Assembly (NCBI RefSeq): GCF_900107095.1
Contig: NZ_FNOR01000015.1
Coordinates: forward strand, 1-64,000
Source: Collimonas sp. OK242
GTDB taxonomy: Bacteria > Pseudomonadota > Gammaproteobacteria > Burkholderiales > Burkholderiaceae_D
Length of the DNA stretch: 64,000 bases
Direction: 5' to 3'
Every line of letters starts with the position of its first letter. Position 1 is the stretch's first letter. The notes below the pieces were generated by a model. It saw only the letters and a list, made by a program, of their open reading frames with translations, did no database searches and was not told the origin of the DNA. A program made the position numbers and the translations under genes. Shown here one piece after another: positions 1-64,000 of the stretch.

Positions 1-295
1 CGTGGCAACCATGTGGCGGCGGCAGTGGCAGCAGGTCATTCCGTTCTTTGCCTATCCACCCGAGGTGCGCACGATTATCTATACGACCAATGCCATAGAG
101 AGCCTGCATATGCGCCTTCGAAAGATCGTCAAGAATCGCGGCCACTTCCCCAGCGATGACGCCGCAACAAAATTGCTGTTCCTCGCCTTGCGCAATATTG
201 AAAAAGATTGGAAGATGCCGCAGCGGACATGGAAGCAAGCAGCCAACCAGTTCGCCATCATGTTCGGCGAACGTTTCACGAACGCGATTAACTAA
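1..295 (+). mobile_element. IS256-family transposase, C-terminal fragment (cut by window edge)
   Basis: The frame is open from the first bases and ends at a TAA at 293-295, so the N-terminal part lies outside the window. The visible 97 residues carry the hallmark C-terminal IS256-family sequence: TTNAIESLHMRLRK, then a KNRGHFPSDDAA segment and a W-x3-P-x-R-x-W-x-QA-x-NQFAIMFGERF tail. In this family the region follows the last catalytic acidic residue and binds the element ends. Whether the element is intact cannot be judged from here. A GTG and an ATG near the window start are internal codons, not the true start. Confidence 0.9.
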
Positions 296-299
296 CTAC

Positions 300-327
300 G
301 AAATTCTGGCCCCGCACACAGAATTTC
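300..327. repeat. 9-bp perfect hairpin at the IS256 end
   Basis: GAAATTCTG at 300-308 pairs perfectly with CAGAATTTC at 319-327 around a 10-nt loop. It starts 5 nt after the transposase stop. It could block read-through from or into the element, or be part of the transposase binding site. No T-run follows, so a classical terminator is unlikely. Confidence 0.5.
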
Positions 328-338
328 TGACAGGTCCT
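309..338. repeat. Probable right terminal inverted repeat of the IS256 element
   Basis: Directly after the transposase stop, the bases from about 309 to 338 read outward as a sequence ending CAGAATTTCTGACAGGTCC, which resembles IS256-family ends. The matching left end is outside the window, so the exact boundary and any 8-9 bp target duplication cannot be confirmed. An inner hairpin (300-308 with 319-327) overlaps it. Confidence 0.4.
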
Positions 339-767
339 ATCCGGCTCACTCTCTGGACTCTGCCCGATGCTGACTTGATGCTCGAATTGAAACACGAAGG
401 GCGGGCAGTACCTATTCGGCTTGTATTAACGCTTGCACCGGTTGAATAGTAGCGACAGAGAGTGAAGTCGCCCCTATCGCTAGCTTATATTTGAGCGTCT
501 GCTTTGGAGAGAATTGACCGGCCGGAATGGGCCGTTTACTGCCTGTCGCAACACGCATCAGTCGGTTATTCTCGGACCGTAAGGCCAGCGCCATCAGGAT
601 AGATCGGCGCGGGCCAGCACAGCAGGTCAGCCAAAACCGGCGTAGCGCTCAATTTGCACCAGCGCCTGCCCATCGAATGCCATCGTACGCGCCCCATAGC
701 CTATTTAACTACGTGACGTTGTTTTTGACGCTGCTCTTGACTCGAATTCCGCAGTAAGGCGTTGCCG
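339..767. other. Gene-free stretch next to the IS end
   Basis: About 430 bases between the IS256 end and the VOC gene. Short open frames exist on both strands, but none has a ribosome site, a recognisable domain or a consistent start. A GC-rich imperfect palindrome around 519-533 (GACCGGCCGG...GGGCCG) is the only local structure noticed. It may be a remnant of the locus the IS entered. Confidence 0.5.
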
Positions 768-1130
768 CTAGCCGAGACAGACGGCTTCGACATTATTACC
801 GTCCGGATCGATCAGGAATGCGCCATAGTAGGTCGGACTGTAGTCGGTACGCAGGCCCGGCTTGCCGTTGTCGCGCCCCCCGGCTTTCAAGCCGGCCGCA
901 TGAAAACCGTCGACCTGCTTGTGACCGGCGGCGCTAAAGGCAATGTGCGTGGTACCGGCCGGCGCATCGGTAGAGGAATATAGCCAAAGCGCCGGCTGGT
1001 CCGGCGGCCCGAAACCGGCGTAGCCGTCACCCTGCGACACCAGAACCTGCCCCAGGTCTTTCAGCACGGCCTGGTAGAAACGCACGCTGGCGTCCAGGTT
1101 CTTCACTTTCAATCCGATATGGTCGAACAT
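768..1130 (-). CDS. VOC (glyoxalase/bleomycin-resistance fold) protein
   Basis: A 120-residue protein starting MFDHIGLKVKNLDAS, typical of single-domain VOC proteins. Metal-ligand-like positions are the His of FDHIGL, the His of TTHIAFSA and the Glu of NNVEAVCL; the family also shows the Y-x-Y/F-x-DPDGN signature, here YGAFLIDPDGNN. Such proteins are usually metal-dependent lyases, dioxygenases or drug-binding proteins, and the substrate cannot be read here. The start at 1130 is chosen because an excellent GGAGAT ribosome site lies 4-9 nt upstream; an in-frame ATG at 1172 lacks one. It lies 57 nt downstream of an AraC regulator on the same strand, so co-transcription is likely. Confidence 0.85.
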   Translation of the reverse strand: MFDHIGLKVKNLDASVRFYQAVLKDLGQVLVSQGDGYAGFGPPDQPALWLYSSTDAPAGTTHIAFSAAGHKQVDGFHAAGLKAGGRDNGKPGLRTDYSPTYYGAFLIDPDGNNVEAVCLG

Positions 1131-1187
1131 GATGATCTCCTTGTCATTGCATCCACCCGGATGTGGATGCATCAGGCAGCCATCATT

Positions 1188-2057
1188 TCAGATCGAATCC
1201 AGTTTTTCTTGGAAAATCTTGCGCTGGCCGCGGGCGACGCGCTGGAAATATTTTGGTGAAACACCTGCGGCACGGTGGAAGGTGCGCACAAAGTTGGACA
1301 AATCATTGAAACCGACGTCGTACGCAGTGTCCGTGACGGAGCGGCCGTCAGCCAGCAAGCGGGCGGCATGGCGTAAGCGCGAACGCAACAGGTACTGGTG
1401 TGGCGTGACGCTGAGTGCGCGGCTGAACAGCCGCAGGAAATGAAAAGGGCTCATGCCGGCTTCGATGGCAATCCGTTCGAGGTCGATATCCTCATGCGCA
1501 TGCGCAGTGATCCACATTGCGGCATTGACTGCGCGGCGGCGGTCTTGGGTCGTCGTCGGCACCCGCGTCGACGCCGCTTGCTTGCCGGAGGCAAGTGCTA
1601 TGAAACGCGCTGCCAGCAGCAGTCCGATTTCGTCCAGTCCGACATCGCTGCGTCCTTCCGCGGCGGCTTGCCCCAGTTCGCCCAGCATGCCGAGACCCGC
1701 CAGCGGCGGCAAGGCGCCGGTGCGCCATGTCGATTCCCGGGCGCCGAACGATTCGACACATTGCGGCGTAAATTGAAAAGACAAGCATTCGTCACCGCAA
1801 ACATGGTGCTCATGCGTGCAGCAGAATTCATCGCCGGCGTATCCGATCATTACCGATCCAGGCACCAGCTCATACTGCTTGCCGCGATAGCGCAAGCCAA
1901 AGCTGCCGCGTCGCACATAGGAAACCGAATGACTGCGGTGCAACTCGGCGACTGGCCTCTCGGCCGGGCTGGCGTTGCAGCGATAATCGATCACGCTGAT
2001 CGACGTGCTTTGCGAAAGAATGATGGTATTCACCCGGTTCAGTGTATACCGATTCAA
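1188..2057 (-). CDS. AraC-family transcriptional regulator
   Basis: A 289-residue protein with a cupin-like N-terminal sensor half and a C-terminal double helix-turn-helix at about residues 185-280. The second HTH has the AraC signature [19 protein letters not shown] followed by GVSPKYFQ, and the first HTH contains [16 protein letters not shown]. The N-terminal half has 'E-L-x-P-G-S-V-M-I-G' cupin-type spacing, suggesting small-molecule sensing. The codon at 2057 is TTG; a GTG at 2033 is an equally plausible start. It is upstream of and codirectional with the VOC gene, whose expression it may control. Confidence 0.88.
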
Positions 2058-2179
2058 AATTTGGACAACTTATCGCCGGCGATGAATTTATTCTTCCCTC
2101 TTGACTTCAAGTTAAGTTGAAGTTTTACACTGGTGTCCGGTCATCTATACCTATTCCACAACAAAACTGGAGCGAACCG

Positions 2180-2602
2180 ATGTCGACTACGCATGTCATT
2201 GAAAACAACAAACTTCTCATCCGCAGGCTGTATGAAGATTGCATCAACCAGGGCAAGCTGGGGTTATTGACGGAGCTGGTCGCTGACGATTTTGTTGGCA
2301 GCCCCGGTGAACAGGGCGCTGCTGAATTTGCAAGAGGTATCGCTGCGGTGCGCACCGGCTTTCCCGATGTGCAATTCGAGCTTGAGGATTTGATCGCCGA
2401 AGGCGACCGGGTCGCCGTCAGGTGGAGGTTTCAGGCAACCCATGGCGGGCCGTTTGCAGGGAGGGTGGCAAGCCATGCCCGGGTGACGCAGACTGCAAAT
2501 GTGATTTTCCAAATCCGGGATGGCAAGATTGCCCGGGCCTGGGTGCAGGTTGACCGCCTGGGATTACTTCAGCAGATAGGTGCTCTGCCTGTCTCGGGAT
2601 AG
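2180..2602 (+). CDS. SnoaL-like / NTF2-fold ester cyclase family protein
   Basis: A 140-residue protein with a SnoaL-like pattern: N-terminal helices ending NQGKLGLLTELVADDFV, an internal FARGIAAVRTGFPDVQFELEDL block, and the strand pair DRVAVRWRFQATHGG / GKIARAWVQVD. Members are small cone-shaped NTF2-fold proteins acting as cyclases, isomerases or binding proteins; no substrate is indicated. The ATG at 2180 has a CTGGAG ribosome site 8-10 nt upstream and fits the family N-terminus; an ATG at 2117 would add 21 unrelated residues. It is divergent from the AraC gene and could share its control region. Confidence 0.8.
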   Translation: MSTTHVIENNKLLIRRLYEDCINQGKLGLLTELVADDFVGSPGEQGAAEFARGIAAVRTGFPDVQFELEDLIAEGDRVAVRWRFQATHGGPFAGRVASHARVTQTANVIFQIRDGKIARAWVQVDRLGLLQQIGALPVSG

Positions 2603-2663
2603 GCTAGCTGTGTCGCCGAAATTTCTCAGATAATTTTTGAACCGGCCTAAGCTTCAATAGCGG

Positions 2664-3407
2664 CTAGGTGTGCGGCTTTTTCTGGAAATTCATAAACGAC
2701 TCAGGAGACCAAGGCCGAACTGCCAGAATCAGGCTGGTGCCAAATCGTTCAGAAAAAGGCAGACTCAAATCCTGATGATGCAGCGCTGAAAATTCCGCGC
2801 TCAAACGGCGCATGTGGTGTTGGACGATTGCGTTGCTGGCCCGCGAGAGCATGCCGCTGACCATCGTCATTTTTTCGCCGTCCCGGTCGAAACGCGAGTT
2901 GAAAAAATCATTCCTTAGTTGCGCTCGAAAATACTGCTGTATCGGCCCCCCAGGGAGCCAGGTAAAGTCTGGCGCAACGCGTACGCGTATCCTATTGTTG
3001 GGCATCAAATCGATGATGCCAAGCTTGTCCAGGCGCGCGAGTATCAGTACGCATTCGGCCTTGGAAAAATCAAAAACCTCCAGGATTTCTTCCAGCGACC
3101 AGTGATTGAGCGCATGCACCGCGATCAGCAATAATTTCGGGTCAGATACCAGCTTGTTTTCCTGCTCCAGCGACAATTGCGACGGCGTTGCCGCTTCATG
3201 CGAAATCATGCGTGCCAGGTCGCTGATTTGTATGTCCAACAGCGTGCATATCTGATCGAAACGTTCGAGCGTGAAGCTTTTCGTAGCAAATACGCGCTTG
3301 ACGCTTGCCTCGCTCAATCCCAGGCTTTTTGCCAGCTGCGCATAGGTGATGCCACGTGCTTTCAGAACATTTTTCAGCGCCCCGATCAAGGCTTCTGCCT
3401 GCGCCAT
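2664..3407 (-). CDS. XRE-type helix-turn-helix transcriptional regulator
   Basis: A 247-residue protein. An N-terminal XRE/Cro-like HTH occupies about residues 5-60 (ARGITYAQLAKSLGLSEAS followed by VKRVFATKSF). The C-terminal part of about 180 residues holds a second winged-helix-like stretch (WSLEEILEVFDFSKAECVLILARLDKLG) and a helical tail of unknown role. The start at 3407 is supported by a GAGGGA ribosome site. A perfect 7-bp inverted repeat lies 31-49 nt upstream and is a candidate operator. It is divergent from a gene pair encoding exported proteins, the most likely target besides itself. Confidence 0.82.
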   Translation of the reverse strand: MAQAEALIGALKNVLKARGITYAQLAKSLGLSEASVKRVFATKSFTLERFDQICTLLDIQISDLARMISHEAATPSQLSLEQENKLVSDPKLLLIAVHALNHWSLEEILEVFDFSKAECVLILARLDKLGIIDLMPNNRIRVRVAPDFTWLPGGPIQQYFRAQLRNDFFNSRFDRDGEKMTMVSGMLSRASNAIVQHHMRRLSAEFSALHHQDLSLPFSERFGTSLILAVRPWSPESFMNFQKKPHT

Positions 3408-3437
3408 TTTTCCCTCGCTGATTTTGCTGTGTAAAAT

Positions 3438-3456
3438 AGTATTGTATTTCAATACT
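3438..3456. promoter_or_regulatory. Perfect inverted repeat, candidate operator of the XRE regulator
   Basis: AGTATTG (3438-3444) and CAATACT (3450-3456) are exact reverse complements around a 5-nt spacer. The site lies in the AT-rich divergent control region, 31 nt upstream of the regulator start and about 150 nt upstream of the exported-protein gene. Its position fits an autoregulatory operator; binding is inferred only. Confidence 0.5.
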
Positions 3457-3604
3457 TTGTAAAGCAATATACGATTCTATTTATTACTTATTTGGAATAA
3501 TCGATACTTTTGTTAAAGTCTGGCTGTCGTTTAACGCAGCAATTCAATCCAAGATCGACCGGACACGACCGCATTTCAATCAACATCTCTTAAGGAAAAA
3601 TAGT

Positions 3605-4015
3605 ATGAAAAACTTGTCGCTACGTCGTATCGCTGCTGCGCTTTCTTTGTGCGGGGCGCTGGTCGCCAACCAGACATTTGCTCAATCCACCGCCAGTGAT
3701 ATGTCAGCTATCTCCGTCGTTGCTTCAGTTGTGGCTCCGGCATATTTCATTTCAGAAGGAGGCGAATATCTGATCAAGGGTGTGGAGGCCTCGGGCAACG
3801 GTACGCTCTACGTACTGGAGAAAGTCGGCACCGGTGTGCGCGGTTCGGTCACTGTCACGGCCAACGCCAGCGGCGCAGTATCGATCGGCGTAGGTGATGT
3901 CCTCAGCGCAACTGCGACCTCAGCCGGCATGCTGCTGGTCAGTGCTGGGCGAGTATTGGCGATTATCCCTACCGAACTTGGCAAGTCACTGATGAAAAGC
4001 AAGAAGATATCGTAA
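3605..4015 (+). CDS. Small exported protein of unknown function
   Basis: A 136-residue protein with a clear Sec signal peptide: basic MKNLSLRRI, a hydrophobic core, and a predicted cut after NQTFA-Q near residue 26. The mature part has two hydrophobic stretches, VVASVVAPAYFIS and AGMLLVSAGRVLAII, separated by a Gly/Thr/Ser-rich beta-like region, and ends in the basic tail KSLMKSKKIS. It may be periplasmic or loosely membrane associated. An AAGGAAAA ribosome site precedes the ATG. The next gene, 51 nt downstream, encodes a DUF2145 protein, so the two probably form an operon facing the XRE regulator. No catalytic motif was seen. Confidence 0.75.
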   Translation: MKNLSLRRIAAALSLCGALVANQTFAQSTASDMSAISVVASVVAPAYFISEGGEYLIKGVEASGNGTLYVLEKVGTGVRGSVTVTANASGAVSIGVGDVLSATATSAGMLLVSAGRVLAIIPTELGKSLMKSKKIS

Positions 4016-4066
4016 CTCTTTGCGTTAGCTGCGGACATTCTCATCACATTTTCATGAAAGCGCACC

Positions 4067-4852
4067 ATGTATAAGCGATATCTGCTTGCCGCTGCGGCCA
4101 GCCTGTGTTTATTAATGCCTGGTCTGGGCTATGCCGGCCAGGCTTGTGAACAAAAGCCGCCATCGGCGGCCATGGTGACGCAGGGGCTGGCGCTGGCTGT
4201 CAAAACCGTCGAGCAACTCAATGCCAGCGGCGCGGAGGTGGTGATCATTGGTCGTGTCGGCCAGGATCTCAGTAAATATGGGCAGCGCTATTCTCATATC
4301 GCTTTCGCGTACAAAGACGGAGCGACCTGGAATATCGTGCATAAATTGAATGAGTGCGGGACAGCGGTCAGTAATATTTTTGAACAGGGAATGGGACAAT
4401 TCTTCCTCGATGATCCGTTCAAATTCGAGGATGCCATCGCGGTGCCTGCGCCAGAAGTGCAAAAGCGGATATTAGCGGTGCTCACGAATCGGGACAAAGT
4501 GTTAACCGAGTACATTCCGCAATACAGTATGCTGGCCTACGCGTGGGGAAACAAGTATCAGCAATCGAATCAATGGGTACTGGAAACGCTGGCGCTGGCG
4601 ATGGAGCCACAAATAAAGAATCGCGAGCAGGCGCAGGCATGGCTAAAATTCAAGGGATATGAACCGGCTGCGCTCAATATCGGCCCGATGACGCGGCTTG
4701 GCGCCCGCATGTTCAAGGCGAACATTGCATTTGACGATCATCCCAACGAGAAACGCTTCAGCGACAGGATTGAGACCGTTACCGCTGATTCGGTTTTCGA
4801 TTTCCTGAAGAAATCCGAGCTCGGAGTCAGCTATTTCACAGTAAGTCTTTAA
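4067..4852 (+). CDS. DUF2145 family exported protein
   Basis: A 261-residue protein with a Sec signal peptide (cut likely after GLGYA-G, near residue 23) followed by CEQKPP. The body matches the DUF2145 pattern: VVIIGRVGQDLSKYGQRYSH-AFAYKD, then KLNECGTAVSNIFEQGMGQFF and YSMLAYAWGNKYQQSNQW. Conserved His, Cys and Asn residues resemble an NlpC/P60-like (papain-fold) peptidase arrangement, but that is a guess from layout and not an assignment. It probably acts in the periplasm. It is co-directional with the preceding small exported protein and likely co-transcribed. Confidence 0.8.
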   Translation: MYKRYLLAAAASLCLLMPGLGYAGQACEQKPPSAAMVTQGLALAVKTVEQLNASGAEVVIIGRVGQDLSKYGQRYSHIAFAYKDGATWNIVHKLNECGTAVSNIFEQGMGQFFLDDPFKFEDAIAVPAPEVQKRILAVLTNRDKVLTEYIPQYSMLAYAWGNKYQQSNQWVLETLALAMEPQIKNREQAQAWLKFKGYEPAALNIGPMTRLGARMFKANIAFDDHPNEKRFSDRIETVTADSVFDFLKKSELGVSYFTVSL

Positions 4853-4858
4853 TCGTTG

Positions 4859-5238
4859 CCATTCGGTGCGGAGGGCGGGGATAGACACTTTGAAAATTTG
4901 CATCACCTAAGCCGCCCGACGGTCATTGCAGACGTGCGCGCAGTCATCAATTTTCTCCATGCGCGCCAGGATGTTTCCGAGCGCACCGGCTTTCCCGGGT
5001 TCAGCATGGGCGGGCACATTGCCTACCTGGCGCGACGCAATTCGACATCGCTGCATGCGCGTGTTTTTATGGCGGCTGGATCGTCAATACCGACATCGAG
5101 CTCAGCGGCCCGGAACCAACCGTACCGCTTACTTCGGCATCGCAAAACATGGCGGACGCCTGGCTTACTTCGTTGGCGAGCTGGATCACGCCGTAGCGCA
5201 CGATACATTCCATAAAGCGTCTCGCGTTGATGGGTAAC
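4859..5238 (+). pseudogene. Decayed dienelactone-hydrolase-like gene
   Basis: Fragments of a dienelactone hydrolase/alpha-beta hydrolase are readable only by changing frame. ADVRAVINFLHARQDV and the nucleophile elbow GFSMGGHIAYLA (codons 4997-5032) are in one frame. YGGWIVNTDIELSGPEPT (around 5069-5125) is in a second. GIAKHGGRLAYFVGELDHAVAHD (around 5138-5200), carrying the Asp/His region, is in a third. The N-terminal third of the family and the C-terminal end are absent. At least two frameshifts plus truncation make it non-functional. It lies between the DUF2145 gene and the SDR gene. Confidence 0.8.
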
Positions 5239-5256
5239 GGCCTCATCGCAATATCA

Positions 5257-6012
5257 TCAGGCAGCAAATCCGCCATCGATAGTCAGGCTGGCGCCAGTGA
5301 TGTAAGCCGCCTCGGGGCCGGCCAGGTAAGCGACAAAGCTTGCGATTTCCTCATCCGTGCCATAGCGGCCGACCGGCATCATCGCCTTTAACGTGGCCGC
5401 AAAATCGCTGCCGGCTGGATTCATATCTGTATCGACCGGACCCGGCTGCACATTATTGATGGTGATGCCGCGCGGACCCAGGTCACGTGCCAAGCCGCGC
5501 GTCAGGCCGACGATCGCCGACTTGCTCATCGCGTAGGGTCCGCCGCCGGCAAACGGCATGCGGTCGGCGTTGGTGCTGCCGATATTGATGATACGCCCGC
5601 CCTCTGTCATGTGCCGCGCCGCTGCTTGCGTCGCCACGAACACGCTGCGTACGTTAATTGCCAGCGTGCGGTCGAAGTCTTCCAGGCTGAATTCGGCTAG
5701 CGGCGCAATCGCCAGCACGCCGGCGTTATTGACCAGGATATCGAGTCGTCCGAAAGCGGTTACGGTTTGCTCGATCGCCGCTTTGATTGCGTTGGCGTCG
5801 GCGCTGTCGGCCTTGATTGCGATGGCGCGTCCACCGGCTGTTTCTATTTCCTTGACGACTTGCGCGGCGCGTTCTGTTGAGCTGATGTAGGTGAGAGCGA
5901 CAGCGGCGCCGTTTTTGGCCAGCCGTTTGGCGATCGCTGCACCGATACCGCGTGAACCGCCTTGGATGAAGGCGACTTTATTGTCGAGTACTGCTTTTTG
6001 ATTGATAGTCAT
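5257..6012 (-). CDS. SDR-family NAD(P)-dependent oxidoreductase
   Basis: A 251-residue classical short-chain dehydrogenase. The cofactor glycine motif GGSRGIG is at residues 18-24, NNAG at 95-98, and the catalytic Ser146, Tyr160 and Lys164 (YAMSK) are all present. The C-terminal YITGASLTIDGGFAA is the usual family ending. It resembles FabG-like 3-oxoacyl reductases, but in this divergent LysR context a quinone, alcohol or xenobiotic substrate is as likely. The ATG at 6012 is preceded by GGAGA. A LysR regulator is transcribed divergently 149 nt away and probably controls it. Confidence 0.93.
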   Translation of the reverse strand: MTINQKAVLDNKVAFIQGGSRGIGAAIAKRLAKNGAAVALTYISSTERAAQVVKEIETAGGRAIAIKADSADANAIKAAIEQTVTAFGRLDILVNNAGVLAIAPLAEFSLEDFDRTLAINVRSVFVATQAAARHMTEGGRIINIGSTNADRMPFAGGGPYAMSKSAIVGLTRGLARDLGPRGITINNVQPGPVDTDMNPAGSDFAATLKAMMPVGRYGTDEEIASFVAYLAGPEAAYITGASLTIDGGFAA

Positions 6013-6065
6013 GATATTTCTCCATTTGGTTAAGGCGCTTGTCGCAGTGACTGGCGCCGGATTGA

Positions 6066-6128
6066 CAAGTGAAGTATCGGCCGATCATTATGTCGTTACT
6101 AGCCATGAATCTTGATATTCACTTGATA
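6066..6128. promoter_or_regulatory. Repeat-rich operator region between SDR gene and LysR gene
   Basis: CTTGATA occurs twice (6111-6117 and 6122-6128) with a 4-nt spacer. The stretch GATATTCACTTG (6114-6125) also has a near-perfect reverse-complement partner, CAAGTGAAGTATC, at 6066-6078. Direct plus inverted copies across a divergent LysR promoter fit recognition and activation half-sites; the assignment is inference. Confidence 0.4.
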
Positions 6129-6161
6129 CCAAAGGTTTAAAATAAGGTTTAGGATGAAGCC

Positions 6162-7085
6162 ATGGAAACAATGATTGGCATGCAGTGTTTCGTGCGCAGC
6201 GCCGAGGCGGGCAGCTTTTCCGAGGCGGCCCGGCGGCTTGGCATGACTTCGGCTGCGGTCGGCAAGAACGTGGCGCGGCTGGAGACCGGATTGGGGGTGC
6301 GCCTGTTCCATCGCAGCACGCGCAGCCTGACTTTGACCGAGGCCGGTGAAAGTTTTTTGCATGAAGTCAGGGATGGATTAATGTCGATCCAGTCTGCCGT
6401 CGACAACCTGGCCAGCGCCGGAGGACAACCGACTGGCGTGCTCAAGGTCAGCATGGGTACCGGTTTCGGCCGTACCTACATGGTGCCGTTGCTGGCGCCG
6501 TTCCTGGCAAGGTACCCGGCAATCTCGCCGGACTGGCATTTCGATAATCGCCAGGTCGACCTGATCGCGCAAGGTTTCGATGCCGCCCTCGGTGGCGGCT
6601 TCGAACTGCCGCCCGGCGTCGTGGCGCGCGAACTTGCGCCGGCGCATCGTGTATTGGTAGCTGCGCCAGGTTACTTCAACGACCGTCCGGCGCCGGCATC
6701 GCCAGCAGATCTAGGGGCGTTCGACGGCATTTTCATCCGCTCGCCGCAAACCGGACGGGTACGCCCCTGGCCTTTGCGCAACCGGGCTAATCAGCAGGCG
6801 CCGGTGACGCTGCGCATGCGGATGACCATGAGCGATCCCGAAGCCGCTTGCGAAAGCGCACAAATGGGTCTCGGGATTGCCTTGGTCAGCTTGCCGAATG
6901 CTCTGCCGTTCCTGCAAAACAAAACCTTGATACGCGTCTTGCCGGATTGGTATGTCGATGGCGGCACCTTATCGCTATACTTCGCCGCCCAAAAACTGTT
7001 GTCGGCCAAGACCCGGGTATTTGTCGACTATGTGGTGGAGCATTTCCGGGCGCAGGAACTGGCTCGGCATTTTTCGGCGTTTTGA
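6162..7085 (+). CDS. LysR-family transcriptional regulator
   Basis: A 307-residue LysR-type regulator. The N-terminal winged HTH (about residues 1-60) contains SFSEAARRLGMTSAAVGKNVARLE and the following LFHRSTRSLTLTEAG. The substrate-binding domain runs from about residue 88 to 300 (GVLKVSMGTGFGRTYMVPLL onward). It belongs to the large subgroup whose members sit next to, and control, a divergently transcribed oxidoreductase; here that is the SDR gene. Its 3' end converges on the isochorismatase-like gene with 6 bases between the stops. Confidence 0.92.
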   Translation: METMIGMQCFVRSAEAGSFSEAARRLGMTSAAVGKNVARLETGLGVRLFHRSTRSLTLTEAGESFLHEVRDGLMSIQSAVDNLASAGGQPTGVLKVSMGTGFGRTYMVPLLAPFLARYPAISPDWHFDNRQVDLIAQGFDAALGGGFELPPGVVARELAPAHRVLVAAPGYFNDRPAPASPADLGAFDGIFIRSPQTGRVRPWPLRNRANQQAPVTLRMRMTMSDPEAACESAQMGLGIALVSLPNALPFLQNKTLIRVLPDWYVDGGTLSLYFAAQKLLSAKTRVFVDYVVEHFRAQELARHFSAF

Positions 7086-7091
7086 GGTATT

Positions 7092-7961
7092 TCAGCGATC
7101 CGCGTTAGCTGACAGATCTGTCAACACATCCGCCGCATTTGCAATCTGCGCCCCGCGCGCCACCATATCCACCAAAAATTCCCGATACTGCCGCTCGAAT
7201 CCGCTCACCGGACTCATGCAATCCGTCACCAGCACCAGCTTCGCCATATGCTGCGGACCGAAATGATCGGCGATATGTTCCGTGGTGGCTTTCACGCAAT
7301 GGCTGCCGGCTTCGCCGGTGATGTAGATGCGGTCGGCCGTTGCCAGGCTGTCTAGCAAGGCCTGGTTCGATTGTGTCAGCACATCGTCGGGGTCAGGCAC
7401 TTCGGCCTGTACCGCGGAATAGTGCTCGGTCCACGGATTGCTGCCTTTGCTGATCTTGTTGACGCTGCGCAGGGTGTCTTCTTCCCAGCGGTTGTAGGCG
7501 CGCCGTACATCGGCGTGGACGTTGTGGCCCCATGCGCCGATCTCGCAATGGACCGGCCACACCATCAGCTGATAACGCCCCGCTGCTTCCAGTTGATCCA
7601 GGTAGCGCAGCACCCGCGGCAGTGCTGTGGGCATGCGTGGCAGATAACTGCCGGCGCGCACATCGGCTGCCGAAATCTGGGTAAACGGCGTGACCGCGCT
7701 ACCCGCCGCGCTCATCCAGAACCCGGGATGGGCTATATCGAGCCGGTGGTGCGAATCGAGCGTGATGCTGATCTCGCTGATACCGGCGCCGCCGCGATTG
7801 ATCAGGTCCGCCACGCGCAGCATGTCGCCGTGGGCGCCTGGCACCGGTAGCGCGGGTGCTGGTTTGCCGCCGTTGGCCGGATCGGCCGCAAGATAGTCGG
7901 CCGGCAGATCGCAAAAATCGTTTTGCGGATCGATGATCAACAGGTGCAGATTGCGGCGCAT
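7092..7961 (-). CDS. Isochorismatase-like cysteine hydrolase (nicotinamidase-type)
   Basis: A 289-residue protein. The N-terminal LLIIDPQNDFCDLP carries the catalytic Asp of the isochorismatase/nicotinamidase family and the C-terminal ITGEAGSHCVKATTEHIAD carries the nucleophilic Cys. Between them, LDSHHRLDIAHPGFW resembles the metal-binding DxHxxxxxxH loop of nicotinamidases. It is longer than typical nicotinamidases (about 200 residues) because of an insertion around residues 100-190. Amide or related hydrolase activity is likely; the exact substrate is not. An AAGGGGAA ribosome site precedes the ATG at 7961. Confidence 0.85.
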   Translation of the reverse strand: MRRNLHLLIIDPQNDFCDLPADYLAADPANGGKPAPALPVPGAHGDMLRVADLINRGGAGISEISITLDSHHRLDIAHPGFWMSAAGSAVTPFTQISAADVRAGSYLPRMPTALPRVLRYLDQLEAAGRYQLMVWPVHCEIGAWGHNVHADVRRAYNRWEEDTLRSVNKISKGSNPWTEHYSAVQAEVPDPDDVLTQSNQALLDSLATADRIYITGEAGSHCVKATTEHIADHFGPQHMAKLVLVTDCMSPVSGFERQYREFLVDMVARGAQIANAADVLTDLSANADR

Positions 7962-8011
7962 CCGGTTCCCCTTTGTTTTTCCATGCGGTCTGCCCGCTGT
8001 CGGTTTTTTGC

Positions 8012-8491
8012 CTAAAGCGCCGCCAGCATGGTTTTCAGTGCATCTTGCGTTGCCGGATCGCTCAAACCCAGATTGCCCTTGGTTTCCAGCAAATGGTTGC
8101 GGCAGGCTGCCGGCCAGCCGAAGGCGTCGTCGTCAAGCGCCAGCCAGCTGGTCGGCTTGCGGCGTTCGACATCGCGCCAGATCTGCATGCCGCGCGGCAT
8201 GGTGTCGAATTCCGCCGGCGTCAGTTTGGGGTGATGGAAGGTGGAGCCGATCACGCGCTCGCGCAAGCTTTCGGTGAGCTCCTGCCTGGTGGCGTCGAAA
8301 CCCAGCGCCCTGATCCAGCTGGTGGAAAGGACTATTTTGACGTCCGGATAGGGGGCCAGCAATTCTTCCAGGATCGGCATCCATTCAAAGAATGCGCGGT
8401 CGGGCGTGGCAATGTAAAGGCCGCGCTTGCGGTTGCGGATGACCTTGTCGTCGTGCAAGACGCCGTTGTAGTCCAGATAGAGAATTTTCAT
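8012..8491 (-). CDS. HAD-domain protein with altered motif I
   Basis: A 159-residue small HAD-like protein, similar in length and pattern to the HAD domains seen in bacterial RNA-repair Swiss-army-knife proteins and phage proteins. Motif I reads LDYNGVL: the nucleophile Asp7 is present but the usual second Asp is Asn9. Motif II is VLSTSW, and the acidic motif WLALDDD lies near residue 135. HAD phosphatases normally need the second Asp as general acid, so catalysis may be altered. It lies 50 nt downstream of the isochorismatase-like gene on the same strand; the ribosome site is weak. Confidence 0.7.
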   Translation of the reverse strand: MKILYLDYNGVLHDDKVIRNRKRGLYIATPDRAFFEWMPILEELLAPYPDVKIVLSTSWIRALGFDATRQELTESLRERVIGSTFHHPKLTPAEFDTMPRGMQIWRDVERRKPTSWLALDDDAFGWPAACRNHLLETKGNLGLSDPATQDALKTMLAAL

Positions 8492-8728
8492 AAAGCGTCG
8501 AATAAAGTGTTGAATTAAGGGGCGGTTATCAAGGTTGAATCGAGAAATCGCTCTCGAATGGGGGCAAAAGCATGCAAATCAGGCAAGTGCGGGAGTGGCG
8601 CTATTAGACCACCAAGTTTACTCCAAGGGAATCGCCACGGCCGGCCGATCGGCAAAACGGCAGCCGTCCAGCAGGCTTAAACCACTGCAGATATACTCGA
8701 AAACCGCAAGCTGAACAAGGAAGCCGCT

Positions 8729-9736
8729 GTGATCCCAATTTCAATTCTGGACCTGGTCCGTATCCGCCAAGGCGGCGATGCGCGCAGCGCGCTCGACCAT
8801 GCGCGCGATCTGGCCTTGCACGCCGAGGGCTGGAACTATCGCCGTTTCTGGATGGCAGAACATCACAACATGCGCGGCATCGCCAGCGCGGCCACAGCGG
8901 TAGCGATAGGCCATGTGGCGGCCGGTACCCGCACCATACGGGTGGGAGCCGGCGGCGTCATGTTGCCGAACCATGCGCCGCTGGTGATTGCCGAGCAGTT
9001 CGGTACGCTGGCCTCGCTGTTTCCCGGCCGTATCGATCTCGGCCTGGGGCGCGCGCCCGGCACCGACCAGATCACGACAAGGGCGTTGCGGCGCGATCCG
9101 GCCAGCGCCGAGTCGTTTCCGCAGGATGTGCTGGAACTGCAAGCCTTCCTGGCGCCGGCCGCGCCGGACCAGCGCATCGTCGCCGTGCCGGGCCACGGCA
9201 CCAAGGTGCCGCTGTGGATACTGGGATCGAGTACTTTCGGCTCGCGCCTGGCCGCCGAGCTTGGCTTGCCGTATGCCTTCGCCTCGCATTTCGCGCCGGA
9301 TTCGCTGGAAATGGCGCTGCAGCTGTATCGCGCCCAATTCAAACCATCCGCACAGCAGGCCAGGCCGCACGCGATGGTGGGCATCAACATCGTCGCCGCC
9401 GATACCGACGCCGAGGCGCGCCGCCTGGCGACCACCCAGCAAATGTCGTTTACCGACATGCACCGTGGAGTACGCGGCCTGAGCAAGCCGCCTATCGACG
9501 ATATCGAGACCTATTGGTCGCCGCTGGAAAAGGCGCAGGCTTCGCACATGCTGGCGTGTTCGATCGTCGGCTCGCCGGAAACCGTGCGCGAAGGGCTGGA
9601 AAGATTCCTGCTGCGCACCGGCGCCGATGAATTGATGATTGTCTCGGATGTGTTCGAGCACAAGGCGCGGCTGCACTCCTATGAAATCATCGCCGACGTT
9701 GCGCGCAGCGTCGAACCGCTGCCGATGTCGATTTAA
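8729..9736 (+). CDS. LLM-class flavin-dependent oxidoreductase (luciferase-like monooxygenase)
   Basis: A 335-residue protein of the bacterial luciferase-like TIM-barrel family. The N-terminus [11 protein letters not shown], the FWMAEHHNM motif and [22 protein letters not shown] are characteristic, as is [16 protein letters not shown]. Members use reduced FMN, supplied by a separate reductase, to oxidise diverse organic substrates. Translation starts at a GTG preceded by AAGGAAG. The stop is separated by a single base from the GTG start of the next gene (PLP enzyme), so translational coupling is likely. Confidence 0.93.
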
Positions 9737-9737
9737 C

Positions 9738-10628
9738 GTGCTGTTTTCCGATTTTCCTTCACCCTGCCAGCTCTTGGAAAGCACGTCTTTCCTGGGGCGC
9801 GCCGTCTGGGTGAAGCGCGACGACCTGCTGCATGCCGAGGTATCGGGGAATAAATTCCGCAAGCTCAAATATCCCTTGCTTGCGTTGCAAGAGCTGAGGC
9901 CGACCTTGGTCACCATGGGCGGCCCGTGGTCCAATCATTTGCATGCGTTGGCTCATGCCGGGGCTTTGGGCGGCTGGCCGACCATAGGATTGGTGCGCGG
10001 CGCAGCGGAGCAAGCCAGCGTCACGCTGGACGATTGCCGCCGTCTGGGCATGCAAATCCGGTTCGTGTCGCGCGACGGCTATCGCCAGTTGCGCGACGAC
10101 CCGCAAGCCTGGCGCCGGCATATAGCCGCTGCCGACGACAGCCATGTCTGGCTGCCCGAAGGCGGCAGCGCGCCGGCAGCCTTGCGCGGCGTCGCCGAAC
10201 TGGTCGGCGAGCTGCCCTTCATTCCGGAAGTGATCATGGCTGCATGCGGCACCGGCGCCACCCTGGCCGGCATCCTGGCGGGTTTGCAAGGACAGGGCCG
10301 CGTGATCGGCATCGCCGTTCTCAAGAACGCCGGCTATTTGCACCAGGAGATTGCGCGCTTGCTGCAAGAGGCGGGTTATCCAGCCTACCGAAATTACGAA
10401 CTGATCACCGATGCGCATCATGGCGGTTACGGCAAAGCCCCGCCGGAGTTGCGCCAGTTCTGCCGCGGGTTTTCACGGGAATTCGGGGTTCCGATAGAAC
10501 CGGTCTACACCGGCAAGCTATTCCATGCCCTCAGAAATCTGCAGCAGGCACGTGCTTTCCGCGCGGATGAGCGGGTGCTCGCCGTGCATACCGGAGGCAT
10601 GCAAGGGGCACGCGGATTTGTCGATTGA
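9738..10628 (+). CDS. PLP-dependent ACC deaminase / D-cysteine desulfhydrase family enzyme
   Basis: A 296-residue member of the fold-type II PLP enzymes related to 1-aminocyclopropane-1-carboxylate deaminase and D-cysteine desulfhydrase. The WVKRDDLLH and SGNKFRKLKY block contains the Schiff-base Lys; GGPWSNHLHALA replaces the GGxQSNHxR motif, and ACGTGATLAGILAG binds the phosphate. The changed motif and the shorter length argue that it is not a true AcdS; a D-amino-acid lyase or desulfhydrase is possible. The GTG start at 9738 directly follows the flavin monooxygenase stop, so the two genes form a tight operon. Confidence 0.85.
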   Translation: MLFSDFPSPCQLLESTSFLGRAVWVKRDDLLHAEVSGNKFRKLKYPLLALQELRPTLVTMGGPWSNHLHALAHAGALGGWPTIGLVRGAAEQASVTLDDCRRLGMQIRFVSRDGYRQLRDDPQAWRRHIAAADDSHVWLPEGGSAPAALRGVAELVGELPFIPEVIMAACGTGATLAGILAGLQGQGRVIGIAVLKNAGYLHQEIARLLQEAGYPAYRNYELITDAHHGGYGKAPPELRQFCRGFSREFGVPIEPVYTGKLFHALRNLQQARAFRADERVLAVHTGGMQGARGFVD

Positions 10629-10664
10629 AAACCGGCATGCCACCTTCGCCAATTTCATCGGCAT

Positions 10665-10919
10665 TCAATAAATCGCATCGTGGCGAGCAGCTTCGCGCGG
10701 CGGCATGGCATCGAGATAGCCGATGTCGCGCAACAGATGGTCGTTCATTTCACGCACATTCGGCACATATCTTGGCTGCACCTCTGCTGCCTGGGTCACG
10801 GCCAGGCGTTGCTGCCACCAGCCGGCGGCGTTCCTGGCTACCTGTAAAACGCCGCCCAGCAAGCCTTGCGGACGTGGCAATGTTGTAACGATTTGGTCCA
10901 GTGTCGATACGCAGTTCAT
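10665..10919 (-). CDS. DUF1127 domain small protein
   Basis: An 84-residue protein whose C-terminal half carries the DUF1127 pattern: an amphipathic helix and then the signature MNDHLLRDIGYLDAMP. DUF1127 proteins are short Arg-rich proteins; some are linked in alphaproteobacteria to phosphate and carbon metabolism and to RNA turnover. The N-terminal half is unremarkable. It is divergent from a LysR regulator whose product may control it. The ATG at 10919 is preceded by a weak GAGAG site. Confidence 0.8.
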   Translation of the reverse strand: MNCVSTLDQIVTTLPRPQGLLGGVLQVARNAAGWWQQRLAVTQAAEVQPRYVPNVREMNDHLLRDIGYLDAMPPREAARHDAIY

Positions 10920-11057
10920 GGCAAGCTCTCAAGTTGGTTATCGGGAGTATTTGAAGTGCTTTCTTTAAAGCGCTTTCAATACTGGTCAGAATATCCAACC
11001 AAACGCACTTAGGGAAACGACTTGTTCTAACCATGTTGGTCAGTTATGCTTACCAGC

Positions 11058-12029
11058 ATGAGCCGACTCCCACTTCATACCCTTCCCGTCTTTCGCAGCG
11101 CCGCGCGCCTGCAGAATTTGCGCGCCACGGCGGTAGAAATGCATTTGACCCATAGCGCCGTCAGCCAGCAGATAGGCGTGTTGGAGCAGCAGCTTGGTTT
11201 CGCCCTGTTTGAGCGGCGCGGCCGCCGTATTGTGCTCAATGAAGCGGGCCAGGCGCTGCTCTGCAGCGTCGAGTCGGCGCTGGCGCAGCTGGACGTCGGC
11301 GTGCTGGCCGCCGCCGCGACGTCCATCGGTACTGCGCAACGGCTGCGGTTGACGGTGATGCCGTCCTTTTTGCAGCGCTGGCTGCTGCCGCGCATGCAGC
11401 GCTGGCGCGAACGTCATCCCGACATTGCAATAGAGCTGCACTCGTCGCAGCAATTGATCGATTTGCAGCGCGACGGTTTTCACGCGGCGCTGCGGCAAGG
11501 GCGCGGCGGCTGGCCCGGCTTGAGCGACGAACGTCTGTTCGATAGCCCGTTGGTGGTGGTCGCTTCGCCGGCCACCGCGCGCCGCTTGCAGGGCGGCGGT
11601 GCCGCCGCCCTGGTGCACGAAGCGCTGCTGGGCGACGCCGATTTATGGGATCGCTGGTTCAGTGAAGCCGGCCTGAAGGTAAGGACCAATCCGGTGGCCA
11701 GCTTCAATGACGCCGGCCTGATGCTGCAAGCCGCCGAGCAAGGCCTGGGGGTAGCGATGGGGCGCGAGTTCCAGGTGGCCGATGCCTTGCGCGACGGCTT
11801 GCTGGTGCAACTCTCGGAACAGCGGCTGGCGCCGGACGCCGATTTCGCTTCCTACTTCCTGGTTTATCCGCCTGCTTTGCGCGACTGGGCGCCGCTGCAA
11901 GCTTTGCGCAGCTGGCTGCATGACGAAGTGCGCGCATTGCAGAGTCCGGTTACGCCAATCGTCGCAATCGGCGCTACGGTGGATGGCGTGGCGCCGAAGA
12001 AGGTATCGACGCGCAAGAAAACCTCGTAA
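11058..12029 (+). CDS. LysR-family transcriptional regulator (GcvA-like)
   Basis: A 323-residue LysR regulator starting MSRLPLHTLPVFRSAARLQN, the typical GcvA/AmpR-subgroup N-terminus, followed by MHLTHSAVSQQIGVLEQQLG and LFERRGRRIVLNEAG. The effector domain starts about residue 90. The C-terminus has an extra Lys/Ser-rich tail, PKKVSTRKKTS. An in-frame ATG at 11046 is an alternative start; neither has a good ribosome site. The stop overlaps the start of the DTW gene by one base (TAATG), indicating coupled translation. The DUF1127 gene is divergent. Confidence 0.9.
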   Translation: MSRLPLHTLPVFRSAARLQNLRATAVEMHLTHSAVSQQIGVLEQQLGFALFERRGRRIVLNEAGQALLCSVESALAQLDVGVLAAAATSIGTAQRLRLTVMPSFLQRWLLPRMQRWRERHPDIAIELHSSQQLIDLQRDGFHAALRQGRGGWPGLSDERLFDSPLVVVASPATARRLQGGGAAALVHEALLGDADLWDRWFSEAGLKVRTNPVASFNDAGLMLQAAEQGLGVAMGREFQVADALRDGLLVQLSEQRLAPDADFASYFLVYPPALRDWAPLQALRSWLHDEVRALQSPVTPIVAIGATVDGVAPKKVSTRKKTS

Positions 12030-12652
12030 TGCAGCCAACCCCTGTCAAACGTCCTACTTGCCTCAGGTGCCTGCGCCCGCAGCGCAGCTGTATCTGCGGC
12101 TGGATTACGCCGATAGAACATGCGGCCGACCTGTTGATCTTGCAGCACCCTTTGGAAGTCGGCAATGCGAAAGGCAGCGTTCGTTTGCTGCAGCTGAGTT
12201 TGGCGCGTAGTGAAGTGCTTGTCGGCGAGGTCTTTGCGCAGCAGGCCATGCAGGCGCTGCTGCAGACGCCGGGAGCCAGGTACACCATCCTGCTCTACCC
12301 GGACAGCCCTGAAGACCAAGGCCTGAACCTGGCGCCGCCGCAGCAGCTGGAGCAGGCGCGTTTGCTCGATCCGTCGCAAGTGCGTTTGATCGTGCTGGAC
12401 GGCACTTGGCGCAAGAGCCGGAAAATGCTGTACCTCAATCCATTGCTGCAGCAATTACCGCGCTTGTCGCTGCGCGATACGCCGGCATCGCGCTACCTGA
12501 TTCGCAAAGCCCACAGCCCCGGACAGCTATCCACGCTGGAAGCAACTTGTTATGCTTTGATGCAGCTGGAGCAAAACGAGGAGAAATATCAGCCTCTGCT
12601 GACAGCGTTTAGCGGCTTTGTGGGGCAGCAGCTTGTCTATGAAAAGCGCTAA
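12029..12652 (+). CDS. DTW-domain tRNA-uridine aminocarboxypropyltransferase
   Basis: A 207-residue DTW-domain protein. The N-terminal zinc-type motif has Cys11, Cys14, Cys21 and Cys23 around LRPQRS. The family signature DGTW is at residues 124-127 within IVLDGTWRKSRKM, followed by LPRLSL and the SRYLIRKAH / LSTLEATCYAL blocks. DTW proteins such as E. coli TapT (YfiP) transfer the 3-amino-3-carboxypropyl group of SAM to a uridine of tRNA. It is cytosolic. Its start overlaps the LysR stop by one base. Confidence 0.9.
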   Translation: MQPTPVKRPTCLRCLRPQRSCICGWITPIEHAADLLILQHPLEVGNAKGSVRLLQLSLARSEVLVGEVFAQQAMQALLQTPGARYTILLYPDSPEDQGLNLAPPQQLEQARLLDPSQVRLIVLDGTWRKSRKMLYLNPLLQQLPRLSLRDTPASRYLIRKAHSPGQLSTLEATCYALMQLEQNEEKYQPLLTAFSGFVGQQLVYEKR

Positions 12653-12740
12653 AAACCGTGGTTTTCCGGCGACTCCCGCCATCGACTTCTTGCCGCCACT
12701 CGTGTATCCTCCTCGGACCCTTCTTAAGCGTTTGTATCCG

Positions 12741-12770
12741 CTGAGCAATACTCAGCAATGCTCAGCAATA
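12741..12770. repeat. Three tandem 10-bp repeats upstream of the J-domain operon
   Basis: CTGAGCAATA (12741-12750), CTCAGCAATG (12751-12760) and CTCAGCAATA (12761-12770) follow each other without a gap. The period is one helical turn, so a protein bound to each unit would line up on one DNA face. It lies 73 nt upstream of the J-domain gene and about 90 nt after the DTW gene stop. A role as operator is inference. Confidence 0.5.
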
Positions 12771-12842
12771 AGCGCTTACCCTGCAAGCATTCATTCCATC
12801 TGTAACCAGACGGCAATCGCCGACGCCAACGTGTGAGGACGC

Positions 12843-13121
12843 ATGAAGGATTATTACGCCGTTCTCGGCATAGACAGTGATGCAACGGCTGGCGCGCTGA
12901 AAAACGCCTATCGCAAGAAAGCCTCAGAGTTTCACCCAGACAGAAATACCGCACCCGATGCGCCCGCGCGATTCCGGGACATCCAGGAAGCCTACGATCT
13001 TTTGTCGGATGTGGTGAAACGCCAGGAATACGATGAAAACCGGCGCCGCAGCTTGCTGGAAAACCCGCTTGAAACTGCCCGACAAATCTGGACCACTTAT
13101 ATGAACAAGGTTTTGCAATGA
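12843..13121 (+). CDS. J-domain-only DnaJ-like co-chaperone
   Basis: A 92-residue protein that is essentially one J domain: KDYYAVLGIDSDAT at the start, then ALKNAYRKKASEFHPDRN with the HPD tripeptide that stimulates DnaK ATPase, and FRDIQEAYDLLSD. There is no Gly/Phe-rich region, zinc finger or substrate-binding domain, unlike full DnaJ (about 375 residues) or CbpA. It could recruit DnaK to a dedicated client. The ATG follows a GAGGACGC site. Its stop overlaps the next start by 4 bases (ATGA), so the following unknown protein is a likely partner. Confidence 0.9.
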   Translation: MKDYYAVLGIDSDATAGALKNAYRKKASEFHPDRNTAPDAPARFRDIQEAYDLLSDVVKRQEYDENRRRSLLENPLETARQIWTTYMNKVLQ

Positions 13122-13660
13122 TGCTTTCCGCTTTTTTCGAAGACATGACCAAGGCTTACCAGGCTGAACTGGAAGACTTGCAAAGCGATTCCGAAGGCAA
13201 CGACATCCTGACCTCGCGCCTGAAAAGCAAGCGCTCGCAGTTTGCATTGATGATGCCGATGATCGAAACCGACCCGGAAATGGTGGCGGTGGCTTTTCAC
13301 GGCGGTATCGACTTCACCAATCCGCAGACGCTGACCATGTTGTTATCCGATGAACCCGATGATTTCCCATCGTGGACCGACGTCGCCGATGCAGTGCAGT
13401 TCGAGTCATGGGCGCAAAAGCTGGCGGACATTGCGTTGCAGGAGCCGGGCGGCGAGCGTTTCCTGATCACCACGGTGTGCCTCGAATACCTGCATGAGAA
13501 GAGTAACGGCAGTTATCAGGGCGTCTATAACCAGTCGGCCCATGGCGAGTCGGACGATGCGGTGGACGGGGTCGAAAACGACGACGATGACGACGGCCGC
13601 GATCTCGAGGTGGAAGGCGCCGACTGGCTCTCCGAGCAAGGCTTCGAACGCCTGGGCTGA
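13118..13660 (+). CDS. Unrecognised acidic cytosolic protein
   Basis: A 180-residue protein with no recognised domain, signal peptide or membrane segment. The N-terminus is helical (MMLSAFFEDMTKAYQAELEDLQ), the middle is mixed, and the C-terminus has a strikingly acidic run, including ENDDDDDGRDLE, before GADWLSEQGFERLG. Translation is coupled to the upstream J-domain gene through an ATGA overlap. The context suggests a protein acting with the co-chaperone or one of its clients; no function can be given. Confidence 0.75.
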   Translation: MMLSAFFEDMTKAYQAELEDLQSDSEGNDILTSRLKSKRSQFALMMPMIETDPEMVAVAFHGGIDFTNPQTLTMLLSDEPDDFPSWTDVADAVQFESWAQKLADIALQEPGGERFLITTVCLEYLHEKSNGSYQGVYNQSAHGESDDAVDGVENDDDDDGRDLEVEGADWLSEQGFERLG

Positions 13661-13694
13661 TTTTAGATTTAGACATTTTTGATTTAGTGATTCC

Positions 13695-14405
13695 ATGACA
13701 AACGCGCTAGTAGTAAAAGCAGCAAACCTGATCCGCAACGGCGATATCGCCGGCGCCGAATTCGCTTTGGTCAGCCTGGCGGAGACCGAGGGCGATTACG
13801 CCCTGGTGGCCGCGCTTGACACCTTGCCGCCGAAAGACCTGCTGGCCGTCATCCGCGAATACGACACATCGAAAGAGTCGGTGGTCAACTTGCTGGTGAC
13901 GCCGGAGCAATTCGCGCGCGCGGTGGTCATGGAACGGCTGTATGGCGACCATAGCCATGTGCGCCTGCGCGGCATGGTGAATGCGGTGCTGTTCCGCGAC
14001 GACAGCCACACCGGCGAATTCCTCGAAGCGATCGGCGATGTCGACGGCGGCTGCGAAGCGCTGATCGACTACCTGGCGGACCGCGACGAAGAGGTGGTGC
14101 ATTTCGTCACCTACGATACCTTCAACGTCAACCGCACCGAAGAGGGCGACGCCGTCGACAAATCGGAAGTCAGCGATCGCGACTGGAAAGAACTGACCTG
14201 GCTGCTCAAGCACGAGCACGCCGATATGTTCGAACAGATCTGGCCGGTACTGAAAAAACGGCTGAAGGAACGCTTGCGGCGCGAAGCGGAGCTGGAATTG
14301 CAGGAGCAGAAAAACCTCGAACAACTGGACCGTCCGGCAACTCGCCCTGCCGCTGCTGTGCAACCGGCAATCGCCGTCGATCCCGGCGAAGAATCCGCGC
14401 TTTAA
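13695..14405 (+). CDS. Unrecognised helical protein
   Basis: A 236-residue soluble protein of unknown family. The N-terminal part (residues 1-40) looks like a short helical-repeat unit (AANLIRNGDIAGAEFALVSLAE), followed by more helices with many Asp/Glu. A basic/acidic coiled-coil-like helix lies near residues 185-215 (LKKRLKERLRREAELELQEQ) and the tail is Pro/Ala-rich and disordered. The stop is 24 nt before the next gene and 34 nt after the previous one, so it belongs to the J-domain operon. Confidence 0.75.
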   Translation: MTNALVVKAANLIRNGDIAGAEFALVSLAETEGDYALVAALDTLPPKDLLAVIREYDTSKESVVNLLVTPEQFARAVVMERLYGDHSHVRLRGMVNAVLFRDDSHTGEFLEAIGDVDGGCEALIDYLADRDEEVVHFVTYDTFNVNRTEEGDAVDKSEVSDRDWKELTWLLKHEHADMFEQIWPVLKKRLKERLRREAELELQEQKNLEQLDRPATRPAAAVQPAIAVDPGEESAL

Positions 14406-14429
14406 CCGTCCCCGAAATCCACGCATCCC

Positions 14430-15665
14430 ATGTCCGACAAACACCGGAATATCGAACTGGTCGACAAGCGCCCTTTCTTTGAAAAGGCGCTTGGTTTCGG
14501 CCTCAAGAGCCATATCCTGGATCAGGAAAAATGCCGCGCGATGATAGAGGACGCCGCCAAGGGCACGGTGCAGGTCGCGGCGTTCTTCGGCACCAGCCAT
14601 CTGCACACCGATCTTGAAAACGCGCGGCAACGCATCGTCAACCTGATCAGCCTGTATCTGGAACAGACGTACGACGGCGATTTGCAAAAATCGGCGGAAT
14701 CGCTGCGCGACAATACTTTTCTGTCGCATTCGCGCGGCGGCAACGACTTGCTCAAGGCGCTGCATGCACTGCCCGACTCTACCGTTTTCGGCGATGCCAA
14801 AGGCCAGGCGCTGAAGGAGTTCCAGGACGAGCGTACGCTGAACAAGCCGTTTTCCCTGAACGCCTACCGGAAAGAGTGCAAGGTGCGCGCGGAGTGCGCG
14901 GCCGTGCTTGCGGCGGCGCTCTGGTTTGCCGACGACCTGGGTTTGGAACACTCGGCGCTCGATTTCACAGGGGCTGAAACGGTCATCCGTAGCGCGCTGC
15001 TGGTGCGCCTCGGCGGCGGCGGAGAATTTCCCAACCGCCTTGGTTTTGCCAAATTGCTGGCGGCGATACGCAGCAATGCGGCTAACAGTAGCGCTGCCGG
15101 GAAACTGAAGATTCCCAAAAAATTGCTGGACGACGTGCCGCCGGAATATCGCGACGTTGCAGAAAAAATCCGGCGCGAGATCGAGAAGCATGACGCGCTG
15201 ACAGATCCTGCGGTGACGCTCGACAGCTTGCTCAACCTGGTCGAGCTGCGTTACTTCGTGCAGGAAGGCAGCCTGGAAGACGTGGACGGGTTTGATGCCC
15301 TGGTGTCGCAGGAGTGGCACAAGGTTACCAAGGGCAAGGAAGATCCCTACTCGCGCCTGACGATTTTCATGTGCATCGCGGCCGCTGCGAAACCCAAGAC
15401 GACCGTGTCGGAAACCGAGGCGCGGGCCATGATCCGGCAAGTCCGCCAGCATGGTTTCGACAGCGAAGCAGTGTCGACTTTCATCAGGAGCTCGGCGCCG
15501 TTCGAGATCAAGGACAATCTGCTGTCGTTGTGGGAAGACGAATTCTTGCCGGAAGCGCAGGAATATCTGATCGACGATGACGATCCCAAATACACGCGCG
15601 CCCTGAAGTTCTTGAAAGAGAATTGCAATATCAAAGTAAAAGCAGCCGGCAAGGCGCAAGGCTAG
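14430..15665 (+). CDS. Unrecognised large cytosolic protein
   Basis: A 411-residue protein, the last gene of the four-gene J-domain operon. No signal peptide, membrane segment or known catalytic motif is visible. It opens MSDKHRNIELVDKRPFF; a helical central part includes ECAAVLAAALWFADDLG, a helix-rich region with Lys/Pro follows (KLKIPKKLLDDVPPEYR), and a Lys-rich C-terminus ends the protein. Local base composition matches its neighbours, so recent transfer is not suggested. It converges with the 2,4-dienoyl-CoA reductase gene 45 nt away. Confidence 0.75.
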   Translation: MSDKHRNIELVDKRPFFEKALGFGLKSHILDQEKCRAMIEDAAKGTVQVAAFFGTSHLHTDLENARQRIVNLISLYLEQTYDGDLQKSAESLRDNTFLSHSRGGNDLLKALHALPDSTVFGDAKGQALKEFQDERTLNKPFSLNAYRKECKVRAECAAVLAAALWFADDLGLEHSALDFTGAETVIRSALLVRLGGGGEFPNRLGFAKLLAAIRSNAANSSAAGKLKIPKKLLDDVPPEYRDVAEKIRREIEKHDALTDPAVTLDSLLNLVELRYFVQEGSLEDVDGFDALVSQEWHKVTKGKEDPYSRLTIFMCIAAAAKPKTTVSETEARAMIRQVRQHGFDSEAVSTFIRSSAPFEIKDNLLSLWEDEFLPEAQEYLIDDDDPKYTRALKFLKENCNIKVKAAGKAQG

Positions 15666-15710
15666 CCGACTGCCAGCCGACTAGCGGCCGCTTGCTTCAC
15701 CGCTGCAGTC

Positions 15711-17822
<2,112 letters not shown>

Positions 17823-17901
17823 TTACAGGCCGGAATCTACCTGAAAAGCACCTACAGATCGCTGAAATGGCCTGGTTTTGGCGGCGATTAGAGCCACTAA
17901 C

Positions 17902-19215
17902 CTATTTCACCCCGGTCCTTGCCGGTCGGCGCGAGCCGAGTAATGTGGCCAGGTCGATCGCGTCGGCCATGGCTTGGTAGCCGCGGTCGCCGGGATGCAG
18001 ATGATCGCCGGAATCGTAGGCCGGCAGGAAGCGTAGCGGATGCCGGGGATCCCTCAGCGCGGCGTCGAAATCGATGACTGCATCGAATTCACCGCTGCCG
18101 CGTATCCATTGATTTACCGCTTGCCGAGTCTGCTCCTTGGTCTCGGAATAATAGCCTTTCAGGGCGGTGTCCTGCAATGCGCCCTCGAATGGGCTCAAAG
18201 TAGCGCCGACGATGCGCACATGACGCAAGTGCGCACGCGCTATCAATTGCCGATAGGCGGCGATCAAGCTATCCGCGGGCAAAGCCGGATCATGGGGCGT
18301 GAAGCTGCTGCTGGGCCAGCCGATGTCATTAATGCCCATCAGCAGGATTACCGTGTCGACATTGGGTTGATTCAGCACATCTCGATCGAAGCGGGCCATG
18401 GCATTGACGCCCATCTTGTCGCTCAGCACCCTGGCGCCGGAAATGCCGGCGTTGATCACGGCGATCTGTTGTTTGACCAGCCGTTGCGCCAGCAGATCGG
18501 GCCAGCGCTGATTGCTATTCGAAGTGGAGCCGGCGCCGTCGGTGATCGAATCGCCAAATGCGGCCACCACGCGCGCTGCGGGCGGCGCTTCGACCAGGAT
18601 CGCGCTGAGGAACACGCGCGCTTCCACGGTCTGGTCGGTCTTGATCAAAGGAGCCGCTGTCAGATTGCCAGGTGCGATGTAAGCGGTTTGCTTGCCGTCC
18701 CAGTGGAACGTGGCGAGAGGCGTCGTCTGCGGCAAGAATATACTGACCGCGACCTGCGCCAGCGGCGGCAGCGCCAAATCGATCGGATCGCTGACGAGCG
18801 GCGCACCCGGGGCTATCGTCACCTCGCTGCGGCCGTCAAAGGTAAGAGTACGATCCGAGCCGCCGACGATTTCCGAGCCATCGCCTGACATTGCGGCTAG
18901 CGCAATGTGCGCCGCCCCTATCGTCAACGGCGTTGTGCCATATTCGTTGGATAGCACCACCCGGGCACGCTTGCCGCCGATGCTGAGCCGGGCGATCTGG
19001 CGCACGGTCTGGTTAGACAAGGTGGCCGGGATATTGGTCGACAAGGGAAAACCGTTCTCCCAGGCCGGTTGCGGGCTGGCCGTCCAGCTGGCGATCGCGT
19101 GCTGCGTAGCACGGTCGGCTGCTTGCGCCGTTGTGGCCGGTATATTGAAGAGCGTCAACAGCGACAGCAAGGTTAGCGTCGCGGCGATTTTCGGATAACT
19201 GGCAGGAAAGCGCAT
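17902..19215 (-). CDS. Exported SGNH/GDSL hydrolase
   Basis: A 437-residue protein with a Sec signal peptide (MRFPASYPKIAATLTLLSLL, cut near ATTAQA-A). A beta-rich N-terminal domain of about 180 residues is followed by an SGNH hydrolase domain with all four blocks: AFGDSITDGAGS (nucleophile Ser), NAGISGARVL (Gly), LLMGINDIGW (Asn) and SGDHLHPGDRGY (Asp/His). This resembles secreted GDSL esterases acting on plant or microbial ester-linked polymers. The start at 19215 has a strong AAAGGAG site. A LysR regulator is divergent, with two palindromes between them. Confidence 0.92.
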   Translation of the reverse strand: MRFPASYPKIAATLTLLSLLTLFNIPATTAQAADRATQHAIASWTASPQPAWENGFPLSTNIPATLSNQTVRQIARLSIGGKRARVVLSNEYGTTPLTIGAAHIALAAMSGDGSEIVGGSDRTLTFDGRSEVTIAPGAPLVSDPIDLALPPLAQVAVSIFLPQTTPLATFHWDGKQTAYIAPGNLTAAPLIKTDQTVEARVFLSAILVEAPPAARVVAAFGDSITDGAGSTSNSNQRWPDLLAQRLVKQQIAVINAGISGARVLSDKMGVNAMARFDRDVLNQPNVDTVILLMGINDIGWPSSSFTPHDPALPADSLIAAYRQLIARAHLRHVRIVGATLSPFEGALQDTALKGYYSETKEQTRQAVNQWIRGSGEFDAVIDFDAALRDPRHPLRFLPAYDSGDHLHPGDRGYQAMADAIDLATLLGSRRPARTGVK

Positions 19216-19321
19216 GAAGTGACTCCTTTGATTGATTAAGTATGCGATACAGGCAAATACAAGCAAGTACAAGCGAGGTAGCGATACAAACAAGGTATAT
19301 TCTTCCCAACACGAATGGTAG

Positions 19322-19358
19322 TAGTCAAAATTGACTATGGCTTATTCCAAAATGGAAT
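19322..19358. promoter_or_regulatory. Two consecutive palindromes in the SGNH-hydrolase/LysR control region
   Basis: TAGTCAA-AA-TTGACTA (19322-19337) and ATTCCA-AAA-TGGAAT (19344-19358) are both perfect inverted repeats. Their centres are about 21.5 bp apart, i.e. two helical turns. They sit directly upstream of the LysR ATG (19362) and 107-143 nt from the hydrolase start. This fits a LysR operator pair; binding is not shown. Confidence 0.55.
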
Positions 19359-19361
19359 GAT

Positions 19362-20279
19362 ATGGATCAGATCAAAGCAATCCGCAGCTTTGTGCGGGCA
19401 GTGGAGCTAGGCAGTTTGTCGGCGGTAGCGCGCGAGCAGCACAGCACGCAACCGACCGTCAGCAAAACCATCGCTGCATTGGAGAAGGACATGGGAGTGC
19501 GTTTGCTGGAGCGCAGCACCACCAGCCTGACCGCCACCGAACAGGGCAAGCGGTTTTATGAGCGCGCCAAACGGGTGCTGGAAGAATTCAACGAAGCGGT
19601 GAGCGACGCGCGCGGCTTAACCGAGAAACCCGCCGGTCTGTTGCGCGTCAACGCGCCGCTCGGCCTCGGCCAATTGCGGCTCAACGGGCTGGTGCTGGAA
19701 TTCCTGGCGTTGTATCCGGAGATCGAGGTAGAGCTGATATTGAATGATCGCTTTGTCGATCTGGTGGAAGACGGCGTCGACGTGGCGTTACGGCTGGCGG
19801 GCGAGCTGCCGCCCAATATGATCGCGCGCAAGATCGCCAGCGCCCAGCGCTATCTGGTGGCGGCGCCGGCTTATCTGGCGCGCTACCCGGAGATCCGGCG
19901 TCCCGAGGATCTGGCAAATCATCGCTATATTGGTTTCGCGCGGCCGGCCAATGGCGAGGTGAGTCAAATAAGCGGCCCGGCCGGCACGATCGAGATCGTC
20001 ACCCGCTGCCGCTACCAAGTCAACAGTTCGCTAGCGATACGCGAGAGTTTCCTGATGGGCGCCGGTCTTGGCATATGTCCATCCTGGCTGGTCCACGACC
20101 TGCTCGAATCGGGCCAGTTGCAGCGCATTCTTCCGGAATGGAGTGCATCGGGGCAGGAAGCTTCGTTGCTGTACCCGTCGCGTCGCTATCAATCCTTGCG
20201 CGCCACGGTTTTCATGCAATTCATGGCGGAGCGGATTCCAAAATTGCCGGGGTTTTCGGCGCCGATATTCGGCCGCTAA
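19362..20279 (+). CDS. LysR-family transcriptional regulator
   Basis: A 305-residue LysR protein with N-terminal HTH SLSAVAREQHSTQPTVSKTIAALE and LLERSTTSLTATEQG, and an effector domain from about residue 88 (GLLRVNAPLGLGQLRLNGLV). It belongs to the CrgA/aaeR-type subgroup that often regulates a divergent neighbour; here that is the exported SGNH hydrolase, 146 nt away. It lacks a clear ribosome site: a GGAATGATATG run precedes the start. It converges with the TssQ-like gene with 21 bases between stops. Confidence 0.92.
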   Translation: MDQIKAIRSFVRAVELGSLSAVAREQHSTQPTVSKTIAALEKDMGVRLLERSTTSLTATEQGKRFYERAKRVLEEFNEAVSDARGLTEKPAGLLRVNAPLGLGQLRLNGLVLEFLALYPEIEVELILNDRFVDLVEDGVDVALRLAGELPPNMIARKIASAQRYLVAAPAYLARYPEIRRPEDLANHRYIGFARPANGEVSQISGPAGTIEIVTRCRYQVNSSLAIRESFLMGAGLGICPSWLVHDLLESGQLQRILPEWSASGQEASLLYPSRRYQSLRATVFMQFMAERIPKLPGFSAPIFGR

Positions 20280-20300
20280 CTGGAAATCGGATCCGGGATC

Positions 20301-20786
20301 TTACTTGTTGGCGCTGCTTGCAACCGCGCGCTGGGCTTGCTTGAATACCGGACCCCACAACGGATGGCCTTGTTCGCCGGGCGCCAGGTCGAAGTTGGGA
20401 TCGAGCTTCAGCGCCTTTTCAAATTGCTGCTTGCACAGCTTCTTCCTGGACGTCACGCAATAACTGAAAGCCATGGTTTTCAGGGCTTCAGTCTGGAACG
20501 AAATGTCTGCCGACCAGATTTCCGGGGCGTTGGCGAGGCGCTTGATGGCGGCGCTGTAACTGCCCTTGTTGTACAAGGCAATGCCATCGGACAACGCGGC
20601 CGCCGGCGCCGCCGGTTCAGGAGCAACCGTAGCCGCCGCCGGCGCCGAAGCGCTGGGTGCCGGGCTGCTTGCTTTCGGCTTGCTTGTTTTCGGCGTTTGT
20701 GCAGCATTGAGAATGTCGCAGCCGCCGAGCATAAAGGCCGCAGCCAGCATGGCGGCGCTACTGATACGGTAGAAAGAGTGAGTCAT
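20301..20786 (-). CDS. tssQ: TssQ-like T6SS-associated lipoprotein
   Basis: A 161-residue lipoprotein. The signal ends with the lipobox LGGC and lipid-modified Cys23 is followed by a Lys/Pro/Ala-rich linker. A C-terminal TPR-like region of about 90 residues (GIALYNKGSYSAAIKRL, then KLCKQQFEKALKLDPNF) ends the protein. This layout matches TssQ-type lipoproteins that accompany T6SS post-translational regulators in betaproteobacteria. The ATG at 20786 is used because the signal peptide starts there; upstream residues up to 20810 would disrupt it. Last gene of the TagH-phosphatase-kinase cluster. Confidence 0.75.
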   Translation of the reverse strand: MTHSFYRISSAAMLAAAFMLGGCDILNAAQTPKTSKPKASSPAPSASAPAAATVAPEPAAPAAALSDGIALYNKGSYSAAIKRLANAPEIWSADISFQTEALKTMAFSYCVTSRKKLCKQQFEKALKLDPNFDLAPGEQGHPLWGPVFKQAQRAVASSANK

Positions 20787-20810
20787 GACGGATTCTTGGC
20801 TAAACTGCAT

Positions 20811-22493
20811 TTATTTGGACGAAAAATCGTAATCGATATTGCGTGACTTTTTCGGCGTGACATCGATGTCGAAAACGCGGTCCGGAAAATTCGGATTGAT
20901 CACTTTGATCTGATGTTTGCCTTCCGGCAGAAGCAGTCTTTTCAGTGGCGGACTGACACCCTTCATGCTGCCGTCGACCAGCACCTTGCCCCAAGGCTTG
21001 ATGGTCAGCATGACGACACCGGTCGGCTCGACCGCTTTTACCTCCGCGCCCTTGCCCGCGCCTTGCAGCTCCGCCAATCTGGCGCGCGCCAGTTCGGCAT
21101 GCGGACTGTTCGGGTATTTCTGCAGGAAAGCGTTGATCTGTTGCGGCGCCGGATTCTTCAGCCGTTTCAAGGTTTCCCAGCCGACGGCTTCTTCATCAGG
21201 GATTTTCTCGTCCGAGGCGTTGGCCGGCTTCGGCGCTGCCGTCAACACGGCTGGCGCGACTTTAGCCGGCGTCGCAGGCACGCGTGCCGCAGCGACAGCC
21301 GCGGCGCTGGTCGGCAACTGCGGCGGCAAGCGCGCCGGCTTGAGCCACAGAAAGGCGCCCAGCCCAAGCACAGTTACCGCGGCGACCAGCGACCAGCCCG
21401 GCGCCCGCAGCGGTTTATCCAACAGCCTGGCCTGCGGGGCCGCAGACCTGTTGCGCCTGCGCTTGCCGCTGGCAACTACCGGCGCTTCGCCCGGTTTGCG
21501 GCCAGGCGCGCGGAAGGCGATCGGGCTGTCGGTGTCGTTGTCGGGCATAGGCATCGGCACCGACAGTTCCAGATCCAGCAATTTGCGAAATTCTTCTATC
21601 GATTGCGGCCGTTCGTCCGGCTTCACGGCCAGCCCCTTGTCGATGGCGGCCAGGAATTCTTTGCTGAATCCGCCGCCGTACTTACCTTCCTGGCCATCCT
21701 GCAAGGGTTCGATCGGGTCCTTGATCATACGCGCGACCGAAGTCGGCGGCGCAGTCTTGACGATCGCAAAATAGATGACCGCCGACAGCGAATAGATATC
21801 GGTCCACGGCCCCTGCTTCATCATGGCGTCGTCGGCATACTGCTCGATGGGTGCGTAACCCGGCTTCAGGATGACCGTCAGCGAATGGGTCATGTCGCCG
21901 ATAATCTGGCGCGCCGCACCGAAATCGAGCAAGACCGCTTCGCCGTTCTTCTGGATCATGATGTTGTCAGGCGAGATATCGCGATGCAGTATCTGTACCC
22001 GGTACATGGCGTCGAGCGCTTCCAGCATCGGCTTCAGCATGCTTTTCAGCCAGGCTTCGGTCACCTGCGCCGGCGAGTTCTGGACCACGCTTTTGAGGGT
22101 CCGGCCTTCGTAATAACGCATCGCCATATAGGCGGTATTATTCTGCTCCCAGAACCGGTAAACCTTGGTCAGCGCCGGGTGATCGAATTGCGCCAGCAGG
22201 CGCGCTTCCTTGATGAAACTCTTGAGGCCGATGGTGAAAGTCTCGCGGTGCCGCTGCGAGCGCACCACGACCTTCTTGTCCGGTCCGCGCCCGGCAAGGG
22301 CGCCCGGCATGTATTCCTTGATGGCCACCATGCGGCGCAGCGATCTGTCGAAGGCGAAGTAGACGATGCCGAAACCGCCTTCGCCAATGACGCCGATGAT
22401 TTCAAAATCGGCCAGGCGGGTGCCCTTGGGCAAGCAGTTCTCGACAGCTGTTGCTGATATTTCTTGCTGATCAATCGGCTTGGCGTTTGGCAT
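20811..22493 (-). CDS. Transmembrane Ser/Thr protein kinase with PEGA domain (PpkA-like)
   Basis: A 560-residue protein. The kinase domain spans about residues 25-310: glycine loop GEGGFG 37-42, ATP-anchor Lys59, HRD 170-172, Asn177 and DFG 190-192. A Ser replaces the usual Lys of HRDxK, as in other members of this subgroup. A single membrane segment lies near residues 367-384, then an Ala/Pro-rich periplasmic linker, a repeat-like helix, and a PEGA-type domain near 491-545. In T6SS such kinases phosphorylate the FHA protein to activate secretion. It is codirectional with the phosphatase and FHA genes. Confidence 0.92.
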   Translation of the reverse strand: MPNAKPIDQQEISATAVENCLPKGTRLADFEIIGVIGEGGFGIVYFAFDRSLRRMVAIKEYMPGALAGRGPDKKVVVRSQRHRETFTIGLKSFIKEARLLAQFDHPALTKVYRFWEQNNTAYMAMRYYEGRTLKSVVQNSPAQVTEAWLKSMLKPMLEALDAMYRVQILHRDISPDNIMIQKNGEAVLLDFGAARQIIGDMTHSLTVILKPGYAPIEQYADDAMMKQGPWTDIYSLSAVIYFAIVKTAPPTSVARMIKDPIEPLQDGQEGKYGGGFSKEFLAAIDKGLAVKPDERPQSIEEFRKLLDLELSVPMPMPDNDTDSPIAFRAPGRKPGEAPVVASGKRRRNRSAAPQARLLDKPLRAPGWSLVAAVTVLGLGAFLWLKPARLPPQLPTSAAAVAAARVPATPAKVAPAVLTAAPKPANASDEKIPDEEAVGWETLKRLKNPAPQQINAFLQKYPNSPHAELARARLAELQGAGKGAEVKAVEPTGVVMLTIKPWGKVLVDGSMKGVSPPLKRLLLPEGKHQIKVINPNFPDRVFDIDVTPKKSRNIDYDFSSK

Positions 22494-22535
22494 AGGCAGT
22501 TGGGTCGACTTTAGTAATATTGTTCTGGACAGCGG

Positions 22536-23357
22536 TCAACACTCGAAGGTCGTTGACGGCGCTGCTGGTCGAGGATCGGCTATACGGATTGTAAACGCAG
22601 TACAGTTATCAAGTGGAACGTTGGACGCGCTGCCGTTCTTTTCTACCAGCGCGTGCATGTTGTCGAGCCAGTCTTGTGCAGAATCGGCCTGGGATGCCGC
22701 CTGCTCCATTTCTGCTTCGTTGATCCATTCCCAGAAACCGTCGGTGCAGATCAGGAACGCGTCATCGCCCTGCAATTCGGTCACGCTTTGGGTCACCGTG
22801 GCGGGCGCGCTACCCTCGACGCCGACTGCGGCCGACAAAATACTGCGCCGTGGATGCCGGCGCAATTGTTCGGCTGAACAATGGCCGGCATCGACGAATT
22901 GCTGGATCAGGCTGTGATCCCTGGTTGCGCTCAGCAGCTTGCCCTGGCGGAACAGATAGAGGCGAGTATCGCCCATATGGGCCCACAGTGCGCAACGGTT
23001 TTTTTGATCGATCAGCAACACTGCCACCGTCGAGCTCATGTCTTTCAAACGCGGAATCTGAGTTTGACGCCGCTTCAGTTGCTCCACCGCGTGCTCAATA
23101 TACGACTGCAGCGCGCGCGGACCGAAAGAAGCTTCTTCCACGAACATTTCCATGATCGAATGCACGACGACATTCGAGGCGATCTCGCCGCCATACTCGC
23201 CGCCGACGCCGTCGGCGACAATCACGCAGGCCAGCTCGTCCTGCAGCACGCTGCCCCAGGAATCCTGATTGACCTGCCTTCCGCCCGCATGACTTAGTTG
23301 CGCCAAACCCAGGACAACCGGAACCGCCGTGTCGCTGAGTAAGGATGGTTCAGGCAT
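22536..23357 (-). CDS. PP2C-family Ser/Thr phosphatase (PppA-like)
   Basis: A 273-residue PP2C (PPM) phosphatase. Metal-binding and catalytic motifs are complete: NQDSWG near residue 31, VADGVGG at 48-53, MGDTRLY at 128-134 and CTDGFWEW at 204-211. It should dephosphorylate Ser/Thr targets in the cytosol and counteract the neighbouring kinase, as PppA does for PpkA in T6SS. Its start overlaps the TagH stop by 8 bases, so translational coupling is likely. The kinase gene starts 43 nt after its stop. Confidence 0.93.
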   Translation of the reverse strand: MPEPSLLSDTAVPVVLGLAQLSHAGGRQVNQDSWGSVLQDELACVIVADGVGGEYGGEIASNVVVHSIMEMFVEEASFGPRALQSYIEHAVEQLKRRQTQIPRLKDMSSTVAVLLIDQKNRCALWAHMGDTRLYLFRQGKLLSATRDHSLIQQFVDAGHCSAEQLRRHPRRSILSAAVGVEGSAPATVTQSVTELQGDDAFLICTDGFWEWINEAEMEQAASQADSAQDWLDNMHALVEKNGSASNVPLDNCTAFTIRIADPRPAAPSTTFEC

Positions 23358-24615
23358 GCTGCGTCTCTTTTTGCGGCATCTCTTTCTTCAGCTTCTCGAC
23401 TTTTCTTTCGTAAGCCTGCAAAAACGCTTTGCCAAACAAAGTCTGGAAATCGTCCTGCGTGGCTTCCGCAATAATTCGTTGAAAGCGCTCGTTATAGGCA
23501 TCCCATAACTTTGCTTTACGGGTCGCCGGCAGCAATGCCTCCAGCACGCCGCCCTTTTTCAAGCGTTTTTCCATCACTTCAGGATTGAAACGCTGCAGCA
23601 TTTCGTTCATGGTCGCGCGCATGCCGGAAACCACGCCCACCTGGTGCGCTTGCAAATCCTGGTAAGCGTCCTGCATCGCTTCAGCGGCGCCCATGAAGCC
23701 GGGCATTTTCTTGCGCAGCATCTGGCTCAGCACCGTCTGGCTGTCGGCAAAGAATTTCAAGGGATTATTGTTGCGCACCACCACCTTGGTCACATCCGCG
23801 TGCGCTTCGCGTTTCACCAGCGCGCGCGTGGCGTTCAGGGCTATCGTGCCCTGCACGGCAGTGGCCAATAATTTGCCGACGGTTTCCATCAACTCTGGCG
23901 TCAATTCGTGCGTCAACGTCTCGGCCGGCAAACCTGCGCCTTTCATGAAGGCCTGAACCAGCGCTTCGCCGGATGCGGACGGCTCGGCGGCCGGACTGTC
24001 GGCGTCGCTGGTACTCACCGCAGCCGGAGCGGGCGCAGGCGCAGCAGCGGAACTTACGGCTGGGCGCTGCACCGTATGCACGGGGCGCAGTGGCGCAGCC
24101 GGTGATTGCGACGATGTCGACAGGGAGGCATTGGCGGTGGCCGCCAATTCCAGGTTCAACTGCGCCAGCGCCGCCAGGCGGGTCTCGGATACGCTCAGCA
24201 AAGGTTTGCCGCCGGGCTTACTGCTGTTTACCCGCTGCACAGGATTGGTCGACGGCTGGCCTGGCTGATTGTTCATGTCAGGGTTATCTTTCATTAAGTT
24301 GAGCTGCGTTTCGGCGCGCAATAAATACAGGCCGATCTGGATTTCATCGCCAATCTGCAAATCGTATTCACGCTCGGCATCGATCTCATGTCCATTCAAC
24401 AAGATCGGATTGGCGCGGCTGAGATTGGTGATGGTTTGGCGGACGCCGTCGCTTTTGATCGCTGCCTGGGTCCGCGACACAAAATTCCTGGGATCGGCCA
24501 GGACGAAATAATTCTCTTCGCTGCGACCGAGAGTTTTTGGCTCACGGCCGAATACGGCTGACAAAGGCGCTTCGGGCGCTACATTATTGTATGAAACAAC
24601 ACTAATTTTTATCAT
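23350..24615 (-). CDS. tagH: T6SS-associated FHA-domain protein TagH
   Basis: A 421-residue protein. The N-terminal FHA domain (residues about 20-105) has LGRSEENYFVLADPRNFVSR and ITNLSRANPILLNGHEI. A Pro/Ala/Ser-rich linker (about 120-215) leads to the T6SS FHA C-terminal domain: GAGLPAETLTHE, then RNNNPLKFFAD and MPGFMGAAEAMQDAYQDLQ. FHA domains bind phosphothreonine, and TagH/Fha1 is the switch of the threonine-phosphorylation pathway of T6SS. First gene of the four-gene cluster; no tss structural genes occur nearby. Confidence 0.93.
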   Translation of the reverse strand: MIKISVVSYNNVAPEAPLSAVFGREPKTLGRSEENYFVLADPRNFVSRTQAAIKSDGVRQTITNLSRANPILLNGHEIDAEREYDLQIGDEIQIGLYLLRAETQLNLMKDNPDMNNQPGQPSTNPVQRVNSSKPGGKPLLSVSETRLAALAQLNLELAATANASLSTSSQSPAAPLRPVHTVQRPAVSSAAAPAPAPAAVSTSDADSPAAEPSASGEALVQAFMKGAGLPAETLTHELTPELMETVGKLLATAVQGTIALNATRALVKREAHADVTKVVVRNNNPLKFFADSQTVLSQMLRKKMPGFMGAAEAMQDAYQDLQAHQVGVVSGMRATMNEMLQRFNPEVMEKRLKKGGVLEALLPATRKAKLWDAYNERFQRIIAEATQDDFQTLFGKAFLQAYERKVEKLKKEMPQKETQHA

Positions 24616-24814
24616 CGGATGGGTTTCCAGCTACGCAAAAGCTTGCGCAAATTTCCTGAGGGAATCATTGTATGCTTGGCAGCAAGTTCCATGCCCAAGA
24701 AACTGCAGCTGAAAATCGGTCGGAGAAGCGCGAAAAACCTGGTAATTTTGCGAGGTACAAGCTGCAGAACTGCCCTCTCTTGTCATTCGTAGTGACATTT
24801 TCTGTCAGCTACAA

Positions 24815-24852
24815 AACAGAGCGACGCCCCGTGCGAGGGGCGTCGCTCTGTT
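24815..24852 (-). terminator. Strong intrinsic terminator downstream of the alanine transaminase gene
   Basis: A 16-bp perfect stem (24815-24830 with 24837-24852) with a 6-nt loop. On the minus strand it is followed by TTTTGT. It lies 26 nt past the aminotransferase stop and in the expected orientation. On the plus strand only two T follow, so it acts mainly on minus-strand transcripts. Confidence 0.9.
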
Positions 24853-24877
24853 GTCACTCAGGCCAGACGGCTGCCGC

Positions 24878-26071
24878 TCAGGATAGTCGCAGCATGGTCT
24901 TGATGCCGCGAATCGCCTGGCGGATCCGGGCTTCGTTTTCGATCAATGCGAACCGCACGTACTCATCGCCGTATTCACCGAAACCGATGCCCGGCGAGAC
25001 GCACACCTTGGCCTTTTCCAGCAGCTGCTTGGAAAATTCCAGCGATCCCAGATGGCGGTACGGTTCCGGGATATGAGCCCAGATATACATCGACGCCTTC
25101 GGAATATCCACCATCCAGCCGGCCTCGTGCAAGCCTTTCACCAACACATCGCGCCGGCTCTGGTATTTCTTGCGGATATCCTCGACGCATTGCTGGTCGC
25201 CCTCCAGCGCCGCAATCGCCGCCACTTGCACCGGCGTGTAACTGCCATAGTCGTGGTAACTCTTGATACGCGCCAGCGCCGCCACCAGTTCCTGGTTGCC
25301 GACCATGAAGCCGATGCGCCAGCCGGCCATGTTATAGCTTTTCGACAGGGTAAAGAATTCCACCGCCACATCGCGCGCGCCCGGCACTTGCATGATCGAT
25401 GGCGCCTGCCAGCCGTCGAATACGATATCGGCATAGGCCAGGTCGTGCACCACCAGAATGTTGTGTTCCTTCGCCAGCTTGACTACCCGCTCGAAAAATT
25501 CCAGTTCGACGCATTGCGCAGTCGGGTTGGACGGAAAGCCCAGCACCATCATTTTCGGTTTCGGATAACTTTCCCGTATCGCCCGTTCCAGCTCGGCAAA
25601 GAAATCCACCCCCGGGCTCATGCGCACCGAACGGATATCGGCGCCGGCAATCACTGCGCCATAGATGTGGATCGGATAACTGGGATTCGGCACCAGCACC
25701 GTATCGCCGCGATCCAGCGTCGCCAGCATCAGATGCGCCAGGCCTTCCTTGGAGCCGATGGTGACGATCGCTTCGGTATCCGGATTGAATTCAACGTCGT
25801 AGCGCTTCTTGTACCAATTCGTAATCGCCCGCCGCAGCCGGGGAATGCCTTTGGAGGCCGAATAGCCATGGGTGTCGGGACGCCGGGATACTTCGATCAG
25901 CTTGTCGACAATGTGCGGCGGCGTGGCGCCGTCGGGATTGCCCATCGACATGTCGATGATATCTTCGCCACGGCGGCGCGCCGCCATCTTCAGTTCGGCG
26001 GTGATATTGAAAACGTAGGGTGGAAGGCGATCGATGCGCGAAAATCTGCGCGGAGCTGGGGATTCAGACAT
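24878..26071 (-). CDS. alaC: PLP-dependent aminotransferase, alanine transaminase (AlaC) type
   Basis: A 397-residue class I/II aminotransferase. The N-terminus [17 protein letters not shown] and [15 protein letters not shown] match AlaC-type alanine-synthesising transaminases. The PLP-binding Lys is in [16 protein letters not shown], the substrate-carboxylate Arg is in [17 protein letters not shown], and GFPSNPTAQ is typical. It converts pyruvate plus glutamate to alanine plus 2-oxoglutarate in the cytosol. In many relatives the next gene is homoserine dehydrogenase; here it is not. A strong terminator follows. Confidence 0.93.
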
Positions 26072-26089
26072 GTTTTTCTTTCACGTTAG

Positions 26090-27250
<1,161 letters not shown>

Positions 27251-27281
27251 CGGCAAACCATGACCTGACCGGAGGCTCGGT

Positions 27282-27791
27282 ATGTCACGACCGCTTTGCT
27301 TGCTGTCTGCATTCATTGCTCTGGCTGCATCTGGAGTGCTAACGCCGGCTGGCGGTGCAAGCTTGCAAAACTGGTTCAGCGATCCTTTCATCCAGGTGCG
27401 CAGCGCTGTGCGGGACTGTCCGGTGCCGCTGGGGCCGCTGGTGAGCGAAGAAGAAGCGCGCAAGGAATCGCATTGGCGCACCGAACGCGGCGCCAGCTGC
27501 TGGCTGGCCGGCCAGTGCGGCAAGCCTAACTCTTATCTTTACGATGCACCCATTGCCCGGTCGGTACAGGCGCATTTCGCTGCCGAACCGGGTTTCGCCC
27601 GCAACAGCAGCCTGTGGCTGACGTTTCAACGCCGCTTCGTCTGGGTTGAGGGCTGCAGCGCGGATCAGTCTGTCGATGCGGCGGCGCTGGAGGCCTTTGT
27701 CCGTGTCGAGCCGGACGTCGAACGGGTGATCGTTAACCTGCGCACGGCGCGCGATAGCAAGTCACCCTATCCGCTGGCGCCAGCTCCATGA
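27282..27791 (+). CDS. Small exported protein, BON-like
   Basis: A 169-residue protein with a Sec signal peptide (cut near LTPAGGA-S). The mature part has an acidic/hydrophobic N-terminal region with three Cys residues (DCPVPLG, SCWLAGQCG) that could form disulfides. The C-terminus resembles a BON fold: a helix then EPDVERVIVNLRTA. A GGAG ribosome site precedes the ATG. The similarity to BON domains is weak and no role can be assigned. It follows pip by 31 nt and converges with the di-haem protein gene. Confidence 0.65.
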   Translation: MSRPLCLLSAFIALAASGVLTPAGGASLQNWFSDPFIQVRSAVRDCPVPLGPLVSEEEARKESHWRTERGASCWLAGQCGKPNSYLYDAPIARSVQAHFAAEPGFARNSSLWLTFQRRFVWVEGCSADQSVDAAALEAFVRVEPDVERVIVNLRTARDSKSPYPLAPAP

Positions 27792-27796
27792 ATTTC

Positions 27797-29146
27797 TTAA
27801 TTGCTGCGTGCGGCGCCGGATTTGGCCGAGTAGCCGTCATCCAGGGTTTTCAGGAAAGCGATCAGGTCTCCGATTTCCTCGTCATTCAGGGCGGGCGCAG
27901 CGCCTGCCTTGCGGTTCAAGGGAGCATCCAGGCTATCGATGTTGGCGCGGTAACGTGCCGGCAGATCGTCGAATTTGGCAAGCTTGCCTTTCACCTTCGG
28001 GTACCAGCTGGCGGGATTCGTATCGCGCGTGACATAAAAATGCATCATGTCGTCAAGCGTGTGGAAGCGGCCGTTATGAAAAAACACTTGGCGCGTCGCC
28101 ACGTTGCGCAAGGTGGGTGATTTGAACATGCCGCAGAATTCCGCTTCCTGCGCCATATCCTTGCGGCCGGGGCCGCAAATACCGAGATCGGCATACTTCG
28201 GATCGCGATTCGCTGCGATCTCCGGATTGCGCGGCACGCCCAGCGCCTGGAAGCCAAAATCGGTGAACTGCGCCGGCCGCCCTCCCGGCCCGGGGGTATC
28301 GATGTGGCATTTGGCGCAATTGCCCTTGGCGGGATTATTGAATAAACCGTAACCGCGCAATTCGGCCGGTGCAAAATCGGCGTTGCCAGCCATGGCTGCA
28401 TCGAATTTGCTGGTGTAGGGATGAAAGTTCGGGTCTTCAGTCTGGAATGCTTCCAGCGCCAGCGTCGCCTGTTCCAGCGCTGCTGCCGGATGATCGAAAA
28501 TGTCGGCGCCATAGACGCGCCGGAAATGCTCGGCATAGCCGGCGTTTTGCAGTTTGGCGACCACCGCGGCCGGATTCGGATTGGCCATTTCGTTGACGTT
28601 AAGCAGCGGAATCAACGCTTGTTCATGCAGCGAATCGACCGCGCCGTCGCGCGTGAAGCCGCCGGTAGGGCCCTCGTCCTCGGTCTCATCCGGGCCCGGC
28701 ACATAGTAGTGGCGCGTGAACTTGGGGGTGAAACCCAGATAGCGCAACGACGGCACGGCCCGCGTGCCCTGCCGCTGCATGTCGGCGCCGCCCGGTTGCA
28801 CCGCCAGGCCGTTGGGCGGTCCGTAAGCATGATCGGGACTATGGCAGGTGGCGCAAGACATTTTGCCCGAAGCCGACAGCGACGGGTCGAAGAATATTTG
28901 CTTGCCCAGACTCGCCGCCGCACTCAGCGCAGCCGGCGGCTCGGGGTAGCGCACCCACATCTTCAAGGACGGCTTCGGCGCGGCCGGGGTTGCACCAGCC
29001 GACGGCGCCAGCGCAGCTGCGCGTGTAACCCGGGCCGGCGTTTCTGCGTCGTGACAGCCGCCCAGCAGCGCAACGGCCAACAGCGCCACACCGATATGCC
29101 AGTGCTTACAAACAAGCCAATAATGATTGCTACTCAAAACTTTCAA
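27797..29146 (-). CDS. MauG/di-haem cytochrome c peroxidase-like lipoprotein (copy 1)
   Basis: A 449-residue lipoprotein. A hydrophobic segment ends in LLGGC (lipidated Cys31). Haem 1 is CATCH (Cys98, Cys101, His102) in KMSCATCHSPDHAYG; haem 2 is CAKCH (Cys277-His281). GPTGG...DGAVDSLHEQALIPL is the family mid-block. In VFFHNGRFHTLDDMMHFY the residue at the position of the peroxidase axial Met is Tyr371, as in MauG. Two extra Cys (324, 338) are also in the paralogue. The start TTG at 29146 is uncertain. Its neighbour upstream on the strand is a phosphoesterase lipoprotein. Periplasmic, membrane-anchored. Confidence 0.88.
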   Translation of the reverse strand: MKVLSSNHYWLVCKHWHIGVALLAVALLGGCHDAETPARVTRAAALAPSAGATPAAPKPSLKMWVRYPEPPAALSAAASLGKQIFFDPSLSASGKMSCATCHSPDHAYGPPNGLAVQPGGADMQRQGTRAVPSLRYLGFTPKFTRHYYVPGPDETEDEGPTGGFTRDGAVDSLHEQALIPLLNVNEMANPNPAAVVAKLQNAGYAEHFRRVYGADIFDHPAAALEQATLALEAFQTEDPNFHPYTSKFDAAMAGNADFAPAELRGYGLFNNPAKGNCAKCHIDTPGPGGRPAQFTDFGFQALGVPRNPEIAANRDPKYADLGICGPGRKDMAQEAEFCGMFKSPTLRNVATRQVFFHNGRFHTLDDMMHFYVTRDTNPASWYPKVKGKLAKFDDLPARYRANIDSLDAPLNRKAGAAPALNDEEIGDLIAFLKTLDDGYSAKSGAARSN

Positions 29147-29162
29147 TCCATTTCAATAATTT

Positions 29163-29216
29163 AATTGGGGTCAGAGTCAAATTTATTTGGACATATATTC
29201 GACTCTGACCCTAATT
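29163..29216. repeat. Long inverted repeat between phosphoesterase and di-haem genes (REP-like or terminator)
   Basis: A 16-bp stem with one G-T pair (AATTGGGGTCAGAGTC at 29163-29178, partner 29201-29216) and a 22-nt AT-rich loop. The GGGTCAGAGTC motif resembles dispersed palindromic elements seen in several betaproteobacterial genomes. It lies between the stop of phosphoesterase 1 (29225) and the start of di-haem protein 1 (29146), where it could end or stabilise the transcript. Confidence 0.6.
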
Positions 29217-29224
29217 TATGCGGC

Positions 29225-31645
29225 TTAGAAACTGAACATGGCCATCAGGTCGCCGATGGCGGTGGTGTTCACCGGGCGGTACTGATCGGCGGCGAGGCTG
29301 ACCGGGTTGGGCAGGTTGTCGCGGCTACGCGGCGAGAGCGGTGTCAGGCGCCAGTTGCGTTCGATGAATTTCAACACCGAGGAGTGATCGTAATAGGTGT
29401 GATCGATGAAGCCGGTGCGGGCGTAAGGCGATACCACCAGGAACGGGATGCGCGGGCCGTCGCCGAAGAAGTCGACGTTCTGGATGTAGCCGGTATCGAA
29501 ATGGCCGCCGCCTTCATCGGTGGTGACCAGGATCGCGGTATGGGCCCACAAGGCCGGATTGGCTTTGACCTTGGCGATCAGGTCCTGCAGAAACGCTTCA
29601 TAGCGGGCCGGCGCGGAATAGCCGGGATGACCGCTGTCAAGGTTCTTCGGCACCACAAACGATACCGATGGCAATGTGCCTTGGGCGACGTCGTTATAGA
29701 ACGTCGTCAGGCCGGCCAGGTTGGATTTCAGGTTGCTGTTCATGACGTTGCTGGACGCCACCAGCGGGTCGCCGATAGCGTTGTATTGAACTATTTGCGC
29801 AATCGCTACTGGAAACCCCAAGGCGGCGGCATCGGCGCTCACATCCGCTATGTCGCGGCCGCCGGTGTACCACTTCCAGCCAACGTTTTTCTTCGCCAGT
29901 CCTTCGGCGATGGTCGGTACGGTTTGCGGCGGGTAGTTGTAATTGTTGGGGCCGATCGGCTGCACGTTGCCGTTCATGTCGTAGCCGGGATTGTAATTGT
30001 TGACCAGGTAGTATTTGCCGGCGTCGCAATTGCTCTTGACCTTCTTGCCGCTCAGGAAATTCAGGATGGCGCCGACGCCAGGCTGGCCCGCGTCGGAACA
30101 GTTGACGTAGGAACCGCCCTGGTAGCCGTCTTGCGTATAGAAATTCGCGGTTTGCGCCAGCGGATTCGGATTCTCGATCTGGTTCGCCGGCGGTGCGCCA
30201 ACCGCGCCGCCAGTATTGAAGTACGGCAGGTCGCCGGTGGCGATGGTGAAGAAGTTGGCGCCGGTGCCGCCCATGATGCCCTGATGATAGTTATCGCTCA
30301 AGGCATATTGCTGCGCCAGCGATTTGAAGAAAGGCGCATCGCCGCTGGCCATGTTGAGGAAGCCCATCAGCTCGCCGCCTTGCCCCGGGTTGCTTGGCGT
30401 GATGCCTTTGGTGTCGCCGCCTTGGCCGACGCTGTCCGCGACCCAGGTAAACAGGTCGTGCTTGGCGTTGTCGCCGCCGGTTTGCTGCCACATCTGGAAG
30501 AAACGATGCACCGGATCGCCGGTCTGGGCGCTGGTCGCGGTACCGTAAGGCACATATTTGGTGAGCTGGAACGGCCCGCTCGGCAGATTCCCCGGGAAGC
30601 GGGTATCCGGCACGCCGCCCGGATCCTGGAAGGTCGGCGGCGCGAGTTCGCCTATCGCTGTCGGCTGCGGCAAGGTGGGGTAAGCGCTGCCGCGAGCCGG
30701 GTTAAGCGCATAGGCGGTCTGGGTCGTGCCCTGGTTTTGCAGCGCCAGGCTGAAATTCGGGCCGGGCGTGCCGTCGGCGTTGATGATGCCTTGCGATAAC
30801 AGATTATTCACGGTTTGACCCTGAGGCGGCTGATACGCCCCGAATACCGCATCGAAGGTTTGGTTTTCGCCGACGATCACGATGACGTTCTGGATCGGCG
30901 TGGTAGTCGGCCCGTTGTTCAGCGCCACCACGGACTGGATCGCGGCGGCTGGCAATGCGCCGCTGACGTTGCCGGTGGCCGGAATCGTCAGGACCGCCCG
31001 ATTGGCGTCGGCGCCGACTGCGATCTGGCCGGTATGCACAGTGAAGTGCGTCAGGTCGAACAAATTGTCGAGTGGATCGGCGGCGGAGGCTTGGTATACG
31101 GTGCTGCCTATCGGGTCGCTGGTTTCGCTGGCGGGAACGTTGAGCGCAGTGAACAAAGGCTGCAGCGGGAAGGAAACGTCGCTGACCGCCTGCGCTATGC
31201 TGATGGCGCTGATTTTGGCGGCACTGATTTGCGCCGCAGTCGGGCTGCCGTTCGGGATCTGGCCGAGCACGCGCTGGGTGATCAGCGAGGTCAGCGGATT
31301 CAGATTGGCGCGCACGGTACTGCCTAGACTTGCTTGTGTCGAAGCCGGATTGATGACGGCGGACAGGGTAGCGGCACTGCCGTCGGCATCGTTGAATGGC
31401 GCTGTCAAAATGAAGGGCGCAGTACCTTTGAGCGCCAGCGTGAACTTGCCATTGGCATCGGTGAGCGCCGTCTGGACGTTCTGGCCGCTGCTGTCGGTGA
31501 TGGTGACGGTGACGCCAGCCAGTGCTTTACCGCTCGCCGCAACGCCGCTGACCGTGGCGCCGCCGGCGCCGGACGAACTACCGCCGCTGCAGCCGCTCAG
31601 ATAGACTAGCGTTGCGCATGCCAGCGCAAGGGAACGAGGTTTCAT
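29225..31645 (-). CDS. Lipoprotein phosphoesterase, PF04185 type (copy 1)
   Basis: An 806-residue lipoprotein. Signal with LSGC (Cys19), a carboxypeptidase-regulatory-like beta domain (about 30-110), then a phosphoesterase domain from about residue 250: IQNVIVIVGENQTFDAVFG, NYHQGIMGGTGANF, TTDEGGGHFDTGY, and SPYARTGFIDHTYYDHSSV. The family includes phospholipase C and acid phosphatase AcpA, using acidic and His residues to hold the metal. A surface-exposed or periplasmic phosphatase or phospholipase is expected. Upstream of di-haem protein 1 on the same strand; paralogue at 38522. Confidence 0.88.
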   Translation of the reverse strand: MKPRSLALACATLVYLSGCSGGSSSGAGGATVSGVAASGKALAGVTVTITDSSGQNVQTALTDANGKFTLALKGTAPFILTAPFNDADGSAATLSAVINPASTQASLGSTVRANLNPLTSLITQRVLGQIPNGSPTAAQISAAKISAISIAQAVSDVSFPLQPLFTALNVPASETSDPIGSTVYQASAADPLDNLFDLTHFTVHTGQIAVGADANRAVLTIPATGNVSGALPAAAIQSVVALNNGPTTTPIQNVIVIVGENQTFDAVFGAYQPPQGQTVNNLLSQGIINADGTPGPNFSLALQNQGTTQTAYALNPARGSAYPTLPQPTAIGELAPPTFQDPGGVPDTRFPGNLPSGPFQLTKYVPYGTATSAQTGDPVHRFFQMWQQTGGDNAKHDLFTWVADSVGQGGDTKGITPSNPGQGGELMGFLNMASGDAPFFKSLAQQYALSDNYHQGIMGGTGANFFTIATGDLPYFNTGGAVGAPPANQIENPNPLAQTANFYTQDGYQGGSYVNCSDAGQPGVGAILNFLSGKKVKSNCDAGKYYLVNNYNPGYDMNGNVQPIGPNNYNYPPQTVPTIAEGLAKKNVGWKWYTGGRDIADVSADAAALGFPVAIAQIVQYNAIGDPLVASSNVMNSNLKSNLAGLTTFYNDVAQGTLPSVSFVVPKNLDSGHPGYSAPARYEAFLQDLIAKVKANPALWAHTAILVTTDEGGGHFDTGYIQNVDFFGDGPRIPFLVVSPYARTGFIDHTYYDHSSVLKFIERNWRLTPLSPRSRDNLPNPVSLAADQYRPVNTTAIGDLMAMFSF

Positions 31646-31863
31646 GAAATTATCCTGTTATCGGAATGATGGTTATAGTCGGCTAGATGTGCATGGGCGC
31701 CAGGTGCGGACAGCATGCATTCAAATAGTATTCTATTGTCATCTGGAAATATGACTTCCTGATGTCAGAATTTTCCAGTTCTCTAAAAACAACAAATCGT
31801 TTAGAGTATGCCGTCCATTGCCTTGGATGAATTAGTGTGTTGCGTTCAGAAAAAAGGCAGCTT

Positions 31864-31971
31864 ATGAAAATGTCGCCGATACTCCTGCTGCCTGGCGCCT
31901 TGCTGGTCTCGGATATGGCGCTGGCGCAAACAAACAATATTTCTCCGATAAGGTCTTTTCAAGCAACATGA
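31864..31971 (+). pseudogene. Signal-peptide remnant of a truncated exported protein
   Basis: A 35-residue reading frame with a good AAAGGCAG ribosome site. It starts with a complete Sec signal peptide (MKMSPILLLPGALLVSDMAL, then AQ at the likely cleavage site), then runs only 13 more residues before TGA. The TGA overlaps the ATG of the next gene (ATGA). Probably the 5' stub of a gene whose body has been replaced by the downstream glycosyltransferase-like gene, although a genuine micro-peptide cannot be excluded. Confidence 0.35.
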
Positions 31972-33218
31972 CTAATTCCAATAATCTGGCGGCGGCCTAT
32001 GCCGCCTATCAAACTGAGGCGAATTTAGACGCCGCGCTGAGATTCATTCGTCTATTGCGCAGCGCCGGAAAAGTTGAAGACGCGATTGCCCTCGCCCATC
32101 AATGGTCGTCCAAAGCTGAAACGTTGATGGGTCGGGCGCAGCTTGGCATCGATATGAGTTATCTCGGCATGTTCGCAGCAGCGGAAATATTGTTGCAAGA
32201 GGTGTTGCCGCAACTCGCGTCCGATGCCGAAGCCTACTACCAGGTACAGACCGAACTGTCGGTAGTGAAATACTGTCAGGGTAATTTTCATGAAGCTCAT
32301 GCGCTGCAGAAATCGCTGCACCAGCCACAGTGGTGCGAGGTGTGGACACGTCTGGCCTCGGCCAATCGGGACAACAGCTGGTTTTTACCGTTCAATGACA
32401 AGGTTCTTCACAATCAGCCGGTCGCCGGCAAGTGCATTCTGGTATCCGGTGAGGGCGGGGCCGGCGATCTGCTGCAACTGTGTCGTTACATGGAGAGACT
32501 GCGGCAAGAAGGAGCTGCGACTATCTATTGCAGCGCGCCGCCGTCTCTGCACGGCTTACTGAAAAATGGCGGTCTGGCTATCGAGGTGGTTGAAGCATCG
32601 CATGAGCTGATGCGTGAATGCGATTTCATCACCTGGCCTTTCGCCTTGTTTACCCGTTATCAGCAGAGTCCTTATTTTCCCAGTGCGGCTGATGCTTATC
32701 TGGCGCTGGCCGCCGATTACATACTGCCAGACTTGATTCAGGAAAAACTCCGGGGGCAAGCGGGCAATCGGAAAAGGATAGGGTTGAACTGGCGCAGCGG
32801 CACTACGGTACGTCATGAACCGTTCCGCTCGATGGAATTGCAAACCTTGCTGCCGCTGCTTGAAAATTCCTCCGCCGAGTTTTTCTCTCTGCAGGTGGGT
32901 GAGCTGAACGAGCAAGAAAAAATGCTGATGGAACGCCATCGGATAGTCGATCTGGGGGCGCACCTGCGCTCGTTCGAAGATACCGCCCACGTGATGGAGC
33001 AGCTGGACCTGCTGATTTCCGTCGATTCCGCGCCGGCGCATCTGGCCGGCGCACGCAACCGGCCGGTGTGGCTCATGTTGGCGCAAGCAAGCGATTACCG
33101 GTGGTACGACTGCCAGCGTTTCACGCCTTGGTATTCTTCCATGCGGCTGTACCGCCAGGCCAGGTTGGGCGACTGGCAGCCGGTGATCGCCGACATGGCT
33201 GAGGCATTGCGCGGCTAG
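31968..33218 (+). CDS. TPR/glycosyltransferase-like (GT-B fold) protein
   Basis: A 416-residue protein. The first 130 residues look like TPR helices (AALRFIRLLRSAGKVEDAIA and similar). The C-terminal domain resembles heptosyltransferase/TPR-GT-B fold enzymes: KRIGLNWRSGTTVRHEPFRS and the nucleotide-sugar pocket LDLLISVDSAPAHLAG, then RPVWLMLAQASDYRWYD. No signal peptide. It probably transfers or binds sugars on proteins or lipids; exact donor unknown. It starts within the stop of a 35-codon stub. It converges with the FkbM methyltransferase gene, 76 nt away. Confidence 0.75.
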   Translation: MTNSNNLAAAYAAYQTEANLDAALRFIRLLRSAGKVEDAIALAHQWSSKAETLMGRAQLGIDMSYLGMFAAAEILLQEVLPQLASDAEAYYQVQTELSVVKYCQGNFHEAHALQKSLHQPQWCEVWTRLASANRDNSWFLPFNDKVLHNQPVAGKCILVSGEGGAGDLLQLCRYMERLRQEGAATIYCSAPPSLHGLLKNGGLAIEVVEASHELMRECDFITWPFALFTRYQQSPYFPSAADAYLALAADYILPDLIQEKLRGQAGNRKRIGLNWRSGTTVRHEPFRSMELQTLLPLLENSSAEFFSLQVGELNEQEKMLMERHRIVDLGAHLRSFEDTAHVMEQLDLLISVDSAPAHLAGARNRPVWLMLAQASDYRWYDCQRFTPWYSSMRLYRQARLGDWQPVIADMAEALRG

Positions 33219-33294
33219 AGTCCGCCAGTCGGGAAATGAGTACGGTGCATGCCAACGTCGCAGATGGTTTTTTCAGATTTCTTGAGTGCTGCTC

Positions 33295-34119
33295 TCAAAC
33301 TGCATTTAAGAACACTACATTGTCCTTCAACGTGATCTGATGGACCGTTGGGTCGCTCATATGGACAGCAATGATGTTCAGCCCTGCGGGAAAGACGCGA
33401 TAGCCGAGGCCGGTGACGAAATTCTCAATGGCGGCACGATCGGACTTGAGGACTTCGATGATCATGATCGGGCGATGCCTCGATAGCGCTGACTGAGCAC
33501 CGCGCAATACATCCATTTCCATCCCTTCGACATCTAGCTTTACCAAGTCCAGACGTTCGAGATCGAGCGAATCCAAGCTGACCAGGGGAACCGTGTTGCA
33601 AGCCGAGGCATCATAGGAAATCCGCTGTCCGATGAATTCGTTGTTATCGTTCTGGCGCATCTCTAAACTACCGAAACTCGCGGGTGTGAAATAGTCCGGC
33701 GCCGGCACGGCTAACTCGCCGCACTGTTCGCCAAGAGCGGCAAGCCTCACACGGGCATTCAAGCAATTATTCAAAGCTACATTGCCGGCTAAAGCGTAAT
33801 ACACGGCTTCTTGCGCTTCAAAGCTCAATACCCGCCCCCAACCATACATGTGCCGAGCCCACTCGATCGTGTGTACGCCAATATTTGCGCCGCCGTCGAT
33901 TGCAACGATACCGTCGCCGAAATGGCTGCGGCGACAGTTGAGCAATGCCAAGGCGAAACCAATCTCGCTTTCGTCGAAACTTGAATTGCTCAGTATCTGG
34001 TAGCCGACACCGTAACCCTCATTGCCGTTGACCATATGGTAATCATTGCGATTGACAATCATGCTGCCGTGATTGGAGGCTGCTAGCACGAAAGCGATGG
34101 GGCGGCGTGGAAATGACAT
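33295..34119 (-). CDS. FkbM-family SAM-dependent methyltransferase
   Basis: A 274-residue methyltransferase. The SAM-binding loop is IAIDGGANIGVHTIEW and the next motif is GRVLSFEAQEAVYYAL; the family signature LVKLDVEGMEMDVLRGA follows near residue 200. FkbM proteins O-methylate sugars, polyketides or glycans. With the convergent glycosyltransferase-like protein it could modify a glycan. An AAAGGA site precedes the ATG at 34119. Confidence 0.88.
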   Translation of the reverse strand: MSFPRRPIAFVLAASNHGSMIVNRNDYHMVNGNEGYGVGYQILSNSSFDESEIGFALALLNCRRSHFGDGIVAIDGGANIGVHTIEWARHMYGWGRVLSFEAQEAVYYALAGNVALNNCLNARVRLAALGEQCGELAVPAPDYFTPASFGSLEMRQNDNNEFIGQRISYDASACNTVPLVSLDSLDLERLDLVKLDVEGMEMDVLRGAQSALSRHRPIMIIEVLKSDRAAIENFVTGLGYRVFPAGLNIIAVHMSDPTVHQITLKDNVVFLNAV

Positions 34120-34430
34120 TATTCAAAATCCTTTAGGATGGATTGCTGCCGGCAATTCAGCGCTCCGGATATAGCTGTGAATGAGATTCGGGAAAAAAAA
34201 CCGATAGTCGAATGCCAGTTTCTCACAACTTGTCGCACCAGCAGTCATATCGATAGCAGCGCGCCAGATTGTGATTATTTATAAAATCTGTTATCTATGA
34301 GCAACGACATGAAAAATGTACAAAAGCATGGATCCGTTTGGAACCGGCTGGGATAATTGCTGTGTTTTAGAAAAGTGGCAATCCCGACACCTTTGGTAGA
34401 TGTGATCAATTTGAATCCCGGAGAGAGCAG
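34120..34430. other. Intergenic region with divergent promoters
   Basis: About 310 bases between the FkbM gene (leftward) and the Liv-type binding protein (rightward). No reading frame, RNA gene or strong hairpin was recognised. It is AT-richer than its surroundings, as expected for two promoters. Confidence 0.5.
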
Positions 34431-35570
34431 ATGCAGATTAATTCCAAGACCCAGTTGCTGACCATGGCCGTTGCCTTAGCGCTGACCGCTACCGTGCAGG
34501 CGCAGGAACAAGTGGTCAAAATCGCCCACGTCGGCCCGATCACCGGCCCGGTCGCGCATGTCGGCAAGGACAATGAAAACGGTGCGCGCATGGCGATCGA
34601 CGACCTGAACGCCAAACATCTGGTCATCGGCGGCAAGCAGATCCAGTTCGTTTTGCAGGCTGAAGACGACGGCAGCGATCCGAAGCAAGCTACCAGCATC
34701 GCCCAGAAGCTGGTTGACGCCAAAGTGGCGGCGGTTGTCGGGCATCTGCAATCCGGCACTTCGATCCCTGCTTCGAAAATCTATTTCGACGCCGGCATCC
34801 CGCAAATTTCACCTTCCGCGACCAGCGCCAAATATACCGAACAAGGTTTCAACACGACTTTCCGCGTGGTGGCCAACGACTCCCAGCTCGGCGCTGCGAT
34901 GGGCCGTTATGCAGCAAGAACCTTGCATGCGAAACGCATCGCGGTGATCGACGACCGTACCGCCTACGGCCAGGGACTGGCCAACGAGTTCCTCAAAGAC
35001 GCCAAAGCCAACGGCGTCGAGATTGTGTCCACGCAGTACACGAACGATAGAGCCACCGATTTCAGCGCCATCCTCACTGCCGTCAAGGCCAAGCAGCCAG
35101 ACCTGATTTTCTTCGGCGGCATCGATGCCAGCGCCGGCACCATGTTGCGCCAGATGCGGCAACTTGGCATCAGCGCCAATTTCATGGGCGGCGATGCTAT
35201 CTGCACCGGCGCCCTGCCGCGCCTGGCCGGCGAAGGTTTGATCGACGACAAGGTGTACTGCGCGATCGCAGGCGGGGTCGAAAATCCTGCGCCGCTTGAC
35301 GCGTTCAAGGCGGCTTACAAGAAGAAATACGATGCCGACATCGTCCAGTACGCGCCGTACACCTACGACGCCGTGATGATCATTGCCAAAGCCATGCAAC
35401 AGGCCAATTCGGTCGATCCTAAAAAATATCTGCCGGCGCTCAGCAAGATCCAGTACACCGGCGTGACAGGCAAGATCGCCTTTGACGAGAAAGGCGATAT
35501 CAAGAACGGCACGCTGTCGATCTATACCTTCAGGAAAGGCCAGCAGACCTTGCTGACGCTGACGAAGTAA
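34431..35570 (+). CDS. Periplasmic Leu/Ile/Val-type substrate-binding protein (LivJ family)
   Basis: A 379-residue protein with a Sec signal peptide (MQINSKTQLLTMAVALALTA, cut near VQA-Q). The mature part matches LivJ/LivK: KIAHVGPITGPVAHVGKDNENG, then VVGHLQSGTSIPASKIY, AVIDDRTAYGQGLA and the TLYT...KGQQTLLTL end. It should deliver amino acids or related solutes to an ABC transporter, but no livHMGF genes are present, so it is an orphan or works with a distant permease. A GGAGAGAG site precedes the ATG. Confidence 0.93.
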   Translation: MQINSKTQLLTMAVALALTATVQAQEQVVKIAHVGPITGPVAHVGKDNENGARMAIDDLNAKHLVIGGKQIQFVLQAEDDGSDPKQATSIAQKLVDAKVAAVVGHLQSGTSIPASKIYFDAGIPQISPSATSAKYTEQGFNTTFRVVANDSQLGAAMGRYAARTLHAKRIAVIDDRTAYGQGLANEFLKDAKANGVEIVSTQYTNDRATDFSAILTAVKAKQPDLIFFGGIDASAGTMLRQMRQLGISANFMGGDAICTGALPRLAGEGLIDDKVYCAIAGGVENPAPLDAFKAAYKKKYDADIVQYAPYTYDAVMIIAKAMQQANSVDPKKYLPALSKIQYTGVTGKIAFDEKGDIKNGTLSIYTFRKGQQTLLTLTK

Positions 35571-35604
35571 GCAGGATTTGCAGATCCACTCCTGAGGAGG
35601 GGCG

Positions 35605-36324
35605 TTGGCACAAGCAGCAAGCCGTACCGGGCGATTGTTCCTGCTGATGGACGCCTTGCGCAGCCATCGCCGGCCGGTGACGGCTGCCCGGCTGGCAGAG
35701 GATATGTCAGTCTCGGTGCGCACCATCTACCGCGACATGCAAACCTTGATCGAGTTGGGCGCGCCGATCGAGGGTGAGGCCGGTCTCGGCTATTTGCTGC
35801 GCTCCGGATTCTTCCTGCCGCCGCTGATGTTCAGTGAAGACGAGCTGGAAGCGCTGGTGCTGGGCGCGCGCTGGGTGCAGCGGCAAGGCGACGATGGCTT
35901 GACGCAAGCCGCTGCCAACGCGCTGAGCAAGATCGCCACCGCCTCGCCCGCCGACCTGCGCGACAGTATGGCGAACATGGGTTTGTGGCCGGCCAGCTAT
36001 CAACCGGAGCCGGCCGGCCAGTCGCCAAGCCCGAACCGCACGCTCGGCCCGATTCGCGAAGCGATCCGGCGCCAGCACAAAATCAGCATCAGTTATCGCG
36101 ACGAACACGGCAGCGCCACCGAAAGATTGATCTGGCCGATTGCGATCGCGTTCTTCGAAGGCAAACGCCTGGTCATCGGCTGGTGTGAGCTGCGCAGCGG
36201 ATTCCGCCATTTTCGTAACGACAGGATCAGCGTATTGACGGTGACCAAGATACGCTATCCGCAGCAGCGCAGCATGTTGTTGCAGGCCTGGCGCCGCGAG
36301 AATTCCTTCGCGCAAGACCAGTAA
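35605..36324 (+). CDS. YafY-type HTH/WYL transcriptional regulator
   Basis: A 239-residue protein: N-terminal winged HTH (RLFLLMDALRSHRRPVTAARLA then VSVRTIYRDMQTL), middle helical region, and a WYL-like C-terminus (ISYRDEHGSATERLIWPIAI with GWCELRSGFRHFRNDRI). WYL proteins sense nucleotides or other small ligands. TTG start with a GAGGAGGGG ribosome site. The GST gene lies 92 nt downstream with a perfect palindrome between, its probable operator. Confidence 0.88.
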   Translation: MAQAASRTGRLFLLMDALRSHRRPVTAARLAEDMSVSVRTIYRDMQTLIELGAPIEGEAGLGYLLRSGFFLPPLMFSEDELEALVLGARWVQRQGDDGLTQAAANALSKIATASPADLRDSMANMGLWPASYQPEPAGQSPSPNRTLGPIREAIRRQHKISISYRDEHGSATERLIWPIAIAFFEGKRLVIGWCELRSGFRHFRNDRISVLTVTKIRYPQQRSMLLQAWRRENSFAQDQ

Positions 36325-36344
36325 CATTTACTTGTCGAAATACT

Positions 36345-36363
36345 ACTGACACAGACTGTCAGT
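36345..36363. promoter_or_regulatory. Palindromic operator upstream of the GST gene
   Basis: ACTGACA (36345-36351) and TGTCAGT (36357-36363) form a perfect inverted repeat with a 5-nt spacer, 54 nt before the GST ATG and just after the WYL gene. YafY-like regulators are often found with this type of TGACA/TGTCA dyad before GST or glyoxalase genes. Confidence 0.6.
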
Positions 36364-36416
36364 GACCCGGGACTAAGATGCAGGCATCGCATCAACCACC
36401 TCGGGAGTTCATCATC

Positions 36417-37049
36417 ATGCGCCTCTATCATCATCCGATTTCAAGCAATGCACGCCGTGCCGTCATGACCGCCCATCATCTCGGGCTGCCGCTCGAGCTG
36501 GTGCAGATCGACCTGTCCAGCGCCGACCAGCGCAAGCATTTGCTGGCGCTTAATCCGAACGAGAAAATCCCGGTGCTGGTGGATGGCGATTTCATCTTGT
36601 GGGAATCTTGCGCGATCATGCAATACCTGGCCGACAAGACGCCGGGACAGACGGTCTATCCGACCGAGTTGCGGGCCAGGGCCGATGTCAACCGCTGGAT
36701 GTTCTGGTCGGCCCAGCATTTCGCGCCGGCGATAGCGATTTTTTACTGGGAAAATTTCATCAAGGGGCTGATCGGCGCCGGCCGGCCTGATACGATCGAG
36801 TTACAGCGCGGACTGATCGAGCTGGAAACCTTTGCCGGCGTACTGGATGGGCATTTGGCGCAGCGGCAATGGGTATCCGGAACCGGCCTGACCCTGGCCG
36901 ACCTGGCGCTTGCGGCACCGCTGATGGCGGCCGCGCCGGGCCGCGTGCCGCTGGCGCAGTACCGCAACTTGCTGGCCTGGTTCAGTCGCGTGCAGGAGCT
37001 TGATGCGTGGCGCCAGACTGCGCTTGAGGAAGAGCTTGCGATGGCGTGA
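36417..37049 (+). CDS. Glutathione S-transferase
   Basis: A 210-residue GST. The thioredoxin-like N-terminal domain (MRLYHHPISSNARRAVMTAH) carries the catalytic Ser of the SSNARR type. The cis-Pro motif is NEKIPVLVDGDFILWESCAIMQYLAD, and the C-terminal helical domain starts near residue 85 with VSGTGLTLADLALA as the N-capping motif. It conjugates or reduces electrophiles with glutathione. Start at 36417 chosen for the GGGAG site. Under likely control of the WYL regulator upstream. Confidence 0.92.
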   Translation: MRLYHHPISSNARRAVMTAHHLGLPLELVQIDLSSADQRKHLLALNPNEKIPVLVDGDFILWESCAIMQYLADKTPGQTVYPTELRARADVNRWMFWSAQHFAPAIAIFYWENFIKGLIGAGRPDTIELQRGLIELETFAGVLDGHLAQRQWVSGTGLTLADLALAAPLMAAAPGRVPLAQYRNLLAWFSRVQELDAWRQTALEEELAMA

Positions 37050-37067
37050 TCACATTTAAGGGCGATT

Positions 37068-38336
37068 TTAAGGATGAAATCCGTCGTTCAACGTTTTCAG
37101 GAAGGCGATGACATCCCTGATTTCGCTATCCGTCAGTGCCGGCCGGTCGCCTGGTTTGCGATCGAACGGCGCTTCGACATTGACGTTGCCATGATATTCC
37201 TTGGGCAGGTCGTCATATTTGCGCACCGTTCCATCCCTGTCGCGCGGATACCATTTCTGCGGCTGGGTATCGCGCTGCACATAGAATTTCAACACCTGTT
37301 CCAGGCTGGTGAACGCGCCGTTATGGAAAAACACCTGGCGCGTGGCGACGTTGCGCAAGGACGGTGTCTTGAACCTGCCGCAATACTCGGTCTTGTCCTT
37401 GAGGTCGGTGCGATCCGGGCCGCATAAGCCCATATCGAAATATGTCGGGTCGGCGTTGGCGGGGATATGCGGGTTGCGCGGCACGCCGATGGCGATCAGG
37501 CCGTAATCGGTAAATTGCGGAAACGCTCCGCTAGCCGTGATTTCGCTGATATGGCATGAAGCGCAATTGCCTTTGGCGGTATCGTTGAACAGGCGCAAGC
37601 CATTCAACTCCTGTTTGCTGAGCTGGGTTTGGCGGCGCAAAAAGGCGTCGTACTTGCTGTTGTACGGATAAAACTCGGCCGGGCTTTCCTGGAATACTTC
37701 GAGCGCCATCAGCGCCCATTTGAAGGCTTGCTCCTGATTGTCGAAAATGTCCTCGCCGAAATTTGCCCGGAACTGCGCTGCATAACTGGCTTTTTTCAGC
37801 TTCGCCACCACCTCGGCCGCGTTCGCATTACCCATCTCGTGCATCGACAACAGCGGAATCCGCGCCTGATCGTGGGTGGAAGGCGCGCGGCCGTCCCAGT
37901 TGTGGCCACCGGTAGGGCCGGCGTCGATGCTGTCGTTGCCGTCGTCATCGAAGAAATGTTCGGTGAAGGCCGGCACATTCTGTATGTAACGCAATGAAGG
38001 CACAGCGCGCGTGCCCAGTGCTTTCATTTCCTTGCCGCCCAGTTGTACCGCCAGCTTATTCGGCGGCCCGAACGCATGCTCGGGGCTGTGGCAGGTAGCG
38101 CAAGACATCTTGCCCGAGGCTGAAAGTGAAGGATCGGAAAACATGGTGCGGCCCAGCGCAGTCATGGCGGCTACTGACGGCTGTTTTTTCAGCGTCGGCG
38201 CATAGGTCGCACCGAGGTAGGCCGGGCTTGCCGATTTTGCGGTCGCCGCCACCCCGGCTTCTGCCTGCCGCTGGCCGCAGCCGTTCAGGAGTAGCGCGGC
38301 TATGCCGCTGAGGAGTGCAATGACAGCAGGTTTCAT
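37068..38336 (-). CDS. MauG/di-haem cytochrome c peroxidase-like lipoprotein (copy 2)
   Basis: A 422-residue lipoprotein, paralogue of the protein at 27797-29146. Lipobox LLNGC (Cys20). Haem 1 CATCH (Cys79-His83), haem 2 CASCH (Cys258-His262). GPTGGHNWDGRAPSTHDQA matches the family mid-block more classically than copy 1. Tyr352 in VFFHNGAFTSLEQVLKFY sits where peroxidases have the axial Met, as in MauG. Extra Cys pair 305/319 conserved with copy 1. Start at 38336 (MKPAVIALLSG). Divergent from phosphoesterase copy 2, with a palindrome between. Periplasmic, lipid anchored. Confidence 0.9.
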   Translation of the reverse strand: MKPAVIALLSGIAALLLNGCGQRQAEAGVAATAKSASPAYLGATYAPTLKKQPSVAAMTALGRTMFSDPSLSASGKMSCATCHSPEHAFGPPNKLAVQLGGKEMKALGTRAVPSLRYIQNVPAFTEHFFDDDGNDSIDAGPTGGHNWDGRAPSTHDQARIPLLSMHEMGNANAAEVVAKLKKASYAAQFRANFGEDIFDNQEQAFKWALMALEVFQESPAEFYPYNSKYDAFLRRQTQLSKQELNGLRLFNDTAKGNCASCHISEITASGAFPQFTDYGLIAIGVPRNPHIPANADPTYFDMGLCGPDRTDLKDKTEYCGRFKTPSLRNVATRQVFFHNGAFTSLEQVLKFYVQRDTQPQKWYPRDRDGTVRKYDDLPKEYHGNVNVEAPFDRKPGDRPALTDSEIRDVIAFLKTLNDGFHP

Positions 38337-38399
38337 AGAAATGGCCAGGTCCCGGGTGACGCGCGAGGCGCTGCGTCGAATGGGAGGCAAGACTAGCAG

Positions 38400-38416
38400 C
38401 GTTCTGTGACAGAACG
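38400..38416. promoter_or_regulatory. 17-bp palindrome between di-haem gene 2 and phosphoesterase gene 2
   Basis: CGTTCTG-TGA-CAGAACG (38400-38416) is perfectly symmetric and lies in the 185-nt divergent control region, 64 nt upstream of one start and 106 nt upstream of the other. A shared operator is likely; the regulator is unknown. The same motif was not seen by eye at the first pair. Confidence 0.5.
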
Positions 38417-38521
38417 ATGACACATTCTCTTGCGAAAAAATAAATGATGATGGACGGCACATTTCATACCGCTGAAATATTCGAAGCATAGGATTGCGCT
38501 TTTTATCGCCCAGGAGGGTTT

Positions 38522-40663
38522 ATGAAGCGGACCATGAAATGGCTGCCGGTAACGGTAGCGACGGTAACGTTGTCGGCAGGCTTGAGCGCATGCGGCGGCG
38601 GTGGCGGCGGCTCGGTTGGTGATTCGGGCACGGTGACCAACGGCCAGGTGACCGGCAGCTATTATGAAAACGCCCAAGTGTGTTTCGAAGACAAGATCAA
38701 GAAAGCGACATGCGATGTCGCCTCCCCGGTGGTCAAGACTGCGGCCGACGGTTCATATTCGCTCAAAGGCCAAGGCGCAGTGGTGGCCACTATCGACACC
38801 AGCGTTACGCGTCATGAGGCGCTGGGCGACAAAGGCAGCCCTGTGACGCAGAAACTGGTGTTCCGCGCACCTGCCGGACGCAGCGCATACGTCAGTGCGA
38901 TCTCGACCGAGCTGGCCGCGGCGATGGACGCCAACGGCGGCGATTTCGCCGATGCCAGCAAGAAGCTGGCCGCCAAAATCGGTACCGCTGAAGCCAACCT
39001 GCTGGCAGATATCAACAAGCTCGGCGCCGATGACCTGGCCAAGCTGAAGGCTGAAGCGGCGGAAATCAATGACGCCATTGCAGATGCTGTGGCCCAGGGC
39101 GACAGCGATGATTTCGGTCGGGCCTTGAACGGCGCGCTGGCGAGGAAAAAAATCCAGAACGTGGTGGTGATCTTCGCGGAAAACCGCGGCTTCGACAATC
39201 TGTACGGCCTGTTCCCTGGCGCCAACGGCATTCCCGGCGTCAATCCGACTTCTGCTTCCAGCTACATTCCGCAAAAAGACTTCGATGGCAGCACCCTGCC
39301 CGTCTTGCCGCCGACCTGGGGCGGCATGACCGTGGCCGGCCAGAGCACGGTCATCACCCAGGCGCAATCTGCCAATCTGCCGAACAAGCCGTTCCAGATC
39401 GATGATGCCAACAGCCCGATCACCATGTCGTCGGCAGTGATTACCCGCGATCTGGTGCACCGTTTCTACAATAACCAGATGCAGATCAATGGCGGCAAGA
39501 ACGATAAATTCACCGCTTACTCCGATGCCGGCGGCCTGAGCATGGGCTATTACGACGGCAGCAAGATGAAGCTGTGGAACATCGCCAAGCAATACACGCT
39601 GGCGGACAATTTTTTCATGGGCACCTTCGGCGGCTCGTTCCTCACCCATCAATACCTGATCTGCGCCTGCGCCCCGACATATCCGAACGCCGATGCCGCT
39701 ACCTCGCCAGCCAAGAACAGTATCTCGGCCGTCACTCTGGACGCCAGCGGCAACCTGGTCGGCCTGACTCCAGGCACCGGCATGCCGACTTCGGTATTGA
39801 ACGGTGCGCCGGTTTATCAAAAGGACAGTACCATCACGCCGAAAGATGCCGCCGGCATGTTCTATGCGGTCAACACCATGCAGCCGCCGTATCAGCCTAG
39901 CGGCAATAGCGCTGGCGCCGTGGCCGCGTATGCCGATCCAAGCAAGGCCACTACCCTGCCGACCCAGAGCCAGACCACCATCGGCGATCAGCTGACAATC
40001 AAGGGTATCGACTGGGCCTGGTATGCCGGCGCCTGGAATGCCGCGCTGGCTGATGCGCCGAATGCCAGCCGCAGCGTCATCTATAGTGGCAAGATTCAGT
40101 TCCAGCCGCATCACCAGCCGTTCAACTACTATAGCCGCTTCGACCCGGCAACTGCGACTGGCGCTGCCGAACGTGCCAGCCATCTGAAGGATTTCGACGC
40201 CTCGTTCCTGCAGGATGCTGCAGCCGGCAAGTTGCCGCCGGTGGCGTTCTACAAACCGCAGGGTAATTTGAACCAGCATCCCGGTTACGCCAGCGTGGCC
40301 GACGGCGATGCCCATATCGCCGATGTGATCGCCAAGCTGCAAGCCAGCCCGCAATGGAAGCATATGCTGATCGTGGTGACTTACGATGAAAACGGCGGCT
40401 TCTGGGATCATGTGGCGCCGCCGAAAGGCGATCGCTGGGGCCCGGGCACACGCTTGCCGACCCTCCTGGTGTCGCCATACGCGAAGAAAGGGTTCGTCGA
40501 TCACACCCAGTACGATACCGCATCCATCCTGCGTTTCATCACGCATCGTTATTCGTTGCCGGTATTGGATGGCATCACCGCGCGCGACAAGGCGCTGGTG
40601 GCGAACGGCGGCAAGCCTATGGGTGATTTGACGGGGGCATTGACGCCGGTACCGCAAGAGTAA
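38522..40663 (+). CDS. Lipoprotein phosphoesterase, PF04185/AcpA type (copy 2)
   Basis: A 713-residue lipoprotein. Signal with LSACG (Cys22), a Gly-rich linker, a short beta domain (about 45-110), a helical region, then the phosphoesterase domain from about residue 215: VVVIFAENRGFDNLYGLFPG, TYDENGGFWDHVAPP, GTRLPTLLVSPYAKKG and VDHTQYDTASILRFI, all classical for acid phosphatase/phospholipase C relatives. Start preceded by CAGGAGG. A 15-bp stem terminator follows. Divergent from the di-haem protein copy 2. Confidence 0.92.
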   Translation: MKRTMKWLPVTVATVTLSAGLSACGGGGGGSVGDSGTVTNGQVTGSYYENAQVCFEDKIKKATCDVASPVVKTAADGSYSLKGQGAVVATIDTSVTRHEALGDKGSPVTQKLVFRAPAGRSAYVSAISTELAAAMDANGGDFADASKKLAAKIGTAEANLLADINKLGADDLAKLKAEAAEINDAIADAVAQGDSDDFGRALNGALARKKIQNVVVIFAENRGFDNLYGLFPGANGIPGVNPTSASSYIPQKDFDGSTLPVLPPTWGGMTVAGQSTVITQAQSANLPNKPFQIDDANSPITMSSAVITRDLVHRFYNNQMQINGGKNDKFTAYSDAGGLSMGYYDGSKMKLWNIAKQYTLADNFFMGTFGGSFLTHQYLICACAPTYPNADAATSPAKNSISAVTLDASGNLVGLTPGTGMPTSVLNGAPVYQKDSTITPKDAAGMFYAVNTMQPPYQPSGNSAGAVAAYADPSKATTLPTQSQTTIGDQLTIKGIDWAWYAGAWNAALADAPNASRSVIYSGKIQFQPHHQPFNYYSRFDPATATGAAERASHLKDFDASFLQDAAAGKLPPVAFYKPQGNLNQHPGYASVADGDAHIADVIAKLQASPQWKHMLIVVTYDENGGFWDHVAPPKGDRWGPGTRLPTLLVSPYAKKGFVDHTQYDTASILRFITHRYSLPVLDGITARDKALVANGGKPMGDLTGALTPVPQE

Positions 40664-40726
40664 TCCGAGTAGTTTGCGGCAGATCGCTGCTTGCGCGAGG
40701 AATCAGTGCTTTGCCGGGAAATCAGG

Positions 40727-40762
40727 AAAGCCGGCTGCTTTGGAAAAAGCAGCCGGCTTTTT
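40727..40762 (+). terminator. Intrinsic terminator after phosphoesterase 2
   Basis: AAAGCCGGCTGCTTT (40727-40741) pairs perfectly with 40746-40760 around a GGAA tetraloop and runs into a T-run (40758-40762). It lies 64 nt past the phosphoesterase stop. It is nearly symmetric and may also serve the convergent flavoprotein gene ending at 40769. Confidence 0.9.
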
Positions 40763-40768
40763 ACATGA

Positions 40769-41761
40769 CTACCAGGAGCCCATCGGCGCCAGCGCCGGCG
40801 ACGGCTCCGCTTCGCTCCAGCGCAGCGGCAAGGAGGCTTCAACCCGTATCGCCTGCTCCACATGGAAACGCAGCAAACGCTCGGCGCCTTTGAAGGCCGC
40901 GACTTCAGGGCCATCCCAGATCAGCTCGGCAGTGACCGCCAGATATAACAGATCGCCGCGGATGAAATCGATGAACAGCAGGCCCGCCCGCGGATGCTTG
41001 ACCAGGTTGCCGATGGTGTTGAAGAAAAAATTGCCGACGAAATCAGGCACCGTCAGCGTCATGGCGTCATCGATGCGGACAAAGCCGGGTTTGCCGCCAC
41101 GGTGCGAAACGTCAACGCCGTGTTGACGATCCGCGGACCCGGGGGCAGTCGCAGGTTCGTCCACAGAGTTACCCGAATACGCCGTAGCAATGAAGAAAGT
41201 ATCTGCTGCAGCGATCAGTGCTTGCATCGCAGCGTCGAGTTGCTGCGTGCGATGAACCGCCGGCGCCGTTGCGTTGGCGTTCTCGATAAAGCCGGGCCGG
41301 CGCGCCTGGATATATTTCGGACAGTTGCCGAAGCTTTGATCTACCTTCACCGTCCATCCTGCCGGGTTCAGTTTCTCGACCTTGCCGTTCATGCGATTGC
41401 GGCGGCGCGTATGCGGTTCGATTCCCAGCAAGCCGATGGTCGCATTGTCGGCCAGGTTCAGCTGCAGCGGATCGGCCGGCAAAACCTGCGCATCTATCTC
41501 CAGATGCTCCGGGTCCGGCGACGTCACGAAACCGGGTGCGCCTATCACTATCGACGCCCACGGCTGCTGCTGTCCATCGATACTGCCGACGATCAGGAAC
41601 GGCAACTGCTGAAAGAACTCGCGATGCTGGTCTGGCATGAAGCTGCGGATTACATGGCTGCGAGACGCCATCTTTTCCAGTACGCCGACGCGCTGCTGCA
41701 CTGCGCGTTCGCCGCTGTGGAAAGCGCTATCTTCGGCTGCCATCATTTCAGGGCGGGACAT
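40769..41761 (-). CDS. Pyridoxamine 5'-phosphate oxidase-like flavoprotein
   Basis: A 330-residue protein with two PNPOx-like split-barrel parts: residues about 55-125 (FFQQLPFLIVGSIDGQQQPWAS) and about 170-290 (ALIAAADTFFIATAY with the RADLLFIDFIRGDLLYLAVTAEL-type core). Such proteins bind FMN or F420-like cofactors and reduce xenobiotics. Last gene of a TetR-GST-flavoprotein cluster transcribed leftward, with 70 nt between it and the GST gene. Confidence 0.82.
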   Translation of the reverse strand: MSRPEMMAAEDSAFHSGERAVQQRVGVLEKMASRSHVIRSFMPDQHREFFQQLPFLIVGSIDGQQQPWASIVIGAPGFVTSPDPEHLEIDAQVLPADPLQLNLADNATIGLLGIEPHTRRRNRMNGKVEKLNPAGWTVKVDQSFGNCPKYIQARRPGFIENANATAPAVHRTQQLDAAMQALIAAADTFFIATAYSGNSVDEPATAPGSADRQHGVDVSHRGGKPGFVRIDDAMTLTVPDFVGNFFFNTIGNLVKHPRAGLLFIDFIRGDLLYLAVTAELIWDGPEVAAFKGAERLLRFHVEQAIRVEASLPLRWSEAEPSPALAPMGSW

Positions 41762-41831
41762 GGTTCACCTCCTAGTGCATATCTTTGCGCGGTAGCGAGC
41801 CCTGATCCACGTGCGATTAGGGCACATGGTC

Positions 41832-42470
41832 TCAGGCTGCCAGCGGCGGCCGGCTAGCCTGCATGGCGACAAAGCCCGGCAGCGCTTCAATCCGGGCCAG
41901 CCATGCGCGGATATTGGGATAGCCATCCAGCGCCACGCCGCCTTCCGGAGCATGCGCTATATAGCTGTAAGCCGCGATATCGGCGATAGTCGCCTGTGTG
42001 CCGGCCAGGAACACATGGCTGGCTAGATGTTGTTCCAGAATCGCAAACAGCTGCCTGGCGGTGGCACAGGCCGCATCATGGTCGAGCGGCACTCCGAACA
42101 GGGCTATCAGGCGAGCGCTGGCCGGACCCCGGTAGATTTCGCCGGCGGCAAGCGAGAGAAAGCGTTGCACGGTTGCCGCTCCCAGGGGATCGCGCGGCAG
42201 CCAGCTGGCCTCGCCGTACTTGCTTGCCAAATAGACCAGGATGGCAGTCGAATCGGCGAGCTTGACCTCGCCATCTTCAATCACCGGGACCTGGCCGAAC
42301 GGGTTTTTGGCCAGAAATTCAGGTTTTTTGTGTTCGCCTGCGCGCAGGTCGATATCGATCATTTCAAACGGCAAATCCAGTAAGGACAGAAACAGCTGCA
42401 CCCTGTGGGCATGGCCGGACAATGCGGCACGATAAAGACGGATCGGCTGGGCTGGGCGGGCGACTGGCAT
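41832..42470 (-). CDS. Glutathione S-transferase
   Basis: A 212-residue GST. N-terminal domain IRLYRAALSGHAHRVQLFLSLL with catalytic Ser of SGHAHR type, cis-Pro block NPFGQVPVIEDGEVKLADSTAI, and C-terminal domain ending in ATIADIAAYSYIAHAPEGGV. A GGAGTCC ribosome site supports 42470; longer in-frame starts lack one. The TetR regulator gene lies upstream on the same strand and a perfect palindrome sits in front of this gene. Confidence 0.92.
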   Translation of the reverse strand: MPVARPAQPIRLYRAALSGHAHRVQLFLSLLDLPFEMIDIDLRAGEHKKPEFLAKNPFGQVPVIEDGEVKLADSTAILVYLASKYGEASWLPRDPLGAATVQRFLSLAAGEIYRGPASARLIALFGVPLDHDAACATARQLFAILEQHLASHVFLAGTQATIADIAAYSYIAHAPEGGVALDGYPNIRAWLARIEALPGFVAMQASRPPLAA

Positions 42471-42548
42471 GGTGGACTCCTGATTGGCTTGAATATACGG
42501 CTTGAATGAGATGCACCGCAAACGATGCATGAGGGAATTGCATGTTTC

Positions 42549-42568
42549 TGTACCGAACAATCGGTACA
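42549..42568. promoter_or_regulatory. Palindromic TetR operator upstream of the GST gene
   Basis: TGTACCGA-ACAA-TCGGTACA (42549-42568) is a perfect 20-bp inverted repeat. It lies 79 nt upstream of the GST start and after the TetR gene. Half-sites of the same sequence recur in front of the TetR gene itself. Confidence 0.72.
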
Positions 42569-42618
42569 ATACAAAGGCAAAACCAGCCTGTCAAGTAAAA
42601 ACAGGAAATCCAGAAAAA

Positions 42619-43191
42619 TTACTCGGCCGCCTGGGGACCAAGCAAGATGGCAGGGAAGTTTTCTATCATCCGCAAGAACGGGCCGTTGCTATCCAAAGCG
42701 CGCGAGACGATCAGCGATCCCTGGATCGCCACCACGGCATTCTCCGCCCTCACCGCCGCCTCGACCTTATCGACGCCGGCCTCTTCCGCCACCGCCGCCA
42801 GCAAGGCCATCAGCGCCCGCATGCGGCCGCCCAGGTGTTGCTGGAACAGCGAACCGGCTTCGCCGATAGTGAACACATCCATCAGGCAAGGCGCCATGCC
42901 GTTGGCGTAATATTCCGTCAACTTGCCGGCGAAACGCTGCAAGCGGATGGCAGATGCCTCATGGCTGTTCAGCGTCGACAGCACATGCTGGGTAAACCAG
43001 GTCCCGACCGCGCCCATCGCGGCGCTCGCCATGTCTTCCTTGCCGTTTGGGAAGTAATGATAGAGGCTGGAGCGGCCCAGGCCGGTGGCTGCCGACAGGC
43101 GCGACAAGCTGCTGCCCTCATAGCCGTAGCGGCGAAAGGCGGCCAGGATGCGTTCGACGACTTCGTCGCGGGTAAGGGTGGCTACAGGCAT
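42619..43191 (-). CDS. TetR-family transcriptional regulator
   Basis: A 190-residue TetR regulator. The HTH lies near residues 15-60: RILAAFRRYGYEGSSLSRLS and ATGLGRSSLYHYFPNGKEDM, and the C-terminal ligand domain is a TetR_C type (GKLTEYYANGMAPCLM). It probably represses the GST and flavoprotein genes in response to an electrophile. Two TGTACCG half-sites lie just upstream of its start, consistent with autorepression. Confidence 0.9.
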   Translation of the reverse strand: MPVATLTRDEVVERILAAFRRYGYEGSSLSRLSAATGLGRSSLYHYFPNGKEDMASAAMGAVGTWFTQHVLSTLNSHEASAIRLQRFAGKLTEYYANGMAPCLMDVFTIGEAGSLFQQHLGGRMRALMALLAAVAEEAGVDKVEAAVRAENAVVAIQGSLIVSRALDSNGPFLRMIENFPAILLGPQAAE

Positions 43192-43196
43192 GATTT

Positions 43197-43229
43197 TGTA
43201 CCGGATGGTTGTACCGAATGTTCGTTGTT
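43197..43229. promoter_or_regulatory. Degenerate TetR operator half-sites upstream of tetR
   Basis: TGTACCGG (43197-43204) and TGTACCGA (43210-43217, continuing ATGTTCGTTGTT) match the left arm of the perfect operator at 42549. The second looks like a full site with a degenerate right arm. They overlap the region just before the TetR start, as expected for autorepression. Confidence 0.55.
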
Positions 43230-43605
43230 ATCAATGTAGTGGTGAAAAAGCAAAACAGCAAGGACCCCATGCGCAAATTCACCGGTTCATGTCTCGCTGC
43301 CGGCGCGTATGCAACGAGCGCCGGCCTTCTGCGGCAGACGGCAGTGAACGGAATATTTCCTCGACCGCGGCGGCGCTGGAGCTGGATGGGCCGCTCCAGC
43401 GCCGTCAGCGCCGCATTGGCCCAGCGCCTGCGCGAGCAGATCGGCGGCGACCACATAGCTAAATCGGGGGCACGCTCTGCGCGGGATCAGAGAAAGCATC
43501 GGCCAGCTGCGATGCAATCGGCCGGCAAGACGGGCATGGAACGGAATGTCTGCCTTGTCTTAGCTTCTATCCATTCAATCGCGGCAGAATGCGACCCGCA
43601 GCACA
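43230..43605. other. Gene-free stretch between TetR and LuxR genes
   Basis: No gene was recognised. Frames open on both strands in different parts, but none has a plausible start with ribosome site or a domain. A GC-rich segment reads partly like coding sequence in changing frames and may be a decayed gene; nothing specific could be identified. Confidence 0.45.
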
Positions 43606-44343
43606 TCAGGTATCGGGTTTGATGATACCCATCATGACCGCCTTGCTAATGGCATGGCGGGTGCTGTAGACGCCCAGTTTCATCGCCACGTTCTTCATGT
43701 GGAAATATACCGTACGTTGAGATATGCCCAGGATCAGCCCGATTTCGGAACTGGTCTTGCCGTCAGCGCTCCAGCGCAGGCATTCGAGCTCGCGCGCTGA
43801 AAGCATCGGCCCCTGGTCTGGCGCCGCCTTGCGCCACAATAATTCGGCAGCTTCCTGCAAATGGACGCCGAGCAGCAGGGCATCAGCCTGGGCGCTCGTC
43901 GGCAGCGCTTCCTGGCGCACCGCATTGCTATAGAAGTCGAGGCGACTTGCCGCGTGTTTGCTGTGAATTGCCAGACTCATGCCCTGTGTCACGCCCATGG
44001 TTTTCAACAAGGGGTAGACATGACCGCTATGCAGCAAGCACAACTGTTCGACCTGCCAGCTCAGCGGCAGGCGGGAGCGCGCAAGATGCTGGCGGACCGG
44101 ATCCGTCTGGTCTTCTGCAGGCAGGCTGAATTGCTGCAACACGGCATTCGGCAAACTGCCGAACAACTCCATCTGCGAAGCGCCGTTGACATTGGCGATC
44201 TCCGTCTGCAGCATGAAATCGCAAATGCCGAGCGGCGCCAGCAGACGCTGCATGCATGAGCGCAATTGCTCCCAATCGGGTGCCTGCACTATTTGCAGCA
44301 GATCCGGAGCGGATATTCGAGGAGCGGTTTGATTTCGCAGCAT
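43606..44343 (-). CDS. LuxR-type regulator (autoinducer-binding domain plus HTH), LuxR solo
   Basis: A 245-residue LuxR-family protein. The N-terminal autoinducer-binding domain (about 20-160) keeps the DP and LPLSWQ positions of AHL-binding LuxR proteins. The C-terminal HTH has LSARELECLRWSADGKTSSE, IGLILGISQRTVYFHMKNV and KLGVYSTRHAISKAV. No luxI synthase is present in the window. It lies 24 nt downstream of the JQS-like response-regulator gene and could be part of the same output. Confidence 0.9.
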   Translation of the reverse strand: MLRNQTAPRISAPDLLQIVQAPDWEQLRSCMQRLLAPLGICDFMLQTEIANVNGASQMELFGSLPNAVLQQFSLPAEDQTDPVRQHLARSRLPLSWQVEQLCLLHSGHVYPLLKTMGVTQGMSLAIHSKHAASRLDFYSNAVRQEALPTSAQADALLLGVHLQEAAELLWRKAAPDQGPMLSARELECLRWSADGKTSSEIGLILGISQRTVYFHMKNVAMKLGVYSTRHAISKAVMMGIIKPDT

Positions 44344-44367
44344 GGATTTTTTTTGTGCTCTAGGATT

Positions 44368-45375
44368 TTATATGTCGGCGGATTGATCGCGCAAAAAATC
44401 CGCCAATGAGTAAAAAGATTCACGTAAATAATGCTTGGGAAAATCGAACAGCGCCCAGTAGTACTCTTGCGTGCCGAAACAAATCTGGGCCGGCAGACAG
44501 TATGATAGCCAATCGTGGCGTATGGCGTCCGTATACATGCCGTCGCTGTCGGAAAAGAACGGCACCAGACGCATTTCGCGCAAACCCGTCAGCAATTCCA
44601 GCGGCGCCCCGTAATCCTGTGCTACTTCCAGCTGCGACATCAGGCTGGCTTCGGTTTCCACCACCATCAGCGTCGCCTTGCCCTGCATATCAAAGAACAG
44701 GATGCCGGTCGGATTGGGAAACAGATAATATTCGACAAAGCCATGCCGTTTGCAGAACTGCTCAACCAGCGCCGCCATTGCCGGATCCGACAGGAAGGTA
44801 TACGAATGGCGCGACAGCAGGTCTTTCAGGGTCAGTGACTGGGCGTGGAAGAATTCCTTCTGCAGGCTGCGAATTTCCAGCTCCAGATGATCGAGCGCGT
44901 CGTGGTCGCTTTTCTTGATGAAGCGGTCTATCAGGCCGCGATTGAAAGCGTCGATGGCGATCTTTTCGTCGGCCTGGCCGGTGAACAGGATTTTTTTGCA
45001 GGGCAGGTCGCGCACCGCCTCGCAAAATGCCAGCCCGTTCATTTGCGGCATCGCGTAGTCGATTACCAGCACTGAAGGCAACATGAACCGTTGGCGGTTC
45101 ATGGATTGCCGGTAAATCTGATCGATATCGACCGCCACGGTGCGCCGGTCGAACGAAAATGACTGTTCGTCATAATTGACCCGGATCGACTGGCTCTTGC
45201 TGGGCGAATGCCGATAGGCGTCGCGCAGCCACTCCAGGGCGGCCTGTGTATCGTGAAACACTTTGCGCGCCATATGCGGCGGCAGCTGGAAAGCCAGGCT
45301 GTCGAGGAAACTCTGGCTATCGTCGATCAGGACGGTCAGTGTTGGATGTTGATAAACAGGTAATGAAATATTCAT
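44368..45375 (-). CDS. jqsR: JQS/LqsR-type response regulator with atypical receiver
   Basis: A 335-residue response regulator. The acidic pair is Asp18/Asp19, the phospho-acceptor is probably Asp106 in VLVIDYAMPQMNG, with Thr132 (LFTGQAD) and Lys154 (FIKKSD). The distance 19-to-106 is about 87 residues versus roughly 45 in normal receivers, so about 40 residues are inserted. The C-terminal part (about 180-335) has no known output domain; LqsR/JqsR proteins also have a unique output. Start ATG at 45375. It follows the kinase gene. Confidence 0.75.
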   Translation of the reverse strand: MNISLPVYQHPTLTVLIDDSQSFLDSLAFQLPPHMARKVFHDTQAALEWLRDAYRHSPSKSQSIRVNYDEQSFSFDRRTVAVDIDQIYRQSMNRQRFMLPSVLVIDYAMPQMNGLAFCEAVRDLPCKKILFTGQADEKIAIDAFNRGLIDRFIKKSDHDALDHLELEIRSLQKEFFHAQSLTLKDLLSRHSYTFLSDPAMAALVEQFCKRHGFVEYYLFPNPTGILFFDMQGKATLMVVETEASLMSQLEVAQDYGAPLELLTGLREMRLVPFFSDSDGMYTDAIRHDWLSYCLPAQICFGTQEYYWALFDFPKHYLRESFYSLADFLRDQSADI

Positions 45376-45440
45376 ATTGAGACGTTGCAGGCGCAAGGAG
45401 CGATGTAATGCACCTGGATGCGCTTGATATGGAAAGACAG

Positions 45441-46793
45441 TTAATTTAACAGAGTGCGCATGTCTGCTGCTTTTTGTTGCACTATAGGCGGAAAATCCAG
45501 CACAAAAATGGTATAGCCGAGCGGCCGCGAAATCACGCGGATATGTGCCCCCCAGGCCTCCAGTACGTCTTTGCAAAACGCGAGTCCGATGCCGGTGCCG
45601 CTGGATTCCGGGTAGGCGTAAAAGCGCTCGAAAATCTGTGACGCGCGGCCTGCCTCGATGCCGCAGCCGGTATCTATAAACAACAACCTGGGCCGGGTCC
45701 GGGCGCCGTCCAGCACGATCCGCACACGGCCCTTGCCGACGCGCTGGATCGAGGTCAGCGCATTGCGCAGCAAATTAATCAGGACCATCGAGCACAACTC
45801 GCTTTGCCCCAGCAAACGAAAATCGGAGCGGACCGTGACGGCGACAAGATCGCGCTGCTCCTGATTGGCGAACGGATAGCGTTGCATCATCAGTTCCACT
45901 ACCGACGCCATCGAGACGATGTCTTTCGGTATCAGGTTCTCCCTGCCGGTCGAGGCGCTCAACAGGAACAGGTCGATCACGTTGTTCATGTGCCGGACTT
46001 CAAGCTCGATACGCGCCAGCGCTTTTTCCATCGGGATCTGGTTGGGCGAGGTCCGGTCCGCATTTTCTTGCAGCAGGCGGTTCAAGCCGCGCGCATTGGC
46101 GTTGATGCTGCGTAAGGGGGTGCGCAGCTCGTGCGAAACCGTCGACAATGCGGTCGCCATGCCTGCCAATTTCTCTTGCGCCAGGACTTTTCTGCCGACC
46201 TTGGCCAGCGATACGGTAAAGACGGCAAACAGCTGGATCGGCAATTGCTCCACTACCTGATAGCTTAACGGCATGATCCTGCCGTGGACCGCAACATAAG
46301 CCAGATAAGCCAGGGTCGTTCCCATGATATAGGCCAGGATAGCCAGGGTCGTGTCGAAGTGAAACAGAAGGATCAGAGCGATCAGCAATGACTGTGCCCA
46401 GACCGATGAGCCATCGTTCATGAGGAACATGAAAGTGAAAAAAAACGGCAGCCCGAAAGTCAGGCAAACAAAAAAATAAGCCGCCAGCCACTTTCTGTGG
46501 GGCAGCTGGCGAGTAAAAATAATTGGCGCGCAGAGGACGGCGCAAAAAAGGCGCAGACTAAGGTTTTCATACGGCTGCGGAAACCAGTACGCCCAGACCA
46601 CGTAAAACAAAGGCATGCCGACGACAGCAACCCACGCAAGGTAAGCCACGCGATTGGTCATGTCGTTGAATTGGGTATTGATACTCTGCCACCAGCGGTT
46701 AGCAGCGCGCTCCCAAGCGCGCCAAGGCGGGTTTTTCCAACTGCTGTTGTTTTCAGTCATGGGAATCAAACATTTGGCCTGACGGATTTTCAT
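45441..46793 (-). CDS. jqsS: Membrane sensor histidine kinase of the JQS/LqsS type
   Basis: A 450-residue kinase with about six hydrophobic segments between residues 45 and 190, no periplasmic sensor domain of size, and a cytoplasmic kinase core: H-box LSTVSHELRTPLRSIN, N-box LINLLRNALTSI, G1 FIDTGCGIEAG and G2 SGTGIGLAFCKDVLEAWG. The multi-spanning sensor fits CqsS/LqsS/JqsS proteins that detect alpha-hydroxyketone signals. ATG at 46793, or the ATG at 46760. Divergent from the autoinducer synthase, upstream of the response regulator. Confidence 0.82.
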   Translation of the reverse strand: MKIRQAKCLIPMTENNSSWKNPPWRAWERAANRWWQSINTQFNDMTNRVAYLAWVAVVGMPLFYVVWAYWFPQPYENLSLRLFCAVLCAPIIFTRQLPHRKWLAAYFFVCLTFGLPFFFTFMFLMNDGSSVWAQSLLIALILLFHFDTTLAILAYIMGTTLAYLAYVAVHGRIMPLSYQVVEQLPIQLFAVFTVSLAKVGRKVLAQEKLAGMATALSTVSHELRTPLRSINANARGLNRLLQENADRTSPNQIPMEKALARIELEVRHMNNVIDLFLLSASTGRENLIPKDIVSMASVVELMMQRYPFANQEQRDLVAVTVRSDFRLLGQSELCSMVLINLLRNALTSIQRVGKGRVRIVLDGARTRPRLLFIDTGCGIEAGRASQIFERFYAYPESSGTGIGLAFCKDVLEAWGAHIRVISRPLGYTIFVLDFPPIVQQKAADMRTLLN

Positions 46794-46921
46794 ATAACCA
46801 TATTATGAGGTGAAGACCAGCGGCTGATCCTCTACGCCTGATGCAAAAACTGATTCCACGTTCCAGACAGGGACATGGCGGCTCTGTTTGGTATTTCATC
46901 CGAAAGTATAGGGAGAAAACC

Positions 46922-48166
46922 ATGCCATTAACAGCAAGCTACCACGAACCTTTGATCCTGGCTGCAGAACAGCGTTTACCAGCCTTTGTATCTTCCCGGC
47001 TGGATGAGTATTACATAGAGCGCATGGAAAAACTGTGGGGCGGCGAACATTTGCTTCAGTGGGGCTTACCCGGGCCGAATGCGATCTATTTATCCAGCAA
47101 CGATTATCTGTGCATCGCTGCCGAACCGCAGTTGATCACGGCGCAGGCAGCGTGCCTCATGAGCGGCGAGGCAGACCTGCTGATGTCGACGGTATTCATA
47201 CGGGAAGGCAGCGCGCAGCCCCGCCTGGAAAAAAAGCTGGCAGGTTTCATGGGGGCGGAAGACGGATTGATCACGCAATCCGGCTGGAGCGCCAACGTCG
47301 GCCTGTTGCAAACCATTGCCGGTCCAGGTGTGCCGGTCTACCTGGACATGCAGGCCCATGCTTCCTTGTGGGAGGGCGTGCATGCGGCGCAGGCGCGTCC
47401 GGTGCCATTCTTGCACAATGAGGTTGAGCATCTGCGGCGGCAAGTACGCAAGCACGGAGCCGGCATCATCGTGGTCGACTCGGTCTACAGCGTCAACGGC
47501 AGCGTATGTCCGCTGTCCGAGGTAGTGGCGGTCGCCGAGGACAGCGGCAGCATCCTGGTGGTGGACGAATCGCATTCGCTCGGCACGCATGGACCGCAAG
47601 GGGCCGGCCTGGTAATGCAGATGGGCTTGTCCGACCGCGTCCATTTTCGTACCGCATCGCTGGCCAAGGCGTTTGGCGGGCGCGCCGGATTCATTACCTG
47701 TTCGAGTAAATTCAAAGGTTATTTCTTGGCCACCTCTCGCCCCGCCATTTTCAGTTCCTGCATGCTGCGGCACGAACTTGCCTGGTTCGATGCTGCGCTG
47801 GAATTCATCCGGAATGCAGATGGCCGACGCCTTGCCCTGCAGCGCAACGCGCGGCGCATTCGCGATGGCTTGGGCGCATTGGGCTACAACGTCAGCGACG
47901 GTACGGAGCAAATCATTGCACTGGAAGCCGGAACGGAGCCGAAGACGCAGATCTTGCGCAAAGCGTTGGAGGAGGAGGGTATTTTCGGTGCGGTTTTTTG
48001 CGCTCCGGCGACTCCCAAAAACCGTTCAGTGGTCAGGCTGACGCTCAACTCCGGCCTGACCGAGGTAGAAATCCAGCAGATCTTGCGGGGATGCGCCGCC
48101 ATCCGTGACAAAGTGGGTCTGGCCGACTGGTCGTCCAGCCGCCGCAGGGCTGCTGTGATCGCTTGA
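46922..48166 (+). CDS. jqsA: Alpha-hydroxyketone autoinducer synthase (CqsA/LqsA/JqsA family)
   Basis: A 414-residue class II PLP-dependent aminotransferase of the AONS family. NDYLCIAAEP, GLITQSGWSANVGLLQTI and YLDMQAHASLWEGVH are CqsA-type blocks; VVDESHSLGTHGPQGAG and the PLP Lys in RTASLAKAFGGRAGFITC are conserved. The enzyme condenses an acyl-CoA with an amino acid or its ketone-forming equivalent, making an alpha-hydroxyketone signal. The ATG at 46922 follows AGGGAG. Divergent from the kinase gene, exactly as in cqsA/lqsA/jqsA loci. Confidence 0.9.
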   Translation: MPLTASYHEPLILAAEQRLPAFVSSRLDEYYIERMEKLWGGEHLLQWGLPGPNAIYLSSNDYLCIAAEPQLITAQAACLMSGEADLLMSTVFIREGSAQPRLEKKLAGFMGAEDGLITQSGWSANVGLLQTIAGPGVPVYLDMQAHASLWEGVHAAQARPVPFLHNEVEHLRRQVRKHGAGIIVVDSVYSVNGSVCPLSEVVAVAEDSGSILVVDESHSLGTHGPQGAGLVMQMGLSDRVHFRTASLAKAFGGRAGFITCSSKFKGYFLATSRPAIFSSCMLRHELAWFDAALEFIRNADGRRLALQRNARRIRDGLGALGYNVSDGTEQIIALEAGTEPKTQILRKALEEEGIFGAVFCAPATPKNRSVVRLTLNSGLTEVEIQQILRGCAAIRDKVGLADWSSSRRRAAVIA

Positions 48167-48254
48167 TTTTGGCGGTTTTATTGGGGCTGGGATTTTGGAG
48201 GACAAGCGCCGCGTTGCCGGTCTTTCCCGGAGGTCTGCCGTCTTCGGGAAAGTT

Positions 48255-48683
48255 TCAGTTGGCACCAATATCGTATTGCCGGCGCGCACCGCGGATCAGC
48301 GCTTGATGGCTGCCGGCCCATTCGGCCAGCACCTTGAGCGGCAAACACAGCGAGCGCCCGGTTGCGGTCAGGGCATACTCAACCTGCGGCGGCGTGCTCG
48401 GAATCACGGTGCGCGACACCAGCCCGTCGCGTTCCAGATGGCGCAGAGTCACCGTCAGCATGCGTTGCGAAATACCTTCAACCTGGCGTCGCAACTGGTT
48501 GAAGCGGGCCGGACCGGGTTCCAGCGTGGTGATGACCAGCACGCTCCAGGCGTCGCCGATACGGTCCAGCACATCCCGGATCGGGCAGGGCAGGTCTTCG
48601 CGGGCGCTGGGACGCCCCTTGCCGCGGTTTACCCCGGAGATCGGCCGGATGGGGGTTACTTGCATGTTCCTATCGTTCATCAA
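48255..48683 (-). CDS. HxlR-family winged-helix regulator
   Basis: A 142-residue HxlR regulator: IRDVLDRIGDAWSVLVITTL, GPARFNQLRRQVEGISQRML and LRHLERDGLVSRTV form the winged helix. These proteins usually respond to electrophiles or redox state through a Cys; one Cys (CPIRDVL) is at the domain start and another near LSLCLP. Divergent from an NmrA-like reductase gene, 97 nt away, its probable target. Confidence 0.9.
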   Translation of the reverse strand: MMNDRNMQVTPIRPISGVNRGKGRPSAREDLPCPIRDVLDRIGDAWSVLVITTLEPGPARFNQLRRQVEGISQRMLTVTLRHLERDGLVSRTVIPSTPPQVEYALTATGRSLCLPLKVLAEWAGSHQALIRGARRQYDIGAN

Positions 48684-48780
48684 AGTGCCTTCTTGCGCAT
48701 AAGTTCGAAATAATTATACTGGTTACTTTAAATAACTACCAAGGTTGTTGCGTTCCAGCCATCACTGAAAGGATTGCATC

Positions 48781-49389
48781 ATGAAGATTGCCATCATCGG
48801 CGTTACCGGCCGTGCCGGTTCCCGGATTGCCGCCGAAGCGCTGCGGCGCGGCCACAGCGTGACAGGTATCGCCCGCTCGACGTCTCAGGCGGCGCCAGCC
48901 GGCGTCGACCTGCATCAGGGCGACGCCACCCAGCCTGAGCAACTGGCAGCCCTGATTCGCGGTCACGATGCAGTGGTCAGTGCGGCGCAATTCCGGGTGT
49001 TGAAAGCGGCGCCTCTGCTGCAAGCGGTCAAGAGCGCCGGGGTCCAGCGTTTGCTGGTGGTCGGCGGCGCCGCCAGCCTGGAAGTGGCGCCCGGCGTCAT
49101 TTTGCTGGATAGCCCGGATTTCCCGGCCGAGTACAAGGTGGAAGCCGTGCCGGGCAAACAATTTCTGGATGACCTGCGGGCGGAAACCGCAGTGGATTGG
49201 ACGTTCCTGTCGCCGCCGGCCATGTTCGCTCCCGGTGAGCGCAGCGGCAAATTCCGGATTGGCCGGGATCAGTTGCTGGCGGATGAGAAAGGACAAAGCC
49301 AGATTTCTATGGAAGATTATGCGATTGCTTTACTGGACGAAATCGAACAGCCTAAGCATCTGCGCCAGCGTTTCACCGTGGCTTATTGA
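48781..49389 (+). CDS. NAD(P)-binding NmrA-like atypical SDR
   Basis: A 202-residue Rossmann protein: GVTGRAGSRIAAEALRRGH binds the dinucleotide, DLHQGDATQPEQLAALIRGHD follows, and VQRLLVVGGAASLEV continues. Members act as reductases or redox sensors. Start ATG with GAAAGGA site. Probably controlled by the divergent HxlR protein. Confidence 0.87.
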   Translation: MKIAIIGVTGRAGSRIAAEALRRGHSVTGIARSTSQAAPAGVDLHQGDATQPEQLAALIRGHDAVVSAAQFRVLKAAPLLQAVKSAGVQRLLVVGGAASLEVAPGVILLDSPDFPAEYKVEAVPGKQFLDDLRAETAVDWTFLSPPAMFAPGERSGKFRIGRDQLLADEKGQSQISMEDYAIALLDEIEQPKHLRQRFTVAY

Positions 49390-49422
49390 CCCGGCGTCAG
49401 CCCTCGGTGTCAGCCCTCGGCA

Positions 49423-49965
49423 TCAGCCGTGTTTCCGAACCAGGCGCAGCACGGTGTTCCAGCTTCTGGTGGTAGCCGGCAAACCCAGCAGTTTTTCCAG
49501 AAAAGCATTCGGACTACCCGGACTATTGCCGATCTTTTTGCTGACGCTCAGTGCTTCCGAGCTGGTGCAGCGGAATATTTCCAGGTCGCGCCGCTTCGAC
49601 TCCAAAGGGAGCGAAGCCGGCGTGATGCTGCTGTCGGCATGCAGGAAAGAAACGCAGCATTCGTAGACCTGCTCACGGTCGACGACGGCAAACGGATCAA
49701 GCGCTACCAGCTCGGCGAGATAGTCGACGCTGCGAATATAGGCCGGTTCCGTGAGCCCGCATTCCGCTTGCAAAGTTTGGCGCGCCAGGGAGAGGATTTT
49801 CGCTGCTCGAGCGTTGCTCCCGGCGACAAAGACCACGGTGCCGTTGGTCAGGAATGAAGTAGCGGTATCTGCGCCGGCGCTGATGAACGCCGCTTCCAGT
49901 TGCGCCCTGTTCGGACAATTTGGCCGCCCCAGATTGAGATTGCGGAAAAAGGCAGCGTATTTCAT
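49423..49965 (-). CDS. DUF1697 family protein
   Basis: A 180-residue protein with the DUF1697 start MKYAAFFRNLNLGRPNCPNR and the NGTVVFVAG and LARQTLQAECGL blocks. No catalytic function is known for this family. Alternative start at 49992 adds nine residues; family alignment favours 49965. It converges with the NmrA-like gene and diverges from the isochorismatase gene. Confidence 0.78.
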   Translation of the reverse strand: MKYAAFFRNLNLGRPNCPNRAQLEAAFISAGADTATSFLTNGTVVFVAGSNARAAKILSLARQTLQAECGLTEPAYIRSVDYLAELVALDPFAVVDREQVYECCVSFLHADSSITPASLPLESKRRDLEIFRCTSSEALSVSKKIGNSPGSPNAFLEKLLGLPATTRSWNTVLRLVRKHG

Positions 49966-50102
49966 GACAGTGCGTCTGTTCGGTTTAGTCATCTTCCTGT
50001 GGCCGGATAAAACGGTTATTCAGGTGATCATAGCGTATGTCGGGCATGGTATAAAACCAGATATGCTCAAACCATTCAGCAGCCAATATAAGCAACTAAG
50101 CT

Positions 50103-50654
50103 ATGACCTATCTAAGTGACGCCTCGCGCGCAACGCTGATCATCGTCGATCTGCAGGAAAAACTGATGCCGGCGATTCTCGACGGCGCACAAGTCATGCA
50201 GCGCGCGGTGATATTGGCGCAGGCAGCGAGATTGTTAGGCATTCCCGTGATCGGCACTGCGCAGCAACCGTTGCGGCTGGGACCCACCGTTGCCCCGATT
50301 CATGCGCTGCTGGATCGAACCATAGAAAAATCCAGTTTCGATGCATGCGCCCAGGCCGAATTCATGGAAGCCTTGATATGCAGTGATGAAGGCGGCAGGG
50401 ACGATTTGATCGTGCTTGGCTGTGAAGCCCATGTCTGCGTGTTGCAAACGGCGCTGGGTTTGCTGCATCGGCAACGGCGGGTAAAGCTGGTGAGCGATGC
50501 AATCGGTTCGCGCCGGAGCAGCGACAAGATCGCCGCGATGGACCGTGCCCGTGGCACCGGCGCTGAAATCGTCAGCAGCGAAATGCTGATGTTCGAATGG
50601 ATGGGCAACAGCAACCATCCCAAATTTCGCGAAATACTGAAGCTGATCAAATAG
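50103..50654 (+). CDS. Isochorismatase-family cysteine hydrolase
   Basis: A 183-residue protein. Catalytic Asp in TLIIVDLQEKLMPAI, Lys in IEKSSFDAC and nucleophile Cys in LGCEAHVCVLQTALGL, the family triad. Similar proteins hydrolyse amides or ethers; YcaC-type. Weak ribosome site. Not adjacent to siderophore genes, so the substrate is open. Confidence 0.88.
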   Translation: MTYLSDASRATLIIVDLQEKLMPAILDGAQVMQRAVILAQAARLLGIPVIGTAQQPLRLGPTVAPIHALLDRTIEKSSFDACAQAEFMEALICSDEGGRDDLIVLGCEAHVCVLQTALGLLHRQRRVKLVSDAIGSRRSSDKIAAMDRARGTGAEIVSSEMLMFEWMGNSNHPKFREILKLIK

Positions 50655-50760
50655 TCCGGTGTTGTCCGCACCAGCAGGATTCAGTCATCCCTTATGTATT
50701 TTTTACTCGAAATGATCAAAAATAGCGTGAGCAGTTTGATAACCGTCATCAAAGCACGAT

Positions 50761-51171
50761 ATGGACCTTCGAGAAGAGCAGTGGCAAAAACTGAAACCGT
50801 TGTTGTTGGGGAGTGAAGCCGATCCTGGCGCTACCGGCCGCGACAATCGCCTGTTCCTGCAAGCGATACTCTGGATTGTGACCACCCGCTCCAAGTGGTC
50901 GGCCTTGCCGCCGGAATTCGGCCGATGGCAGAATTCCTATGTACGTTTCATGCGCTGGAACCAGGCCGACATCTGGCGGCAGCTGGCGAATCAGCTGAGC
51001 GACGACAGCGAATTGCAAAAAATACTGAACCCGATTGTCGCGTTTGGCGACGAACACACCCGGCGCGCGAAGCGACGGCTGGCAAACAAAAACAACAGGA
51101 TTGCCTACCATGCGAAGCTGGGCGGCAAGGCGCAGCCCAACGCATCTTCTAAGAAGAGGAAAGTACGATAG
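50761..51171 (+). CDS. Stand-alone IS5-type transposase N-terminal domain protein
   Basis: A 136-residue protein. Residues 1-80 are the DUF4096/IS5 N-terminal DNA-binding domain (LREEQWQKLKPLLLG, DNRLFLQAILWIVTTRSKWS, RWQNSYVRFMRWNQADIW). The remaining tail is not a DDE catalytic domain but a basic stretch ending SSKKRKVR. No terminal inverted repeats were seen. Either the first half of a decayed IS5 element or a DNA-binding protein domesticated from one. Confidence 0.65.
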   Translation: MDLREEQWQKLKPLLLGSEADPGATGRDNRLFLQAILWIVTTRSKWSALPPEFGRWQNSYVRFMRWNQADIWRQLANQLSDDSELQKILNPIVAFGDEHTRRAKRRLANKNNRIAYHAKLGGKAQPNASSKKRKVR

Positions 51172-51236
51172 CGAACGCCGGTTCTGATTGCTAACAGGCC
51201 CTGGCTGATTCAGCCGAGCGGGCTGACTTAAGCGCG

Positions 51237-51686
51237 TCAACCGCGATTGCGCGAGAACTTTGCCGTAAGCTGGTTGAGTTTTTCGGTATGCTGGCGCGCG
51301 GCTTTTTCGGCTGCTTCCTGCGCTGCCTCGGCGGCACGCTGGGCCTTGCGCTGTTCGGCGTTTTTCTTGAAACGTTCGCGCAGCGTTTCGGTAGCATGGG
51401 TACGGTGGACTGCCGTAACTTCGTCCGTGCTGTTGCCTTCAAGGTCGAACCTGTGGGTCGCCTTTTCCATCCCTTTGAGGTAGCGCAGCGAGTTGGTATG
51501 CATGCCCAATGCTATGCGCAAGGTCTTGCGGTTGACTTCGGGAGACAGCGCGATAAGTTGCTTGTCGATGCCGATGGCAAGCGGCAGATAGTCGCGAAAT
51601 ACCGTGTATTTTTCCTGGAGTTCCTTGAGCAGGACGCGTGCAGTTTGAACAGGGTTGGGAGTGGATGCAACAACAGGTGTATTCAT
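51237..51686 (-). CDS. FinO/ProQ-like RNA-binding protein
   Basis: A 149-residue protein. The central part (LLKELQEKYTVFRDYLPLAI then IDKQLIALSPEVNRKTLRIALGMHTNSLRYLKGM) matches the FinO/ProQ RNA-chaperone domain; a long Ala/Glu/Lys-rich helix follows and ends TAKFSRNRG. Such proteins bind structured RNA 3' ends and stabilise small RNAs. The start ATG at 51686 gives MNTPVVAST. No operon partner. Confidence 0.85.
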   Translation of the reverse strand: MNTPVVASTPNPVQTARVLLKELQEKYTVFRDYLPLAIGIDKQLIALSPEVNRKTLRIALGMHTNSLRYLKGMEKATHRFDLEGNSTDEVTAVHRTHATETLRERFKKNAEQRKAQRAAEAAQEAAEKAARQHTEKLNQLTAKFSRNRG

Positions 51687-51889
51687 TGACAACAAAAGCG
51701 GTGTGTTTTAGAACGCCTAGGATATCACGCGAATGCCCCCAAGCCCTTGCTATCAGCCATGTTTTCCGGCATGCAGCGATGTTTTCACTTCAGGTTGTTG
51801 TTCTGCGGAGAAGCTTGGTGCCGCCAACAGCCATCGCATGCACTCTACATCGCAGCAGCTGGCCAATATACTGTCATTGTTGACAGGCG

Positions 51890-52840
51890 CTATTTTTCTA
51901 TTTGCGCCAACAATCTTTGCGCGCAGATCCTGAGCGCATCGCGCAGCTCGGGCGGATGGCGTATCTCAAATGCGAAAGGCATACGCGCCAACTCTCGGGC
52001 AAACCAGTCGAGCTCATCGGCTTGACTGTGGACCAGCACGCCGTCCTCCGTTTGCTCGAAGATACCGATAGCGTCGAACAACTGTTCACGCGCCGATTTG
52101 AGATCGGTTTTCAACAGCACTTCGATTGCAAACGCACGCGGTATGGTGGCTACCGAAAACGCCAGGTGGGCCAGGGCGTCGAACTCGGCGGGGCGCGTGA
52201 AGCTTGTTTCCAGCAATTGCACCTGGCCGATACGGTCCAGCCGGAATGAACGCAGATCCTTGCGCAAATGGCACATGCCGACCACATACCAGCGGCCGCC
52301 GCGATAGGCCAGGCCGTAGGCGTCGAAATCGCGCTCGCTGTCGTCGCCGCTGGCGCTGCGGTAGTGAAGATGCGCCCGCCGCCTGTTTTGCGCGGCCGCG
52401 CTGAGCGCCACCAAAGCAGCGTTGTCTGCCGGCGAGACTGCTTGCGACAGATCGAGCTTGATCGTCTCGTCGACGGCGCTGACACGACGTTTCAGATTGG
52501 CCGGCATGATCCGCTCCAGCTTGGCCTGGGCGCTGGCCACCGCCGGCGCTGCTTCAGCCAGGCCCAGGCTGCGTGCCGCCAGCAAGCCGATCGATAAAGC
52601 CAGCGCCTCGTCATCGGTAAACATCATCGGCGGCAGCTTGAAGCCGGCGATCAATGCGTAACCGCCATGGCGTCCGCGCTCGGTGGTGATCGGAATCCCC
52701 ATTTCCTCCAGGGTCACGATATAGCGGCGCAGCGTGCGGCCGTCGATCTCCAGGCGCGACGCCATCTCGGCCCCGCTCATCCGGCCATGGGTTTGCAGCA
52801 GCTCCAGCACTGCCAGCACGCGTGTAGTTGGGTGGTACAT
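51890..52840 (-). CDS. YafY-type HTH/WYL transcriptional regulator
   Basis: A 316-residue WYL regulator: HTH VLAVLELLQTHGRMSGAEMASRL and RTLRRYIVTLEEMGIPI, then the WYL domain with RRAHLHYRSASGDDSERDFD and GMCHLRKDLRSFRLDRI. It senses a small ligand. The divergent gene encodes an exported NIPSNAP-like protein, with a perfect 6-bp inverted repeat between them. Confidence 0.9.
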   Translation of the reverse strand: MYHPTTRVLAVLELLQTHGRMSGAEMASRLEIDGRTLRRYIVTLEEMGIPITTERGRHGGYALIAGFKLPPMMFTDDEALALSIGLLAARSLGLAEAAPAVASAQAKLERIMPANLKRRVSAVDETIKLDLSQAVSPADNAALVALSAAAQNRRRAHLHYRSASGDDSERDFDAYGLAYRGGRWYVVGMCHLRKDLRSFRLDRIGQVQLLETSFTRPAEFDALAHLAFSVATIPRAFAIEVLLKTDLKSAREQLFDAIGIFEQTEDGVLVHSQADELDWFARELARMPFAFEIRHPPELRDALRICAQRLLAQIEK

Positions 52841-52862
52841 GCTTCGCAGGATATTTTATATA

Positions 52863-52881
52863 TAGGACTGATTATGTCCTA
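52863..52881. promoter_or_regulatory. Inverted repeat between the WYL regulator and NIPSNAP genes
   Basis: TAGGAC (52863-52868) and GTCCTA (52876-52881) pair exactly with a 7-nt spacer. The site lies 22 nt from the WYL start and 65 nt from the NIPSNAP start. A shared operator is likely. Confidence 0.5.
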
Positions 52882-52946
52882 AATAGACTTTATCTTCGGT
52901 TCCAGCAACAAAAAAATGTAAGCCAACCGTGAGCAGGAGGACGACC

Positions 52947-53795
52947 ATGCACCGTTTCATCGCCGGGATTTTCCTGCTTTTTGCAATGTACGCGGCGACA
53001 TTTGCACAATGTCCCGCAACTCCCCCTGCTTCTCTAGCCAATGGGCGACACGCCATGCAAAACATCAGTCATCTCAACGATTTCCAGGTGATCGAATTGC
53101 GCCGATATCAGATCAAGGACGGCGCCCGGGCTAACTTCGCCGCCTATTTCGAAAGCTTTTTCCCGGAAGCCTTCCAGCAGCTCGGCGCGCTGGCCCTTGG
53201 CCAGTTCTTTGAACGCAAGAATCCCAATGCCTTTACCTGGCTGCGCGGCTTCAAGGACATGGACGCCCGCGCCATCGTCAACAGCGCTTTCTACTACGGA
53301 CCGGTGTGGAAAGAGCATCGGACCACATTGAACGACCTGATCGTCGACAGCGATAACGTGATGCTGCTGCGGCCGTTGCACCAGAACAGTGGCGTCAGCA
53401 CGTTACCGGCAGTGGATCCGGTGTGCGAAACACAGGGTGCGCAGGGCGTGGTGGTGGCGCAAATTTTTGCGCTCAAGGCCGACGACGTCAAGTTGTTTGC
53501 GCGCCAGGCAGCATCGATCTTCGCCGCCTACCAGGCTGCCGGCGTACGCCAAGCGGGGTTGTTGGTGACGCTCGATGCGAAAAATAATTTCCCGCAGCTG
53601 CCGGTCAGGACCGACGGTCTTTACCTGGTGTGGCTGGGGATTGCCAAGGACGACCAGCAGCTGGAAAGCAAATTTTATCCGCTGGCCGATCGCGCTGCCA
53701 GGGAACTGGCAGCCGACGGCTTGCTCAGATCGGCGCCGGAATTGGTGATCCTCGATCCAGCCAAGCGCTCGCGCCTGCGCTGGCTGGCGGAATAG
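52947..53795 (+). CDS. Exported NIPSNAP-family protein
   Basis: A 282-residue protein. A Sec signal peptide (MHRFIAGIFLLFAMYAATFA) precedes a NIPSNAP-type ferredoxin-like dimeric alpha-beta barrel domain: FQVIELRRYQIKDGARANFA, ARAIVNSAFYYGPVWKEHRT and DSDNVMLLRPL, followed by a second similar half. NIPSNAP proteins are usually cytosolic, so the signal peptide is unusual. AGGAGG ribosome site. Divergent from the WYL regulator. Confidence 0.85.
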   Translation: MHRFIAGIFLLFAMYAATFAQCPATPPASLANGRHAMQNISHLNDFQVIELRRYQIKDGARANFAAYFESFFPEAFQQLGALALGQFFERKNPNAFTWLRGFKDMDARAIVNSAFYYGPVWKEHRTTLNDLIVDSDNVMLLRPLHQNSGVSTLPAVDPVCETQGAQGVVVAQIFALKADDVKLFARQAASIFAAYQAAGVRQAGLLVTLDAKNNFPQLPVRTDGLYLVWLGIAKDDQQLESKFYPLADRAARELAADGLLRSAPELVILDPAKRSRLRWLAE

Positions 53796-53869
53796 CCGAG
53801 GCCGCTCCAAGGCGGTGCTTCAAATTTTTGTTCAAACCTCTTACCAATTCCATATCAGGAGAAATTAAA

Positions 53870-54514
53870 ATGCATCAATCCGTCAATCTCTGGCTTTACT
53901 TCATGATTGTCTTCGGCGTCATCGTGTTGCCAGGGCTGGATATGGCCTTCGTCCTGGCGAGCGCCTTGGTCGGCGGGCGGCGCTCAGGCCTGGCGGCGGT
54001 GGCCGGGATCGTCGCCGGCGGCGTCTGTCACATGACCATGGGCGCGCTGGGCCTGGCGGTGGTGCTTAAGCTTTGGCCAAGCTTGTTCAATCTGGTGCTG
54101 CTGGCTGGCGCTGCTTACATCGCCTGGATCGGCTGCTCGCTGTTGCGCAGCGAGAGCGGCTTTCACTTTGCGCCGACCTCGGAGCAGGCGCTAGCCAAGG
54201 CGCCTGCAACCACCTTTTACCAAGGCATGCTGACCAGTTTGCTCAATCCGAAAGCCTACGTCTTCATGCTGGCGATCTTCCCGCAATTCCTGAAAATCGA
54301 TGCCGGCCCGATCTGGAGCCAGGCACTGGTGCTGTGGATCATCACCGCGCTGACCCAGGTTGGCGTGTACGGAATCATTGCCATCCTGTCCAGCCGCACC
54401 CGCAGCTGGTTCGATACCAACCCGCGCGGCAGTCTCATCGCCGCCCGGGTGGTCGGCGGGCTACTGATTGCTGCCGGGATATTCACCGGAATCGAGGGTT
54501 GGCAGGCAATCTGA
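53870..54514 (+). CDS. LysE-family exporter
   Basis: A 214-residue membrane protein with about six hydrophobic helices. PGLDMAFVLASALVGGRRSGLAA and LNPKAYVFMLAIFPQF are LysE/RhtB signatures. It exports amino acids or their derivatives. CAGGAG ribosome site. 75 nt after the NIPSNAP gene, perhaps co-transcribed. Confidence 0.92.
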   Translation: MHQSVNLWLYFMIVFGVIVLPGLDMAFVLASALVGGRRSGLAAVAGIVAGGVCHMTMGALGLAVVLKLWPSLFNLVLLAGAAYIAWIGCSLLRSESGFHFAPTSEQALAKAPATTFYQGMLTSLLNPKAYVFMLAIFPQFLKIDAGPIWSQALVLWIITALTQVGVYGIIAILSSRTRSWFDTNPRGSLIAARVVGGLLIAAGIFTGIEGWQAI

Positions 54515-54553
54515 TCTAGACGCAGTCGATGCCTGCACCGAAATAGATTGCAG

Positions 54554-54570
54554 CGCACCATTTTCACGCA
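54554..54570. promoter_or_regulatory. Candidate NtrC-binding site upstream of the nitrate operon
   Basis: CGCACCATTTTCACGCA (54554-54570) matches the NtrC dyad TGCACCA-N3-TGGTGCA in its left arm and partly in its right arm. A second TGCACC half-site starts at 54534. It lies about 100 nt upstream of the sigma-54 promoter, the usual enhancer distance. Confidence 0.4.
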
Positions 54571-54665
54571 AGAATCCCATGCAGCGCGCTGCAAAGGCGC
54601 GGCGGGTACCGTTTCTCTTTGTTAATAAAATAGATAAATCGTTCTAAATCAAGTACTTAGAATCA

Positions 54666-54681
54666 TGGCACGGCGTTTGCA
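54666..54681 (+). promoter_or_regulatory. Sigma-54 (-24/-12) promoter of the nitrate assimilation operon
   Basis: TGGCAC at 54666-54671, then 5 bases, then TTGCA at 54677-54681: a consensus sigma-54 promoter with correct GG/GC spacing. Transcription should begin near 54692, just before the first ANTAR-type hairpin. Control by NtrC in nitrogen limitation is expected. Confidence 0.88.
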
Positions 54682-54695
54682 TTAGATCAGGTCAC

Positions 54696-54745
54696 AGGAT
54701 CAACGAAGATCCTACCTTTTCTAACGCAGGTCCAACGATGGATCT
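54696..54745 (+). promoter_or_regulatory. ANTAR-responsive double-hairpin antiterminator leader
   Basis: Two hairpins with 6-nt loops: AGGATC-AACGAA-GATCCT (54696-54713) and AGGTCC-AACGAT-GGATCT (54728-54745, one G-U pair). Both loops have A at position 1 and G at position 4, the recognition pattern of ANTAR regulators such as NasR and NasT. An intrinsic terminator follows. Binding of the nitrate-responsive ANTAR protein should allow read-through into the transporter gene. Confidence 0.88.
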
Positions 54746-54755
54746 GTTGGACAAC

Positions 54756-54813
54756 GGCGTCCTCTTGGCTCGACCACTCTCTGGTTGGGTCGAGAGGACG
54801 CCTTTTTGTTTTT
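54756..54813 (+). terminator. Leader terminator (attenuator) of the nitrate operon
   Basis: GGCGTCCTCT (54756-54765) pairs with AGAGGACGCC (54793-54802), with an inner CGACC/GGTCG helix and a small bulge, followed by TTTTTGTTTTT (54803-54813). It lies 14 nt before the transporter ATG, so it stops transcription unless relieved by the ANTAR hairpins. Confidence 0.92.
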
Positions 54814-54826
54814 AAAGAGACAAAAA

Positions 54827-56152
54827 ATGGCAAACAAAGCGACCAGTATCCAACTCTTCAGCCTGCGTACGCCGCAGATGCGCGCCTTTCATCTGACCTG
54901 GATGGCGTTCTTCGTCTGTTTCTTCGCGTGGTTCGCCTGCGCGCCGCTGATGCCGCTGATCAAGGGGCAGCTCGGATTGAGCATGGCGCAAATCGCCAAT
55001 ATCAATATCGCCGCGGTGGCGGTGACGATATTGGTGCGCCTGCTGGTCGGTCCGCTGTGCGACCGCTACGGCCCGCGCAAGACCTATACCGGGTTGTTGC
55101 TGATAGGCGCGTTGCCGGTGTTTGGCGTGGCCATGGTGCAGAGTTATGAGAGCTTCCTGTTCTTCCGCCTGTGCATCGGTGCGGTCGGCGCCAGTTTTGT
55201 CATTACGCAATATCACACCTCGGTCATGTTCGCCTCCAACGTGGTCGGCACCGCCAATGCCGCCTCGGCCGGCTGGGGCAATGCCGGCGGCGGCGCGGCG
55301 CAAGCCTTGATGCCGTTGCTGGTGGCAGCGTTGCTGATGCTGGGTGTCAGCGAGACCATGGGCTGGCGCCTGGCGTTGCTGGTGCCGGGCGTGCTCATGC
55401 TGATCATGGCGGCGCTGTACTGGCGCTATACGCAAGATTGCCCGCAAGGCAATTACGCAGATTTGCGCGCCCGCGGCGTGGCGATAGAGGGCGGAAAAAA
55501 AGGCGGCTGGGCCAGTTTTCGCGCCGCCAGCGCCAACTACCGGGTGTGGCTGCTGTTCGTAACTTACGGCGCCTGTTTCGGCGTCGAGATTTTTATTCAC
55601 AACATCGCTGCCATTTATTACGTCGACCATTTCGGCTTGTCGCTGAAAGGCGCGGGCATGGCCGCCGCCAGTTTCGGCTTGCTGGCCCTGTTTGCGCGTG
55701 CATTGGGCGGCTGGCTGTCAGACAAGGCGGCATTGCGCGGCAACCTGGATAGCCGCGCAGCCCTGCTGTTCGTGCTGATGCTGGGCGAAGGATTGGGTTT
55801 GCTATGGTTTGCCCATGCCGGCAGCGTTGCGCTGGCGGTGGTGGCGATGCTGACGTTCGGCTTGTTCACCCACATGGCTTGCGGCGCGACTTATGCGCTG
55901 GTGCCGTTCATCGATCGCAAGGCGCTCGGCGGCGTGGCCGGCATCATCGGCGCCGGCGGCAATGTCGGTGCGGTGGCGGCCGGCTTCCTGATGAAGGGCC
56001 TGGGCGATACCCAGCAGACGCTGACCATGTTGGGCGTGCTGGTATCGGTCTCGGCGCTGTGCGCCATCGCGGTGCGCTTCAGCCCCGAGCACAAGGCGCA
56101 GGAACAAGAATTGCACAACAGTGCATTGGCCTCAAGAAGCCTGAGCGCATAA
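54827..56152 (+). CDS. narK: Nitrate/nitrite MFS transporter (NarK/NasA type)
   Basis: A 441-residue protein with about 12 hydrophobic segments. FHLTWMAFFVCFFAWFA, RLLVGPLCDRYGPRKTY and SVMFASNVVGTANAASAGWG (nitrate signature-like) are NarK/NNP family motifs, and a second signature lies near GGVAGIIGAGGNVGAVAAG. It imports nitrate and perhaps nitrite for assimilation. First gene of the operon; ATG at 54827 preceded by AAAGAGA. Confidence 0.94.
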   Translation: MANKATSIQLFSLRTPQMRAFHLTWMAFFVCFFAWFACAPLMPLIKGQLGLSMAQIANINIAAVAVTILVRLLVGPLCDRYGPRKTYTGLLLIGALPVFGVAMVQSYESFLFFRLCIGAVGASFVITQYHTSVMFASNVVGTANAASAGWGNAGGGAAQALMPLLVAALLMLGVSETMGWRLALLVPGVLMLIMAALYWRYTQDCPQGNYADLRARGVAIEGGKKGGWASFRAASANYRVWLLFVTYGACFGVEIFIHNIAAIYYVDHFGLSLKGAGMAAASFGLLALFARALGGWLSDKAALRGNLDSRAALLFVLMLGEGLGLLWFAHAGSVALAVVAMLTFGLFTHMACGATYALVPFIDRKALGGVAGIIGAGGNVGAVAAGFLMKGLGDTQQTLTMLGVLVSVSALCAIAVRFSPEHKAQEQELHNSALASRSLSA

Positions 56153-56163
56153 AGGAAGACGTC

Positions 56164-58740
56164 ATGAAAATCATCGTTATCGGTCACGGCATGGTCGGTC
56201 ATAAATTCCTGGAATGCCTGGCGGATGCCGGCACGCCAGGCATCGAAGTCACGGTACTGTGCGAAGAACCGCGTCCGGCCTACGATCGTGTTCATCTGTC
56301 GGAATTTTTTGCCGGCAAGTCGGCGCAAGACCTGTCGCTGGTGGCGCCCGGCTTTTTCGAAGGCAACCAACATATCGCACTGAAGCTGAACGCCAAGGCG
56401 CAGCTGATCGACAGCGCGACTAAAACCGTTACCTTCAATATCAACGGCGCGATTGAAACACTGCCATACGACAAACTGGTGATCGCTACCGGCTCCTATC
56501 CGTTTGTGCCGACCCTGGCCGGCAACCAGCGCAAGGATTGTTTCGTCTATCGCACCATCGAAGATCTGGAAGCGATGCTGGAGTGCGGCAAACGGTCCCG
56601 CAGCGGCGTGGTGATCGGCGGCGGCTTGCTTGGACTGGAATGCGCCAAGGCGCTGCGTGACATGCAGCTGGAAACGCATGTGGTCGAATTCGCGCCGCGC
56701 CTGATGGCGGTGCAAGTGGATGAAAGCGGCGGCCGTATTCTGCGCCAGAAAATCGAAGAGCTGGGCGTCACAGCGCATACCCAAAAAAACACATTGGAGA
56801 TCGTCGACGGCAAAACCGGCACGCACCGCATGAATTTCGACGATGGCAGCCATCTCGATACCGACATGATCGTGTTCTCGGCCGGCATCCGTCCGCGCGA
56901 TGAACTGGCGCGTGACAGCGGACTCAAGGTCGGCGACCGCGGCGGCATCGTGATCGACAACAGCTGCCGCAGCTCCGATCCGGACATTTATGCGATCGGC
57001 GAATGCGCCCTGTGGAACGGCAAGATATTCGGGCTGGTGGCGCCAGGCTATGACATGGCGCGCATCGCCGCTAAGCATATGCTGGCAGAGCCTGTTACCG
57101 ATACCGGCGTGAGTGCGGCCACGCCGGAATTCACCGGCGCCGACATGAGCACCAAGCTCAAGCTGATGGGCGTCGACGTCGCCAGCATCGGCGACCCGCA
57201 CGGCAAGGAAGCCGGCAGCCGTTCCTATCAGTTCACCGACGAGCGCAAGCAGATCTACAAGAAGATCGTGGTATCCGAATGCGGCAAATATCTGCTGGGC
57301 GGCGTGATGGTGGGCGACGCCAGCGAATACGGCACGCTGCTGCAGATGATGCTCAACCGCATCGAATTGCCGGCATCGCCGGAATTCCTGATCCTGCCGC
57401 AAGCCGATGGCCAGGCCAAGGTCGGGCTCGGGGTCGACGCCTTGCCGGAGACGGCCCAGATCTGTTCTTGCAATAATGTGTCGAAAGGCGATCTGTGCGC
57501 CGCAGTGAGCGGCGGCGCCACCAGCATAGGCGCCCTGAAAAGCTGCACCAAGGCGGGCACCTCCTGCGGCGGCTGCGTGGCGCTGGTGACGCAGATCATG
57601 AAGGCGGAGATGAAGAAGCAGGGCATGGCCGTCAACAACCACGTCTGCGAACATTTTCCTTACTCGCGCCAGGAGCTGTTCCACCTGGTGAAAGTCGGCC
57701 AGATCAAGACCTTCGGCGCTTTGCTGGAACAGCACGGCAAGGGCCTCGGCTGCGACATCTGCAAACCGGTGGCGGCCAGCATCCTGGCCTCTTGCTGGAA
57801 CGATTTCGTGCTGAAGAAAGAACACGCCAGCCTGCAGGATTCCAACGATTATTTCCTCGGCAATATCCAGAAGGACGGCACTTATTCAGTGGTGCCGCGC
57901 ATGGCCGGCGGCGAAGTCACGCCGGACGGTTTGATTGCGGTCGGCCAGGTTGCCAAGAAATACGGCCTGTATACCAAGATCACCGGCGGCCAGCGGGTCG
58001 ACTTGTTTGGCGCTCGCGTCGAGCAGTTGCCGCTGATCTGGGAAGAGCTGATCGCGGCCGGGTTCGAGTCCGGCCACGCCTACGGCAAATCCCTGCGCAC
58101 CGTCAAATCCTGCGTCGGTTCGACCTGGTGCCGTTATGGCGTCGACGACAGCGTCGGCCTGGCGATCGAACTGGAAAACCGCTACAAGGGTTTGCGGGCG
58201 CCGCACAAGATCAAGTTCGGCGTCTCCGGCTGCACCCGCGAATGCGCCGAAGCGCAGGGCAAGGACGTCGGCATCATCGCCACCGAAAAAGGCTGGAACC
58301 TGTACGTTTGCGGCAACGGCGGCATGAAGCCGCGCCACGCCGAACTGCTGGTGTCCGATCTCGATAAGGCGACCTTGATCAAGACCATCGACCGCTTCCT
58401 GATGTTCTACATCCGCACCGCCGACCGCCTGCAACGCACCAGCGTCTGGCGCGACAACCTGGAGGGCGGCCTCGACTACCTGAAACAGGTGGTGGTGGAA
58501 GACAAGCTGAACATCGCGGCAGAGCTGGAAGCCGACATGCAGCACGTGGTCGACACCTACGAATGCGAATGGAAGCACGCCGTCACCGATGCCGAAACGC
58601 GCAAGCGCTTCCAGCATTTCGTCAACAGCGACCAGGCCGACAGCAATGTGGTGTTCATGGAAGAGCGCGGCCAGATTCGGCCGGCCACGATAGTAGAACG
58701 CAAGCGCATCACTATTCCGATAGCTGTCGAAACCGCTTAA
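56164..58740 (+). CDS. nirB: Assimilatory nitrite reductase, large subunit
   Basis: An 858-residue protein. The N-terminal FAD/NAD module (KIIVIGHGMVGHKFLECL, GVVIGGGLLGLECAKAL), then a BFD-like [2Fe-2S] domain CSCNNVSKGDLC...SCTKAGTSCGGC, and the C-terminal sirohaem/[4Fe-4S] reductase domain with GVSGCTRECAEAQGKDVGII and CVGSTWCRYG. It reduces nitrite to ammonium with NAD(P)H in the cytosol. AAGGAAG ribosome site, 11 nt after the transporter stop. Confidence 0.96.
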   Translation: MKIIVIGHGMVGHKFLECLADAGTPGIEVTVLCEEPRPAYDRVHLSEFFAGKSAQDLSLVAPGFFEGNQHIALKLNAKAQLIDSATKTVTFNINGAIETLPYDKLVIATGSYPFVPTLAGNQRKDCFVYRTIEDLEAMLECGKRSRSGVVIGGGLLGLECAKALRDMQLETHVVEFAPRLMAVQVDESGGRILRQKIEELGVTAHTQKNTLEIVDGKTGTHRMNFDDGSHLDTDMIVFSAGIRPRDELARDSGLKVGDRGGIVIDNSCRSSDPDIYAIGECALWNGKIFGLVAPGYDMARIAAKHMLAEPVTDTGVSAATPEFTGADMSTKLKLMGVDVASIGDPHGKEAGSRSYQFTDERKQIYKKIVVSECGKYLLGGVMVGDASEYGTLLQMMLNRIELPASPEFLILPQADGQAKVGLGVDALPETAQICSCNNVSKGDLCAAVSGGATSIGALKSCTKAGTSCGGCVALVTQIMKAEMKKQGMAVNNHVCEHFPYSRQELFHLVKVGQIKTFGALLEQHGKGLGCDICKPVAASILASCWNDFVLKKEHASLQDSNDYFLGNIQKDGTYSVVPRMAGGEVTPDGLIAVGQVAKKYGLYTKITGGQRVDLFGARVEQLPLIWEELIAAGFESGHAYGKSLRTVKSCVGSTWCRYGVDDSVGLAIELENRYKGLRAPHKIKFGVSGCTRECAEAQGKDVGIIATEKGWNLYVCGNGGMKPRHAELLVSDLDKATLIKTIDRFLMFYIRTADRLQRTSVWRDNLEGGLDYLKQVVVEDKLNIAAELEADMQHVVDTYECEWKHAVTDAETRKRFQHFVNSDQADSNVVFMEERGQIRPATIVERKRITIPIAVETA

Positions 58741-58778
58741 CAGAACTAATTGCTACTAATGGAATTAAAGGAACTGCC

Positions 58779-59126
58779 ATGCACCATGACCATCAAAGCA
58801 GTAACTGGATTGCAGTTTGTCCGCTGGACGACATCGTACCGAATACCGGCGTCTGTGCGCTGATCAACGGCGAACAGGTTGCCGTATTCCATGTGATCGA
58901 TGGCGAGCATCGCGTGTTCGCCATCGGTAATTACGATCCGAACGCCGAGGCGGCGGTGCTGTCGCGCGGCCTGGTCGGCAGCCTTGGAGAACGTATCGTG
59001 GTCGCTTCGCCTATCTATAAGCAGCATTTCGATTTGCAAACCGGCGAATGCCTGGAAGCGCCGGAACATTCGGTGAGCGCCTATCCGGCCCGCATCAGCG
59101 ACGGCAAGGTCTGGGTAGGTGCATGA
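58779..59126 (+). CDS. nirD: Nitrite reductase small subunit
   Basis: A 115-residue Rieske-fold small subunit: WIAVCPLDDIVPNTGVCALI, FAIGNYDPNAEAAVLSRGLV and IVVASPIYKQHFDLQTGECLE are NirD blocks. It lacks the Rieske Cys/His pairs, as normal for NirD, and acts with NirB. AAAGGAAC ribosome site. Its stop overlaps the next start by 4 bases. Confidence 0.95.
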   Translation: MHHDHQSSNWIAVCPLDDIVPNTGVCALINGEQVAVFHVIDGEHRVFAIGNYDPNAEAAVLSRGLVGSLGERIVVASPIYKQHFDLQTGECLEAPEHSVSAYPARISDGKVWVGA

Positions 59127-60376
59127 ACACGAAAGCAACGACCGCCGCGCCATCGCCCGCCAAAAAACCAACGCTGGCGGTGATCGGCAATGGCATGGCT
59201 GGCATGCGCACGGTGGAAGAGTTGCTCAAACTGGCGCCGGATCTGTACGACATCACCGTGTTCGGCGCCGAGCCGCACGGCAATTACAACCGCATCCTGC
59301 TGTCGCCGCTACTGGCGGGCGACAAGAGCATGGACGACATCATGCTCAATACGCCTGAGTGGTATCGGCAGCACGGCATCACGCTGCATGCCGGCGATCC
59401 GGTGGCGATCATAGACCGGCAGCGCCGCATCGTGCGTTCGCGCGCAGGTGTCGAATTGCGTTATGACCGCCTGCTGCTGGCGACCGGCTCCAAGCCGTTC
59501 ATCATCCCGGTGCCGGGCCATCAACTGCCCGGCGTGATCGCTTTCCGCGATATCCAGGATGTGGAAACCATGCTGACGGCGGCACGCAATCATCGTCATG
59601 CAGTGGTCATCGGCGGCGGCCTGCTCGGCCTGGAAGCCGCCAACGGCTTGATGCGGCAAGGCATGGATGTCACCGTGGTGCATGTGATGGACAGCCTGAT
59701 GGAAAGGCAGCTCGACAAGTCTGCGGCGATCTTGCTGAAGAAGGCTTTGGAACAAAAAGGCCTGCGTTTTTTACTGAACGCCCAGACTGCCGAAATCGCC
59801 GGCGCCGGACAAGTCACTGCGGTGCGCTTCAAGGACGGCACGGAAATCCCTGCCGACCTGGTCGTCATGACTGCCGGCGTCCGTCCCAATATCGAACTGG
59901 CGCAACAAGCCGGCCTGCATTGCGAACGTGCGATCGTGGTCGACGATACCTTGCAGACCTACGATCCGCGCATCTATGCAGTGGGAGAATGTGTGCAGCA
60001 CCGCATGGCGACCTTCGGGCTGGTGGCGCCGATCTGGGAGCAGGCGCGCGTCTGCGGCGCCCATCTGGCCGGCGCCGGCCATCGGCGTTACGTGCAGCAA
60101 GCCACCGCCACCAAACTCAAGGTCACCGGGGTCGACCTGTATTCGGCCGGCGATTTCATCGGCGGCGAGGGCAGCGAAGACCTGGTGTTGCGCGACCCGC
60201 GCCGCGGCATCTATAAACGGCTGGTGATCAAGGGCGCGCATATCGTCGGCGCGGTATTGTATGGCGACGTCAAGGATGGTCCCTGGTATTTCGAGATGAT
60301 ACAGAACCGCACCGATATTTCTACGCTGCGTAGCCAATTGCTGTTCGGCCAGGCGCTGTGCGCCCAGGCTGCCTGA
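59123..60376 (+). CDS. FAD-dependent NAD(P)H reductase of the nitrate operon (NasB-like)
   Basis: A 417-residue pyridine nucleotide-disulfide oxidoreductase fold: KPTLAVIGNGMAGMRTVEEL, HAVVIGGGLLGLEAANGL and DPRIYAVGECVQHR. It resembles the N-terminal module of NirB but without Fe-S domains. Position between nirD and nasA suggests it passes electrons from NAD(P)H to the nitrate reductase. ATGA overlap with nirD indicates coupling. Confidence 0.88.
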   Translation: MNTKATTAAPSPAKKPTLAVIGNGMAGMRTVEELLKLAPDLYDITVFGAEPHGNYNRILLSPLLAGDKSMDDIMLNTPEWYRQHGITLHAGDPVAIIDRQRRIVRSRAGVELRYDRLLLATGSKPFIIPVPGHQLPGVIAFRDIQDVETMLTAARNHRHAVVIGGGLLGLEAANGLMRQGMDVTVVHVMDSLMERQLDKSAAILLKKALEQKGLRFLLNAQTAEIAGAGQVTAVRFKDGTEIPADLVVMTAGVRPNIELAQQAGLHCERAIVVDDTLQTYDPRIYAVGECVQHRMATFGLVAPIWEQARVCGAHLAGAGHRRYVQQATATKLKVTGVDLYSAGDFIGGEGSEDLVLRDPRRGIYKRLVIKGAHIVGAVLYGDVKDGPWYFEMIQNRTDISTLRSQLLFGQALCAQAA

Positions 60377-60388
60377 GCGGGAGCGTAT

Positions 60389-63154
60389 ATGAATCCAGTC
60401 CCGACCTTTCCTTTGCTTGCCGCGAGCCAGCTTGCCAGCCAGCAGGGCGGCACGCAGACTACCTGCCCTTACTGCGGCGTCGGCTGCGGTGTACGCGCCA
60501 CGCTGCGCAGCGATGGCCAGGTTGATATCGCCGGCGATGAAACCCATGCATCGAACGCCGGCCGGCTGTGCGTCAAGGGTTCAGCATTGGGCGAAACCGT
60601 CGATCTGGATGGGCGCCTGCTGTATCCGCAGATGCGGATGGAGGACGATGAGCAACAGCCATTGCAACGTGTGTCCTGGGATGCGGCGCTGGATAAAGTC
60701 GCACAGGGTTTTCGCGCAATCATAGACCAGCACGGGCCGGACGCCGTTGCGCTATATGTCTCGGGCCAGCTGCTGACCGAAGACTATTACATCGCCAACA
60801 AGCTGATGAAGGGCTACATCGGCAGCGCCAATATCGATACCAATTCGCGCCTGTGCATGTCGTCCGCCGTCGCCGGCCACAAACGTGCGTTCGGCGCCGA
60901 TCTGGTGCCGGTTTGCTACGAAGATCTGGAACTGGCGGATCTGGTGGTGCTGGTCGGTTCCAACACCGCGTGGTGCCATCCGATCCTGTTTCAGCGCATC
61001 GCCAAGATCAAGGAGACGCGGCCGCAGATGAAACTGGTGGTGATCGATCCACGCCGTACCGCGACTTGCGAACTGGCCGATCTGCACCTGCCGCTGAAGG
61101 CCGGCAGCGATGTCTGGCTGTTCAACGGCTTGCTCAGTTTCCTGGCGCGCCACGATGCCGCCGATGCCGGCTTTGTTGAAGCGCACACCAATGGCCTGGC
61201 TGCAGCGCTCGAAGCAGCCGAAGTCGAATGCGCCGACCCGGCCGCGGTGGCTAAAGCTTGCAAAATAGACCTGCAAGATTTGCAGACCTTCTACGAATGG
61301 TTTGCAGCGAATCAAAAGGTCGTGACTGCCTTCTCGCAAGGCGTCAATCAATCGTCGTCCGGTACCGACAAGGTCAACAGCATCATCAACTGCCATCTGC
61401 TGACAGGACGCATCGGCAAGCCGGGCATGGGGCCGTTTTCGATCACCGGCCAGCCGAACGCCATGGGCGGCCGCGAAGTGGGCGGCCTGGCGAATATGCT
61501 GGCGGCGCATATGGATCTGGATAATCCCCGTCATCGTGAAACGGTGCAGGATTTCTGGCAAGCGCCGCGCATGGCGGAGCGGCCTGGTTTGAAAGCGGTA
61601 GACCTGTTCCAGGCGATCGAAGCCGGCCGTGTCAAGGCGGTATGGATCATCGCCACCAATCCTGTGGTCAGCCTGCCGGACGCCGACCAGGTTCAGCGTG
61701 CGCTCGCCAAATGCGAGCTGGTGGTGGTGTCCGACATCATTGAAAAAACCGACACCAACGCCTTTGCGCACGTCTTGTTGCCTGCCATGGGCTGGGGCGA
61801 AAAAGACGGCACGGTCACCAGTTCGGAACGCCGCATCTCGCGCCAGCGTGCCTTTCTGCCCGCGCCGGGCGAGGCTCGCGCCGATTGGCAGATCCTGTGC
61901 CAGGTGGCGCAGCGCATGGGTTATGCGGGTTTCGATTTCAGCGCAGTACGCCAGGTGTTCGACGAACATACCCGCTTGAGCGCCTTCCGCAATGGCGACG
62001 CCTTCGGTCAACGCCGGGTGTTCAACCTGACTGGCTTGAGCGGCCTGGACCAAGCCGGGTTCGATGCTTTACAACCGGTGCAATGGCCTGTCGTCGCCAC
62101 GCCGTCTGGAGAAAAACAGGGCACGGCGCGGCTGTTTGCCGATGGCCGCTTTGCCCATGCCGACGGCAAGGCGCGCTTTATCGCCACTACGCCGCGGGCG
62201 CCGCAGCACGCCCCCGACAGCGAATATCCGCTGAGTCTCAATACCGGCCGCGTGCGCGACCAGTGGCACACCATGACGCGCACCGGCAAGTCGCCCAAGC
62301 TGGCCGATCACGTGCCGGAATCCTTCGTCGACATGCATCCGCAAGACGCCCTGCTGTATGGCGTGCGCGCTGGCATGCTGGCGCGCGTGTCGACCCGCTG
62401 GGGGGCGATGGTGGCCCGGGTGCAGCATGGCGGCGGCATCGCCCGCGGCAGTATTTTTGTACCGATTCATTGGAATGGGCAGTCGGCCTCGGATGCGCGG
62501 GTGGGGGCCTTGGTCAATCCGGTAGTCGATCCGGTTTCGGGCGAGCCGGAGTTCAAGCACACGCCGGTGCGGGTCGAAGAATTCCGGGTGTCCTGGTATG
62601 GCTTTGTGCTGAGCCGCAGCCAGCCGGCGTTGGACGAAGTCACGCATTGGACGCGGATCCAGGGCCGGCGCTTTAATCGCTATGAACTGGCGGGCCGCAG
62701 TCCGATCGCCGATCATGGCGCCTGGGCCGCCAAACTGCTGGGGGTAGACGCTGCCGACGCCGACTGGCTGGAATATGAGGATGCCAGCGCCGGCATCTAT
62801 CGCGCCGTGCATGTGGTCGATGACCGTATCGACGCTTGCGTGTTCCTGTCGCCGCGTCCTGATTTGCCTTCGCGTGCCTGGCTGGCGAGCTTGTTCATCA
62901 AGGAACAGCTGGAAGATGCCGACCGGGTCGGCCTGTTGATCGGCCAGCCGATTGAAAAGGGCGCCGACACCGGAGCCACGGTGTGTTCCTGTTTTTCGGT
63001 CGGTCGCAATACCATCTGCGATGCGGTGCGCAAGCAAGGCATGACGACCGTGGCTCAGGTGACTAGCTGTTTGAAGGCTGGCGGAAATTGCGGATCATGC
63101 GTTCCCGAGATTAAAAAATTATTGTCGGAAATTTTGCTGGAAGAAACCGCATGA
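60389..63154 (+). CDS. nasA: Assimilatory nitrate reductase, catalytic subunit
   Basis: A 921-residue molybdopterin oxidoreductase. The N-terminal [4Fe-4S] motif uses Cys26, Cys29, Cys33 and Cys61. TNSRLCMSSAVAGH carries the Mo-ligand Cys. GRIGKPGMGPFSITGQPNAM and the C-terminal molybdopterin-binding region (LSLNTGRVRDQWHTMTRTGK) follow. A BFD-like [2Fe-2S] domain ends the protein (VCSCFSVGRNTICDAV and SCLKAGGNCGSCV). It reduces nitrate to nitrite in the cytosol. GGGAG ribosome site, 12 nt after the reductase. Confidence 0.96.
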   Translation: MNPVPTFPLLAASQLASQQGGTQTTCPYCGVGCGVRATLRSDGQVDIAGDETHASNAGRLCVKGSALGETVDLDGRLLYPQMRMEDDEQQPLQRVSWDAALDKVAQGFRAIIDQHGPDAVALYVSGQLLTEDYYIANKLMKGYIGSANIDTNSRLCMSSAVAGHKRAFGADLVPVCYEDLELADLVVLVGSNTAWCHPILFQRIAKIKETRPQMKLVVIDPRRTATCELADLHLPLKAGSDVWLFNGLLSFLARHDAADAGFVEAHTNGLAAALEAAEVECADPAAVAKACKIDLQDLQTFYEWFAANQKVVTAFSQGVNQSSSGTDKVNSIINCHLLTGRIGKPGMGPFSITGQPNAMGGREVGGLANMLAAHMDLDNPRHRETVQDFWQAPRMAERPGLKAVDLFQAIEAGRVKAVWIIATNPVVSLPDADQVQRALAKCELVVVSDIIEKTDTNAFAHVLLPAMGWGEKDGTVTSSERRISRQRAFLPAPGEARADWQILCQVAQRMGYAGFDFSAVRQVFDEHTRLSAFRNGDAFGQRRVFNLTGLSGLDQAGFDALQPVQWPVVATPSGEKQGTARLFADGRFAHADGKARFIATTPRAPQHAPDSEYPLSLNTGRVRDQWHTMTRTGKSPKLADHVPESFVDMHPQDALLYGVRAGMLARVSTRWGAMVARVQHGGGIARGSIFVPIHWNGQSASDARVGALVNPVVDPVSGEPEFKHTPVRVEEFRVSWYGFVLSRSQPALDEVTHWTRIQGRRFNRYELAGRSPIADHGAWAAKLLGVDAADADWLEYEDASAGIYRAVHVVDDRIDACVFLSPRPDLPSRAWLASLFIKEQLEDADRVGLLIGQPIEKGADTGATVCSCFSVGRNTICDAVRKQGMTTVAQVTSCLKAGGNCGSCVPEIKKLLSEILLEETA

Positions 63155-63183
63155 GTTGTCGATAGGCGGTGGTTGCAGCTGAT

Positions 63184-63660
63184 TCAGTCATGGCCGCGTT
63201 CCTGCATCAATTTTCCAAGCACGATGCCGAGCGCGAGATCGTCGATGTGGCCAAAATGATGCAAGCGCAGGCAGCCTTTCCGATCCAGCAATATCAGGCT
63301 TGGCGTTCCTCGCATCTGGTAGGCCCGCATCGTCAGCGGTATTCCGTCTTGTCCGTCCGGCGCATCAATGCCGATCGGGAAAGTCAGGCGATTTTCCCGG
63401 ATGAAAACCGCCAGCGCTTCGGCCGTCATCACCGCGTGATTTTCAAATACCGTGTGCAAGCCGATGACGGCGACATCAGCCGGATCGACTTGTTGAAAAA
63501 TACGCTGTGCCTGCGGCAGGGCTAGCTGGACGCAAGCAGGGCACAGCATCTGAAACGCATGCAGCAGGATGACCTTGCCTTTCAGGTGGGCCAGGTCGAG
63601 CGGCGCTGCGCGATTGAACCAGCGGGTGATTTTCCATGCAGGGGCGAGCTGTGCAGCCAT
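63184..63660 (-). CDS. Redoxin/TlpA-like thiol protein with CPAC motif
   Basis: A 158-residue thioredoxin-fold protein of the redoxin/AhpC-TSA group: LKGKVILLHAFQMLCPACVQLALPQ contains the C-P-A-C pair, and the cis-Pro region is MRGTPSLILLDRKG. No signal peptide, so probably cytosolic. May reduce peroxides or thiols. Converges with nasA; a related thiol protein gene lies upstream on the same strand. Confidence 0.82.
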   Translation of the reverse strand: MAAQLAPAWKITRWFNRAAPLDLAHLKGKVILLHAFQMLCPACVQLALPQAQRIFQQVDPADVAVIGLHTVFENHAVMTAEALAVFIRENRLTFPIGIDAPDGQDGIPLTMRAYQMRGTPSLILLDRKGCLRLHHFGHIDDLALGIVLGKLMQERGHD

Positions 63661-63735
63661 GATGTTTTCCTTATGCCGATCGCAGACGGGACAGTAACCG
63701 GCATCCCGCAGGACGCCGGTTCGCCGCCTATTTAT

Positions 63736-63975
63736 TTATCCCTTCACATCGGCCATCGAGGCACCGTAATTGACATGGAATACGGCCGCCCCCAGCACCA
63801 GCGCCGGCACCGACTTCACGCCGAATCGTTCGGCTTCGGCGATGCGATCCGCTTGCTCGCCAAAATGGACTATTTCGACGTCGAACTGGAGCGGGTCGAG
63901 TGCGGTCGTCAATTGATGTTCGGCTTCGACACAGACAGGGCAGCCGGCATGGTAAAAAATCGCTTTAGTTTTCAT
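63736..63975 (-). CDS. Small glutaredoxin/thioredoxin-like protein with CPVC motif
   Basis: A 79-residue protein starting MKTKAIFYHAGCPVC with an active-site C-P-V-C pair, then VEIVHFGEQADRIAEAERFG and the cis-Pro motif VKSVPALVLGAAVF. It is close to the minimal size of a glutaredoxin fold. GGAG ribosome site at 63975; a TTG-type longer start is less likely. Probably co-transcribed with the downstream redoxin (75 nt apart). Confidence 0.8.
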   Translation of the reverse strand: MKTKAIFYHAGCPVCVEAEHQLTTALDPLQFDVEIVHFGEQADRIAEAERFGVKSVPALVLGAAVFHVNYGASMADVKG

Positions 63976-64000
63976 ATGCAAATACTCCAAAGTTGCAGCT

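Follow-up and report, generated by a model that had tools for sequence, protein, structure and literature searches.

Conserved pairing of BthA-like di-haem peroxidase genes with PF04185 phosphoesterase genes in Collimonas sp. OK242 and other genera

Introduction

In TTQ maturation the enzyme MauG acts on another protein, and the MauG-like enzyme MbnH has a dedicated substrate protein, MbnP. The BthA of Burkholderia thailandensis was described as a bis-Fe(IV) di-haem peroxidase (Rizzolo et al. 2019, PMC6405878). According to that paper, bthA always adjoins a phosphatase gene, phosA, which was termed a purple-acid phosphatase; oxidation of the partner by BthA was suggested, and the transcripts of both genes rise during anaerobic growth (+5 and +14 for bthA and phosA). 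The authors describe the role of BthA as still to be discovered; no later answer was found in the open-licence literature searched. Besides the BthA paper, no other di-haem/phosphatase pair was seen in the titles and abstract beginnings of the open-licence matches listed. A term search within a Pseudomonas phosphate-starvation paper (PMC5082522) also returned no peroxidase, phosphoesterase or cytochrome.

The present analysis concerns two gene pairs for which the initial annotation knew of no described system of this composition. However, BthA and phosA had already been published with the same maturation idea (PMC6405878), and the notion of a peroxidase-phosphatase partnership is not new. What is new here are the pairs with PF04185 phosphoesterases, a likely exchange of partners, and the PhoB-box-like sites in the promoters of both pairs.

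The two gene pairs of Collimonas sp. OK242

The window, i.e. the whole stretch of DNA analysed, comprises positions 1 to 64,000 (forward strand) of contig NZ_FNOR01000015.1 from Collimonas sp. OK242 (GCF_900107095.1). The first pair, of type A, consists of the BthA-like di-haem peroxidase gene DHA (27797..29146, minus strand; CCP_MauG in Pfam, 126.6 bits) and the PF04185 phosphoesterase gene PEA (29225..31645, minus strand; 186.3 bits, cut-off 23). The two genes share a strand, with PEA preceding DHA and 78 nt separating them; PEA is presumed to be the first gene of a PEA-DHA operon. The second pair, of type B, consists of the BthA-like di-haem peroxidase gene DHB (37068..38336, minus strand; CCP_MauG, 124.4 bits) and the PF04185 acid phosphatase gene PEB (38522..40663, plus strand; 302 bits, cut-off 23), which are divergent, with a 185-nt stretch between them. 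A longer start of DHB at 38489 is also possible in the ORF list; the start at 38336 yields a lipoprotein signal. The coordinates, strands and layouts of the initial annotation were all reproduced, and the Pfam domains agree.

DHA and DHB are 52% identical; PEA and PEB share 30% identity across the catalytic domain and belong to different PF04185 subfamilies, which bears out the earlier remark that they are not close copies. PEB passes the TIGR03397 profile of Burkholderia-type acid phosphatases (747 bits, cut-off 362.75), whereas PEA stays below it (161.9 bits). The best sequence match of PEB among the solved structures is the acid phosphatase 2D1G (AcpA of Francisella). A genome-wide profile search of Collimonas sp. 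OK242 gave five PF04185 and four CCP_MauG matches, and the genome contains three peroxidase-phosphatase pairs.

All four proteins had been predicted to be lipoproteins acting in one compartment. The window pairs fit this, with lipoboxes seen by eye in the translations of DHA (LGGC), DHB (LNGC), PEA (LSGC) and PEB (LSAC), of which a crude script matched only DHB and PEB. It does not extend to all pairing types, as the same crude test, which misses some, found a lipobox in 0/15 di-haem proteins of type C and 1/26 of type D.

Comparison of the di-haem proteins with BthA, MauG and MbnH

DHA and DHB each have two CxxCH haem sites and a CCP_MauG domain. Like BthA-phosA, the window pairs combine an adjoining phosphatase gene, and the idea of partner oxidation, with a di-haem enzyme that has the Tyr ligating the six-coordinate haem (Tyr463 in BthA), the distal Gln267/Pro271/Glu277 and the Cys415-Cys430 pair (BthA numbering), and a basic residue replacing calcium (Lys444 in BthA, Arg in both DHA and DHB). 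In BthA, the K444R variant is equivalent in behaviour to the wild type (PMC6405878). These hallmarks, with either Arg or Lys in the calcium position, occur in 56/56 paired dereplicated rows and in 14 rows of the sister clade E. The Tyr ligand is found in every aligned row and in MauG too, which also shares the distal residues; MauG is of the same family; it is without the Cys pair and has Thr at the calcium site. At the inter-haem position, Ser257 of BthA is replaced by Arg in DHA and by Trp in DHB, as in MauG; the BthA clade itself varies here (2 Ser, 1 Ala, 1 Trp; n=4).

DHA and DHB scored 89.0 and 96.9 bits with the MauG profile TIGR03791 (cut-off 443.85), and 83.5 and 105.7 bits with the MbnH profile TIGR04039 (cut-off 362.85), i.e. 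below both cut-offs. The window pairs resemble MbnH-MbnP in the idea of a MauG-like enzyme coupled to one partner protein; unlike there, the partner is a PF04185 enzyme. In the tree, DHA and DHB fall outside the BthA clade. The bthA ortholog of Collimonas sp. OK242 is a separate copy elsewhere in the genome (locus L119, 6437-7684), and is 57.7% identical to the BthA fragment, versus 40.2% for DHB. It adjoins a PF00149 phosphatase gene, the counterpart of phosA, unlike the PF04185 partners in the window, and DHB also differs from BthA-phosA in being divergent from its partner gene. The partner phosphatases span two families of different fold.

Phylogeny and gene neighbourhoods

Survey loci were taken from a search of relatives, of which the best 80 of 123 were used (79 loci), so that close kin were favoured, and from genome searches, in which the best four or five candidates per genome were scored; a match at a contig end in genome G003 was not among the loci taken in. 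In the tree of 103 dereplicated di-haem proteins, 56 of the 57 rows of one clade adjoin a PF04185 gene, a count from which dereplication at 85% had removed four of the five unpaired exceptions, which have near-identical kin and whose clade was judged by similarity. Before dereplication, PF04185 was found within 700 nt in 99 of the 104 informative clade members versus 0/49 outside the clade, in a pool that may contain the same species more than once. Contig-cut loci (L037, L054 and L218 of the clade, L164 of clade E) were excluded from these counts; L045 and L179, with the phosphoesterase tail at the contig end, were counted as paired.

In 31 genomes picked for having such di-haem genes, 92 PF04185 matches (paired and split ones among them) were counted in ~154 Mb; by this estimate, chance alone would put one within 3 kb of any particular gene in about 0.4% of cases. 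Co-occurrence is thus above expectation, and pairs were found outside close relatives too. A single PF04185 match is present in 12 of the 31 genomes; in 11 it is the di-haem neighbour, and in the twelfth (G071) it lies 2.3 kb off.

The clade contains five subclades, each of which retains its own phosphoesterase subfamily and gene order. Partner identities correlate within types A (r 0.90), B (0.71) and D (0.82), and only at 0.25 within type C. These data support the proposal of the initial annotation that the two families are functionally linked and that the pairing was retained while the phosphoesterases diverged. The link is not absolute, since five clade members (L026, L052, L160, L220 and L221) are without a PF04185 gene within 700 nt; L160 and L221 have one 3.3 and 2.3 kb away, respectively. 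In L036 and L053 the adjoining phosphoesterase is in broken pieces. No PF04185 neighbour was found in clade E, and no PF04185 match lay within 3 kb of fifteen distant loci (L227-L241) that were below the score limit of the tree and stand outside it; the neighbour profiles covered the PF04185 proteins found here and the OK242 phosA only, so other phosphatases beside such 'unpaired' genes would escape.

PhoB-box-like promoter sites

The promoters of both pairs hold two of the three best PhoB-box-like sites of the window, scored against a PhoB box consensus of 14 positions. The first, CTGACATCAGGAAGTCAT (31751..31768, minus strand; 11/14), lies 106 nt upstream of the PEA start. The second, GTGTCATCGTTCTGTCAC (38406..38423, minus strand; 13/14), lies within the divergent DHB/PEB promoter; it is one of two sites with at most one mismatch in the 4.98-Mb genome, where a backward control pattern likewise gives two. 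The score of 13/14 was reached by 0/600 control upstreams, and that of 11/14 by 30/600. Sites of at least 11/14 occur in 5/9 type A and 8/17 type B dereplicated upstreams, and type C is weakly enriched (3/10). No such enrichment was seen for type D (1/8), type 99 (0/3), the PE122 form of type B (0/4) or phosA (0/3). One of the two pstS copies of the genome has TCGTCATAAAGCTGTCAT upstream, and the second has no site above 10/14. The PhoB-box-like sites lend support to the suggested tie to phosphate use for types A and B.

Active sites of the phosphoesterases

PEA has an N-terminal region followed by the catalytic domain, with E260 N261, T461 and D710 E711 assigned by position. By position, and with the role taken from AcpA and phospholipase C, PEA would have a Thr and PEB a Ser as nucleophile, and for this reason a formylglycine-type maturation was set aside. 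In PEB the motif C381-A-C383 (codons 39662..39670, plus strand) lies nine and eleven residues beyond Ser372, the presumed nucleophile from its role in AcpA. The structure models of PEB and PEA are poor (mean pLDDT 53.3 and 48.7, respectively); in PEA, residues 30-240 are mostly at 75-93 and the model of the catalytic domain is poor. Comparison of the Trp, Tyr, Cys, Met and His columns of each type gave no motif common to all partner types that might serve as a common oxidation target.

Discussion

The most likely explanation is a phosphatase under PhoB control together with a dedicated redox partner, whose direct action on the phosphatase is putative. In its full form, this reading couples the secreted phosphate-ester hydrolase of each pair to a dedicated BthA-type di-haem peroxidase that would be co-induced at low phosphate and would serve its partner; it is given about an even chance. 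Both members would reside in the same envelope compartment. Phosphate shortage might switch the pair on through the PhoB-like sites, and the hydrolase would free phosphate. By analogy with BthA, the di-haem enzyme would use H2O2 via a bis-Fe(IV) state held by the Tyr-His haem. It might then oxidise a phosphatase residue to give the working form, or alternatively maintain the correct redox state of the phosphatase or of a metal centre. The conserved adjacency, the subfamily-specific subclades, the identity correlations, the BthA hallmarks, the PhoB-like sites present in the DNA and the joint rise of bthA and phosA count in favour of this explanation. Counted against it are the lack of a common oxidation residue, the two partner folds, the unpaired clade members, the patchy PhoB-like sites, clade E and the poor phosphatase models. 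Scavenging alone is a further possibility, since BthA is efficient in consuming H2O2 when given an artificial donor (PMC6405878).

Alternatively, the two genes might only share a regulon, both answering one stress, be it shortage of phosphate, shortage of oxygen or peroxide, with no mutual chemistry, the peroxidase shielding the envelope in general; this is somewhat unlikely. The PhoB-like sites and the partners of several subfamilies and two folds are compatible with such a link. BthA, moreover, is a good peroxidase (PMC6405878). However, a shared regulon alone would not call for adjacency in nearly all loci, or for di-haem subclades that match the phosphatase subfamilies one by one, and types D, 99 and phosA stay paired without sites.

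A site-specific Cys chemistry appears distinctly improbable. Here the peroxidase would oxidise vicinal Cys close to the active site, namely a C-x-C in type B and a C-C in type D and type 99, giving a peroxide-gated phosphatase. The C-x-C is present in 36/37 paired type-B phosphatases (not dereplicated) versus 0/6 in a paralog clade without a di-haem neighbour, and the C-C in 21/21 type D and 3/3 type 99 sequences, while absent from three unpaired relatives. As a pairing signature, the C-x-C with its striking counts was nevertheless rejected, as the contrast in type B goes back to one change on the tree and is not significant. L184 is paired without the motif, whereas L160 and L276 (and L277, probably through an assembly break) carry it with no adjacent di-haem gene. 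Types A and C, and hence one of the two window pairs, are without vicinal Cys, and two unpaired relatives share both Cys found in the catalytic part of type A.

That chance neighbours were duplicated jointly in one recent event is exceedingly improbable, as the survey already contradicts it: types A and B do lie within ~10 kb of each other in Collimonas antrihumi (L010) and within ~16 kb in Collimonas sp. OK307 (L011, L039), but they form separate clades that occur in other genera too, with different gene order and phosphoesterase subfamilies, and the types A, B, D and 99 of genome G553 are spread over four contigs, in line with the initial view that the pairs did not arise by one local duplication.

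The peroxidase-phosphatase partnership is wider than BthA-phosA, with several kinds of phosphatase, and looks phosphate-controlled. Exchange of phosphatase partners among the BthA-like peroxidases is likely. A broader proposal, rather doubtful as a whole, is that these peroxidases serve extracellular phosphatases in general as redox partners and can be exchanged between them. The one enzyme type would have changed partners among at least five subfamilies of PF04185 and one of PF00149, and its peroxide-driven oxidation of the phosphatases would activate them and gate phosphate scavenging by the supply of oxygen or peroxide. The question of BthA function becomes testable through the variety of phosphatase partners, the PhoB-like promoters and the presence of three pairs in the genome of a soil bacterium (Collimonas). 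If the peroxidase does mature phosphatases, this would add a class to the known kinds of protein maturation and would tie the use of phosphorus in soil to that of oxygen and peroxide.

Di-haem and phosphoesterase genes of the genome

The initial annotation had described two pairings of a di-haem protein with a phosphoesterase, and all four genes were found as described. Pfam assigned DHA (27797-29146, minus strand) and DHB (37068-38336, minus strand) to the CCP_MauG di-haem proteins, and their neighbours PEA (29225-31645, minus strand) and PEB (38522-40663, plus strand) to the PF04185 phosphoesterases. PEB passed the TIGR03397 acid phosphatase cut-off; PEA scored below it. A whole-genome search (4.98 Mb) gave five PF04185 and four CCP_MauG matches.

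Among the solved structures, DHB matched 6nx0 best in sequence (271 bits), with MauG behind (150 bits). The 6nx0 entry is taken to be BthA of Burkholderia thailandensis, in agreement with the residues given in PMC6405878. Like BthA, both DHA and DHB have a Tyr ligand, the distal Gln/Pro/Glu, a Cys pair and a basic residue at the calcium site, all of which PMC6405878 gives as important; at the inter-haem position the alignment shows Arg for DHA and Trp for DHB. The same paper reports a stable bis-Fe(IV) state and H2O2 turnover for BthA, states that a putative purple-acid phosphatase gene (phosA) always adjoins its gene, proposes that BthA oxidizes this partner, and names a second class, BthB.

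The bthA ortholog is a separate gene (L119:6437-7684; 57.7% to the BthA fragment). The gene immediately upstream of it encodes a PF00149 metallophosphoesterase lipoprotein, and the two form a third phosphatase/di-haem pair (L119:6437-9129, contig C20). The fourth BthA-like gene opens a run (L120:3748-8281, contig C21) of porin-like (by eye, without Pfam match), FMN_bind, ApbE and cytochrome b561-like (below Pfam's cut-off) genes, with no phosphatase neighbour within the run examined. Undibacterium and others also have clusters with neighbours of this kind, and therefore the sister clade E may serve a flavin-based envelope electron path. A second TIGR03397 phosphatase (L122:6210-7892, contig C24; 824 bits; twin-arginine-like signal by eye) has neither a di-haem neighbour nor C-x-C; the gene next to it, TonB-receptor-like (by eye), is in convergent orientation.

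Elsewhere in the window, the gene run at 20811-24615 includes a protein kinase, which matches PEGA weakly, and an FHA-like protein (by eye). The row of genes at 55804-63154 looks like an assimilatory nitrate set, with nitrite/sulphite reductase-like, pyridine nucleotide-disulphide oxidoreductase and molybdopterin oxidoreductase members.

Distribution of the pairing

The peroxidase/phosphatase pairing is real and conserved. The phosphoesterase scan covered 79 named loci (from the best 80 of 123 relatives, among which Collimonas and Glaciimonas were closest) and 88 regions around matches from searches of 399 genomes from the order and 299 from the phylum; matches were present in 48 and 29 of these genomes, respectively. 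When 103 dereplicated di-haem proteins were placed in a tree (quick method), one clade (SH-aLRT 99) had a PF04185 gene at most 700 nt away in 56 of 57 rows. No such gene was found at the 49 di-haem loci outside it (cut locus L164 not counted): 46 had neither a PF04185 nor a phosA-like match, and three, in the BthA clade, had a phosA-like PF00149 gene. Before dereplication, and leaving out three contig-cut loci, 99 of 104 clade members were paired (type A 17, B 38, C 15, D 26, type 99 3); L026, L052, L160, L220 and L221 were not.

The subclades A, C, D and 99 have both genes on the same strand; type B is divergent, with PEB-like partners or a second form, PE122. One representative phosphoesterase of each type passed the Pfam PF04185 cut-off. 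The paired clade ranges over Burkholderiales, genomes outside the window's class (f44, f41), and MAGs labelled Gammaproteobacteria and Rhodospirillales. In genome G051, a di-haem gene (L218) and a phosphoesterase gene (L277) each stand at a contig end, oriented like a divergent type-B pair divided by an assembly gap.

Probable partner exchange between types

Median identity between types was 44-50% for the di-haem proteins and only 17-28% for the phosphoesterases, whose types are separated by long stems in a tree that warns of long branches meeting. These results indicate either much faster phosphoesterase evolution between types or re-partnering. In the same tree, unpaired families, such as phospholipase C-like ones, are as close to the paired types as these are to each other. 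Within types, the identities of the two partners were correlated (A 0.90, B 0.71, D 0.82, C only 0.25). Judged from these sequences, several re-partnerings of the di-haem gene are more likely, and faster evolution is the less favoured reading.

PhoB-box-like sites

Sites were scored as matches out of 14 to a PhoB-box consensus. Three in the window reached at least 11/14: one in the DHB/PEB promoter (38406-38423), one upstream of PEA (31751-31768), and one at 4043-4060 (11/14), ending six bases before a DUF2145 gene (4067-4852). Genome-wide, two sites had at most one mismatch, namely 38406 and one immediately ahead of a LysR-like gene (by eye; L295:2036-2053, contig C15); a backward control pattern also gave two, and therefore the 38406 site is informative by place, not number. 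One of the two pstS genes has a 12/14 site upstream; the other has none above 10/14.

Among dereplicated relatives, 5/9 type A and 8/17 type B upstreams reached 11/14. Controls gave 30/600 other upstreams (beginning at stop-to-stop frames, some not genes) and 3/51 upstreams of di-haem genes without the neighbour; shuffled sequences reached 11/14 in 2.5 and 6.1% of cases. Little or none was found elsewhere (C 3/10, D 1/8, type 99 0/3, the PE122 form of B 0/4, phosA 0/3).

Possible role of the pairing

We favour a phosphate-starvation phosphatase that would have a dedicated redox partner. This partner might maintain the correct redox state of the phosphatase or of its metal centre. Type-specific modification of the phosphatase is also possible, and the Cys motifs seen in types B, D and 99 point that way without proving it; a single fixed modification site is argued against by the two folds and several phosphatase subfamilies served. 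The two genes may also simply share a regulon. The pairing is more general than found in print, yet it belongs with the published BthA-phosphatase partnership.
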